Under the pieces are notes generated by a model. That model was given only the letters and a program-made list of their open reading frames with translations. It was not told where the DNA came from and searched no databases. The position numbers were made by a program, and so were the translations under genes. From Caenorhabditis elegans (lineage: Eukaryota > Nematoda > Chromadorea > Rhabditida > Rhabditidae): a stretch of 64,000 bases of DNA. Within the stretch, counting starts at the first letter, position 1; every line of letters begins with the position of its first letter. Shown one piece after another: positions 1 through 64,000 of the stretch. The stretch lies in contig NC_003284.9 of the NCBI RefSeq assembly GCF_000002985.6, forward strand, positions 16,244,001 to 16,308,000, given 5' to 3'.

Positions 1-900
1 TAAAAATATGATTATTGAGTTAGAGTTAAGGTTTCTAACCATGGAATACCAAAACGTGTTTCAGTGTTAGTATGATGTCTGCCTCCTTCTCGAATGCTTG
101 AATCATTTCTAACAGTGTGATTCAGCATACTGTTTCACATTGCTCTTTGTTGCATATCAAAAATAATATCATATGACTTTTCTCATGAGGTGACACCAAT
201 TTCAATGTGAACTCAGTTTCGACCGACAATTTCCTGGTTTCACATTGCTCTTCGTCGCCTATCAAAAATAATAACATATCACCATTGTGTTTGCTTATTA
301 TCATTCTCCTGTAACACGTTGGTTACCTATGTTCGAAAAAGAATAAACTGAACTAACCATGGAATATTGAATCGTTCTTCTACATCAGTAAAGTACTGCT
401 CTCCACCCACAAATTGTGAGATGTTAAAGTTTAATTATTTCTGAAAAGAAAGATTTTCATTTGCATTTTTCACAGTAAAAATTACCTTTCTAATTTGCAA
501 GTGGCAACCAAAACTGATAGGCAGATATTAGGCTAAATATTGAAAAAAAAATCTCTTCCAAATCATTCAAAATGAGTTGGAAAATTATATAATGTGGAAA
601 CGTGACTTTTAATTTATAATTTATAATTTAATTTTTTTTTTCTTAAAACTTCACGGGAAACTCATGCACTTTTCTTTTTTATTTCCGTAACAAAAATATA
701 AATTTATGATTTTAAATAACTGAGAATTTTACAAACAGATTGATTATCTTATCCCAGCCACAAGCAGTTTTTGAAAGTACATATATTGCGTGTTGAATGA
801 TAGGCTCTGCCCATCCACGGACATCAATTTCAGCGTGCATGCAACTGGAAACATTTAACAGTGTGAATCAGCAGAAATGTCAATTTTAATGGGTACCTGA
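1..900. other. Intergenic, no gene seen
   Basis: AT-rich DNA with no exon-like reading frame bounded by splice sites. The only structure is a short direct repeat: a stretch of about 42 bases near 133-174 (beginning TTTCACATTGCTC) recurs with few changes near 239-280. Confidence 0.5.
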
Positions 901-963
901 CAGTGCTGTGCGGCTCTCGGCGCAAGCCGAGAGTCGACTTTTTTGAAGAGCCGCACAGCGCTG
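901..963. repeat. Nested inverted repeat
   Basis: The arms 901-917 and 947-963 are complementary with one mismatch. Inside them is a second perfect 8-bp stem (914-921 with 926-933, loop GCAA), so two alternative hairpins compete for the same bases. The GC-rich DNA just after it shares a 17-bp block (975-991) with a second GC-rich inverted repeat near 1858. Confidence 0.7.
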
Positions 964-1193
964 GTGTGCAGCGGCTGCAAGACCACGCAGGTGACGCCTA
1001 CATACCACGCAGGCAGCCAACGTTCAGCCACGCATGGGATTCCTAGGCCAATGGCTGCGTACTCCTCTCGGACAACCTTTTCTTCTAATTTTTTTCCCAG
1101 TTTAATGGAATTTTCCGTTGTTTTCTTGCAAAAAGCACTTTAAAGTTTCTTTTCAATGTTTTCATAAAACTCAATGTATGTTTTCAGCTAAAT

Positions 1194-1585
1194 ATGCCAA
1201 CACCAGCCCGTAAAACTCAGAAAGGAGGCCGAAAGCGACGTGTCAATGGAGTGGAGGAGGAAATTCTGTACATCATCGGATTCTTCCAGGACGACTCGTC
1301 AATTGGTCTATCAGTAAGCCATTCGTGTCCAATTTTCATTAAAGAAAAAAATTTCAGACGTTCTTCACAAAATTCTGCATATTGTACCAGGATTCGAAGA
1401 GCAATTTCCGAGTGCTGAATTTGGAGATGTTTTCTCCCGAAAAGTGGATCAAAAATTGTAAACACCCTTCTATCTATATGCGTTTCCAAAAATCAATAAT
1501 ATTGCAGCTTGAATGCACGGAAAAAGATGAGTCAGGAAAAGGACACACCCTCACACTGAACACTTGGAGGAAAAAAACTGGCTAA
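1194..1585 (+). CDS. Small gene of unknown function, exon frame uncertain
   Basis: Not recognised. An ATG at 1194 lies six bases after a TTTTCAG acceptor at 1181-1187, which fits a trans-splice site. The first exon (1194-1313) encodes a basic start (MPTPARKTQKGGRKRRVNG) and then a mixed acidic/hydrophobic stretch. It ends at a good GTAAG donor in phase 0. A 44-base intron ends in ATTTCAG at 1357, and a second typical intron would be 1458-1507. If both introns are removed, the protein stops just after the second junction, at about 74 aa. Exon 2 is also open in another frame that continues across the second junction to a basic C-terminus ending at a TGA near 1560, but reaching it needs a weak donor at 1306. 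AATAAA at 1766-1771 supports a transcript end. It could be a real short gene or a recent pseudogene. Confidence 0.45.
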
Positions 1586-1856
1586 TAGACTTAAATTTTT
1601 TTCAACCTTTTTTTTGTTGTTATTTTTGAGATTTTCGTTGTTAGTATTTTGTACTTATTTTTCGATTTTTTTCTGTTGGATTTTGTTAGGAGTTTTATCA
1701 CAATTAGTCAGATTTTCTGTAAATTTCGTGACTTTTTTGGTTATTTTTTATTTTTTTAGTTTATAAATAAACAATATTTTTGAGAAACAATCTTAATTTG
1801 CGTTTTATATAATTAAACGGTAGGAAGGGGAAGGAGCGGGCTGCGAACTGCCATTG

Positions 1857-1925
1857 CTGCAAGACCACGCAGGCAACGTGTTGAAACCACGTAGGTAGGC
1901 GTTGCCTGCGTGGTTTGGAGCGGCG
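1857..1925. repeat. GC-rich inverted repeat
   Basis: Perfect 14-bp arms at 1865-1878 and 1900-1913 (CCACGCAGGCAACG and its complement). A 17-bp block just upstream (CTGCAAGACCACGCAGG) also occurs at 975-991, so the small gene at 1194 sits between two members of one repeat family. Confidence 0.6.
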
Positions 1926-2180
1926 TCTGCGTGGTTCGATTTATCTGAGATAAAGTGTGCTTCGGATGCTCGTTTGGTTTCTCACAATCCGATGATGTCT
2001 AATTTGATCTCTTCTAACAGCTCAGCAAGCCGATCGTCCTGCAGTTGAAGGTGCACACACAATAATCAGTTCTTCTGGCTTTGTCCCGCGGCTTCTGAAT
2101 TTCCAAGTCCGATTGACAGATGGTTAGAATTACGAGATTCGATAGCCTCTTCCGACGTGATAATCTCATAAGTGTGAAAA
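1925..2180 (-). mobile_element. Decayed LINE (RTE-like) endonuclease fragment
   Basis: On the minus strand the translation carries the start of a non-LTR retrotransposon apurinic endonuclease: a basic run with PRDKARRTDYCVCTFNCRT, then in a second frame DDRLAELLEEIKLDIIGL followed by a stop and ETKRASE. In the RTE family these correspond to the N-terminal strand with the first catalytic Asn (TFNxRT) and the ...IIGLxETR motif with the catalytic Glu. The two halves are in different frames and an in-frame stop replaces the residue before ETKR, so the copy is dead. No reverse transcriptase domain is seen nearby. The family call comes from remembered motifs, not a search. Confidence 0.6.
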
Positions 2181-2309
2181 ATTCAAGCGAGTAAACAATT
2201 GTGACATTTTTGACATTTCTCTGAATTTTTGGTAACTGTTTTGAGAGATTTTTTTTTATAGTTTTGAAAAAAGTTTTTGAATTTTTATAGGTGATTTTGT
2301 GACGGACGA

Positions 2310-2675
2310 TTAGGAACGAAAAAACATATCGTTCGGAGTTAAATTTGTAATAAAAAATTTTTTTTGTGGGTTCAACCAAACTCTGATTTTTTCAGATCGA
2401 CAAGAATTCAAGTAAATGAAGAAGCATGAAACAAGTTTCAAAGGGCCACGATCCGATGATTTTCTTAGTTGTTTAGTTTTAAAGTTCTTTCTATAATATT
2501 TATTAAAAAAATGTAATTTCAACAGTTTTCGACGTGGAGAAAAATAAATACATTCTATGACCAATACAGAGAAACAATACAAATAATAAAAATTTAAGCA
2601 ATCGGCATGAGAAATTAGTGAGTTTTGATAACTGCGATGATTCCTTTCAAGCTCTTCCCATGAACTGAAAAACAA
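2310..2675 (-). other. Coding-like minus-strand segment after a splice acceptor
   Basis: A TTGTTTTTCAG acceptor (minus strand, about 2676) opens a frame starting SWEELERNHRSYQNSLISH that stays open for about 120 codons but becomes low in coding character after the first 30. It follows the two tandem exon-like copies at 2.7-3.0 kb in compatible phase. It may be the remnant of a gene or of the retroelement whose endonuclease piece lies at 1925-2180. I would not call it an intact gene. Confidence 0.3.
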
Positions 2676-3050
2676 ATTGTAAAATTGGGAAAACTTGCGA
2701 GAATCAAAATATATCCAATATTAAAAAAAACAGTTCAAATTTTGGGTTAACTCTTCTTACTTTACAATGATTGTTTCATTGTTGATTTGGTGGACTTGTC
2801 CAACAGCCTACAATGGCATGAGTTTAGAAAAAAGGTTTTACCATGAACTGAAAAACAAATTGTAAAATTGGGAGAAACTGCGAGAATCAAAATATCTCCA
2901 GTTTTTAATAAAACAGTTCAAATTTTGGGTTAACTCTTCTTACTTTACAATGATTGTTTCATTGTAGATTTGGTGGACTTGTCCAACAGCCTACAATGGC
3001 ATGAGTTTAGTAAAAAGGTTTTACCATGAACTGAAACAAATTGTAAAATC
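2661..3050. repeat. 183-bp tandem duplication (two copies plus start of a third)
   Basis: The block beginning TGAACTGAAAAACAAATTG starts at 2661, again at 2844, and a third time at 3027 where it breaks off after about 25 bases. The spacing is 183 bp both times. On the minus strand each copy contains an apparent mini-exon of 47 bases between a CATTGTAG acceptor and a GTAAGAAG donor, so an exon-containing unit was duplicated. Confidence 0.8.
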
Positions 3051-3090
3051 ATCCTTTTTTCAAAGTCTTTATTTGGGTGAGTACTACGTG

Positions 3091-3228
3091 TTATCGTGGC
3101 AATGTAGAATTGGTCTTGTTCACGGTTGTTAGCCTTGTTGATACAATTTCTTTGATAATTCTACAATCATTATGAACGTCGCGGTCGCTACCGGCTCTTC
3201 TCCATCGCATTCGTGACATTTCAGTCAT
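3091..3228 (-). other. 45-codon open frame, possible remnant exon
   Basis: A short complete frame starts with MTEMSRMRWRRAGSDRDVHN and ends at a TAA at 3091-3093. Its composition (R, D, N, E rich) is more protein-like than the surrounding AT-rich DNA. It is too short and isolated to assign, and no acceptor directly precedes the ATG. It may belong with the minus-strand scraps at 1.9-3.0 kb. Confidence 0.25.
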
Positions 3229-3358
3229 AAAGAACGCTGCTTTAATAATCAATCGTTTAGTCATTTGTCTTTTACTTACAATTAGAATTTTTTATCCAAG
3301 CGCTAGGGCATCCAGTTTGCCTAGATTATAGAGAGCACAACTTTTTCAAGTTGAATCT

Positions 3359-3384
3359 AAATATATATATATATATATATATAT
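3359..3384. repeat. (TA)n microsatellite
   Basis: An uninterrupted TA run of about 26 bases. It generates the low-complexity reading frames seen here on both strands. The rest of 3385-3919 shows no gene. Confidence 0.95.
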
Positions 3385-3919
3385 CAAAATCTTGGCAGTG
3401 GCATATATTGTCAAGTTTTGTTTTGCGATGCGCAGCATATTCATATTCAAGTCAGATTTTTTTTCCTCGAACATGATTGGTGTTAGTATTTTGGGTCTGT
3501 TCAGATTTTTTTGCTGGAACATGATTAGTGTTTTGTATTCTCTTATGATACGTTCGGCAGCGTACATTGGCTAAGAGTGTTCTAGTAGGGAGATGTTCCT
3601 AGAATTTAAACAGTTTGGATCTTCTTCATGTTCTTCATGTTCTTCGAATCTTCATGTTTGCAATGTTCGAAAGCTTGTACAGTGTTGTCAATGTTTAAAT
3701 AAGATTTCAAAAACTTCTCTTCAAATATAAATTTTACATAAAACAATAATGTTCAAAAAATAATGAAAAAAGGTAATCACAGAGATAATTTGACAATGAA
3801 TGTTCAAGTGCACGGATACAATTCTTTAATAATTTTAAAAGGAGAAAAGAAAAAAAATTACACGTGGATTCGCCCGGAAAATGAAAATTTGAATAAACTA
3901 ATTTGATAGTAGAACATCA

Positions 3920-6666
3920 TCAAACAATCTCGTTTCCGCCATTTGCCACTGCTTGATAGTTTCTATCCTTCACGTATCGTTTCTTTTTTACACTATATGC
4001 TCCATTATACGCTTTCTTTTGTATCGGTTTTTTTCTGTAAAAAATAATTTTCAATGGGGTTTTTCGTTCTGCAAATTTAACTAAAAACATGATTTTGTGA
4101 GGAATTCGGACATTAAAAATCATTAATTTTGAATTTTCGACGGCATGTTTTTGAAAATCCACATTTTGGTCTTTTTTAAGTTGCTCTACCTTAAATCTTT
4201 ATAATTTTATAATTATCAAAATTATCACAAGATAACCTACGTGAAAATTGAAATCAAAGTCGTTAGGGAATAGATGTAACGAAGTTTTTAAAAAATGTGT
4301 ATGGTCCTTCCTTTAAAACAAAAATAAAAAATATAAACATGCGCTGCAAAAATGAACTGCAAAAAAATGTTGGGTGAATGAATGGAGAAAAAGCTTTCAA
4401 GGCGTCATTTTTGACATTTACGATTCACATTTAAATTTTTTTTGTAATGTTTTAAAGGGAATGCTTTCAATTTTGTAGAACTAATAAGATTGAAGTTTCC
4501 TGTTAAAAATTTTTTTTATTTATATGATGTCTTTTTTCAGTGTTTTCGAATCATTAAACTGAAAAGAAATTATATTAAAGTCGAGCAAAATAGGTAACTA
4601 GTCAAAATGAAAATGGCGGTAAGGGCAAACTTTTAACCTTTTTGCGAAGTACAAAAATTTGCAAAAATCATAAAAACTTTTCAAACTAATTTGAAATTCT
4701 TTCTTAGCATAGTAGTTTTGAACAGAGTAAGTAGTATTCGTTTTTTTTTCCTAGCATAGAAGTTCCGAGAAATTTTGAAGAAAATAGTTTTAAATCTAAT
4801 TACAAAATTAGATAATTGCAACGGCAGTAAAATAATAGGAAAATATTATACAAAGCCAAAAAGTTTCAAAATTTCCAATCAAAGTTTTGTTAAATTTTTT
4901 AATTTTCCAAAAATGTAGCATTGCTGCAAGTTCGAACCCCGTAGAATGTATAAGCACCAGCAATCAAAACTCGAATAAAATATTAAAGTTGTGACAGGGT
5001 AATACTGAATTTATACCACTTGTTGACAGTTACCAAAACCTTTTAAAATATTGAAATGTTTCACAATGTTATATAAACATTTTATAATAGTACTTGAACA
5101 GCGGCTTTGAAACAATCTTTCAATATACTTTTTAATCCCTCAGAATATCTCGATAGAAATATGCGTATTTTTGTTTTGTTCTGCCATCTTGTCAATTGGT
5201 GGCTCTCGTTCCACCCATCTGACTCTAATTATCGTTCATTTGATGGATGATAGTTTGTGTTATCCTGTGGTTTTTTGTTTTTATTTTTACTTATTTTTTC
5301 TACTTTACTCAACAAAAAAAAATTGTTTCCCTCGGGTTGATTATTTGAAGTGAAATCACAAAAATAAAAACTCACTTTATCTTCCGATGATCGAGAAGCA
5401 CCAGCATCACCTCCCTTGCGACAAACACGCCGATAATCCTATAATAATTGGGGAGGTTTTTCATTTATCTTTCTTTGCTCTTTTGTGCTCATTCTCGTGA
5501 TAAGAAATGAAATTTGGAAATTTGTAAAAAGGGGAAAAGGAGTTGTTTATAAAAGTGCGTTGAAAAGTTATTCTATAAAATGTAACTTGTTTACTGCTAA
5601 CTATTAAAGTGTTTTCATGAATTTATTATAAACAGATGCGGCAAACTATAGGCTGGTGGTTTTTTTAATGCAAACTCAGTCACCGGAAACTTCCGCGTAT
5701 TCTTTTTTATGGAACATTGTGTTGATATTCAGGAAAAAACGTTGTTTTTAATGTTATATAAAAGTTCGTAATGTCTTTTTTTCAAAAAAATGATATATTC
5801 TTTAAAAAAATTAACGGGTAAAATTTGATTTTTTTAAACCTCAGAGTAGTTTTTCCACAATTTTCTAACTAGGTACACTGTCCCGTCTTGTGCCGTGGTG
5901 ATTTTTGATAGATCTGCTTTTGAGAGCAAGTAAAAATTGTTTCTTAGAAAAATTTCAATTTTGTTTAACATGTAAAATGTTGAATTTCTAACGTTTTCGA
6001 TTGGCACAGTATTATCGAAAAAATACGATCGCACAAATTTCTCATAATTTATTTTTGATCTACTTGTGGAACATGACTTCGCCCCTAACCAAGTTGCCGT
6101 TGTTATCTTGTTGGGGCTGTCTTGTCGAAGGAAGGGGAGGAGCCTAATCAACAAGGTAGATCAAAAATAAATTATGAAAACATTGTCCGATCGTATTTTT
6201 TCGATAATAGTATTTGAAACCTTCAGAAGGATTATTTCAAAAACGGCACAGTGGTGTTTGTATACTATGAAATTTACCACTACCTCGGAAAGGTGATTTT
6301 ATACTGCAAGTTATTGAGCAAAATTGCCTATACATAGAACATATTTTGAAAAAAATCGTTAAAATATTTTCAAATATTTTTTTGTTCTAATTGTTTTTTG
6401 AAGGTTCACCTTGATTCAAAATCAAACCGGTTTTTTTAAAAAATTCGCTTTAAGCAACTTTCCAGAGTTTGAAAAAAACTTACATCCAAACAATAAAAAG
6501 CACGAGTAGAATAGTTGATTGTAAGGTGTAGGGCCAGATCTCATTATAATCCATTTCTATCTCATTTTTACCACCACTGCCACTGCTGCTTCCTGGTGTC
6601 GAGAGAAGATTGGAAGTGGACGCCTGTGAGGCGGCGGACGCCGTCGTCGTCGTGGAGGACGAAATC
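3920..6666 (-). CDS. Single-pass membrane protein, 3' part of gene (5' end not found)
   Basis: Not recognised as a known family. Three minus-strand exons join in phase: 6484-6666 (acceptor CCCCCAG, donor GTAAG), 5376-5438 (acceptor TTATAG, donor GTGAG) and 3920-4034 (acceptor TTTTACAG, stop TGA at 3920-3922). The first exon encodes a Ser/Thr/Ala/Gly-rich linker (SSSTTTTASAASQASTSN) and then an acidic/aromatic stretch (MDYNEIWPYTLQ). The junction with exon 2 lies inside one hydrophobic segment of about 20-25 residues (STILLVLFIVW then MIIGVFV). The remainder is strongly basic (KIKKKKPIQKKAYNGAYSVK) and ends NGGNEIV. By charge, the Ser/Thr region would be extracellular and the Lys/Arg tail cytoplasmic. 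The first visible codon is split, so at least one exon lies upstream; I could not place it in 6.7-11 kb. If transcription instead starts by trans-splicing at 6666, the internal Met near 6543 would give about 87 aa. Confidence 0.55.
6011..6208. mobile_element. Small inverted-repeat element (MITE-like), copy 1
   Basis: Long terminal inverted repeats start ATTATCGAAAAAATACGATCG and pair with the complementary sequence at 6160-6208. The centre reads GACTTCGCCCCTAACC...GTTGCCGTTGTTATC. A second copy is at 60358-60553 and a half copy at 61642-61703. It lies in the intron between the first two visible exons of the membrane-protein gene and has no coding capacity. Confidence 0.85.
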
Positions 6667-7071
6667 CTGGGGGCACACGAAGAATAAAAATGTTCGAAGG
6701 GCTTTACGAGAGCAGGTGGAATGAAGAGGAATGAAAAATTGGGAGAAGGGCAGAAGGAAGGAAAAGAGAGGGGGGGGGGGGAGGTGGGGGATCACAAAAT
6801 TAAAATGGAAAAAGAATGAAAAAGGGAAGAAGAGAATGGGACAAGAAGCAGCATGGCAACCATATTCGCTTCGAAGATAGGAGAAGGATTTGGGCGAATA
6901 GGAGAGAGACAGGGATGGAAAATAGAAACAAAACGAACTGGAGGATGGATGCAATGGAAATTTGAAACCTTTTGAAATGCTTTATCCTACTGAGCTTCAA
7001 ATCCGACTAATAAGATATGAACAATTTTGGAAAATATCAACTATGTGTTTTGGGAAGTGGTAGAACCAGGG

Positions 7072-7535
7072 GTTTGCCGGCAAATCGGCAAGTTGCCGGA
7101 ATTGAAATTTCCGGCAAGTTACCTGAACTGAAAGTTTCGGCAAATCGGCAAACTGCCGAAATTAAAAATTTCGGGCAAACCGGCAAATTGGCGAATAGCC
7201 GAGTTTGCTGGAAAACGGGCAAAAATTTTCGGCAAATGGTGGTCTTGCACTTTTTTTTTGGGAATTTTAGAACTTCAATTTTAATCGGCAAAATTGCACG
7301 CATTCTATGAATGTTCCTACATCTAATTTTAAGAGAAAGCGAATTCTATGAAAATATTTAAAGAAAATGGGAAAAAATTTCAAAAAGGCACAGTTTAAAT
7401 GTTTCCATCTTATAACAAATCTCTTTAAGCATTTCCGGCAAATTTGATATCCGGCAAACAGCAAATCGGCAAATGACCAGACCGGCAAATTGCCGGATTT
7501 GAAAATTTCCGGCAACAGCAATTTGCCGATTGAAT
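7072..7535. repeat. CGGCAAATTGCCGG-type repeat, copy 1
   Basis: Clusters of the near-palindromes CGGCAAATTGCCGG and TTTCCGGCAA occupy both ends (7072-7225 and 7430-7530). Between them is a conserved core that includes TTTCATAGAATTCGC-like and AGACGGAAACA-like pieces. Related copies lie at 15527-15962 and 35462-35972 and a short relative at 58895-59012. This is a dispersed non-coding family. Confidence 0.75.
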
Positions 7536-7739
7536 TTTGCAAAGTCGTCTAAAATTGGGATTTTTGGGTAAGGAGCACACCAGTTTTTTTCATTTGCGCC
7601 TGTGACAAAAATTGCATTTGTTGAAGGTGTTCCAATAATCGAATCCTAGGCTATATATAAGTTTTGCACTTTATGAACCAATCAATCGAAATTGCAGCAT
7701 CTGATAGTCTTAAACTGACTTTTTGCTAGACCAGTCAAA

Positions 7740-7972
7740 AAAGTAGCAGCGCGCTGCTGTGTGTGTTTAATGAAGTGCGATAGGTAGTTTTTTGGAGCGG
7801 CCGACACGTTCGGGGGTCCGCAGCTTGGCGTGAAACGAGTAGCTTGGTGTGACCACAACGTAGTGCGCAGTGGTCGCTTTTTGGAAACGACCGACACGTT
7901 CGGGGTTTCGCGCCGCACTATAAATTTGGATACATGTGAGGCCGGCGCGGCGACCTCATGGAACCCTATGTT
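7740..7972. repeat. GC-rich repeat with GACACGTTCGGGG arms, copy 1
   Basis: CGGCCGACACGTTCGGGGGTCCGC and a second diverged arm (GACCGACACGTTCGGGGTTTCGCG) surround a CTTGGYGTGA...GTAGTGCGCA core. A reversed copy is in an sgk-1 intron (14598-14830), a degraded copy at 45740-45965, and a relative with the same TGTCGG core at 57290-57548. The GC content stands out against the AT-rich background. Confidence 0.7.
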
Positions 7973-9882
7973 GAACAATTGTTTGAAAGTTTATATGAGA
8001 TAATTGGAAATTAGTTTTACAGTCTTAATAGACTTGCGGTCCTATGGACTTATTGAATATTAGTCTTCGATGCAAGACTAATATAAGAAATATTGTGGAC
8101 TGAATTGGTTGAAAAGTGATGTAGCATTGATGGGAAAAACAGGTTAAAAATATGGTCATGAAAAAAAAAATTGCTGTTTTTCTTTACGAAAATCAATAGA
8201 TCTGTTTTTGTTACAGCTCTTTGCTATGGAGCGTGTTTGTATTGTAACTTTTGATTTGGTTTTGTTTGCTATTATATTTTGCAACAATGGCACTAAAATA
8301 AAAAATGATATAAAGATTTTGCTTCAAAAATTGATATTATGCGAAGAAGATACTAGAAAATAGTCAAAAAGAAAGAGCTTAGCCAAATCTGCGTAATACA
8401 CAAAATGATTAGACGCAGGTGGCCAAAAAAGGTGATTAGCATTAGAGATTAGGTAGCTGAGAGAAATTTGAAGAAGCGAAAAGAATGAAAGAAAAAAAGA
8501 AGAAAAGGAACAAAAGTTGCCAAGTGTAAAAGTTGCACCTTTAGGAGACAGGTATCAAAAAAAAACCCCCACGTCAAAGGATCTGACGTATGAGGTGTCA
8601 TGAGGGGTTTTTGTGTGTGTTTGGGATGTGAATATGAACAGCTCGCATTGTCTTCCTCTCTTACTCTCGTTTGGCTCTCACACTTTAACTCTGCGTCTCA
8701 ATTCTCTGAAATACCTTCATTTTCAATGGGTTGCTCTCATGGTTTTCGTTTATTAGGGAATGCTGGAATGCAAAATATTGAACGCGAAAGGATTTGAAAG
8801 AATAAAAGTATATATACAGTGGTACTAAACAGTTTTGGAATCATAGTTAAGTTAGGTATTTTCAAATTTATAAAAACTAGTACACATAAATAAAGAATAA
8901 CCCTCAATTAAAAATATCTAAATTTTTCTCTCCGGGTGTAATTTTTTGCGAAAATCAGACGCAGCTTCAAAAAATAATTTCAAGTCCTAAACAAACTTTT
9001 CTGTTAATTGTTACACACTAGGAAAATCTGTCTAAAACGGACTAAAATTGTGTACTGGTTTGGTGGTTATTAACAAAACCTGTGCTTATTTCTGGTGACA
9101 TTTTGTACTGAGATTGCTATAACGTGCTATTTCGTTAACATTAAGTTATCCATTATTGAAAAAACTGCAATTTATTAAAAAATGTCTAGTATATGTATTC
9201 AGAAACATTAATATTCACGGGCACTGTTTGGTTGTAGAAACCTTTTGTGGCAAAAACTTCTGGTAACAAGGTGAAGTTAACAACTGAATTGCTCTTTTTT
9301 TAAACTTAACTTAAAACTCTGAAATGTGGAATGCTTTAGTCACTATCAATTTTCAAAAGTGTTAATTTTGACTAGAGTATAGTCAACGAATTATTTTAAC
9401 TTGATAACATATTTTCCTTTATTTAATAAATAAACATCTATAAAATCATAGAAATTCTAGTTTCATATTGAGTTCTGCGTGTACTTCAAAAGATAATCTA
9501 CTCATCAGATTGAAACGGATTGTGGGAATTTGGAAGCTGAGACCAGATGAGACAGGTGTTGTAACTCGGTTACTCAAAAATATTAGGAGCCCTTGTTTGT
9601 GTTCCCAATTTACTTTTTTTTGATTTTGAGTTTTTTTTGGAATAGGCCTCTATGATCGCAGGTTCAAACAGTGGCAAGTGTAAATTTTTGGACTAAAATT
9701 ATTTTAAGCTTAGTATGTACTTTGGAGACAATCGGCTTTTAAGATTGAAAGTGCAGACTAGACAGGAGGCACAAATGATGAATTCTAACAATTTGGGAAG
9801 ATTTTTTATAATTTGATCCTGCTTCATTCTCAATTTTAAAACATTTTTGAATAAACATATTACTTCAAATTTGAACAGTTTT

Positions 9883-10150
9883 ACACTCAAAATGAAAAAA
9901 AAATTCTGCGTGGCGTGTACTTTTTCCCGAAAATAATGGGGAAAAGGCAAAAATCGGGACCCCAATCAAGATCAGGCCACCGACATCTCACGGACTCCGC
10001 GCGCCGTTATCTTTAACTCGCTGAGGGCGTGGCAAGCTGTCTCCGCCCGTTGCGAGTTTAACTCAGCGGCGCGCGGAATCCGTGAGATGTCGGCGGCCTG
10101 ATATTGGTTGAGGTCCCGATTTTTGCTTATTCCCGTTATTGGGACTTAAA
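9883..10150. mobile_element. Palindromic GC-rich element, copy 1 (right terminal repeat lost)
   Basis: Starts ACACTCAAAAT and carries GCGTGGCGTGTACT, a GGGGAAAAGGCAAAA segment, and a central palindrome in which CCGACATCTCACGGACTCCGC pairs with GCGGAATCCGTGAGATGTCGG about 60 bp away. Full copies with both ends are at 11547-11907 and 58418-58722. This copy lacks the closing ATTTTGAGTGT end. Confidence 0.8.
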
Positions 10151-11014
10151 TTTGGGTTTTCTGCATAGTTAGTTGGAACGCTCTAACTATCTCACGAAAA
10201 TCAATATGAGCAACTTTGTTTTAGAATCGTGTAGAAAAATTCTAACTGTCAAATTTTATGTATTTTTCATTTTCTTCTCCACTTTTGTTGAAAGAAAAAC
10301 TATGTTATAAATTACTGGACTGTTTAGTTTCACACACTTCAATTTTTTAAAAATCATATCTTTTCAATTCATATTTGAAATTCCAAGTACATTTTAATCA
10401 CATGAAACAATGAATTGCGTTTCCCAGCAAAAACATGTGTACGCTTGAATTACATTTCTATCAGTACAAGGCAAAAAAGTTCAACCTAAAATGTTTTCTG
10501 ATCGTTTGCTTATAGTGGGTAACTGACTTGTCCTCCTCTTTTTCTGGATCCGTACAAAGTTTAAGTATGCGTATGCATTAAAAAGTAGCCGCAACCAGCA
10601 CCACTGATCATTTTGCCTATTGTCCAATTTTCAAAAGTCTAGAATGAATTAGGAAGTTTGAAAAAAAACACACACAAAATATGACGCCATCTCAGTTTTC
10701 AAACAGTCTAAGCTAGAGATTTTTGCTACGTTTTTCAGGAAAATATTGAAAAAAAAAATAGAAAATACAACATTTTTTTACTTTAATGGTTAAGAAATTG
10801 TTCAATTTTCGATAGAAAAAATTTATCTGAACACGAAAAAATACATATTAATTGTTTTATTTTCAAATTTTTGATGCAATTTAAGTACATATATTTCAAA
10901 CTTTAAATTTGGAAAAAAATAATCAGGTATATAAAACACTCAATGGTGAAGCCAAAAAGAGCACAAGAAAATGAAAAAGATGTGACAAGAATGTTGTGAG
11001 AACTGGTTTCATGT

Positions 11015-18051
<7,037 letters not shown>

Positions 18052-18164
18052 TGTCACAGTAATGCTCTCGTATTTAGAATAACCGCCACCAGGTCGAATG
18101 TGGGTTTTCGATGTATCTTGTCTCGTGTTAACTGATTAGAATCGCTGGGTTGGACCTTGTCTTC

Positions 18165-18224
18165 TTATCACGGCTCACCGAGCCATTCGTCTGACTTTCT
18201 TATTTGCTCTTGATCACGTTATCA
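18165..18224 (-). promoter_or_regulatory. Two TGATAA (GATA-factor) motifs upstream of the distal sgk-1 start
   Basis: On the minus strand TGATAAGAAG (18161-18170) and TGATAACGTG (about 18215-18224) lie about 115 and 170 bp upstream of the 463-aa isoform's ATG. TGATAA is the core bound by intestinal GATA factors such as ELT-2, and sgk-1 acts in the intestine. This is motif-level evidence only. Confidence 0.35.
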
Positions 18225-18315
18225 CCTTTAATATTTCCCCACCTTACTTTTCCTATCAATGTTTCAAATGAAAAATGAACATTCCATATGGCAATTTTTT
18301 GATCTGTATAAAGTA

Positions 18316-18321
18316 TTTATT
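18316..18321 (-). terminator. Poly(A) signal of mua-6
   Basis: AATAAA on the minus strand (TTTATT on the plus), about 160 bp after the mua-6 stop and about 265 bp before the first sgk-1 start codon. This gives a very short gap between the two genes. Confidence 0.55.
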
Positions 18322-18480
18322 GTTGAAAATGAGTAAGTTACCGGAGGAAAAAGAAACAAAAAAGTGAAAAAGTATATAGCAAACGGAAAAAATGCAAACA
18401 GGCAGGCAGCAAAGAGTTGGGGTTCAGATTTCTGGTACAAAGAGAAGAAAACAGTAAATAGCTCAAGCAAAAAGCTAGAT

Positions 18481-21400
18481 TTAGGAAGATGTCGTTTGTT
18501 GGCTTTGACGTTGGATGTGTGTCGCGCGCTCCTGCAAAGAAAAAAATAACATTTTATTCTGCACGTAAATTTTTGGGGGTTGAATTACCTCTCCCTTATT
18601 GTTGTAAAGGATTGTTTGAACGTTGGCGCCAACACCGAATGTTTCGTCACCTTCGAAAATGAGCACTTCTGGAGGATTGGCGATTCCTTGTCCGCGGGCG
18701 AAGATCTGGAAATGTAGAAATTTGTCTTTACAGTGGTTTTTTTAATGTTAAAACACCTCACTTGAATTTCTTTTTTTTTTATGAAAAATGTTTTGTATGA
18801 AATTGATTGAAGGTGGAGTAGCGCCAGTCGGGAAATTGTTAAAAACCACTCCTTTGGTCCAAAAATGACCAAACATCTTGATAAAACTTTTCAAAAAAAA
18901 TTTTTAAATTTTTTATTTACTGTCAAAAAGTGGCAATTACTCAGTTTTTGCCACTCATAATTTTGGAAGTCGATCAAAAAAAAAATTTTTTTTCGACATT
19001 TTTTATGTTTTAATTTTGTTTGTATTAAAACATTGTAGGGGTCGAAACATGCGACATTTCTTTGAATTTCCTCAAAAGCTAGTATTTTAAAATTTTTTGG
19101 GAATTTGCCAAAACTTTGACCGGAAATTATGAAAAATCTAAAAAAAATTTTGGAGTGTTTTATTATGATATTCGGTTGTTTTGGATCATTATAAGTGCAT
19201 TTAGACAAAATCCCCACTGGCGCTACTCCACCTTTTAAATAAATAATTGCTTCTTTCAAATTCATTTCTTATTCAAACCTTATTTGAAAACATTTTTTTT
19301 CAAAGCTGACCTAAATAATCTCACATCTCATCTGTCCCTTTTATTGATTTCTGTGAACAACGTTTGTCTTCACAGTTTCCATCAATTTGTTTATCACTTT
19401 TTATTCCTTCTTTTTCTCCTACATACATCCCCAATCTTTCTTTTTCGAAGCAAAGTTACCCCCCCTTTAGTCATTACGGACGGATGACCTTGCCACACCC
19501 AAACGCAATCGCGCATTAGATTATCAATTCGACACACACACACAGAGACAACAACACATTTCATTCTGAGACACCAATTTGAAATGTTTTATACGCGACA
19601 GGTCCTGGGTAGCTAGGCTTGTTTCTGAAAGAAGTAGAAATTCGCAAACCTTGACAGATTGGAATGGGTGGAGGATGTAGTCGGATGGGAAGGTGAAGAC
19701 GATCTCGCGTTTTCCGTCGATCTTTCTCTTAAGCTTCCAGTCTCCGAGTGGCTCTTCTTTGGCTCTGTGTGTGTTTTCCAAAATGACAAATTTGCCTTCT
19801 GGGGAGGTTTCCTGAAAAGAAATTATCATTATTGAGTATGTACTAAGTGATAAATTGATTATTTTTATGTCGGAATGATATTATTAGTGACTACAGTCAA
19901 TGGCCATTGGAAGTTTTAAATTTTTGAACGTCAAAGCTTTATTTTAGCGAAAAAGCAATTTTCAAAAAACTTGAAAATAAATCCCTCACCTTGATCGCCA
20001 CATTTCCTTTAGCTGAACGTTGATAAGATGTTCTGCTGGAGTGTTCTCCTTTGACTACGCGCATCGTTTCGGTGTCAGCCTCTTCATTGATTGCAGATGT
20101 GCGGACGACCTTCTCGACAAGTTGCCGAAGCCCATTTCCTTCAGAATTACCTTCCAACATTTGTCTGTAAACCTTGAGCTCCCCATCAAGGGTTTGTTTA
20201 GTGTCAAGGAGCATCTGGAGCTCGACCATGAGAGCTTGGCATTCTTCACGGAGCTTGCGGATTTGTGCATCCTTGTCATTGAGGGCAGCTTCGTAGGATC
20301 TTTGGTCATCCTCGAGCTGGTAGTTGAGATCTTCGATTTGTTTCTCAAGAAGAAGATTCCTTGATTCCAAATCAGAAAGCTTTTGGCGGAGCTCGGAAGT
20401 TTGATTGCGGAGTCTCTTCACCTCCTCTTTCTGATAGTTGTTCTCCGCGTTTTGGCGGTTGGATTGAGTATTGATCTCTTGAACTCTCAACTGGTACCAG
20501 GATTCCATGTCATTACGGTTTCCATTCATGATCTGGTCATACTCGGCACGAATGTCACGCATAGCATTAGCGAGTTCATTCTTGAAGTACTCGCGGTTTT
20601 CACTAGTGGTGTCACGAGCAGCTTGAGCCTGAAGCTCCTTGAGCTCAGTCTCAAATCCTCTCTTCATGAAGTCAATCTCCTCCAGAATAGTCTTCACCTT
20701 GTTTTGGTTGTCGATACGAAGAAGGGTTTCCTGGTCGAGCTCCTGAAATTAAAAATTGTATCTTTTTTTCCGAATACTTCATGATTTAGTCACTCACAAT
20801 GCGAACACGTTGGAGTTCAGATGTGAGCCGGAAGTTTTCCTTTTTCAGGCGAGCAACTTCTTCCTCAAGGAGGGCGATGCGTCTCTTGAGAAGGTTGATC
20901 TCGGCTTCGAGGTTGGAAAGGGTAACCAAAAGATCATCAATCTTCAAACGATCTTCAGCACGCCCTCTTTGGGCCTCTTCAAACCTGAAAATAATATTCA
21001 ATGTGAATTTTGTTAGATATAAACGGGACCGGTATTAATGGTATAGGATATACAAAGTTTCAACTTCTTAACGGAGTGATACTGGAGCAATGGCTAGAAT
21101 TGCTCAAACTCTCCAGAATAGGATCCAGATTTAGCAGATTATCAATATAAACGAATCATTACGGTTTTCATATTTACTATGGTTTCTCATCTCAATTAAA
21201 CTCACTTCTTTCGCAACTCGTCGAGTTGATCCTGAAGCTTACGAATCTCCTTTTCAGTCTCTCCGTGATCCTTTCCTGTCTGCTTGACAACATTGGTGGC
21301 AGTGGTGATCTCCATCTCATACATAACTTTCACAGATCCGGTACTTTTTCCAAATCTTCCTTGGAGCATCTTCAGATCGGCATCCAACTTTCTGTTCTGA

Positions 21401-21681
21401 GCATCAAGGAATCTGACCTTCTCAATGTAGCTAGCCAAACGATCATTGAGCTCCATGATTTCTTTCTTTTCACGCTCACGGTTGTCTCGGATGGTGGACG
21501 CAGCATTCTGTCCGTATGGGGAGAGTCCACTTGAAACTGAGGAAGAGTGAGTTTCGGTGACAATCTTCAGCACACGATTCCCTGATCCTGGTGCTCCATA
21601 GTTTTGACTACTGCTGGTAACAGTGCGGTTGAATGATGGGCGAGAGGTGATGGAGCTGCGGTAGGAATCTGGATCGGTCAT
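18481..21681 (-). CDS. mua-6: Cytoplasmic intermediate filament protein, class A (IFA-2/MUA-6)
   Basis: Six exons join in phase to 581 aa: 21206-21681, 20798-20984, 19990-20742, 19650-19811, 18589-18705 and 18481-18531. A Ser/Thr-rich head (about 1-75) precedes coil 1A with the helix-initiation motif [19 protein letters not shown] (78-96). A long coiled-coil rod with the extended, lamin-like coil 1B of protostome filaments follows. The helix-termination region is [15 protein letters not shown] (to about 419), and a lamin-tail domain (about 464-570) contains [12 protein letters not shown] and FARGQG. In the worm, IFA proteins pair with IFB-1, and IFA-2 is part of the epidermal fibrous organelles that anchor muscle to cuticle. 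An acceptor TTTTCAG lies six bases before the ATG, consistent with trans-splicing. The choice of ifa-2 over other IFA paralogues rests on position next to sgk-1. Confidence 0.88.
18811..19239. mobile_element. AGGTGGAGTAGCGCC inverted-repeat element, copy 2
   Basis: Starts AGGTGGAGTAGCGCCAGTCG and ends CCACTGGCGCTACTCCACCTT. It sits in the mua-6 intron between the last two lamin-tail exon pairs (18706-19649). The internal AATTTTGGAAGTCGATC segment is shared with the other copies. Confidence 0.85.
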
Positions 21682-22111
21682 TATGTCTGAAAATTTTAAA
21701 TTGTTAGAAAAATCTATGTTATAATATATTGGGGAGCAAGAAAATAGAGAGAAGTTGAAACAATCAGATTGTCTAATTTGAATTGTTTTATGAAAACTTA
21801 GAAACAAAAAAATATAGCAATTCAGGGACAATGTGAGAAAAATGACAAAACCCGAGACACACCCTCTTGAGAATATAACTAACCACACCTACATAAGTAA
21901 ATCGAGAAATTGAAAACTGGGAGGGGAGGTGGAGGGCGACATAAAAACTGCCTCACCTCTTCCTTCCCAACCCATCAACATTTCTTGTACACGAAGAAGG
22001 TGGCGGATCGGGAGGGGCTGGAGATGGGCGGCGCAGTGAAGATGATGGAAGGGAGCGGTTTTCTCCAATTTATCGTTTTTTTTCTCTCTCTCTTTCCTGA
22101 CCACTTATCCA

Positions 22112-22176
22112 TTCGCAATCCCCGCCTCCATTGGTGATTGCAAAAGTGACGAAGATGGACATGTTCCCGTAAGTGA
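22112..22176. promoter_or_regulatory. Block shared with the ifa-3 upstream region (mua-6 copy)
   Basis: About 65 bp, roughly 430-495 bp upstream of the mua-6 ATG. It aligns at about 80% by eye with 26865-26930 upstream of ifa-3. The shared core is TTCGCAATC...CCGCCTCC...GGTGATTGCAA, which contains the inverted pair GCAATC/GATTGC. The bases around it are not alike, so it may be a retained enhancer. Confidence 0.5.
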
Positions 22177-23493
22177 ATTATTGTTCTACTACCAGAAAAG
22201 GGTGTCGTCCAGATGAGTCAGGAGTCAGTTAAAACACGATTGGGTGTGGTTTTGATTAATGATTATTCGTCTTGAGAGATTGTGAAGTTTAACTGTTACA
22301 TATTCTATTCAAATATTCGATTCGAGGTGACTAATTGATAGATTAAGTGATAGATATGTCAGAATTCACCCACTTGCCTCGAATTAAAATGATTAGATAA
22401 ATGTGAAGAGACAGCAAAAAAGATTTTTAGTGATTGAACTTCGGCAAACTTCAAAGGAAACTTTCTTAAATGTTTGTTCTTAGTTTCAAAATGAAGAAAC
22501 TAGTTTCAAAAAGTAATTAGTCAAAGAACTACAGTTTTTTTACACCGATCTAGCTGCAACATGAATTTTGGTTTTTTTTGTTGTTATTTTTGAATAATCA
22601 AAACAATTAAAAGCCAATAGTCTTATTTAATATTTGTGCTCTAGTTTTCGTTAATTAAAAAAGGAATATAAATAGAATTTGAAATCAGCTCCCTTAAATG
22701 ATTTAACTACTTCTTTCTCCGTAAAGTGAAAAAAATTTGAGAAGAAACAAAGAAAATTTTAATTTTCTACTGTTCCTAGGTAGGCAATAAGCACAAGCTA
22801 TAACTGTAATAAACTTTAAGGTGAAGTAGCGCAAATGGAGATTTTGCCTAAATACACTTATAATAGGCCAAAACCACGAGGAGAATTGCCAAAATTTTGA
22901 AAATATGAGTCTTTTAAGGAAACCCAAAGCAATGTCGCATGTTTCGACCCCTACAATGTTTTAATACGAATAATTTAAATAAAATTGCATTATAAAATAT
23001 GTAGAAAAAAAAATTTTTTTTGGTCGACTTCCAAAATTATGAGTGGCAGAAACTGAGCAATTGTCACTTTTTGACAGTAAATAAAAAGTTTTCCAATTTT
23101 TTTGAAATGTTTTATCATGGTATTTGGTTATTTTGAGACCATAGGAGTGGTTTTTGACACATTCCCCACTGGCGCTATTCCACCTTTACAACTGAATCAA
23201 CTAACTGTTGTTTATTAGAATATATTAAAACATATAAATTTAGATGTCGAAAATCAGTGAATAAAAAATTAGTAAGAAGTAGTTTAGGTCATAATGAAAT
23301 GGCGCTCAATGTTAGATCAAAAAATATAAACTGAAAGACAAAGAATGGATGAAAATTTGAATTGAGTCATGGCAAAATACTGCATGAAATAAATAAAAAA
23401 TTACGGTTCCGTACAATTTCGGCTTGAAAATAAGAAGAAAAAATTAACTAAGATGGGGAAATTTCTCGTATTGTTATCCGAGCAAGGTTAGAT
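22177..23493. other. Intergenic between ifa-3 and mua-6
   Basis: About 1.3 kb with one inverted-repeat element (22814-23188). Otherwise it is AT-rich without exon-like sequence. It presumably holds the ifa-3 3' UTR (from 23493 downward) and distal mua-6 promoter. Confidence 0.5.
22814..23188. mobile_element. AGGTGGAGTAGCGCC inverted-repeat element, copy 3
   Basis: Starts AAGGTGAAGTAGCGCAAATGG and ends CCACTGGCGCTATTCCACCTT, with a shorter left half than the other copies. It lies between ifa-3 and mua-6. Confidence 0.8.
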
Positions 23494-26051
23494 TTATGAA
23501 GTTGTAGTCTGTTGGCTTTGGCGTTGCATGTGTGTTGCGCGTTCCTGCAAAAAAAGATTCTAAATACTTTTGAAATTTTGGCTTGAGTTACCTCTCCACT
23601 GTTGTTGTAGAGGATTGTTTGAACATTGGCACCAGCACCAAATGTGTCGTCACCTTCGAAAACTAGAACTTCTGGAGGATTGGCAACACCGTTCCCGCGG
23701 GCGAAAATCTGGAAATAGACCGTTTTTTTGACAGTTTGGCATGCAGCCTGAAAAACTTTAATTTTTTTGTCGCTAAAATTTTTTGAAACATCACTTTTTT
23801 CTGGTTCTTAATTGTTTTTGATGTTTTTCTCTGTTGAAAAATTAGATTATATCAGTTTCAGAAAACATAACTAGATGCTTCCCAGTCTTCTATCTTTTGC
23901 TACATAGCCAGGAAAAAGTCCACTCATCATTTTCAGATGACCTTGTCACACCCCAGTGCGCATCAGATTATCAATTCGACACACAGAAATGACAGTAACA
24001 CATTTCACTCTGAGACACCAATTTGAAATGTTTTATATCCAACATTTCCAAATTGTTAGATATAATTTTGAATTCTCAATAAAATTTCACAAACCTTGAC
24101 AGTTTGAACCGGGTGGAGGATATAGTCGGATGGGAAAGTAAAGACGATCTCGCGTTTTCCGTCAATCTTTCTTTTCAGCTTCCAATCTCCGAGTGGCTCT
24201 TCTTTGTCTCTGTGCGTGTTTTCCAAGATGACAAATTTGCCTTCTGGGGAGACTTCCTGAAAATAAATAATGATTAATTAATGCAATTAGAAGAAAATAT
24301 CAAATTTTAAATTTTGTTCAATCTTAATTTTGAGATACGATTTCAACTTCGAAATCAGAAACATCCTGTAACTTTCGATTTAAACAAAATGAATTTTGCA
24401 GATAATGAATTATTTTCCATCCAATGAGTACTTTTTCTGTTTTGGATATAGTGTTAACAATTATAAAAATTTTTCTAACCTTGATGGATACATTTCCCTT
24501 TGCGGAACGTTGATAAGATGTTCTGCTGGAGTGTTCTCCTTTGACTACGCGCATCGTTTCGGTGTCAACCTCTTCATTGATAGCAGATGTTCTGACAACC
24601 TTTTCCACAAGTTGGCGAAGTCCGTTCTCTTCCGAGTTACCTTCCAACATTCGTCTATAAACTTTGAGCTCTCCATCAAGAGTTTGTTTGGTGTCAAGAA
24701 GCATCTGGAGCTCGACCAGGAGAGCTTGGCATTCCTCACGGAGCTTCCGAACTTGAGCATCCTTGTCATTGAGAGCGGCTTCATAGGATCTTTGGTCATC
24801 TTCGAGCTGATAGTTGAGATCTTCAAGTTGCTTCTCAAGAAGACCATTTCTTGCTGCCAGTTCGGCATGTTTACTTTTTAGCTCTGAAACTTGACTGTGC
24901 AGTCTCTTGACCTCATCCCTCTTGTGATTAATTTCAGCGTTTTGTCGATTGGTCTGAGTATTGATCTCTTGAACTCTTATTTGACTCCAGGATTCCAAAT
25001 CGTTACGATTTCCAGCCATGAATCTGTCATATTCGGCACGAATGTCACGAATAGAATTCATAAGCTCATTTTTGAAATATTCCCGATTCTCACTAGTAGT
25101 ATCGCGAGCAGCCTGAGCCTGAAGATCCTTGAGCTCAGTCTCAAATCCTCTCTTCATAAAGTCGATCTCCTCGAGAATAGTTGTCACTTTGTTCTGATTG
25201 TCGATACGAAGAAGGGTTTCTTGATCAAGTTCCTAAATACAACACGTATGTTTGTGTTGGGTGAAACATTACTTACACTGCGAACGCGTTGGAGTTCAGA
25301 TGTGAGCCGGAAGTTCTCCTTCTTTAGACGAGCAACTTCTTCCTCGAGGAGGGCGATACGTCTCTTGAGAAGGTTGATCTCGGCTTCAAGGTTGGAGAGG
25401 GTGACAAGAAGCTCATCAATTTTTAAACGATCTTCTGCACGTCCCTTTTGAGCCTCTTCAAACCTAAAAGCAATACTAATTTTTTTTAGGCCATGATTCT
25501 AATAGCGTTAACTGTGTATAAAAAAACTTCAAAACTTGGAATTCAACTAGAATGTGATTGCCCGTTCAAACTCACTTTTTGCGTAACTCATCGAGCTGAT
25601 CTTTAATCTTGCCAATTTCCTTCTCAGCCTCTTCATGGTCCTTTCCTGTTTCCTTGACAACATTTGTGGCAGTAGTGATCTCCATCTCATACATAATCTT
25701 TACAGATCCAGTACTCTTTCCAAATCTCGATTGGAGCACATTTAAATCGGCCTCCAACTTTCTGTTTTGAGCAGCTAGAAATCTAACTTTTCCAATATAG
25801 CTAGCCAAACGATCGTTGAGCTCCGTGATTTCCTTCTTCTCACGTTCGCGGTCATCGCGGATGGTGGAAGCAGCGCCTTGGCCATATGGGGAAAGTCCAC
25901 TCGCAACTGAGGAGGTGTGTGTTTCGGTGACAATTTTGAGCACACGATTTCCAGATGCTGGTGTTCCGTAGTTTTGAGTACTACTTGTGACGGTACGGTT
26001 GAAAGCTGGCCGAGAAGTAATGGAGCTGCGGTAGGAATCTGGATCGGCCAT
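23494..26051 (-). CDS. ifa-3: Cytoplasmic intermediate filament protein, class A (IFA-3)
   Basis: Six exons with exactly the same lengths as mua-6 join to 581 aa: 25576-26051, 25277-25463, 24480-25232, 24095-24256, 23592-23708 and 23494-23544. Head, coil 1A, extended rod ([19 protein letters not shown]), helix end [15 protein letters not shown] and lamin tail ([19 protein letters not shown]) are all present. The protein differs from MUA-6 at scattered rod positions, most strikingly in coil 1A, which reads [19 protein letters not shown]. Gly87 and Ala93 replace the Glu and Asp found in the neighbour. In the worm, IFA-3 works with IFB-1 in the epidermis during embryonic elongation. TTTTGCAG precedes the ATG by 12 bases. 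The ifa-3 name is from order relative to sgk-1 and mua-6 and from family recognition. Confidence 0.85.
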
Positions 26052-27295
26052 CAAAAAGGAAACTGCAAAAAAAAATTATCAGATTTCAAATTAAAACATA
26101 TTTTATTAGATCATAAAATTTAAAATAAAAGGGAATAGAGTAATCACTGAAGAAAAATGATATATTTAATTCTAGAATGATTGTGTGAACCTGAGGTAAT
26201 TAAGAGATTAAGATCTCAGGTGAGATATGTCGTTGAATTTATACTAACCGAGCTACACGGCTCAACCGAAAATGCTTTATCAAAAGAGCATTTGCCAGGA
26301 TACATGAAAAGACTTATATAATTGAAAAATCGATGTTTTGTACTAGAAAACAATATTTTTAGTCTGCAGTCAAATAAATCGATATTTTGTTGTTTTGTTT
26401 TTGAAGACCACTTCAACTGTTAACCATATTAAATGGAGTACTTAATTATACATTACTACATTTTCTCATTAAACTTTTCAAATTAATAGCCTTCAGCAAA
26501 TTAGCAATTTTCAATTTAGCAAATTTCAAATTAATATAATTTAGCCAACAGAAATTGAAGATTCCCAAAGTTAACGATATCAGCTACTGGGCACCATTTT
26601 AAGTTTTAATTCACAGTTATCCATAGTTTGGGTTAAAATATCCGGAATATGAACTTCACCAGAGCTTGAAAAATTCACACAAAAATAGAGAAAATGAAAC
26701 CAGTCTTGTCTTGAAAAATTATAACCAAGTCAGACTTTTCTGGTGATTTTTGACAATGTTAAAGCAGAGTGCCTAGTCAATATGTGTATAGTGGAAGATA
26801 TAAAAATGTTGCAATGGCGAATATATATTTATCGGTATCTGTCTCCAGGACGTTACGTGAACTGTTCGCAATCCTCCGCCTCCGTCGGTGATTGCAACAT
26901 TGACGGAGATGATTATGTATCCGTATATGACTTAAGATGTATAGATGTGCTATATATATTTATATGGAACTTCAAATCTGTGGTGATAGACTTTTATTTA
27001 TATTGAAGTTGTTTAATTTTTCCAAACGAACTGCATTTACAGCTTTAAAAAAACGTTTTCAAACTGTGACATCAGAATACAATGTGCAATGGAAGTTGGA
27101 CGGACACCAGTTCTGTAATTTTGTCAGAGAAATGAAGAGAAAACCTGGGGCTTTTGATGTACACAGGAACTCCTTTTCCGGTTTTAAAGTAGTATTTTCC
27201 TTCACCGGAAAATGGAAAAATACTTTTTATTTCTTTGATTGAGAATTAATCTGAAATATGTATGTGAATCATTCAATTAAATTTTAAAAAAATTA
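26052..27295. other. ifa-3 upstream region
   Basis: Contains the block shared with mua-6 (26865-26930). A plus-strand open frame (26937-27242), entered through a TTTACAG acceptor near 27039, has some protein-like character. It lacks a good donor or any partner exon, so I do not call it a gene. Confidence 0.4.
26865..26930. promoter_or_regulatory. Block shared with the mua-6 upstream region (ifa-3 copy)
   Basis: About 815-880 bp upstream of the ifa-3 ATG. It aligns with 22112-22176 (TTCGCAATCCTCCGCCTCCG... GGTGATTGCAAC ... GAGATG ... CCGTA). The paired GCAATC/GATTGC is intact in both copies. Confidence 0.5.
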
Positions 27296-27367
27296 TTCCG
27301 TTGCGGGGAATCGAACCCCGGCCTTATGGGTGAGAGCCATAAATCCTAACCACTAGACCACAACGGA
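27296..27367 (-). tRNA. tRNA-Glu (anticodon CTC)
   Basis: 72 nt on the minus strand with a seven-pair acceptor stem TCCGTTG/CAACGGA and discriminator A. The D arm has GGTCTAGTGGTTAGGAT, the anticodon loop CTCTCAC gives CTC, and the T arm is GGGGTTCGATTCCCC. Box A and box B are intact, and a T run follows on the minus strand. It looks functional and is the only Glu copy outside the repeated modules. Confidence 0.95.
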
Positions 27368-28379
27368 GACGGGGAAGTTGATGTGTAAGTTTCAATATAT
27401 GTTCAGAGAGAGAAGTCAAAGTGCTGCCTTGCTTTGTAAAAGTTCCAAGTGATTATTTATTAGACAATAACATTGAATTTTAGAAATTAATTGTTCTACT
27501 CCAAAATAGGTAAGCGTGCAACTTAACTGCAGTTATAAGCTTGAATTAACTGAATACTCTTATTATAGATTGAAATTTATTTTCCAACCGATCTGTTTGA
27601 ATTCAAACAAAAAGTTTTGACAGAGAGGTGGTGGATAACTGGATTAAAACGAGACGAGATCGTTAATTCGGAAGGACTAAAGAGGTTATCTTGCAAAGAA
27701 GAACAAGGAGATACATCGGCCTAATGGGACGAATAAATGTTATTGTACGATTCACATCCAAATGAGTCCCTCTTTTCATGTCACTGACCGCGAGATTGCA
27801 GAAAAAAATAAATTGTGTTACTTGAGAACGATTTAGATTTAAAAAAAAGGGAGCCATTGAACTTTCTAACTTTGTCTTCTTATCTTCCGAAATACAATGC
27901 AGCCATTGTGGCGCGCAGTCCCCGAGAAGTTTCCGTTCTAATTCATCATATCTGATAGAAGGTGATGTGAAATGGGGACGACAACACCAATATCACATTA
28001 ACCAATTAAATTAATAATCGGAATAATAAAACATGGAATCATTCATACACAAAACTTCGGAGGGGTTGTTTTATTTTTTTTAAATAGTGTAGGCCTAGCG
28101 GTAATTTTGACTAGTTATTTCTATAATTGATATCAAAATTTCATATTAGAAATAGGTTTTTTTTTAATTCAAAAAAATTAGGACTGATCAAAAATGTTAA
28201 GCATATTCTTGAAATTGATGAATAGCGAAATTATAATAACTGTTAAATTAGTATCTGGTACTGCAATGAAGCATATCTTCAGAAAAGGTAAAATAAAGAT
28301 TATACTTCAGATTTCCATATGAAACATTGATATTTTAATTGTTGAAATAAGAGTCAAAAACCAACGGCAGTTTTTCATC
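27368..28379. other. Intergenic, no gene seen
   Basis: AT-rich DNA between the first tRNA-Glu and the module array. A minus-strand frame near 27663-27857 has no splice signals or recognisable motif. Confidence 0.45.
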
Positions 28380-28414
28380 TCCGTTGTGGTCTAGTGGTTA
28401 GGATTTATGGCTCT
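28380..28414 (+). pseudogene. Truncated tRNA-Glu
   Basis: Matches the first 35 bases of the neighbouring tRNA-Glu genes exactly, through GGTTAGGATTTATGGCTCT. It then jumps to the 3'-flank sequence (GGAATATATTTTTT), so the rest of the anticodon arm and the T arm are deleted. It is dead. Confidence 0.9.
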
Positions 28415-29319
28415 ATTATGGAATATATTTTTTACTTTTGTTTTGATTTAATAAAAGTAAGTTTTGTCTTCAAAAATAAAATGTTTTCTGTTCAAGAAAA
28501 TACGGAAACCCCCGTTTTTCAACACCGGTTTTTATCAAATTCCCATTTTCAAACAGTCCGTTAGCGAAAGTGACTCGGTCGATTTTCAAAATTTTTCACT
28601 TTTTTGTGTCTCCATGAATAGATCTTTAAGGTTTGATCAAAAAATTCAAGTTACTAACAGCCAGTTTTAAAATTCACCTCAAACCGAGGTAATTAAACCA
28701 ACTCGAGTGGTGCGCTGGCTGCGTTTGCGTGCAAAACATAGTGGTCCACGCTAGCCCAGATTTTGTCGGCAGCACATTTCGCATATATCCGCGCTCTCAC
28801 AAGTCCTCCTTAAAGGAGTAAGACTACTAATATGTTCTTACGTAGTGGATGGAGCTTTCCTTTTGTATATATTTATGCACTGCTCCCCACTACTAAATTT
28901 TGGATGGTTCATCGAAAGATGCGCCAAAAATAGATACAAATAAACAAAAGGAAGTCCTGTTTCAATGCTTTATTGAAAAATTCAGTGATTCTTTTTGTAA
29001 TTCAAAGAAAAGATTTTCTTTGATTTTGTGTTTTTTTTTCAAAATTTTTCACTCTCCCCATGAATAGATCTTTAAGGTTTAATCAAAAAATTCGAGTTAC
29101 TGACGGTCAGTTTTAAAATTCACCTCAAACCGAGGTAATTAAACCGACTCGAGTGGTGCGCTGACTGCTATTGCGTGCAAAGCATACTGGCCCACGCTAG
29201 CCCAGATTTTGTCGGCGGCGCATTTTGCATATGTCCGCGCTCTCACAAGTCTTCCTTAAAGGAGTAAGACTGCTAATATGTTCTTACGTAGTGGATGGAG
29301 CTTCCCTTTTGTATATATT

Positions 29320-29860
29320 TATGTACTGCTCCCCACTACTAAATTTTGGATGGCTCATCGAAAGATGCGCCAAAAATAGCTACAAATAAACAAAAGGAAG
29401 TCCTGTTTCAATGCTTTATTGAAACATTTAGTGATTTTTTTTGTAATTCGAAGAAAACATTTTCTTTGATTTTGAGTGTTTCCCAATTAATTGGAAAAAT
29501 TAACCCTTTCACGGACGTGTCTTTATTTTTCGTAAATTTAGTTTCTTTTTCTCTAAAAAACCACCACCTATGGAAAAAATAAGTTTAGTTTACTCGGGTT
29601 TTTCCGTCCATTTTTCCTTATTTTTTTCCTCACGGGGAGGCAAAAAAAAGGAAAACTTTGAAAAATCACGTTTGAGAAATTTCCATTGTGGATAAGTATA
29701 CAAGGATGGAACACTGATATCTTCAATTTCAAAATAAAAGTCATGAACTAATGGCAGTTTCTCTTCTCCGTTGTGGTCTAGTAGTTAGGATTTATGGCTC
29801 TCACCCATAAGGCCGGGGTTCGATTCCCCGCAACGGAATATATTTTTTGTTTTTGTTTCT
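29320..29860 (+). repeat. Inverted segmental duplication, left arm
   Basis: About 540 bp ending with a tRNA-Glu. It matches the reverse complement of 40300-40860 almost base for base over the stretch I compared. The 78-codon frame at 29346-29582 reappears with the same amino acids at 40579-40815, with one silent change (CACCAC against CATCAC) noticed. Confidence 0.85.
29767..29838 (+). tRNA. tRNA-Glu (CTC) with a D-loop change
   Basis: The full 72-nt cloverleaf is present with a perfect acceptor stem and CTC anticodon. The D loop reads CTAGTAGTTAGG rather than CTAGTGGTTAGG. The change removes one of the two invariant D-loop Gs that pair with the T loop and lies inside box A/D-arm. Function is therefore doubtful. 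Confidence 0.8.
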
Positions 29861-30497
29861 GATTTAATAAAATTAATTCTGTCTTCAAAAATAAAATGAT
29901 TCTGCTGTTCAAGAAATACGAATACCCCCGTTCCTTAACACCGATTTTCATCAAATTCCCATTTTTAAACGGTTCGTCCGCGAAAGTGACTTGGTCGGTT
30001 TTCAAATATTTTCACTTTTTTATGTCCCCATGAATAGATCTTTAAGGTTTAACCGAAAAAATTGAGTTACTGGCAGCCAATTGCAAAATTTACCTCAAAC
30101 CGAGGTAATTAAACCGACTCGAGTGGTGCGCTGACTGCTTTTGCGTGCAAAGCATACTGGCCCACGCTAGCCCAAATTTTGTCGGCAGCACATTTCGCAT
30201 ATATCCGCACTCTCACATCTTATTTTTTAAGTAATAAGGGTACTAATATGCTCTTACGTAGTGAATGGAGATTTCCTTTTGTACATAATTATGCACTGCT
30301 CCCCACTACTAAATTTTGGATGGCTCATCAAGAGATGGGCCAAAAATAATTTCAAACTCACTGAAAGTGTCTTTTCTCTATTGAGGAACACAGTATGTTG
30401 TTATTAATAAATTTGCTCACATTCTCCGAAATAAATGTGAATTTGTTTGCTTCTGTTCTTCGAAATAAAGATCAATATATAATGAGTGCTTATCACC

Positions 30498-30569
30498 TCC
30501 GTTGTTGTCTAGTGGTTAGGATTTATGGCTCTCACCCATAAGGCCGGGGTTCGATTCCCCGCAACAAAT
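30498..30569 (+). pseudogene. Decaying tRNA-Glu (CTC)
   Basis: The anticodon and T arms are intact, but the 3' acceptor strand reads CAACAAA instead of CAACGGA, giving two mismatches with TCCGTTG. The junction after the acceptor stem has T for G (TTGTTGTCTAG). It is probably a pseudogene at the decayed end of the module array. Confidence 0.75.
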
Positions 30570-31772
30570 TTTGTATGGCTAATCGAGGGCCAAAAATAAC
30601 TTCCGATTAACTGAAAGTGTCTCTTTAGGATTTGTAAAATTTTAATGTGAGTTTTTCGAAATTCAAAAGAGAACAATTTTCTAAATCAGTTGAAGGAGGA
30701 CTAACGGTTCGGACAATTTTGAACGTATAGACTCAAAATGAGCTCAAATAAACGAATTTCGTAATGAAGCTTCTCAAAAAAAATTCCAAAATTTTGAACC
30801 GCCATAAAAAAGTTTTGAAAATTTTTTGAGCAGTTTCATTACAAAACTCGTTCATTTGAGCTTATTTTGGGTCCATACGTTCAAAATCATCCGAACCGTT
30901 AGTCCTCCTTTAAGGACATATCTCTATTTTAAAATTATTTATCATGTTTCTCATTAAAATCAATATGTTTTTGGGAAAAGTTCAATTTTTAAAGTCACCG
31001 AAAAATGAAAACGAACATAATTTTGGAGCCACATATGATATATGGGTCTTCGAAAAACTTTCTGTTTTAGAGTTCCTATTTTTGAACAAGAACCCATTTT
31101 GAGGTACACAGTATGCTGTAAATGTTAATTTTGCTTACATTCTCCGAAATAGATGTGAATTTGTTTTCTTCTGTTTTTTGAAATAAAAATCAATATATAA
31201 TTACCGCTATATGACCGCCATAAATAGTTTTGTAAAATCATTAATAAAAATTTCATTACCAAATTTGTTCCTTTCAACAAGTATTGATTTTATACGTTCA
31301 GAATACCCCGAGATTTCCCGTTAGTCATTGTTTCATTTATTCCAGAGTTGACCTGATTGAACGCACGCAACGCACTTTTTCTCTCTCGCCACACTTTGGA
31401 AGTGAGAGACGCAGCAAGAGATGTCTTCTCTGCCGTGCAGTGTTGTCGTGAAAAGGACGACAGAAAAAAGAGTGTGTGGAGGTGAGAGGGTGGGAGGGGT
31501 GTGAGACGGTTGTCCGTAAACACTCGCGCAAAAACGCGGGAAAATTTTTCTGGAGGAGGCCGTGCTGCACAGGTAAAAACCTTTTTAATTCGATCAAAAC
31601 AATTTTATAAATTTGTTCGATTGGATTTTTCACGGAGATTTTTCCGCGGTGCTTTTATTTTTTTTTTGATTTGCTGTTATTGTTTGAACTGACTTCTAAA
31701 TTTTGATCTCTTTTACTTTTCGATTCTATTTCCCTTAAATGACAATTATAACTTTGGAACATTTTCAGCAGT
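30570..31772. other. sdc-1 upstream region
   Basis: Holds the inverted repeat at 30693-30910 and a fragment of the same family near 31210-31330. From about 31350 the base composition rises in GC, with CTCTC-type tracts and CGCGCAAAAACGCGGG. A donor (CACAG|GTAAAAAC at 31573) and an acceptor (31761-31768, five bases before the sdc-1 ATG) suggest a non-coding first exon ending at 31572. Confidence 0.5.
30693..30910. mobile_element. AAGGAGGACTAACGG inverted-repeat element
   Basis: Terminal repeats AAGGAGGACTAACGGTTCGG and CCGAACCGTTAGTCCTCCTT are perfect over 20 bases. Internal halves are complementary (AAATGAGCTCAAAT with ATTTGAGCTTATTTT). A partial relative follows at about 31210-31330 (TTTCCCGTTAGTCA). 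Confidence 0.85.
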
Positions 31773-34700
31773 ATGTCGGATGAAGAAGATATAGATGAAA
31801 GCTTTGAAATCGAAGAGGACGGAATTTCAATCACAGATGCCAGAGGGTAAGTTGTTGTTGTTTTTTTTTTTTTTTTTTTTATTTCCTTGGTGGCTTGTCC
31901 CAATGTCCAGTAGGAAAAAAGGACATGTATCATTATAAAACTGTTTAAAAATTTTCACATTTCCAAAGCTTTCCAAGCCCTAATTAATCCAACAAATTCT
32001 TGTTTAGAAACAGTCTGAAAGCGCAACAAATTGCTGGTAAAGAACGAAATTTGGATCCAGAAGCCGATGATTTGGAGGTAGTCGTCAATTTCTACGAAGC
32101 AGGCGACGGAACATTCCAACTACAACTGCCCAAACTAACAGCTGTGAAACCAGTGGATAAAGTCAATGATGTACTGGACTTTATCAATTTTGACAAGAAA
32201 GTATGCGATGGAATCCATTCATCAATCAAATTAGTTTCACGTAAGTTTAACTGCATGGTAACTAGAATTAATTCGTATTGTTGGTTGCGGGACAGTAGTA
32301 GATTTTTGCCAAAACCAAAAATTAATTTAACCGGGTTGAAACATTTTTGAAAAATATTTTTACAAAGTTTCCAGATGTTGAGAATTGAAAAATTTACCTA
32401 CGATTTTTTTTTCACAAAACCTACGATTTAAAATAATTTTTTTTAAAGCTATTTGGAGTTAGGGTGTCTCATTTCAGTGTGATCTACTTAAATCTACACA
32501 CAATGCGGGAGTTGAAACGCAGAGTTCTCAACCAATTTTGCATAGTTAAGAACGTGTTGACGTCACACTTTTTGGACAAAAAATTCCCGTATTTTTTTTA
32601 GATCAAACCGTGATGGGGCAGCTTGACACTACGTGTATACATAAAATCCATTATTGGGCCTTACTTTACTATATAATTTTCAGAACGAGATCAGACGGGA
32701 CCAGCACCGTTTCCGAAGCATAAGCTGACGTGCGCCCATTGCGACTGGTCGTTCGACAATGTGATGAAGCTTGTCCGTCACCGAGGTGTTCACAAGAATG
32801 TGGGAGTCTACATGTGTCAAGTGTGCCTCACACTGTTTGGACACACCTATAATCTGTTTATGCATTGGCGGACATCGTGTAGCCAGACATCGACAACTGC
32901 CACGGATATCGAGATACAAGTAAGCACAAGTTGGTATTTTGAAACTAATGAATCCCCAAGCTCCAGAAAGCAGAAACGCCGTACCTTCATCGCAATGTGC
33001 TCAATGTTTTGGGCTCACTGAACCGAGCGTCGCAATACTACTGCACTGGTGGTTATGTATTTCTGCCGTCGGATTGGTGCATCACAAATAAGGAAATTGT
33101 TATGGAAAAGGATCATATGTCGTCGTGTCATTTATGTCACCTGCCTGTACCAAATAAATTTCTCGAAGCTCACGGAAATGTGCATCGGGGGCGATTTCGA
33201 ATCGATGGACGTATCTACGGCGACTACTTTTGTCATATTTGTGGAACAGTTTTCATGTAGGTTTTTCGACATTTTTTTTCAAAAAATTGAAAGAACACTG
33301 AAATTTCAGAGAACAAGATAATCTATTCAAGCATTGGCGTTTGCATTGTGAAGAGGTTATTGCCTACACACCAGTCGACCAATATCTATCAAATACGGAG
33401 CTCGCCACACTCGCTTGGCTCGTCCTTCAAACGACAATCTCACAAGCCGATATTGAATGCTTGAGGGTCAGCTCGTCGCTGATCACTGAAAAATTGGCAA
33501 AAGAGCACGCGGAGAGACACGGAATCGCCAATAGTATGCACAAGTATTATCACTTTCCACAGGAGATTTGGCCCCTCAAAACGTTTGTCAATTTGGATTT
33601 GGTTAATGATGCGATTCCGATTTCAGGAGAAAATTCATTTGTGAGCACTTTTTTTCCATTTTACTTTGAGATTTGTATTATTTTCTAGCAAAACATTATT
33701 GGCGGGTCGTTTTAGAACCTATTTTGGAGGCAGGTAGGCACGTTTTCAGGGCCTACCGAAAATAGCAGATTCTGAGCTACGTTGTACATACCTACTTGCC
33801 TACTTTCCTTTCTGCCTACCAAAATTTTTATATTTTTTTTCACTGAAATTCAATCTTTTTTTTCAGAAGATAAAAGATCCCAAACGCCCAGTGCACATAA
33901 TGAACTTGCTCGCTACGGCGTGTCCGGGCTTTTACGCAACAGGAAAGACGTTCAACATGATTTGCAGTACGAAAAAATCGGAATCAGACACGAAAAAGGT
34001 GTATCGCGTCATATTGAGATATACGACAGAGGGATCCGTTATTCAATCGGTAATTTGATTTGTGCTTTTTTTCGAAAAATTTTTTTCAGATTTTTCAGCA
34101 CTTTTAGCTAGACGTTTGGGTATTAGCCAGTTTTAAGAAACTTAGCAATGATCAAACTTTTAATTCAAAATTTTGAATAATGAGAAATTTATTGGAAAGC
34201 TTTATGATAATCCAAATTCACTTTTTTTTTCTTCCAGTACGATTTCACGGCTCGCTCATTCCCCAAACTCCGCGTGGACTCGGAAACGCCAGAAGGTGTT
34301 TTTAGCCATCCGCTGGCCGATTTCAATGTGGAATCGAACGAGGCGATCGTGTGTCACAAGTGTGATAGTAAAAAGTTGACAATCACGTTCTCGACGGAAG
34401 TACGGTTGAAGTATCATCTGCTTCGACATTCGGAGTCACGAAAAGACGGTTATCATTGTGCGATTTGCAAGATTATGTGAGTTTGTATTGAATAAAACAA
34501 TGTTGATTAGTTTGAGAGTGAGAATTGGATTTTAAAAATCTTCACAATTTTTCTTTATTTTTTGACCACTTCCGAATTGGCTAAGTAATTCCAACAGACG
34601 GTAAACGTTTGCATAAATGAAAGTTAATTTCAGAGTATACAATCGTAGTCATGAGGAGCACTGGATCAATGATTGTATTCCGCTCCAGAAATTGTATAGA

Positions 34701-37700
34701 GATCAAAAGGACCGAGAGTGCTTCGACGCAGAATTTGCTGCAAAATGTGCGAGCATCATAAAAAAGCTCAGAATACGAACATTGATTCGATGGAAGGAAC
34801 GAGCGAACGAGGACTGGGTGGAGACGAAGCAGACGCCTGATCGTATCGGAGAAGATTTTGCTATAAAATTCCAAGTTGGTACCACTGCTCTGAAGACGCT
34901 GATGGCCGGGCTCGAGGAGCATTATAAAAATGCTCAGGCTAGACATGAGGCGTATAAGTACAGCGAGGAAAACTTTTTGCCGCCACTTTCGACGCCGGTC
35001 GTTGTATGCTTTCATTGTGGTAAGTGGCTCACCGTAATAGGAATGAAGAAAAATACAAAAAAAAGTTATTCGATCTTTTTTGTGAAAATCTGAAAGTTTA
35101 ATTCTCTTCCTCTCTCTCTTTTTTAGTTTCTCCTCAAAACACCTTTTTCAGGCACCCGCTGTCATTATACGCTACTTCACGACCACCTTGATTATTGCCA
35201 CTATTGGCCGCGTAACAAACGATTAGTCAATGAAGAATTTCATAAATGGAAGAAGAACGGCTGTCGAAATACGTGGCGAGTTATGGTAAGGGAGATTATT
35301 TGTGTTCTAGATATTATTAATTTTAATGAATTTAATGAAAATGATTGAAAACAATTTTTTAAAGTGGTGGGAGAAAGGTGTATGCATTTTTTTGGTTTTG
35401 CCACAGCTTTTAATTTTTCAATTATGTGCATATGTTTGAAGGCGGTTAATATTCAAAACAGGGGTGGGCGGCAATTGCCGTTCTGCAAATTGATTTGCCG
35501 ACAAATTCTGCAAATCGGCAAATTACCGGTTTTCCGATTTGCCGGAAATTTTTAATTCCGGCGATTTTCCAGTTTGCCGATTTGCAGGAAATTCTTATTT
35601 TTGCCAAATTGCCGGTTTGCCGTTTGCCGGATATCAGATTTGCCGGAAATGTTTAGAGGGATTTTTCATAAGACGGAAACACTTAAAACTGTCTTTTCGA
35701 AAATTTTTCCGTTTTTTCTATACATTTTCATAGAATTTGCTTACTTTTCAAAATAAATGTAAGAAGATCATAGGATGCGTTTAATTTTGCCATTTGAAAT
35801 TGAAATTCTGAAATTTCCGAAAGAATAAGTGCGAAACCACAGTTTGCCAAAATTTTTTCGCAAATTCGACAAATCGGCAATTTGCCGATTTGCCGACGTG
35901 CCGGAAGTTTCAATTCCGGCAATTTTCCGGCGTGCCGATTTGCCGGAAAAAATTGTTTGCCGCACACCCCTGATTCAAAAGCTTAGCTCTTTTTTTGGTT
36001 AACAAACTTAAATATATATTTTTTCAGAAAAGTGTAGCTGAAGCAATGCAAATTGAAGTGCCGTTCATATCTGAGGAGCAATACTCAAAGGTACAGTTTT
36101 TGGGGAATAATTTATCAGTATAATGAACAGAAAATAAAAAAAATAGCAAAAAATTCTGAGGTTCATATTTTTCAATGATCATTTCCAGATACTCGACTAC
36201 CACACCTACTTTTGCAACGACACACGCTACAAGGTTCAGGACTCAATCAACAATTGGAACGATTGCTCAACAATTCGAGACGTTGATTTGTCCGAAAAAC
36301 TTTCAGTTGCTGAAATTGTGCAAAAGGGCGAGGACTCAGTGATGGCTCCAGAACCTGATATAATCAAAAATGTTTACTTTCCGTCTGCTCGTATTATTAC
36401 AGATAATATGCTGTTGCGAATGACAGAGGTATAGAATTTTTTGATCATTTTTTAAAATAGTTTTTTTTAGATAGACGATACGATTTTAAATATTTTTCTA
36501 GTAACAATTGGTAAATTCTGAGATTATAGCGGAATTAAACCTTTTTTTTTAAATTTCCTAAGAAACTTTTTAAGAAGGCACACTATGAAATTTACCTATT
36601 TGGTGCCTATCTGAGTAAAATGAAACCAAAAAAATATATACATATACACATTTCAGATAAACTTGAATGATGTCGTGCAGCGAGACCCAATCACCAAAGA
36701 GGAACTAACGGGAAAATTCAAGGAAGTTCAAGACGAGCAAGACGCGATTCTGTTTGGTGACTACCGTGCTGTTTTGCGATCGAAGGGTATTATGGTCAAT
36801 TCGATTTCGGATTTTGTTGCTCCTCCAGATGAGCTTGCGAAAGCAAAAGCATCCCAGGAGTCTGCTGGTCAAGAAAGTGTGGATCATAGGAATCGAAGGG
36901 AACGAGAATTTATTCAACAGTATATGGGTAAAGATCTGGCACTCGAGGCGGCCGCCCGCGAAAATGGGAGACTCGTCGAGGTTGACGAAGAGGCGGAAGA
37001 TTATGAACTGACTCCGAAGGAGCTCAACGCTCGAAGACTCGTCGAACGGAATCGTCACCGAGAGATGTGCAAAACGAGGTGTGAGCATGGCGAGTATGAC
37101 TATGAAAAGTTCAAGGCGAGGCAAGTGCCCATTAATCCGGCAAAAATGAAGGAGCGGAAATATCTGACTCGTGTGGTACACGAGAGCGGCCCGGATGATG
37201 ATGTGTGCCCAGATGAGCCGGAGAATAACATCATCGCGTTCTCACCAAAATATGAAAATTCGCTCAGCGACTTTCGCATAAGTGCAATTGGTTTCCGCGA
37301 AAAGTATTTGGCGGACGATAAAAAGAAGAGAAATGGAATTCCGATTCGAAAAATGACTGAGGCTCAGAAAGGTGTTGCGCTAGACTACGATACGTTGATG
37401 GCGCGACACGGAGGTCGTCCCGACGTGATAATGAACCCGGCCGGAACTGTTTTTGTGGGAGGATTTGTGTTCGATCGGAAACCGACGTGCCAGGATAACA
37501 TGCAGACTGTTTATGTTCTTCGTAATGGCTATGTGAGTTTGAAAAGTTTAAGTAATGTTGATTTTGTTCCCCGGTTTTTTGAGACAAAATTTGACTGTCA
37601 CGAGGGACAGGCAGAGAAGTATAATAGAGAAGTGAAGAAAAGCGGAATATTGAGCCTCGATATAAGACAGTCCCTCCTAACCACGTGGTGTCAGACTGCT

Positions 37701-38300
37701 CCGTTGCGGTTTGACCTACAAAAAATGCGGGAACGTTTTGCCCAAAAAATGTGACGTCAGCACGTTCTGAACCATGCGAGATCAGTTGAGCCCAACTGTG
37801 CTTCTCTACTCCCGCATTTTTTGTAGATCTGCGTAGATCAATCCGAAGTGAGACGCTCTGACACCTCGTGCCTAACTATGTAGTTCTGAATTTTGTGAAC
37901 ATTTAGATTTTTCACACAATTTTTTTTCAGGCACACCGGTACCGAATTTATCACTGCGAAGACACGAATGGCATTTACAAATTTGTTTGGCCGCAGGAGC
38001 AAAGTTTTGACCCCGATTCGCTTGCAAAAAGTGCTCGAGTCAGAATGGTCAAGCAAGTCAAATGTATGTAATTTGTTAGAAATTCACCTTTTTTAATTTA
38101 ACATTTGTACAGCACCTGAACACATGATCCATCACATTGAAGAAATTGATGAGTCTATTGGACATAATTACCGACTGAATAGAAAACGGCGAAACTCGGA
38201 AACACGTGAACACGAGCTCATTGAACTCGATACGGACGACCTGAATGAGCCGAGTACTAGTGATGGAAGATATAGTTTTGGGCATCACGGATATCGTTGA
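31773..38300 (+). CDS. sdc-1: SDC-1, zinc-finger dosage-compensation and sex-determination protein
   Basis: Fourteen coding exons join in phase: 31773-31846, 32008-32240, 32684-32919, 32961-33256, 33310-33640, 33867-34049, 34238-34476, 34634-35019, 35152-35285, 36028-36090, 36189-36428, 36657-37532, 37931-38063 and 38113-38300. The product is 1203 aa, the size recalled for SDC-1 of C. elegans. An acceptor six bases further on (32967) would give 1201 aa. The start is MSDEEDIDESFEIEEDG. Zinc-finger-like motifs come in sets: CAHCDWSF...HRGVH and CQVCLTLF...HWRTSC (about 119-168), CHLCH...HGNVH and CHICGTVF...HWRLHC (about 237-293), then CHKC...HLLRH, CAICKI...HWINDC and CFHCGTRC...HLDYC further on. 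The long exon 36657-37532 is charged and finger-free. In hermaphrodites SDC-1 joins SDC-2, SDC-3 and condensin subunits on X and represses her-1. Weak AATAAA is at 38667-38672. Confidence 0.9.
32455..32635. mobile_element. AATGCGGGA/TGACGTCA inverted-repeat element, copy 1
   Basis: CAATGCGGGAGTTGAAACGC...GAACGTGTTGACGTCACAC...AATTCCCGTATTTTTT, with ends that pair (GTGATCTACTTAAAT with TTTAGATCAAACCG). It lies in sdc-1 intron 2. Related copies are at 37667-37868 (also in sdc-1) and 51178-51340. Confidence 0.75.
35462..35972. repeat. CGGCAAATTGCCGG-type repeat, copy 3
   Basis: GGGGTGGGCGGCAATTGCCG at the left and TTTGCCGCACACCCCTG at the right form the ends, with many CGGCAAAT/ATTTGCCG units inside. 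It fills most of the 742-bp sdc-1 intron 35286-36027 and is the most complete of the copies. Confidence 0.75.
37667..37868. mobile_element. AATGCGGGA/TGACGTCA inverted-repeat element, copy 2
   Basis: Left half CGGTTTGACCTACAAAAAATG and right half CATTTTTTGTAGATCTGCG are complementary around GTGACGTCAGCACGTTCTG. It lies in the sdc-1 intron 37533-37930 and ends about 60 bp before the next exon. Confidence 0.8.
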
Positions 38301-38666
38301 CATGATTGTATTACGAAATATTTAATTTGAATCTCAACTCCTTTCTACGATCTTTTTTCTTTTACGTGTGGAAAAATATCATAAAATTTGATCTTTCATT
38401 AAAAACTCTATTTTTCTTTTTAAAACTCAAGCTATAAACATTATTTTTCATTTTGAGTTCCTAAAAACTTTTTTTGAATTTTTCAATTATTTTTGAAATT
38501 AAGCTTGAAAATCATGATTATGAATCAAGAAAAAAAGTATAGCACAGGGTTTGTGAGTCTGTGGCGCCGCTTGATGCGTGTCTTATTGTATAATTAGTAC
38601 TAAACGTGGTGAGTGGATATTTCAGGGAACATTTTTGTACAACTAACTCATTGCTCTTAGAGTTTC

Positions 38667-38715
38667 AATAAAGTTAAGAATCTGCCGGAAAACTTACACA
38701 GTTTACTTTTTTATT
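38667..38715. terminator. Facing poly(A) signals of convergent genes
   Basis: AATAAA on the plus strand at 38667-38672 (candidate end of sdc-1) and AATAAA on the minus strand at 38710-38715 (about 90 bases after the stop at 38806 of the facing gene). If both are used, the two mature 3' UTRs overlap. Confidence 0.5.
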
Positions 38716-38805
38716 GTGAATCCTTCCAAAAAATCAAGTAAAGCACTTGAAAAAAGCAGAAGCAGAATCAATTGAGCAGGCAGGAAAACACTTATCATAA
38801 ATTTC

Positions 38806-41800
38806 TTAATGATAAGAGTCCACAAGCATTCCTATGTTGGTAACGTTGACTTTCCAATTGCTAAGTTCGACATGGCTGGAAATCAAATTTTTGTAAATGT
38901 AGATTGCCTAAAAGTAGCTTACTTTTCTGTTACGGGAACCTTCTTGATAATTCTTTGGACTTTCCGAATGGTGTTGTTTAGACTGGAGCAGTTGTGGGTT
39001 ATAAACATAGTGATGTCATAATAGTCCTGGAGCAGTTTAAAATAATTTTTTATAAAATGATATTTATTTTGGAGACCTACGCTGAAAATACCATCTCCGT
39101 CTTCTTCGCCTTTAAGATCGAAATCGGACTCCTGTTCGCTAGTACAACGGGCATCTTTGTAATCTAGTACATCTTTTTTGCTGAAAAAGGCAATTAGAAA
39201 CATGTGGAGAATATGTGTTGGTAACTTGCTCAGAGTGAATATTAAAAAGTATGTGGCTTTAGTCTTTCAGAAACAGTAAATGTATTTTTATTTAAAACCA
39301 AAGTTGTAATGTTTCTTCTGAGTTTTAAATTGTTGCAGTTGGCCAAATTGGCCAATTTTATCGAAAAAAATTCGGTATTTTGGAAAAGGCTCGACCAAAC
39401 TATTCTTAAAATTTTTAAGTTTTTAATTCCACTCACAACAAGTAGTCAGGGTCATGAAAGACATATTTTCAAATTCTGCTGGTGGAAATTCGTTTTCAGT
39501 AGGGCGTATTTAAACAGTCAAACCCTCAGAAAATAGGCGGAGCCGAGTTTTTAGATCTCCTAGATATTTCGTGGCATTTCAAAGCAGCCAGTTGAAAAAA
39601 ATGGATACCTCTATTTTTCACCCGTTTCTCTCAAAGATTTCTCAGATAAATATATATTGAAGAATGTGAAATGTAAAAGTTGATGAATGTTTTTGAGAAC
39701 CTACCGAAGTCTTTTTTTGAAATGGCCGGAAGAAAAGACATTTGTCAACGAGAGCTCATCAATTACGTCTTATGTGTGCAGGAGATTAAGAAAAATCTGC
39801 ACATGCCTCTCTATCCCTCAAAAATGTGGCTCCGGGGGGTGTTCAAAACTTTTTTAAAGTACCGTCAAGTGAGAGGTCATAGTTGATAACATAACTTCTC
39901 ACATTTTCAGAGTTCTTTTTTTTTATGTAACATTTTTATAGCACCTGAACAAGGGGTCCATCATACTGAAGAGCCTGATGAACGATATTTTTTATGTTAC
40001 GTGCTAAAAATATCACTAAAAAAAAAAAATCTTCTACTAAAAACTAATATTTTTAAATTCAAGTTATAAGCATTGTTTCTCATTTTAATTTCCTAAAAAC
40101 TTTCTTTATGTCGTTCTAATTTGAAAAAGAGAAAAAATGTTTTCAAAAACACATTAAAAATAGGCACTTATTTATTTTTGTCCAGATGTTGGTATAATAA
40201 GGGAATGTGAAAGTTCACAATACAAACGCTTCACGTTACAAGTACAGAAACGTTGAAAATGTGGAAAGCCGCTCACATGTTTTCTCAATGTTATTTATTT
40301 ACAAATCAAGCAAAAAAATATATTCCGTTGCGGGGAATCGAACCCCGGCCTTATGGGTGAGAGCCATAAATCCTAACCACTAGACCACAACGGAGAAGAG
40401 AAACTGCCATTAGTTCATGACTTTTATTTTGAAATTGAAGATATCAGTGTTCCATCCTTGTATACTTATCCACAATGGAAATTTCTCAAACGTGATTTTT
40501 CAAAGTTGTCCTTTTTTTTGCCTCCCCGTGAGGAAAAAAATAAGGAAAAATGGACGGAAAAACCCGAGTAAACTAAACTTATTTTTTCCATAGGTGATGG
40601 TTTTTTAGAGAAAAAGAAACTAAATTTACGAAAAATAAAGACACGTCCGTGAAAGGGTTAATTTTTCCAATTAATTGGGAAACACTCAAAATCAAAGAAA
40701 ATGTTTTCTTCGAATTACAAAAAAAATCACTAAATGTTTCAATAAAGCATTGAAACAGGACTTCCTTTTGTTTATTTGTAGCTATTTTTGGCGCATCTTT
40801 CGATGAGCCATCCAAAATTTAGTAGTGGGGAGCAGTACATAAATATATACAAAAGGGAAGCTCCATCCACTACGTAAGAACATATTAGCAGTCTTACTCC
40901 TTTAAGGAAGACTTGTGAGAGCGCGGACATATGCAAAATGCGCCGCCGACAAAATCTGGGCTAGCGTGGGCCAGTATGCTTTGCACGCAAAAGCAGTCAA
41001 CGCACCACTCGAGTCGGTTTAATTACTCCCGGTCTGAGGTGAATTTTGCAATTGGCTGCCAGTAACTCAATTTTTTCGGTTAAACCTTAAAGATCTATTC
41101 ATGGGGACATAAAAAAGTGAAAAATTTTGAAAAACGACCGAGTCACTTTCGCGAACTGACCGTTTAAAAATCGGAATTTGATGAAAAGCGGTGTTAAAAA
41201 ACGGGAGTTTCCGTATTTCCAGAACAGCAAAAAACATTTTATTTTTGAAAACAAAGCTAACTTTTATTGAACCAAAACAAAAGTAAAAAATATATTCCGT
41301 TGCGGGGAATCGAACCCCGGCCTTATGGGTGAGAGCCATAAATCCTAACCACTAGACCACAACGGAGATGGAGAAATGCCATTGGTTCATGACTTTTATT
41401 TTGAAATTGAAGATATCACTGATTCATATGGGAGGCTGAAGTATGCTCTTTATTTTACCTTTTTATAAAATATACTTCAAAACTTTAAATGTTTTCACTG
41501 TTAAAATTGTTACATAATTGAAAATGTAACGTAACATATTTAAAACTAGAAATCTAGAAAAATTATTGCAAGTACGAAACTGTTGTTAAAGCCGATAAAA
41601 AAGTTATTGCACATTTATTGGAAATTTGTGAAGCAAAATGTATAGCTCAATCATGAAGGCAATTGACAGAAATGATGACTTTCAGGAATGAACTTTAGCA
41701 AGATGGGGAAGATCACAGTTACGTAAAATCTACACGACCAATATTCTCACTGGAGACAAAAAACAACTAGAAACGGGGATCTTCAAATAAACAACAAAAA

Positions 41801-44800
41801 AAAAGAAAATGCGTTGGTATTAGAGATTTTTATACATTAAAAAAAATACTTTCAACAACAGAGAACAATGAAAAATTGCAATGATAAAATTTTTTGGATT
41901 GTGAAGATTTTTGAATTTTTTTGAATATTATAAAAACAAAGAAATTTTTTAAAAATGAGAAGAGAAAAACACTGAAAGGAAATTAACCAGACTAGTAATT
42001 GAAATGACGACGAAACGTTGAGAAATGAAGTGCTAAAACAAAAGGAGGCAGCAATGAATGTCTATGAATTTGTCATATTATTGGCGTTGAAAATACGGAA
42101 GAGATGAGCATTTGGTAGTTTTTTAGAACTGTTTAGCTCGTAGCACTTTGACAACTTCTGTGTCGTCTCGGTAGAACATGCTGGAAATTTATGAATTGAA
42201 TGTTTTGTAGTAGGTTTTGATTTTATTCATTTTATAATTAATCCAAGAAGTAACTTTAAAAATGGATTAAAAACCCCCAAAACAAGTCAGGTAGAGGTGG
42301 AGCCTATTATTGATTTTTCTTTTACTTGAAAATTTTTTAAGATATCCGGGGCAAATTTTCTTGATTTTTTTTTGTTTTCAGTACAGGGTGGTCCATTATT
42401 ATACAGGGTGGCCCATAATTATACAGGGTGGTCCATAACTATACAGGGTGGTCCATAATTATACAGGGTGGTCCATAATTGAACAGGGTGGTTCATAATT
42501 ATACAGGGTGGTCCATAATTATACAGGGTGGTCCATTATCATAATTATGGACCACCCTGTATTTCCCCACATCCACTACTCATTTTTCAAGCCAAAACAT
42601 ATTTAAAAAACTTACCATCGTCTTGTTGGAGGTCTTGGTGGTGGTTCTTCAAATTCCTCCTTTTTGCCATCATCACAGTTTCTATCATCTTTAGTGTCCT
42701 GGCAAAGTTGCTCTAGGATTTGGAAATGACGCTGGCGGCGGTTATGGCTGGATTCCATTTTTTGGCGAGTGTTTTGGGCTTTCTGAAAGCTTGTACTTGT
42801 ATAATTAAAGAAAAAGAGAGCAAACAGTAAGAGAAGTGTTTAATTTCAAGAACATAAAATCTGATCTAGACAAGGGGGTTTTATAAGGATGACAGCATAC
42901 AGAAATCAACACCAGTGAGACCACGTGCAGGTGGAATTCGACCGACTTCCAGCCCCCATTTCTTGCATTATTTTACGAGGTTTCATCAAAATGGGGTACT
43001 AGCACCTGATCTCATCACCTCATCGTTTTCTGTGTTTTTTATGACGTTCAGCGAATCGCTTGCAATGAGGAAGCAAGAATTGGACCCAACGCAAAAAAAG
43101 AAATTAAAGAATATATTTTGTAAAATTATGATGAAAAATTTCATTAGGAACTTTTTTATATTTTGATAGATATGAAAGTAAGGAACCGACTTTGGTAACC
43201 ACCCAAAACGTGACAATTCAAAGAACGTAGTGTTTTTATTGTTGTTTTAGTGCGGTGATGACATCAAGGACTTTAGGACACGAAAAAATTACGTCAGATG
43301 ATGGTAGCTTCTAGATTCTTCAGAAATGGTCACTGTTTATTTAGGATTTGTTATCCAAAAACAGTTTTAGTAGTTTTCTTGTTTTGCCAGTTAAATAGAA
43401 CTATTTAACTGGCAAAACAAAACAACTACTAAAACTGTTTTTGGATAACAAATCCTAAATAAATCCTAATTTAATTGGCACTGTGATTTTTAATTTCCTA
43501 AAGAATTCGGTACAACTTGGGGAGCATTAAAGGTGGACTACACCCTGTGGAGAAATTGCTTTAAAACATGCCTATGGGGCCACATTGACCAAATATCATG
43601 ATAAAAAAAATTAAAAAAATTTTCTAGATTTTATATGATTTTTTTGAAAATTGAAAAAATCTCAGTTTTCCCCTAATTATATTTGAATTTCCGCCAATTG
43701 AATTCGTTCGTTGGAGCGCGCTTGCATTATTTTCATTAATTTTTTATTAATTATTTTCATTATTTCACTGATTTTCTTCATTTTTTGGGGGTTTTAATCG
43801 GAAAATAAATGAAATAAACAGGAATATCCAAAATTTTTATTGAAAAGTAACTGACAATGCCTAAAACTCTGAATAAGACTAATTTCAGGCTCGTCGTCGT
43901 CGGATCGCATAATTTCAAAGTTTTACGCACTTTCAACGACTTTTTAACAAACATTCTGCATTTATCTTGTTTATTTCATTTATTTTCCGATAAAAAAACC
44001 CCAAAAAATGAATAAAATCAGTGAAATAATGACAATAAATTAAAAAAAAATAATCAAAATGCAAATGCAAGCGCGCTCCAACGAACGAATTCAATTGGCG
44101 GAAATTCAAATATAATTAGGGGAAAACTGAGATTTTTTCAATTTTCAAAAAATCATATAAAATCTAGAAAATTTTTTTAATTTTTTTAATCATGATATTC
44201 GGTCATTGTGACCCCGTAGGCGTGTTTTAAAACAATTTCCCCACAGGGTGTAGTCCACTTTAAGTGGAAAACTTTTGATTTTTTGTTGCAATGATTTTGA
44301 AATTAGTAATGAGACTAGATTTACGAGTTTAAATGAGATTGCAGAACAAAAGATAAATTCAAGAAAATTTGATACTGTGCCGTAAGAGGCTAGATAAAAT
44401 AGACGAAAGTGTCTTTTTTTTTTGAAATTTTTTTCAGACGAAACTTTCAAAAACTCCCACCCGAATGTCTACAAAAAATCTAATTGAAAACTGATGAAAT
44501 CCATTTTACTCCCAAAATAAATAGTCTTATTGAAAAACTTTCAGTTTGCAATCCGAGCACACGTATAAACAAATAGACACCACCATCGCACAAAATATGA
44601 AAAAACTCCGTTTTTTTCGGACTGAAACCCTCATGGTTGTGTTTCAATTTTTGATTTTTCAAAATTTGAAAAAGATATAAAATTGAGAAAACAACATAAA
44701 AAACGAAGATGCATGTTGTTAATCTCGCTGTTCAAAATAAATGGCTTAACACTGGTGGGGATCAGTGAGCACATGATTGAAAAAAATGTGAAAATTTAGA

Positions 44801-47800
44801 ATGTAGAGCTGGTGATTATGTTGGGATTACTTTTCTGTAACTTTGATAGTGAGTACCGGGGTTTGAATCGCTTAAAAATTCCGAGAGGTAAAAAGTTGTT
44901 TCGGTCTGAATGGGCGGACTATATGTTTTGGGGTTTTCCATGTATAATTTTAAATATACGGAATTTTGGGTACTTATGTAGTAGCCGTACCCCAAAAATT
45001 ATATCCGTGAAAAAAATTACCGTGACCTACAAATGATGAACTTATTAGGTCAATCTAATAATGCAACGAATCCTTTTGATTACATCACTACTACTTAAAA
45101 TAAAATAAGTTGAGCATTTTTTTGGGATACCAAATTCCGTAATGAGACTTAACAAAATGCTATTAAAATGAAATATGGGTCTTACACGGAAAATATGGTA
45201 TCTAAATAATTTTACGTAACTTTTCAAAACTGAACCTAAAAGTTACTCCTCCTAGCCTGTTCACACAACCTACCCACTCAGACGGAATGCAACTAAATGA
45301 CTCGTCGTTTTCACAGTCTTTACAATTCTTTGCATTTCGTTTGATTAACAAAATTGCTCAGGTTTTTTCGTTCCGTGTTCAATCGCTAAACTAACATGTG
45401 GGGTTACTTGGTCACTGGTTTGCAACCACTCAATGTTTGACAGCGAGTCATTTGGCAGATAAAAATAGAAAATCGCATGAAACGGGGGGTTGAGCTGGTG
45501 TCGGCACAAAAAGTGGATGCACTTTTTTAAAGGGAAGTATTTTGAGTAGCACATCTAAATATTCTCATTCATTTTTAAGGCGGAAGCCGTGTTTTGCAAT
45601 AACATGGGGAGAAAGAACAAAAACATAAACATTGTGAAAACAGGAAAAAGGCTAGGTTCAGATTTTTTGAAGAAACGCAATAAGGGGTTCAGTTTTTAAA
45701 CCAGGAAGCTTGAAAAATCTTAAAAGAATGAGTTAGGGCTTTTATCTCGGCGCCGGTGAGGCGCCTCAAACAGCCTCACGCCACCACTAACGCATGTACA
45801 GTGCGGCGCGGAACCCAGAATGTGTCGGCCGCTTTCAAATAACCATCTTTCGCACTATGTTGCGCAATATAGCGTTGCGCAAACTACGATGTGCAGCCGT
45901 AAATCCTACTTACGCAAACACCTGAGTTCACGCCAATATGCACAGCGCGGCGACCGGCGACGGCGAAATTTCAAAATTGTTCAATTTTTAGAACCTAAAA
46001 GAAAAGAAAAGAGGAAAAGGAAAAAACGGGTGAAAAAAAATATACAAACAAAGTAATAGAATGAACGGTTTTTTTTTGGGACGAGACCCTATCTAAATAA
46101 ATCCGTGTTCTATAAAATTTGAGTCTTAGAAATTGAAATTTTTCAAAAACACATTAATGCAGTTTTCAAAAATGATTAAAACATGGCAAACTAATTGACC
46201 AAAGGCTAACCGTAAAAATGTTCCTAAAACCAGGAAGTGGGGTTTTTATTCTATTTTTAATTCAATTAGAAATTTTTTGGAATGTAGGAACTGTTAGAAT
46301 ATGACCTTGCCGCGCGAATTTTGGAAACCGTTTTTGTTACACTGAAAAAAAAAATTGTGCCTTGCGAAGCACACGGTCCGATCGAACTGGGGGTAGAATA
46401 TGACTCATTTTTTGTTCTCAAAAAAAATTCATGACAACAAAACTTTCAAAACTATTTTATTCTGAGATCATAGAATCATTCAAAGATCATAAAAAACGAC
46501 TAGGTTTTATCAACAGTTGAAAATTTTTTAAGATGTGTTAAGTATATAAATCGCAGATTTTCAACGGTAAAAAAATGTTCACTTCGGAATGTGAAGACCG
46601 GAACAGACAAAAAAGTGGCAATGAGGTCATTTTTTGCAACGCCTCTACACAACATTTTGGCTTTGCGTTCAAGGACGAATTCGTCGAGAGAAAAAGAGAC
46701 GAACATTCTACTATTTTTTTCGGCAGTTTTACGAGTGAAAAACTTTGAAACCACGTGTAGCAGACATTTTGACGGCGTGACCATCTGATTCTAGACAACT
46801 CTACCTTATCAACACATTTTATGATTTGCAAGTGGTAGGAAGGAGTCAAAAGTTCAAGGTTTTGTTTTTTCAGTGGAGAAAATGAAAAGTGGAACATTTA
46901 CACTGGCATTTGAACAACAAAAATACAGTATTTCGATGAAAGAGAAAATTGCAGGCAATAATAAACCATTTTCAGAATTTTTCTTGGTTTTTGATGTTTG
47001 ACACAAAAACCAATTTTGGTGTGGAAAAAATGTGTGTTTGGAATGTTTTTGACGATGACAATTGATAAATAATAGAGACGTTTTATATTTCTCCAAACCT
47101 TTGTATTGCCAAAAAAACTATGTATTGTGTTTTTTGAGTTTCAGAAAGGTTTTTAGGAAAAAACAGGGAACGGAAAACAATTGGCAATAATGATAGCACG
47201 GCTAATAAATTTTCCAACTTTTGAAAGATTTTTACCATTCTTGATCTACTACATATAAACCGAACCAAAAAGAATGCGGCTTAGATTTTCGAAATTTTCA
47301 GTGATTTAAAGATTTACTCACTCTTAAAAAAATTTTTGAATGATAAAAGTTTCTCGTTTTCATATTTTTAGATTTTAAAGTACTCATTTTTGTTAAATTT
47401 CAAATTGTTTTAAATTACTCAAAAAATGACATGAAAAATGACGCTGAAAACAATTCATCTTTAAACGATTAAAGGTGGGGTACCGAAATTTGAAACTTTG
47501 TTTTTTAGACCCAAAATGGTTTAAAACTACCACATTTTGTAATGAGACGTTCTGAAAATGTTTCAAAAAAAAAAACAGTTATGGCCGCTCAAAGTTTTGG
47601 AAAAATGTCCCATTTTTAGCTAAAATCTCAAATTTTGAAAGCTTCTCGGTGTCACAGCGGTTGGAACTTAATTTTAATTCCATTGTCGTTTTTATATGCA
47701 TGTGTTGGCATTTTATTTCGTGTTATTTTGTCAATTGAAATCCTTTTTCGGTCGATGTGGGCACAAACAACTTTGAGCGGCCATAACTTTTTTTTGAAAT

Positions 47801-48971
47801 ATTTTCAAAACGTTTCATTACAAAATTTGGTAGTTTTGGACCATTTTGGGTTCAAAAAGCAAAGTCTCAAATTTCGGTACTCCACCTTTAAATTAAAAAT
47901 TAATTCACCTAAAGCTAGCTAAATTTTTTTTGTACCACAATGTGCCAAAATTACAATATAAGAGGTTTTAACTAACTTTTGACTATAAACAGTGAGTTAT
48001 AAAAACAGTCTGGGATTTTTAACAGATAAGAAAAAAGTAGTCCACTATTTCAACTGAGTAAACCAACAAAACCCCTCTCACCTTCACTAGTTTCCGACCC
48101 ATTGATACAGTGGACTTGTTATATTTTGATTGTAAAGGGAATACACTTTGCATACGTCGACGTCGTTCTTCACTGTCGCAGATGCGTGGGACTTTGCAAG
48201 GTGTAGCAGTTGATGAAGAGGACGAGGTTGTGGTGTCCAGTTCCTCCTACAAAAAGCTACTGGTTTTCTATTCAGTGTTTTTTTATTAAAGGGGTTTGTC
48301 GGTTTTTGTAGGTTTTTGCTGTGACTTGCATAAAACATGGTGAACAGAAAAAAAATATTAGATATTGCAAAATTTTAAAATCTAAAATTTAAAGGACTTC
48401 TTTTGTAGAAAATTCACCTCAAATTTTATTTACTTAAAAAAATGATCTGTAACATTTTTTATGTTCAGAAATAAAAATTTCAGCCTAACAAGAGAAATTT
48501 TAAATACCTTTTCATAAAAACAATGACATTTTAAATTTTACTTTTTTTGAAGGTTTAAAAAAGGCTTGAAAAATTGATTTTTAGTTTTTTTTCATTTCCT
48601 TTTTATTTTTAAAATCTCCAACATTATAACAATAGTTTTAGAAACTGAAAAAAAAGTGAGAACTGTTTCAGTTAATTTTTCCGAATTATCGCTGAAATCG
48701 TTCCTTGTAAATTTTTTTGAAACAGGCTTTATGCATGATTTTTCAAAATAAACTAACAGTTTGTATTAGATCTAAATCGAATATTTCATGTCAATTCGAC
48801 AATTGATTTCTATTACAAAATATCCTAAGCGCTTCATCAGAATTTACAAAAAAATGTTTAAATCCAACCAATTCCAATTCCCGTATCAAAACTCACCATA
48901 ATCCCACTGTCCTCAGATTTTGTGCTATTTTCGGCTTGGAGCCTAGTTGATTTGAATGAATTGGGTCTCAT
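38806..48971 (-). CDS. Unrecognised gene with two alternative 3' ends
   Basis: The minus-strand 5' exons are 48897-48971 (ATG; acceptor ATTCAG just upstream), 48082-48246 and 42616-42782, in phase. They encode a Ser/Thr- and Arg-rich N-terminus (TTTSSSSSTATP, SEERRRRMQSVFPLQ, SHNRRQRHFQILEQLCQD) ending in the Pro-rich EEPPPRPPTRR. The split last codon (TG) can join two different downstream sets through a C. The proximal exon 42123-42180 (MFYRDDTEVVKVLRAKQF, stop) gives 154 aa. The distal exons 39081-39180, 38923-39026 and 38806-38875 (KKDVLDYKDARCTSEQESDF ... THNCSSLNNTIRKVQRIIKK ... VNVTNIGMLVDSYH, stop) give 226 aa. I know of no domain. The distal exons could be a separate gene, but the phase fit and shared strand favour one locus. 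The large introns (5.3 and 3.4 kb) are full of repeats and hold two tRNA-Glu genes. Confidence 0.6.
39722..39880 (+). other. Short open frame, possible remnant exon
   Basis: Starts MAGRKDICQRELINYVLCV, runs 49 codons and meets a GTGAGAG donor-like sequence at CGTCAA. It lies between sdc-1 and the degenerate sdc-1 3' copy. Composition is protein-like, but there is no recognised motif, no clear acceptor and no partner exon. Confidence 0.25.
39900..40110 (+). pseudogene. Degenerate copy of the sdc-1 last exon and 3' flank
   Basis: TGTAACATTTTTATAGCACCTGAAC...GGTCCATCATACTGAAGA...GATGA resembles the acceptor and start of sdc-1 exon 14 (38100-38150). The sequence after about 40000 resembles the sdc-1 3' flank (38365-38475), including AAAACT...CTCAAGCTATAAACATT. 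Frameshifts and a deletion of about 150 bp remove the coding part. Confidence 0.6.
40300..40870 (-). repeat. Inverted segmental duplication, right arm
   Basis: Near-identical reverse complement of 29320-29860, including the tRNA-Glu and its 3' flank. It is part of a longer inverted block that runs to about 41400 and resembles the plus-strand modules at 28.4-29.0 and 29.8-30.3 kb. It lies in the 3.4-kb intron of the facing minus-strand gene. Confidence 0.85.
40323..40394 (-). tRNA. tRNA-Glu (anticodon CTC)
   Basis: 72 nt, identical over its whole length to the gene at 27296-27367, with the two D-loop Gs intact (CTAGTGGTTAGG on the minus strand). Acceptor, anticodon and T stems are perfect. 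It should be functional. Confidence 0.95.
41295..41366 (-). tRNA. tRNA-Glu (anticodon CTC)
   Basis: 72 nt, same sequence as 40323-40394 and 27296-27367. It lies 900 bp from the previous copy, in the same direction, separated by one module. It should be functional. Confidence 0.95.
42382..42561. repeat. 20-bp tandem repeat, eight units plus one inverted unit
   Basis: The unit TACAGGGTGGTCCATAATTA (with small variants) repeats eight times from 42382. The array ends with the reverse complement (ATAATTATGGACCACCCTGTA, 42541-42561), so its last direct unit can fold with it into a near-perfect hairpin. It sits about 55 bp from a coding exon at 42616. Confidence 0.95.
43337..43462. repeat. Near-perfect 126-bp hairpin
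   Basis: Arms of about 62 bases (43337-43398 and 43401-43462) are complementary with only one or two mismatches, separated by two bases. At the centre CAGTTAAATAG pairs with CTATTTAACTG. It lies in an intron of the minus-strand gene. An arm this perfect implies recent origin or constant repair. Confidence 0.95.
43529..44262. mobile_element. AGGTGGACTACACCCTGTGG inverted-repeat element, copy 1
   Basis: Ends AAAGGTGGACTACACCCTG and CAGGGTGTAGTCCACTTTAA. Arms of roughly 300 bp are complementary (TTGGAGCGCGCTTGCATTATT with its complement) around a centre holding CTCGTCGTCGTCGGATCGCA. A second copy is nested in another element at 52330-53048. It has no coding capacity. Confidence 0.9.
44263..45739. 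other. Intron DNA, nothing further seen
   Basis: Part of the 5.3-kb intron 42783-48081 of the minus-strand gene. No splice-bounded coding stretch or RNA gene was recognised. Confidence 0.4.
45740..45965. repeat. GC-rich repeat, degraded copy 3
   Basis: GCGCGGAACCCAGAATGTGTC, GGCCGCTTTCAAATAACCATC and TATGTTGCGCAATATAGCG resemble the family at 14598-14830. A leading GGCGCCGGTGAGGCGCCTC hairpin is not seen in the other copies. Confidence 0.6.
45966..47469. other. Intron DNA with one unspliced minus-strand frame
   Basis: A minus-strand frame of 94 codons (46500-46784, starting MVTPSKCLLHVVSKFFTRK) is open and reasonably protein-like. It has no splice signals, poly(A) signal or recognised motif, and lies wholly inside an intron of the same strand. 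I do not call it a gene. Confidence 0.35.
47470..47891. mobile_element. AAAGGTGGGGTACCGAAATTTG inverted-repeat element
   Basis: Ends AAAGGTGGGGTACCGAAATT and AATTTCGGTACTCCACCTTT. Inner halves pair (CATTTTGTAATGAGACGTT with AACGTTTCATTACAAAATT; AGTTATGGCCGCTCAAAG with its complement). It shares GTGTCACAGCGGTTGGAA with the outer element at 51821-53139, so they are related families. Confidence 0.85.
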
Positions 48972-49365
48972 CGAGCGTTGACTGAATAAATATCTGAGTC
49001 ATAGAGAATGGATTAGCAAAGTGTGAGATGGAGCACGCACAACAAAAAAAGCAAAGGAGCACTTTAATCGGTCGCGACGCGGATGAAAAAAAAAAGACAC
49101 AAGAAGAGAACAAAAATAGAAAACGACGGCGGAAAAGCTTGAGGGTTGATGGTGTTTCCAGGATCAAACACTGACATAACGTATTTGGTGCAAGGCCGGA
49201 GATGAAAACACAAAATGAGAATTGAGTGGAGGTGGATGACAAAATTAGTTGGGATGGCTGAGCAAATTGGCTGGAAAAATAAATAAATTGTTTGTGAAAC
49301 TCATTAAAGATATCAAATGTTTCAAAAAAAATATACGAAAGTTTTAAAACATCTTTTAACCTTAG

Positions 49366-49806
49366 AGGTGAAGTGGCGCCAATTGGGGAAAATGTTAAAA
49401 ACTACTCCCTTGGTGTCAAAATGATCGAATATCACAAAAAAACTTTTCAAACAATTTTTTGAAAATTTTTTATTTACTGTCAAAAAGTGACAATTACTTT
49501 TTTTTGCCACTCATAATTTTTGCCACTCATAATTTTGGGAGTCGACCAAAAAAAAAATTTTTCCTGCATTTTTTATAATGTAATTTTGTTATAATTATTT
49601 GTATTAAAGAATTGTAGGGGTCGGAACATGCGACACTGCTCTTGATTTCCTAAAATGCTCATATTTTTCAAAAACTTGGCTATTCGCCAAACCGGAAATT
49701 TTGAAAAAAACTGAAATTTTTTTGAGAGTTTTATTATGATATTCTATCATTTTGGATCATTATAAGTACTTTTAGACAAACGCTCTACTAGCGCTACTCG
49801 ACCATT
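49366..49806. mobile_element. AGGTGGAGTAGCGCC inverted-repeat element, copy 4
   Basis: Starts AGGTGAAGTGGCGCCAATTGG and ends CTAGCGCTACTCGACC. The interior matches copies 1-3 (GACTGTCAAAAAGTGACAATTA-like and GTAGGGGTCGGAACATGCG). The terminal repeats are more worn than in copies 2 and 3. Confidence 0.8.
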
Positions 49807-51177
49807 AATGAACAATTTGACACGTTTTCGATAAAAATTTTTTTTGAAAAAAATAAATTTAACCTGAAAAAAGGGCTCCGTTTTTATAGAGTTACTTTGA
49901 TTCAATAATTTTAGAAACATATTAGTAGCTTTAAACAATGTTCATGTTGACACTACCCTCATTTAAGTTTCCTGCCATATCATATCACTAACGACTGTTA
50001 AAAAATAGTTCTGTGCCACTTTAAGTTTTTAGAACTCATTTCATAGATTTTTTTCTGATTCAACAACAAATGATAAAATTTTATAGTCATACAAAAACGA
50101 CTTTTTATAATGTGAGAAATAACTATTCAAAGTGAAAGAAAGAGTTCCGAGTCTAAAAGAAAGCAACTAATCTAATAAACTAAACTAAATAATAAACTAA
50201 ACGAGACTTTCAAAAATATGTGAAAAATGTGTATTTGAAAATATTTATTAACATGAGTAAAAATTATAAAACCTAGCTTTCCAGTGTCTACACTACACTC
50301 TTCTGAATAAAAAAAACTAAAACTAAACATTCGAAATATGAGACTTTTGAGGACTTCTAGCAAACAAATAAATACGCTGCAAAAGTGGGCACCAGGCAAA
50401 ATGCAGTATTTTGGAGAATGTACTCGGAAGGATTTCAGATAGATTTTTCACAAATTTGGCTAGAATATTTTCGGTTATTCAAAACAGAAATCGGACACCA
50501 AAACACTGCACGAATAAAATGTATGATTGTTCCCTCCATGATTTGTGTTGGAAGAAGAGTCGTGCGACATTGGAGGAAAGAGAAAGAAAACGACAAAAAA
50601 AAGAGATGGATATGTTATGCTAGAGCGCAAGATATCTTTCCCGCGCATCGAAATTGAATGTCTTGGGGACCAAGGCTCTCATTTCTTTCATATTCTTGTA
50701 AAAAATGATGACGCTTTAAATAAATACACTTGTCAGGCTTTTTTCCTGATCCCCTAAATTTCACAGACTAGGCGTCAAAGTTCATTTCCGCATTTTTTAA
50801 GGAAGGGACAATAGAAATGAAAGTAACAAAGCATAGAAAACATATTCAAAGTTAAAATGTACCAGGTCGGGAGGAGAGTTAGAAGTGCAAAGTCGTTCTT
50901 TCTCGTGAGACTATTACTTTCAGATCGTTGAACACGTTAGGAGAAATGAGAACATGTAAAGGTCAGAGACAGTATTTTAAGAAAAACATATACGACACGG
51001 AGAATGAGCACACAACAATTATTTTGTGCTAAATTTTCAGAAAAATAGTAAAATTTACACCCACCAAATATTTTTAGTCTATGTTTTTGTAATGGGCTTT
51101 CCTAATAGTAAGTCTCAAAATATATACAAAAAAATTCACGTTGTATTTTTCAAATTTCAATAACATTTTCACGTGGT
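49807..51177. other. Intergenic, no gene seen
   Basis: Several overlapping plus-strand frames near 50385-50757 lie in different phases of the same DNA, without splice sites or codon bias. Nothing else was recognised. Confidence 0.4.
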
Positions 51178-51340
51178 GTCAAAGTGTCCCAGTTTGGTTT
51201 GACCGTCGAAAAATGCGGGAGAAGAGACGCAGACTTTTCAACTGATTTCGCATGGTTAAGAGTGTGCTGACGTCACATTTTCCTCGTGGAAAAATTCCCG
51301 CATATTATGTAGATCAAACCGCAATGAGACAGTTTTCAGA
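51178..51340. mobile_element. AATGCGGGA/TGACGTCA inverted-repeat element, copy 3
   Basis: TTTGGTTTGACCGTCGAAAAA, TGCGGGAGAAGAGACGCAGAC, GTGCTGACGTCACATTTTC and TTCCCGCATATTATGTAGATC in the same order as copies 1 and 2. The ends GGTTTGACC and GATCAAACC pair. Confidence 0.75.
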
Positions 51341-51820
51341 ACTCTCCAAAAAATTTTAAATATCTAATTTTTATCGAGAAACCATTGCCAATTTATTAAC
51401 ACATACAAAAAAAAATTGCAAAAGTATTGATGAAAAATTAACATGAAGTTTCAATAAATGTGTTGGAATTTGTTTAAAAAACTTTTTCGTATATCTTTGT
51501 GCGGACAAGAAACTAAACTGTGTTTAATTTTTCCTTAGTTAATTTTAGTGTCAATTTATTTTAAAAAAATTTCTGCTCACTTTTGGGCTCTAAAAATATC
51601 AAACTGGCTCCTAAAAAGACTTTTGCAGCATAGAAGAATTTTGAACTTGTGAAAAGTATACTCTTAACCGAAATACATAGTGAAAAATATAAAACAAAAA
51701 TATAATTAAAGAGGTTATAAAGAATTTAATTTTTTTTCAAAATTCAATTCACAGAGCACATCGGAGGATATTTCCGCTTTGGCTAGGAAACATTCCAAAT
51801 TAAAAACTGAACGTAAAACA

Positions 51821-53139
51821 TTAAAGGAGGTGTAGTTGAATTTTTTTATTGCTTTATTACACTAAAAATTGTCTGAAAACACCGAATTTAATAATGAAAC
51901 TTTTTGAAATCTTCTCAAAAAAAGTTATGGCGGCTTGAAAAATGCCCTAAAATTAGTTAAGATTTGGAATTTGACCGTCTTGTCAATGTCACAGCGGCTG
52001 GAAACAATTTTTTTGAAATCACCTTCAAATTTTGAGTATACCGTGCAATTATCTTGCGTTTTAAACTCGATTTAGGTACTTTAAATTCATTTACGAGAAG
52101 AGATTAAAGCAAATTTTTTACCAAATCTCTTCGTCCATCGACTTTAATATACCTAAATCGAGTCGAAAACGCAAGATGATAAAATGATTCTGAAAAATTT
52201 GACGGTAATTTCACACCAAAAAAAAATTATTTCCAACCGCTGTGACATTGACAAGTTGGGCAAATTTCACATTTTAAGTAATTTTAGGCCATTTTTTGAG
52301 CTGTCATAACTCTTTTTTGAGAAGTTTTTAAAGGTGGACTACACCCTGTGGGGAAATTGCTTTAAACACGCCTATGGGGTCACAATGACCGAATATCATG
52401 ATAAAAAATTTTTATAGATTTTTTATGATTTTTTGAAAATTGAAAAAATCTCAGTTTTCCCCTAATTCCTTTTTGAATTTCCGCCAATTGAACTCGTTTG
52501 TTGGAGCGCGCTTGCATTATTTTCGTTAATTTTTTTTTATTTATTTTTATTATTTCACTGATTTTTTCATTTTTTGAGGTTTTTAATCGGAAAATGAAAG
52601 AAATAAACAAGATAAATGCAGAATGTTTGTTAAAAAGTCGTTGAAAATGCGTGAAGCATTGAAATTATGCGATCCGACGACGACAAACCTGAAATTAGTA
52701 TTATTTAGAGTTTTAGGCATTTTCAGTTACTTTCTAATAAACATTTTGCATTTTTCTTGTTTATTTCTTTCATTTTCCGATGGAAAACGCCCAAAAAATG
52801 GAAAAATCAGTGATATAATGAAAATAAATAAAAATAATTAATGAAAATAATGCAAGCGCGCTCCAACGAACAAGTTCAATTGGCGGAAATTCAAAAAGAA
52901 ATTAGGGGAAAACTGAGATTTTTTTCAATTTTCAAAAAATCATATAAAATTTAGAAAAATTTTTAAAATTTTTTTTTATCATGATATTCGGTCATTGTGA
53001 CCCCACAGGCGTGTTTTAAAGCAATTTCTCCACAGGTGTCCACCTTTAAGAAGCTTCATTACGAAATTCTGTGTTTTCAGACAATGCTGAGTATAATAAA
53101 GCAAGAAACTTTTTTTTTAATTGACAACACCACCTTTAA
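51821..53139. mobile_element. Outer inverted-repeat element, interrupted by another element
   Basis: Ends TTAAAGGAGGTGTAGTTGAA and CAACACCACCTTTAA. The arms contain GTCAATGTCACAGCGGCTGG and CCGCTGTGACATTGACAAG. The right arm breaks at AACTCTTTTTTGAGAAGTTTT (52330) and resumes at AGAAGCTTCATTACGAAATTC (53049), corresponding to GAAACTTTTTGAAATCTTCTC in the left arm. The 719 bp between is a separate element. Confidence 0.85.
52330..53048. mobile_element. AGGTGGACTACACCCTGTGG element, copy 2 (nested)
   Basis: Starts AAAGGTGGACTACACCCTGTG and ends CACAGGTGTCCACCTTTAAG. The interior matches 43529-44262 throughout, including GTTGGAGCGCGCTTGCATT, its complement, and a GATCCGACGACGACAA centre in the opposite orientation. 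It is inserted in the right arm of the element at 51821-53139. Confidence 0.9.
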
Positions 53140-54340
53140 CACAATTCCAGTCACAACTGTACTATATCAAAATCCGACCGACAAAAATCGCATCCCAAAA
53201 ACAGAGTGGAACGACGAACAACGCGCGCCCGTTGTGTCAGATGCCTGTCTTTATTTGCCGCTCTCTTTTTCTCTCGATCTCGAAACGTGAAATGCAAACA
53301 AACGAGTTCGCGTTTTTTTTCTCGCGTATTGCGGTCGGTGCGACGGACGCACAAAAATTTTTGCCAATGTGTGCGGTAGACTGAAATGGGAAGAAATAAT
53401 AGATAGGCAACCGATTTTTTTTGCTAGCACCGTTTTTATGCTTCAGAAACAGTAAAAAAAAGCTCACTCTACACTTATAATACAAGTGCTCTTGGGTTCA
53501 GTGATACAAAATAAGAAAACCGAAGAAATATATAAGAAATGGGAATTTTCACAGTGTGACTGTGATAAATGAGATTATGAGATTGATCGGATCATGTAAT
53601 AAATCATTTCCCGACAAAGAAGGATACACTCGATTATCTTATTGGGAAATTCATATGATAGTGTTTTAGTTTTGCACCCAAAATAGCTAAAACTGGAATA
53701 TGTCTGTCTTAAATTTGAAAAAAAAAACAATGCGTCTTGTCAAAATATTGGAATTTCCATGGAATCATGTTTTCCTAAAGTTATAACGTTTTAAATATTT
53801 ATGGTTAGCTGTTTGTATTGTGTAATAGAGGTATCAAGAACTGCAATAAAGTTTAACTATGAGATTTATAAAAACTAATTAGTTTTTAGTCGAAAAACTC
53901 ATAGTCAGAGTAATATAATTCTAAATGACCCATAAAAAATTCAACATTTTTCGAAACTTCACCATTTTTTTAATTTATTACCAAGTGCAAATAATTAAGT
54001 ATTAGTTTCAGAAAAAATCTTGGAAATACAGAGTAAACTACAAACTACAACTTTTTGTTATTTTTTTTTTTTTTTGTAGTTTCAAGCTGTGCACAGAAAA
54101 AATAAATCACTAGAGGTGTATAAACATTTTTATACAAAACAACTGAACGGAACTTGCATCCTCTGTTTTTTTTTACGCGAAAGGACACTTTATGAAGTCT
54201 ATGCATTTTTGAACTATTTCTGCTCTGGCCGGTTGTCCTCTCTTTCAATATGTGCAAGTCTACTCTTTCTCTCGTTTCTTTTTTTTCCGTGGCGCCACAT
54301 GAAACCTAAATCTACTACCGCTGCGCCTCTCTTATTCAGC
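53140..54340. other. Intergenic; promoter-like GC-rich patch
   Basis: Around 53170-53370 the composition rises in GC with CTCTCTTTTTCTCTC, GCGCGCCCGTTGTGTC and GCGGTCGGTGCGACGGACGC. This resembles nematode promoter or 5' UTR DNA, but no start codon with splice signals could be tied to it. The rest is AT-rich with no gene. Confidence 0.35.
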
Positions 54341-54413
54341 GGTCTCGTGGTGTAGTGGTTATCACATCTGTCTAACACACAGAAGGTCGGCGGTTCGATC
54401 CCGCCCGAGATCA
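54341..54413 (+). tRNA. tRNA-Val (anticodon AAC), copy 1
   Basis: 73 nt: acceptor stem GGTCTCG/CGAGATC with discriminator A, D arm GTGTAGTGGTTATCAC, anticodon loop with CTAACAC (AAC) on a perfect CTGT/ACAG stem, and T arm GGCGGTTCGATCCCGCC. It is followed by CCTGTC and a T run as pol III terminator. Confidence 0.95.
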
Positions 54414-55392
54414 CCTGTCTTTTTTTCTTTTTTTTTTAATGTTTTTGTTGTGAGCAATATACAAATGAATGTTAAATAGAGAAGGATAAATATTTTATTG
54501 CCGACTCACTACACTGTAGCCAGTGAAAACATTAAATGCTATGTTTTAAATAGTGTATCTAAATACTTTCGATGTGGATCACGTTTTATCCTAAATAACA
54601 TAAAATTATGTGCATAATCAAAATTAATTCCAAAATTTTTTAATTTCAGTTTCTCAAAAAAAAAAACAGACGATAAATTATATGATATGGTTTGAAAGTA
54701 CAAAGAGAAAAAATGTTTTGTTATGAGACATCTTTGCAGTTTTGAAAAATTGAATTTTGATGTCAGTTACTTTACAATCAAAAATAGAAGTATTTATTGA
54801 TAATTGTGACATAAAAATAGTATCTGAAAATGCTCGTTTTTCGAGAGAAAAATATATTTTGTTGTGAAACATTTTTTTGTAATTTTATGAAAAAACTGGG
54901 TTTAGAAATTTTTGACTTTTTAAATGGTTTATTGAATGAAATATACGATATCTTTCAATTTTTATGTGTTGGGCAAGAAAACAAATTACAGTAGAAATGA
55001 GTCCTTTCATCGTTTTTTATTTCAAAATGTTTGAGCGCGAAAATTTTTGAACTGCCGAATTAATTGGCAAAAATGCCATTATATCAAACACCAGCCGTGG
55101 ATCGCACCTACGGCGCGGCCCCCGACTTTTTTGAGAAAACACATTAGATATACGGTGTCTATCGCGGACCTCGATCGGTGTCTGCTGCGCATTTAGCATA
55201 AGGTTTCCCAAAATTTCGTTGCTCTGATCAGAGATCAAACTACATAGGGACAGAAGGACACGCGCTTTATATATAGTAAATGATTTTAAAACACGGCAAA
55301 GATTTTCCATTTCCCATTGGTGAAGCGATGCTGTTGAGTTTGACAGAATTCTACCTAAATTAATGAACCTAAATTAAACATCCCCCCCCAGC
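54414..55392. other. Spacer between tRNA-Val copies 1 and 2
   Basis: The 3' flank of copy 1 (GCAATATACAAATGAATG..., AAATAGAGAAGGA) is repeated after copy 3 (56175-56230), and the AAAATGTTTTGTTATGAGAC region resembles 56429-56460. The tRNA flanks were therefore duplicated with the genes. A minus-strand frame at 55017-55310 has no gene-like features. Confidence 0.5.
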
Positions 55393-55465
55393 GGTCTCGT
55401 GGTGTAGTGGTTATCACATCTGTCTAACACACAGAAGGTCGGCGGTTCGATCCCGCCCGAGATCA
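55393..55465 (+). tRNA. tRNA-Val (anticodon AAC), copy 2
   Basis: Identical over all 73 bases to copy 1, with CCTGTC and TTTTTT after it. Confidence 0.95.
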
Positions 55466-55565
55466 CCTGTCTTTTTTCGATCGAAAATTTTGATCAGTCA
55501 CATTGCTTCATAATTTCATTCCGAACATTCTTTCAATATAAATACAAAAGTTACTCACGGCAAGT

Positions 55566-55640
55566 CAAAACTGATAGGCGGGACCGAGTTTTGCTTGCTC
55601 ATTGTCGTTCGTTTATTTGCCAACATGTCTTGGCAGGCTT
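55566..55640. repeat. AAAACTGATAG...CCAACATGTCTT repeat, copy 1
   Basis: AAAACTGATAGGCGG, TTGCTTGCTCA, GTCGTTCGTTTATTTGCCAAC and ATGTCTTGGCA in this order. The same order recurs at 60571-60700 and 62940-63080. It is non-coding and lies about 270 bp upstream of the potassium channel start. Confidence 0.7.
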
Positions 55641-55903
55641 TTATATTTTATGAGAAAAATTGTTCGTATTTTTAAACATTTTCTTTAAGGTTACCTAGAA
55701 CTTCTGCCAAGAATTTGATTCTAGGGTTTGTAAAATAATAATTTTGCTTGGTTAATAATGTATTCATGTATCAAATATAGAAATTTTCTAAATAGTTTTT
55801 TAAAATTTTCTGATCAAACTGCTAGCCGCAAAAACTTACTTTTTAATGTAAAATCATTTTTGATATTATGATTACTCTGAGAAAATTTCAGACATCAGAG
55901 AGC

Positions 55904-58900
55904 ATGCAACAAAAAGATTCCATTCGTAGGCAACGTTCTAATCTGAATGAAGAGCAGACAAATGAGGCTAGGAAAGTAAGCATCAAAAGCGAAATTTCTT
56001 CAGTTCCGAACAATTGTTTCATGGTAAAAATAACCGTTCTAAATGGACCACATTTTTCCAGCGGTCTCGTGGTGTAGTGGTTATCACATCTGTCTAACAC
56101 ACAGAAGGTCGGCGGTTCGATCCCGCCCGAGATCACCTGTCTTTTTGGTTTTTTTTTTCAAATGTTTTTGTTCTGGACAATATACAAATGAATGTAAAAT
56201 AGAGAAGGACAACTATGATATTGCCGAGTCCAGTAATAAAAATTAGAAGATATGCTCCAAATAGTTATTTTAATACTTGAAGTTCGTTATGGATCACATT
56301 TTTTCCTAACAAAAAAATATGTTCATACTCGAAATTTATTGCAAGCTTTTGTAAATTTGGTTTTTCTAAATAAATCAGATGAAAGTTTATTTGATATGGT
56401 TTGATGGTTTGTCAGTACAAAAAGAGAAAAATGTTTTGGTATGAGACATTTTTGAAGTATTGAAAAAAAATACGCTGTTTAGAAATGTTTCATTATCTTT
56501 TAAAAAAATCAAAATCGAAATTTCTTCAGTTCCGAACAACTGTTTCATGGTAGAAATAACCACTCTAAATTGACCACACTTTCTTAGCGGTCTCGTGGTG
56601 TAGTGGTTATCACATCTGTCTAACACACAGAAGGTCGGCGGTTCGATCCCGCCCGAGATCACCTGTCTTTTTTGGTTATTGAAAAATAAACATTTTTGGT
56701 TGTAGATTCTTTTGAAAAAAATTAAGATAAAAATAGCGACGTGAAAAATAAAGTATTAGCAGTATTCGAAAAACAGCTAATTATTGGCATTTAGATACTT
56801 AGTAAGTACGTTCGACAACGACGAAAATACGGCAAAAACAACGTCGCAGAAGCTAATAAAGAAAACGCAAACATAGAGCAATTGCATACTCCAGACACAG
56901 AATCGGAATCTCAGTTTTTACGGTGAGAAATGTTTTTTAAATGGAGTTCAAGTTTTGATATTTTAGACCTGTCAAACGCCGATCCAATTCTTTCAACTCA
57001 ACACCATCTACACCCGATGATTACGAATCTTTTTTCTCCCCAGAATTCTCACAGGATCCTGAAGAGATTAATATCAAAAAAGATCTCAGGTGAGTTAAAC
57101 AATGTTGTTTTGTTAAATTTGAGTTTAAATGTAGAAGGAGTCGCTTAAATTGCAAAAAGTAATAATTAGCTGAAAATTCAAGTATTTAAAAATTTGATTC
57201 TTTCGCAACAATTTTTTCACATTTCTAAAAATTATAGACCATTATCAAACATCAATCACATTAATTTTTCTGGCTTCAGAACTTTCACAGGGGTTCGCAT
57301 TCGGCGTCGCTCAAACGCCGCTCCACGCTGCCCTCACGCCGCGATCCAAATCTTTAAAGCGATGCGCGGAACCCGAAAAGTGTCGGACGGGAGCCAACTT
57401 CGCACCAAATAGTGACATACCCTATCGCACTATTTGGTGCAAACTTGGCTTCCGTCCGACACTTTTCGGTTTCCGCGAATCCTCTTTAAAGATTTGGATC
57501 GCGGCGTGAGGGCGGCGTGGAGCGACGTTTGGGCGACGCCGCATGCGAGCCCTATTTCACATAAAAATTATTTCTAGACAACGCTCCCAAGAAACATGGG
57601 GACAATGGTTCGTCAGAGTGGTCGAAACTTTGAGTGAGCTTCTTGGCATTCGATACATTATGCTGATACTAATAATACTCGGATACGCATGCCTTGGAGG
57701 ATATATGTTTCAAGCTTTAGAATATGATCAACAGCAATTGGAGCTGGAAGCTGAGAAGCGAGTTAGGCTGAGTGAATCCTCGTTGCTTGCAGTCAATTTG
57801 CTCGAACATTTAAAACAAATGAATTGTGTTAGTTTTTTTGTTGAAAATCACTTTTTTTTTGACAATTTGATTGATTTCAGGGGCAATCAAATGAAAAAAG
57901 ATGTTTGGAACTCATTACAAAAACATTTATTCAAAGGTCAGACGAAGAACGTGGAGAGGGATGGCGTTGGGATTTTTGGAACTCTGTTTTCTTTTCTGCC
58001 ACTATTTTCACAACTATTGGTTTGTCCAAACTAGCTCCGCTATTAAAATATGATAGTTTAAGGCTATGGAAACCTGGCTTGCAAGACAAACCTTGGTAGA
58101 ATTGCGACGATTATCTACGGAATGATTGGGATCCCATTGATGTTGTTTGTGCTGAAAAATTTTGGAGAACTTTGCGTCAAGTGGGCTAAGAAAATTCAAT
58201 TCAATGTGCAACAGTGTTTGAAAAAATGCTTCGGGAGAAAGCAGAAACGAGCGAGTTCACTTGCGTCAATTACGTCGAAGGAGATGTTGGAAGTATTTTT
58301 TGAAGTACCGGTAAGAAACTGGTAAAAAGTTATTCTGACTACATTAATAATAGTCCAGCATGACCGAGTATCATATGAAATAACTCTAAAAAGCATTAGG
58401 TTATTTGGTACTTGTGTACACTCAAAATAATAACAAATTTGAGGCCCCGCCTTTTTTTTCGGAAAATCATGGGGAAAAGTAAAAACCAATATCTCACGGG
58501 TTCCGCGCGCCGCTGCGTTTATCTCGCTGTGGGCGTGGCAAGCTGTCTCCGCCCGCTGCGAGTTAAACATTGCGACGCACGGAATCCGTGAGATGTCGGC
58601 GGCTTGATAGTGGTTGAGGTCCCGATTTTGGCCTTTTCTCCGTGATTTTCCCAAAAAAAAAGCGTGGCTTAATATTGGATTTTTTCTGTGTACACACCAT
58701 GCAGTTTTTTTATTTTGAGTGTATTGTCGGAACGACAATTGAAAATTTTTTTTTTATTCATTTGTCGAATGTAGTCCATTCTAATTGAACGTGAATCTTT
58801 TTTATTTTCCTAGCTGTTATTTCAAATTGGGCTCCATTCAAATTTCGTTCCAACAACTTTTAGCGATTAACAAAATATTTCTGAAATGTAAATTTTTTCG

Positions 58901-60122
58901 GCAAGCGGCAATTGCCGAAGTTGCCGAACCCTAATATTTTCGGCAACCGGCAACTTTTGGTTGCCGACATTTTGTCGCCGGTTATTTGGTTGCCGGTTGC
59001 CGCACAGCCCTGCTAATCTCCGATATAAACAAACTATTCATATGCATATTTTGTTATCAATTTTTAAGATATACTAATTTCAGGAAGACGACAAAGAGGA
59101 CACCACTTTCCAGCTCAGATGGGGTCTTCTAGTTATTGTTCTCTTCGTTGTATTGTGCTCGTTTGTTGTTTCATTTTGGGAGAACTGGGATTTCTTGACT
59201 GCTTTCTATTTCTTCTTTGTCTCACTTTCCACAATTGGATTTGGTGATATTGTTCCTGACCACCCCAGGACTGCTTGTGGTAATGAATTTTCAATTGGCA
59301 AAAACTGAAACTGACCCGAGTTGAACCTACTAATTTTTTTTTCCAATTTCAGCACTTTTCGTTTTATATTTTATCGGACTTGCTCTATTCGCAATGGTCT
59401 ACGCAATTTTACAAGAACGAGTTGAAAATCAATATATGTGGGCGTTGGAATTGATCGATCAAAAATATCAAGAAAAACTGAAACAGGATATGTACGATGA
59501 GGATGAAAAAAAAGCAGACAAGAACGATATGCATTTTTCAAAAAAAGAACCAGTGCGTGGTCCTCGGATTCTTCTTCAAGACTTGCTTCGCGGCCCTGAT
59601 CTCAAGATATCTGGTGGAAGACGGTCGTCTTCTGACGCATCATCAGTAATCACCGAGGCTAGCGATGAGGATACCAGACACTTTAAAGTGGGCCGAGCAA
59701 TCTTGGCGGAGGCTTTCGCGCCCGATGAAAGAGCTTCAAACCACGGTACACAATTGAATTCTTGCACTGTATCCAATGAGCATGATTCTTGTCAAATCGA
59801 GGCAATTGTATTTTCATTTCATTTCATTTCTTTCATTAACTTTCAATTTAATTACAGTGCAACCCAAATTTAAGAGTATACAAAACACTATTACAACTGT
59901 AAAACAGGTATCTATATAATTTTAGGTAGTGACGAGAGCTTGGAAGAACATCAATTGGAGACCTACGACACGTCAGGCACTCCTCCACCATACGGGGATC
60001 CGACTCCGACCACCAACTTCCAAACACGAGATGAAACAGTAACTTCATTAGCCGAAAAAACGCCACTATCGCTTAATAAGGTGTTAGAGGAAGAAAATGA
60101 AGATGAAAATGGGGATTCATAA
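55904..60122 (+). CDS. Two-pore-domain (TWK/K2P) potassium channel
   Basis: Nine exons join in phase to 581 aa: 55904-55975, 56795-56922, 56967-57089, 57578-57827, 57881-58019, 58063-58310, 59084-59279, 59353-59745 and 59926-60122. A charged cytoplasmic N-terminus of about 125 residues (MQQKDSIRRQRSN) leads to TM1 (IMLILIILGYACLGGYMFQA). A helical cap follows, then pore 1 FFSATIFTTIGYGN, TM2 (IATIIYGMIGIPLMLFVL), TM3 (LLVIVLFVVLCSFVVSF), pore 2 FFFVSLSTIGFGD, TM4 (LFVLYFIGLALFAMVYAIL), and a long acidic/Ser-rich C-terminus ending NEDENGDS. The two selectivity filters, GYG then GFG, are the K2P signature, so it should pass background K+ current as a dimer. TTTCAG lies 12 bases before the ATG. 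Intron 1 holds two tRNA-Val genes. Intron 58020-58062 is only 43 bp and splits the first GYG filter. AATAAA is at 60173-60178. I could not assign a twk number. Confidence 0.9.
56063..56135 (+). tRNA. tRNA-Val (anticodon AAC), copy 3
   Basis: Identical to copies 1 and 2. It lies inside intron 1 of the TWK channel gene on the same strand, 87 bp after the exon 1 donor. Confidence 0.95.
56589..56661 (+). tRNA. tRNA-Val (anticodon AAC), copy 4
   Basis: Identical to the other three. It is the second tRNA in TWK intron 1. The 5' flank (TTTCTTCAGTTCCGAACAA...TGTTTCATGGTA) repeats that of copy 3, and part of that flank copies the region just after channel exon 1. Confidence 0.95.
57290..57548. mobile_element. 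GC-rich palindromic element in TWK intron 3
   Basis: Left half GGGGTTCGCATTCGGCGTCGC...CTCACGCCGCGATCCAAATC, right half GATTTGGATCGCGGCGTGAG...GCGACGCCGCATGCGAGCCC, paired over more than 100 bp. The centre is CGCACCAAATAGTGAC...TCGCACTATTTGGTGC. It shares a GTGTCGGACG core with the family at 14598-14830. It ends about 30 bp before the next exon and adds a false frame ahead of it. Confidence 0.85.
58418..58722. mobile_element. Palindromic GC-rich element, copy 3
   Basis: Starts ACACTCAAAATAATAACAAAT, ends ATTTTGAGTGT, and carries CACGGGTTCCGCGCGCCGC and CGGAATCCGTGAGATGTCGG. Parts of the left half are deleted relative to 11547-11907. It lies in the TWK intron 58311-59083. Confidence 0.85.
58895..59012. 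repeat. Short CGGCAA/TTGCCG repeat
   Basis: CGGCAAGCGGCAATTGCCGAAG to GGTTGCCGGTTGCCGCACAGCCCTG. It is related in ends (GCCGCACAgCCCTG) to 35462-35972 but lacks the core. It lies in the same TWK intron as the previous element. Confidence 0.6.
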
Positions 60123-60245
60123 AACCTGTATTTTGTTTTATATTTGTTGTATTATACATGGAAAACTTTTTAAATAAAAAACGTGTTCAAAAAAACAGTC
60201 ATTGGATAATACAGCAACGGTCCTTTAAAAATGTTCAGATGTACA
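60110..60245 (+). repeat. TWK 3' end, source of an inverted duplication
   Basis: GGGGATTCATAAAACCTGTAT, ACATGGAAAACTTTTTA and AACGTGTTCA reappear, reversed and diverged, at 61700-61925. The duplicated stretch spans the stop codon, the poly(A) signal and about 70 bp of downstream DNA. Confidence 0.7.
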
Positions 60246-60357
60246 GTGTTGAACAAGTCTGTTCCAGAGCAGCTGCATGAAATTTTTAAAAAATTAGTTA
60301 AAATATTGCAACATAAACATTAATTTTTACAAAAAACAAAAAGTGCAATCAATCATG

Positions 60358-60553
60358 TTATCGAAAAAATACGATCGCAAATTTTTCTCATAACTAATTT
60401 TTGATCTACCCTTGGAACTTGACTCCGCCCCTAATCTTGTTGCCGTTGTCATTTTTATTGTGGCTGTCTCGTCAAAGGAAGGGGAGGAGCCTAATCAACA
60501 AAGTAGATCAAAAATAAAATATGAGAAAAATTTGCGATCGCATTTTTTCGATA
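60358..60553. mobile_element. Small inverted-repeat element (MITE-like), copy 2
   Basis: GTTATCGAAAAAATACGATCG...TTGATCTACC on the left, GTAGATCAAAAATAAAATATG...TTTTTTCGATAATA on the right, and GACTCCGCCCCTAATCTTG inside, matching copy 1 at 6011-6208. A left-or-right half is present alone at 61642-61703. Confidence 0.85.
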
Positions 60554-60570
60554 ATAAAATCAACGATATC

Positions 60571-60700
60571 TGGTAAAACTGATAGTCGAGGGCGGAGTGT
60601 TACTTGCTCAACGAGCCTATATATGCCAACATGTCTTTACACGATATCCGTTGTTTTATCAACAAGTCGATGGTTGTTTTTATCTTTTTTCTCCGTTCTG
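60571..60700. repeat. AAAACTGATAG...CCAACATGTCTT repeat, copy 2
   Basis: AAAACTGATAGTCGAGGGCGG, TTACTTGCTCAACGAGCC, GCCAACATGTCTTTACACG and ATCAACAAGTCGATGGTTG, in the same order as copy 3 at 62940-63080. It lies immediately after a MITE-like element. Confidence 0.7.
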
Positions 60701-60855
60701 GTACCTAACAATAAAAAAAAATGAATCACCAAACTCCGATATTCTATGAAAGAATGAAAAATAATAAAAATCTAAGTAATATCCGATAATATTAATAAAA
60801 ATAAGTTTTGCCGTTTTTCTGTTTCGCGAAACTCTTTATTACATTAATTTGGTAG

Positions 60856-61076
60856 CTATCGGGAACTGTGTGTTAGGAACAAATCGCCAACAGAGCCCAT
60901 ATCCAAGCTGTTTTGGTATACTTCAAGCCGATAAGGAACATATTTTAGCTCACTTTTTGACTTCCGATTGAAGGCTTGGTCATTTGAAAGAGGATCCTTT
61001 AAATAGGTCTCCGCAAGAAATTTAGCTACAGAAGAGCACTTTGTACCAAAGAAAAGTATAATATATCTAAAAGAGC
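60856..61076 (-). CDS. Candidate terminal exon of an unrecognised minus-strand gene
   Basis: On the minus strand a CTCTTTTAG acceptor opens a frame running 73 codons to a TAG (60856-60858): YIILFFGTKCSSVAKFLAE, then DPLSNDQAFNRKSKSELKY ... MGSVGDLFLTHSSR. An AATAAA signal (60835-60840) follows 16 bases after the stop. The frame is Ser/Lys/Asp-rich with balanced codons, unlike nearby AT noise. I could not find convincing upstream exons in 61.1-64 kb, and no known domain is visible. It would be transcribed convergently with the TWK channel gene. Confidence 0.4.
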
Positions 61077-61338
61077 TTTCAGGCAATTTTTCATAGAAAA
61101 CAATGGTTCAAAATATAACTCAGGAGATTTTTTTTCTTCAAGTCTGATACTGATTTTATTAAGTTTTGTGTGTAGATATAGGAAGATTTTGAGACAGGAA
61201 ACAAAATATTTTTATTTTTCTATTTGCTTTGGACTATAGATGTAGATGTAGATGTGATATAGTCAGTTTACAGCAAAAAAAAAGTCACTTCCAAAGATCA
61301 TTCCAGAAAAATTATATTTCCTTTTATAATATTTCTAA

Positions 61339-62099
61339 ATGTTTGAAATACGTCATCATGAACCCAAAATGTTTACAGTTTCTCCAGCATCAACACATCC
61401 ACCATCATCCCAAAAACAACAAAAACTGAACGCCAGTGCGGCGAATTGTTCTCATTGTTTCCACCAGGGAGCGAGACCTCAGAATGTTTGCTCCCAGAAT
61501 TATCACAAAACTGACCGACGGTCACTTTCAATCGAATCATCATCAACTACTTCATCGAAAATATGCACCAGCGATCGAAAACGACAACTCCAAATGAAGG
61601 AAGACTGTAAGTATTTATTGGTTTTTTCAATTTTCTTTAAAGTTCCAAGGGTAGATCAAAAATTAGTTATGAGAAAAATTTGCGATCGTATTTTTTCGAT
61701 AATAGATCTGAACATTTTTTGTGGAAAGTTGTTGTATTATCCGGATTCCGTACGTTAAATTATTCCTATATGTTTCCATGATTTTGTTATGATTGTTACC
61801 AACGTTAAAAAACACTACGCTTTTTTTCTGAACACGTTTTTATCTAAAAAGTTTCCCATGTACAATATAACAAACATAACAAATTACAAAATACAGGTTT
61901 TATGAATCCCCATTTTCAACAAATTCAAAATATTCAAATGGTGATCCAGAAGTTTCTGCGATGTTTTTATGGCTTTCGTTTTAACTTTGGCATACTCTTA
62001 TATTTTTCGAAGAAAAAACATTTGGCTAGTTTGCTGCACACCCCTGTTTTCAACCTTGTTAATACTCCAAAATCAGAAGAAGCTCTAGAAAATTGCTAG
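61339..62099 (+). CDS. Two-exon gene model whose second exon derives from duplicated TWK 3' DNA
   Basis: Exon 1 (61339-61606; in-frame Mets at 61339 and 61369) encodes a Ser/Thr/Gln-rich stretch (MFTVSPASTHPPSSQKQQK, NCSHCFHQGARPQNVCSQN, SIESSSTTSSKICTSDRK) and ends at a GTAAGT donor. An acceptor ATACAG at 61891-61896 joins in phase to exon 2 (61897-62099), which encodes a mixed basic/hydrophobic tail ending NTPKSEEALENC. The total is 156 aa. The acceptor and first bases of exon 2 are the reverse complement of the TWK stop-codon region (60110-60135), so exon 2 is either captured sequence or a chance fit. Exon 1 looks like real coding DNA and might instead splice to something else. Function unknown. 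Confidence 0.35.
61642..61703. mobile_element. Half copy of the MITE-like element
   Basis: GTAGATCAAAAATTAGTTATG...TTTGCGATCGTATTTTTTCGA matches one arm of 60358-60553. It joins directly to the inverted TWK-derived DNA at about 61704. Confidence 0.8.
61700..61925 (-). repeat. Inverted, diverged copy of the TWK 3' end
   Basis: Reading the minus strand gives TGGGGATTCATAAAACCTG, ACATGGGAAACTTTTTAGA and AACGTGTTCAGAAAAAAAGCG, then after an extra stretch TAATACAACAACTTTCC...AATGTTCAGATC. This matches 60110-60245 in the same order. Confidence 0.7.
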
Positions 62100-64000
62100 A
62101 ATTGAAAAAATCTGATAACCTAAATTGCAACTAACAGTTATCAATTTGGGTTAGGTTTTCTTACTGTTAGAAAAAAACAATTTTACTACATTTTTAACAG
62201 TTTTTTGTCAGGAACTAAAAAAATTAATACTTTTGTTTCACTCCAATTTAAAAAAATATTCTTACTGAAACATTTTTCATCCAATAGTTCATATTTTATG
62301 ATTTATCGTGTTCGTTATGACTGTTCGAACACCCCACTCCAAAAAAATTTTCACTTTCCACCACATCTACATAGGGGTCAGGCAGCTGGCCTTGAAATTC
62401 TCTTGTCCCCGCGTTCGAAAAAAAAAAAACACTAAAACCAGCCAACGGAAATGAAATCTAAGTATTTCTGATAAGTTCATCAGACTTGGGCTACTTGGAA
62501 ACGAGACAGAACTAACTAACGTATTCGGTAACCTTTAAAAATTGTTAGGCATCTTGCCGATTGAGAAACAATTATTTGACTGAACATGGAGGATAATTTG
62601 CTGAGAGAAGAATATGAGGAGTGAGTTTTTTAAATTGTTCGTGAGCTTGTACTTTTAATTAAAAGATTCCGATGAAAAATATAATAGTCGACTATAAACT
62701 TTTGTCAATTGCCAAATCCAATAATTTGTTGATCTACGTTTATTTTCCAACCAACACAATTTTGCTAATATTATAGTATTCAAGACACAGAATACTTCTT
62801 TTATTTTGGAAACTGTAATGTAAATTTATTTCAAAGAATCCTAACTATCAAATCCAATCACCATAGATATGGCAAAATAGGTATTTAATTTTTAAAAAAT
62901 CGAGAGGAAAATGTGTCGAAACTCACATCAACTCAACCTGTCAAAACTGATAGTTAGGGGGTGGAGTGTTGCTTGCTCAATGAGCCGGTCGTTCGTGTAT
63001 TTGCCAACATGTCTTTGCAAGACGTCCGTTATTTTATCAAAAAGTCAATGGTTGTCTTTTTCTTTTTTGCCTCTACCGTTACCATGAACTTTTGTCAGGA
63101 CTTTCCTAAGACTGTTTTGTTTTTGTTTTGATTCTGGCAACTTTTATACGTTTTTTGAAGAATTGAATGCAAAATTCACATTTCTATGGTTTTTTGAACA
63201 AATCTAAAACAATTTGATATTGGCGGGCTTGAACCATGCTAAGAAAACGTGATAACCCCTACATTACCAGATTTTTTCGAAAGCGGAAATTCCAACTTAC
63301 CTATATCTTCCAAACTAGCATGAATCGGATTTCAAGCAGAAAGTCACCAAACATTTTAAAGCAAAAAATTCAAAATTCCAATAGTGGAGGCCCCTAACAC
63401 TCAGGCACTTTCTGTATTATTTTGTTATTATAATTCTATTTATTAAAAAAATCTTAGTGAACTTCATTCTACATCTAAAAATTAATAGGAATATTTCTGT
63501 GAATCACAAAGTAATGATTTTTAATAGTTGTTACGGCATCTACTAAATCCCCCTTTTACTCATCGTTGTGTCCAAGATGTTTTAAAAAATTTAAATATAA
63601 ATTTAGAGAAATAATTGTATTTTCTGTAAATAACTTAAATTTCGATTTAGAAAATTGAAAAGTTGTTAAAAATCGATCTCAAAATCGCAATGCACCGAGT
63701 GATCTGCTAATCGTTACATTGATATCTGAGCCAGCTTTTGAGCAATTTTTCAAAACTTTCAATTGAAAGTGAAATTATATCCAAGAATCATAAATTTCTA
63801 AAAAAATAACTGCGGCACAACGATGAGAAATATAAAATTTTGTAAATTTTCCCAATGTGCAAAATCAATGTGCTGTCGAATTCTGTTCACAATTTTTGTA
63901 GCAGTATGTATTATCTCTATCCTAGTCAGACGGAGGTTTACTATATCAAAATTAAATGTTTAAAGCATACTTGATTTATTTTTGTCTGTATGAAGTCAGA
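62100..64000. other. Intergenic, no confident gene
   Basis: The only gene-like hint is a short plus-strand exon at 62586-62620 (MEDNLLREEYE, then a GTGAGT donor), whose downstream partner would lie beyond the window or be unrecognised. The repeat at 62940-63080 is here. Past 63130 I saw nothing. Confidence 0.4.
62940..63080. repeat. AAAACTGATAG...CCAACATGTCTT repeat, copy 3
   Basis: CAAAACTGATAGTTAGGGGG, TTGCTTGCTCAATGAGCCGG, TTCGTGTATTTGCCAACATG and TTATCAAAAAGTCAATGG, matching copy 2 over about 130 bp and copy 1 over about 75 bp. Confidence 0.7.

What the first reader, a model, noticed from the sequence alone, without database searches (positions are those of the whole stretch)
29320..40870. 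Near-identical inverted tRNA-Glu modules bracket sdc-1
The arms at 29320-29860 (plus) and 40300-40860 (minus) are almost base-for-base complementary, each with a tRNA-Glu, and lie on either side of the dosage-compensation gene sdc-1. Recombination between such arms would invert the ~11-kb segment between them, and the similarity itself suggests recent copying or gene conversion. The right arm lies in an intron of the facing gene, so an inversion would separate that gene's distal 3' exons from the rest.
Basis: partly seen in the sequence, partly recalled or inferred. Interest (0 to 1): 0.7.

Follow-up and report, generated by a model that had tools for sequence, protein, structure and literature searches.

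The report
Gene-converted inverted tRNA/SL1-like modules around sdc-1
Two nearly identical, oppositely oriented stretches of worm X-chromosome DNA on either side of sdc-1 each carry a glutamate tRNA gene and a decayed relative of the SL1 splice-leader gene, most likely alike because one was recently copied over the other; whether the segment between them ever flips is untested.

Summary
Identity then drops, in register, to 83-87% on the outer side; on the inner side homology ends 10 bp past the tRNA. The right array is a mosaic of left copies L3 and L2 (0 of 20,000 permutations as extreme). A second inverted pair of the same element, 15.5 kb apart on X, has a 216-bp exact tract between diverged flanks. 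Ectopic gene conversion fits best and has C. elegans precedents. Inversion of sdc-1 is possible but untested. The intron claim is not supported, though not excluded. Eight were found, all on X, outside the chromosome V SL1 array (searches give lower bounds). They keep leader, GT donor and upstream bases but lose the SL1 fold, and mostly the Sm site, so are probably pseudogenes; three share one 22-nt variant leader.

The parts
29135..29848 (+). left arm, near-identical tract (5 mismatches of 714 to the right arm)
40313..41026 (-). right arm, near-identical tract, inverted
29849..40312 (.). 10,464-bp segment between the tracts, holding the sdc-1-like gene
29767..29838 (+). tRNA-Glu(CTC) of the left arm; A for G at 29783 in the D loop
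40323..40394 (-). tRNA-Glu(CTC) of the right arm; same sequence as 27296 and 41295
41295..41366 (-). second right-array tRNA-Glu(CTC)
30498..30569 (+). later left-array tRNA-Glu; changed base at position 9 and altered 3' acceptor end; Rfam 49.2 bits against 65.3 for intact copies
28379..28413 (+). truncated tRNA-Glu (5' half) of the first left unit
   Evidence: not called by ARAGORN
27296..27367 (-). further tRNA-Glu(CTC) left of the array, intact
28595..28699 (-). SL1-RNA-like locus L1; 22-nt leader at 28678-28699 followed by a GT donor (3' end approximate)
29041..29145 (-). SL1-RNA-like locus L2; leader 29124-29145; the near-identical tract begins inside it (3' end approximate)
30011..30115 (-). 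SL1-RNA-like locus L3; leader 30094-30115 (3' end approximate)
41016..41120 (+). SL1-RNA-like locus of the right array; leader is 23 nt with an extra base and substitutions (3' end approximate)
28583..29035 (+). first copy of a local direct duplication (second copy 29036-29481, 91.6%)
41048..41115 (-). stretch of the right array identical to L3 at 15 consecutive polymorphic sites: a second exchange tract
31988..37754 (+). exon-like ORFs of the bracketed zinc-finger gene (sdc-1 by recall)
42123..42758 (-). 3' end of the facing gene: exon 42758-42616, terminal exon 42180-42123 with stop (manual reading)

Best explanation
The two arms are inverted copies of a compound module: a tRNA-Glu(CTC) gene plus, on the opposite strand, a locus derived from an SL1 splice-leader RNA gene. 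The module belongs to an old repeat family that I found only on X. SHOWN: near identity over 714 bp, a sharp in-register fall in identity on the outer side, mosaic make-up of the right array, a second inverted pair with a two-sided exact tract, and SL1 homology. INFERRED: the arms were made alike by ectopic gene conversion (break repair templated by the inverted copy on the same or the sister chromatid), last about 0.7-1.2 million generations ago; the repeat supplies the homology and no special function is needed. Inversion of the segment is a possible rare crossover outcome of the same process, not demonstrated.
For: Mosaic: right 41134-41027 is 94.9% like L3 and 86-87% like L1 and L2 (99 columns); right 40944-40752 is 100% like L2, 94.8% like L1 and 76.2% like L3 (193 columns). 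The longest L2=R run spans 51 of 76 polymorphic sites and the longest L3=R run 15; 0 of 20,000 permutations reach either (the L1=R run of 17 sites, P 0.00075, lies where L1 equals L2). Over the same 375 columns the distant inverted copy is closer to L2 (96.0%) than the adjacent direct duplicate L1 is (93.6%). Replicate: X 4410194-4410409 (+) against 4394691-4394476 (-) is exact for 216 bp, with 79% then 92% on one side and 71% on the other, while a third copy is 80.6% in the same span; longest run 42 of 166 variable sites, 0 of 20,000 permutations. SL1: the 10 chromosome V matches of the 4.41 Mb element (E 5.6e-11) all overlap the 10 places that the Rfam SL1 model marks, and leader, donor and upstream bases align. 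Age: 3/678 to 5/714 divided by twice about 3e-9 per site per generation (derived from the abstract of PMC13322394). Tract length lies inside the range of 12-2,958 bp given for C. elegans pairs (PMC3966223, Table 1).
Against: The sdc-1 tract has a diverged homologous flank on one side only; on the inner side homology ends 10 bp past the tRNA, so for this pair alone a young duplication that ended there is not excluded. 714 bp is long against the usual 50-200 bp, so several tracts may be merged. The review reports that conversion falls with distance over 1-8 kb and may favour same-orientation pairs (PMC3966223, passages); this pair is inverted and 10.5 kb apart. Permutation treats sites as exchangeable. 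The left tRNA's base change must post-date the exchange or have been spared. Only 1 of 4 genome searches with element copies reached the V SL1 genes.
Confidence: 0.8

Rival explanations
1. Recent inverted duplication: a 0.7-kb piece of the left array was copied into the right array in one event, without repeated conversion.
For: Homology on the inner side stops 10 bp after the tRNA. A paper on human duplicates states that the youngest C. elegans duplicates tend to be adjacent and inverted (PMC4546093, passages).
Against: The right array continues in register on the outer side with an older copy at 83-88% and carries a separate L3-like stretch; a second inverted pair shows a tract with diverged homologous flanks on both sides.
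Confidence: 0.15
2. The segment with sdc-1 flips: crossovers between the arms have inverted it, and both orientations exist.
For: The geometry permits it: 714 bp at 99.3% in inverted orientation, 10.5 kb apart. The L3-like outer part of the right array fits an earlier state in which L3 and the right array were neighbours.
Against: Upstream of that 100 bp the right array is no closer to L3 (84.8%) than to L1 (86.3%) over 277 columns, as conversion alone would give. No population data were available. Long-read work saw 0 inversions in 6 mutation-accumulation lines, though recall was low and 64 were called in one wild isolate (PMC13322394, passages).
Confidence: 0.07
3. Selection keeps the arms alike because the whole module is functional.
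For: Between four independent copies the leader (mean 81.5%), the first 60 bases upstream (80.2%) and a block 181-245 bases upstream (84.5%) are more alike than the SL body (69.7%).
Against: The near-identical tract includes a spacer found at full length in no other copy and begins abruptly; the equivalent part of L3 is 76%. All three + strand tRNA copies on the left carry changes.
Confidence: 0.03

Closest known systems
Ectopic gene conversion between inverted C. elegans paralogues (hsp16 modules, as described in PMC3966223, passages)
   Same: Inverted modules on one chromosome whose near identity was attributed to conversion rather than young duplication.
   Different: Here the copies are RNA-gene modules 10.5 kb apart with an unrelated gene between; the hsp16 modules are 416 bp apart and protein-coding.
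Concerted evolution of tRNA genes by gene conversion (PMC5745555, passages)
   Same: tRNA copies kept alike by conversion.
   Different: Here about 640 bp of non-tRNA flank is homogenised too.
SL1 RNA genes of the 5S rDNA array (RF00198; PMC1657053 and PMC8961926, passages)
   Same: Homologous leader, GT donor, start of the SL body and bases just upstream.
   Different: X copies are dispersed, have a tRNA-Glu in the fetched locus at three of five places, vary in the leader, and lose the SL1 fold and mostly the Sm site at the SL1 position.
sls-1 and sls-2 sets recovered from RNA-seq (SLIDR, PMC7986045, passages; SLFinder, PMC7346339, passages)
   Same: Scans for SL genes in C. elegans; SLFinder mentions five SL copies not annotated before, whose places I did not see.
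   Different: No X-linked SL1-like family is described in the passages I saw. SLIDR's Sm filter of 40-55 nt would not have fitted L1, whose T-run starts about 32 nt after the donor (my count).

Membership tests
Gene-converted inverted repeat pair | High identity in a bounded tract with lower identity in homologous flanks | tested here: met
   On the outer side only for the sdc-1 pair; on both sides for the 4.39/4.41 Mb pair.
Gene-converted inverted repeat pair | Non-random clustering of shared variants (mosaic) | tested here: met
   0 of 20,000 permutations reach the observed run, for L2-R and for L3-R.
Invertible segment (orientation polymorphism) | Both orientations present in a population | not testable with these tools
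   Only one assembly of the species is held; one search says it has no relatives here.
Functional tRNA-Glu(CTC) gene | Intact cloverleaf | tested here: met
   Right-array copies and 27296: 65.3 bits, identical sequence; left + strand copies 63.5 and 49.2 bits or truncated.
SL1 RNA gene | 22-nt leader followed by a GT donor | tested here: met
   L1, L2, L3: identical 22-nt variant leader plus GT, 19 of 22 bases as in SL1. Of the other five copies one has 22 nt (17.343 Mb), the rest 21 or 23.
SL1 RNA gene | SL RNA fold with a strong 3' stem | tested here: not met
   V SL1 folds at z -2.17 with a 7-bp 3' stem; the 8 X copies have z from -0.91 to 1.47 and the stem is gone or reduced to 3-4 pairs. 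A consensus fold keeps a 12-pair 5' part, 2 pairs with two-sided changes.
SL1 RNA gene | Sm site at the SL1 position | tested here: not met
   By eye: kept only in the 17.343 Mb copy; L1 and L2 have an AATTTTTTG about 12 nt earlier.
SL1 RNA gene | Match to RF00198 | tested here: inconclusive
   No X match among those listed, but true SL1 itself scores 49.7 against a cut-off of 75, and only 50 of 48,231 candidates were scored.
SL1 RNA gene | Leader found on mRNAs | not testable with these tools
   No RNA reads available.

The most novel reading that the evidence does not exclude
An X-linked family of SL1-derived genes, three beside sdc-1, makes a variant splice leader (the same 22-nt sequence in L1, L2 and L3) that is trans-spliced to some mRNAs, and exchange between inverted copies keeps it alive; C. 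elegans would then have a second, sex-chromosome-borne SL1-type source outside the chromosome V array.
Probability: 0.06. Interest if true: 0.75.

Novelty: new member of a known kind. Interest (0 to 1): 0.4.

Why it matters
It is a clean natural case of conversion between inverted copies 10.5 kb apart, with a replicate 15.5 kb apart from the same family, in a worm where the effect of orientation on conversion is stated to be undetermined (PMC3966223, passages). It marks an exact place to look for recurrent inversion of a dosage-compensation gene. The SL1-like loci suggest that SL1-type sequence exists outside the 5S array and spread on X; a 2006 paper describes the C. elegans SL1 family as a monomorphic tandem array (PMC1657053, passages).

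Tried and rejected
A structured RNA covering the whole element: the consensus fold shows 2 of 69 pairs with a two-sided change, and a chosen subset of 43 pairs shows 0 and is indistinguishable from its shuffles (93.4% of cells paired against 93.2%). Not supported.

tRNA conservation alone as the cause of similarity: rejected, since in four other tRNA-Glu clusters the inverted similarity hardly exceeds the tRNA or is a low-identity palindrome. My first version of that comparison dropped symmetric alignments and showed none for two clusters; one search replaces it.

DUF870: one minus-strand ORF inside the segment (38919-39266) has a sub-threshold hit (20.2 bits, cut-off 27.1); left open. A search for its first exon gave no clear signal-peptide exon.

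Rfam at gathering or lax thresholds did not reveal the SL1-like loci; they came out of genome searches with a distant copy and recognition of the leader from memory, then checked.

Literature: 0 papers hold both sdc-1 and F52E10.1. Searches on inverted repeats, conversion and tRNA genes (one search found 0) and on inversions in long-read work gave no paper on this locus in their listings. One search for variant, dispersed or pseudogene SL1 terms, including the variant leader string, gave 5 papers, none holding that string. Passages of PMC9071541, PMC3857721 and PMC2888827 were seen and bear little on the case, except that PMC2888827 reports a tail-to-tail bias of antiparallel tRNA pairs in Caenorhabditis.

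Full report
What is there. The window is contig 6, 16,244,001-16,308,000, of a seven-contig genome with C. elegans chromosome lengths (names by recall). The left array (28267-30569) holds, on the + strand, a truncated tRNA-Glu, a tRNA-Glu at 29767 and another at 30498; the right array (40313-41479) holds tRNA-Glu at 40323 and 41295 on the minus strand; one more lies at 27296. Between them lies a + strand gene with a zinc-finger piece, taken to be sdc-1.

Arm identity. The near-identical tract is 29135-29848 against 41026-40313, with 5 mismatches in 714 bp and 3 in the inner 678. On the outer side the alignment goes on in register at 83-87%. On the inner side homology ends 10 bp after the tRNA. 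With the outer flank the pair scores 95.8% over 848 columns.

How it became so alike. The right array is a mosaic. In 41134-41027 it is 94.9% like the third left copy and 86-87% like the others; in 40944-40752 it is 100% like the second left copy. The runs of shared variants exceed all of 20,000 permutations (site list). Over the same 375 columns L2 is closer to the inverted copy 10.5 kb away (96.0%) than to its direct neighbour L1 (93.6%). This is what ectopic gene conversion leaves. A plain recent duplication would not by itself give the in-register older flank and the L3-like piece.

A replicate. The same element occurs at X 4.3947 Mb (-) and 4.4100 Mb (+), an inverted pair with 15.5 kb between the tracts. 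They share an exact 216-bp tract; before it identity is 79% then 92%, after it 71%, and a third copy (7.906 Mb) is 80.6% like both in the tract. ARAGORN finds no tRNA in the 3.2-kb locus of the 4.3947 Mb copy, so a tRNA in both arms is not needed.

Background. In 208 kb of X around the site, 5 inverted pairs of at least 200 bp and 90% exist; three have spacers of 79-453 bp and two are parts of this structure. Four tRNA-Glu clusters elsewhere with inverted pairs show similarity over 86-120 bp, or as a 79% palindrome of 328 columns.

Age. With 3/678 to 5/714 differences and a rate of about 3e-9 per site per generation (the abstract of PMC13322394, gives 0.03 structural mutations per genome and generation as about a tenth of the SNV rate; divided over 1e8 bases) the last exchange is about 0.7-1.2 million generations old. 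With only 3-5 differences the error is several-fold.

What the arms are made of. Asking the genome with the 4.41 Mb copy of the element brought 10 matches on chromosome V at 70% identity over 160 bp (E 5.6e-11); three other copies used as queries did not reach them. The Rfam SL1 model marks the same 10 places. Aligning the V unit with the X copies shows in common the 22-nt leader, the GT donor, the next 15 or so bases, a GGGGAGAC-like end and about 30 bases upstream. The X elements therefore contain SL1-RNA-like loci, on the strand opposite to the tRNA. Eight are seen, all on X: four here and one each at 4.3947, 4.4100, 7.906 and 17.343 Mb; the searches give lower bounds. L1, L2 and L3 have an identical 22-nt leader that differs from SL1 at 3 positions; genome-wide with up to 2 mismatches this variant occurs only at those three and at 17.343 Mb. 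The right copy has a 23-nt, altered leader.

Are they functional? Probably not. True SL1 folds better than its shuffles (z -2.17) with a 7-bp 3' stem; the eight X copies do not (z -0.91 to 1.47), and that stem is gone or reduced to 3-4 pairs. The Sm site at the SL1 position is kept only in the 17.343 Mb copy (by eye). RNA-seq pipelines report ten functional sls-1 genes and no X family in the passages I saw (PMC7986045); SLFinder mentions five SL copies not annotated before, places not seen (PMC7346339). In favour of some constraint: between four independent copies the leader (81.5%), the 60 bases upstream (80.2%) and a block 181-245 bases upstream (84.5%) are more alike than the SL body (69.7%); bases 121-180 upstream are 58.7%.

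tRNA state. The two right-array tRNAs and the one at 27296 are identical; the three + strand left copies are truncated, changed in the D loop, and broken at the acceptor end, respectively. The left array looks to be decaying.

The intron claim. On the minus strand an exon at 42758-42616 joins in frame to 42180-42123, which ends in a stop; an AATAAA follows near 41620 (manual reading). That puts the right arm downstream of the facing gene. The same donor is also in phase with an acceptor at 39180, so an isoform reaching across the arm cannot be excluded without transcripts.

Inversion. The geometry allows crossover between the arms, which would turn about 10.5 kb including about 2.1 kb in front of the first sdc-1-like ORF listed (31988), so the gene would probably move whole. 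Nothing in the sequence shows that it has happened; conversion alone explains the mosaic. Population data would decide it.

Noticed in passing
G000:C6:4394476-4394691 (-) and 4410194-4410409 (+) (L014, L005): Second inverted pair of the same SL1-like element, 15.5 kb apart, with a 216-bp exact tract and diverged flanks on both sides.
   Followed up: yes
28595-28699, 29041-29145, 30011-30115 (-), 41016-41120 (+); L005, L013, L014, L016: Eight SL1-RNA-like loci, all on X, outside the chromosome V SL1 array; three share a 22-nt variant leader.
   Followed up: yes
G000:C5:17118155-17131160: Chromosome V SL1 genes score 49.7 bits against an Rfam RF00198 cut-off of 75, so the model misses C. elegans SL1 at its own threshold.
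   Followed up: no
42382-42541, with inverted continuation to about 42561: 20-bp tandem repeat (ACAGGGTGGTCCATAATTAT type), about 8 copies, between the two last exons read for the facing gene, ending in its own reverse complement.
   Followed up: no
43527-44263 and 52328-53049: Two copies (88% in inverted alignment) of a roughly 740-bp element; the first is self-complementary at 86.5%.
   Followed up: no
43336-43463 and 30690-30913: Long hairpins (128 bp at 95%, 224 bp at 83%) that attract miRNA-family hits below cut-off.
   Followed up: no
54341-56663: Four tRNA-Val(AAC) genes in one orientation.
   Followed up: no
29150-29245 and the homologous part of other copies: Bases upstream of the SL1-like loci keep GCGC words in several copies (by eye); a paper reports a GCGC motif and tRNA genes at condensin sites (PMC3983662, passages). 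Any link is speculation.
   Followed up: no
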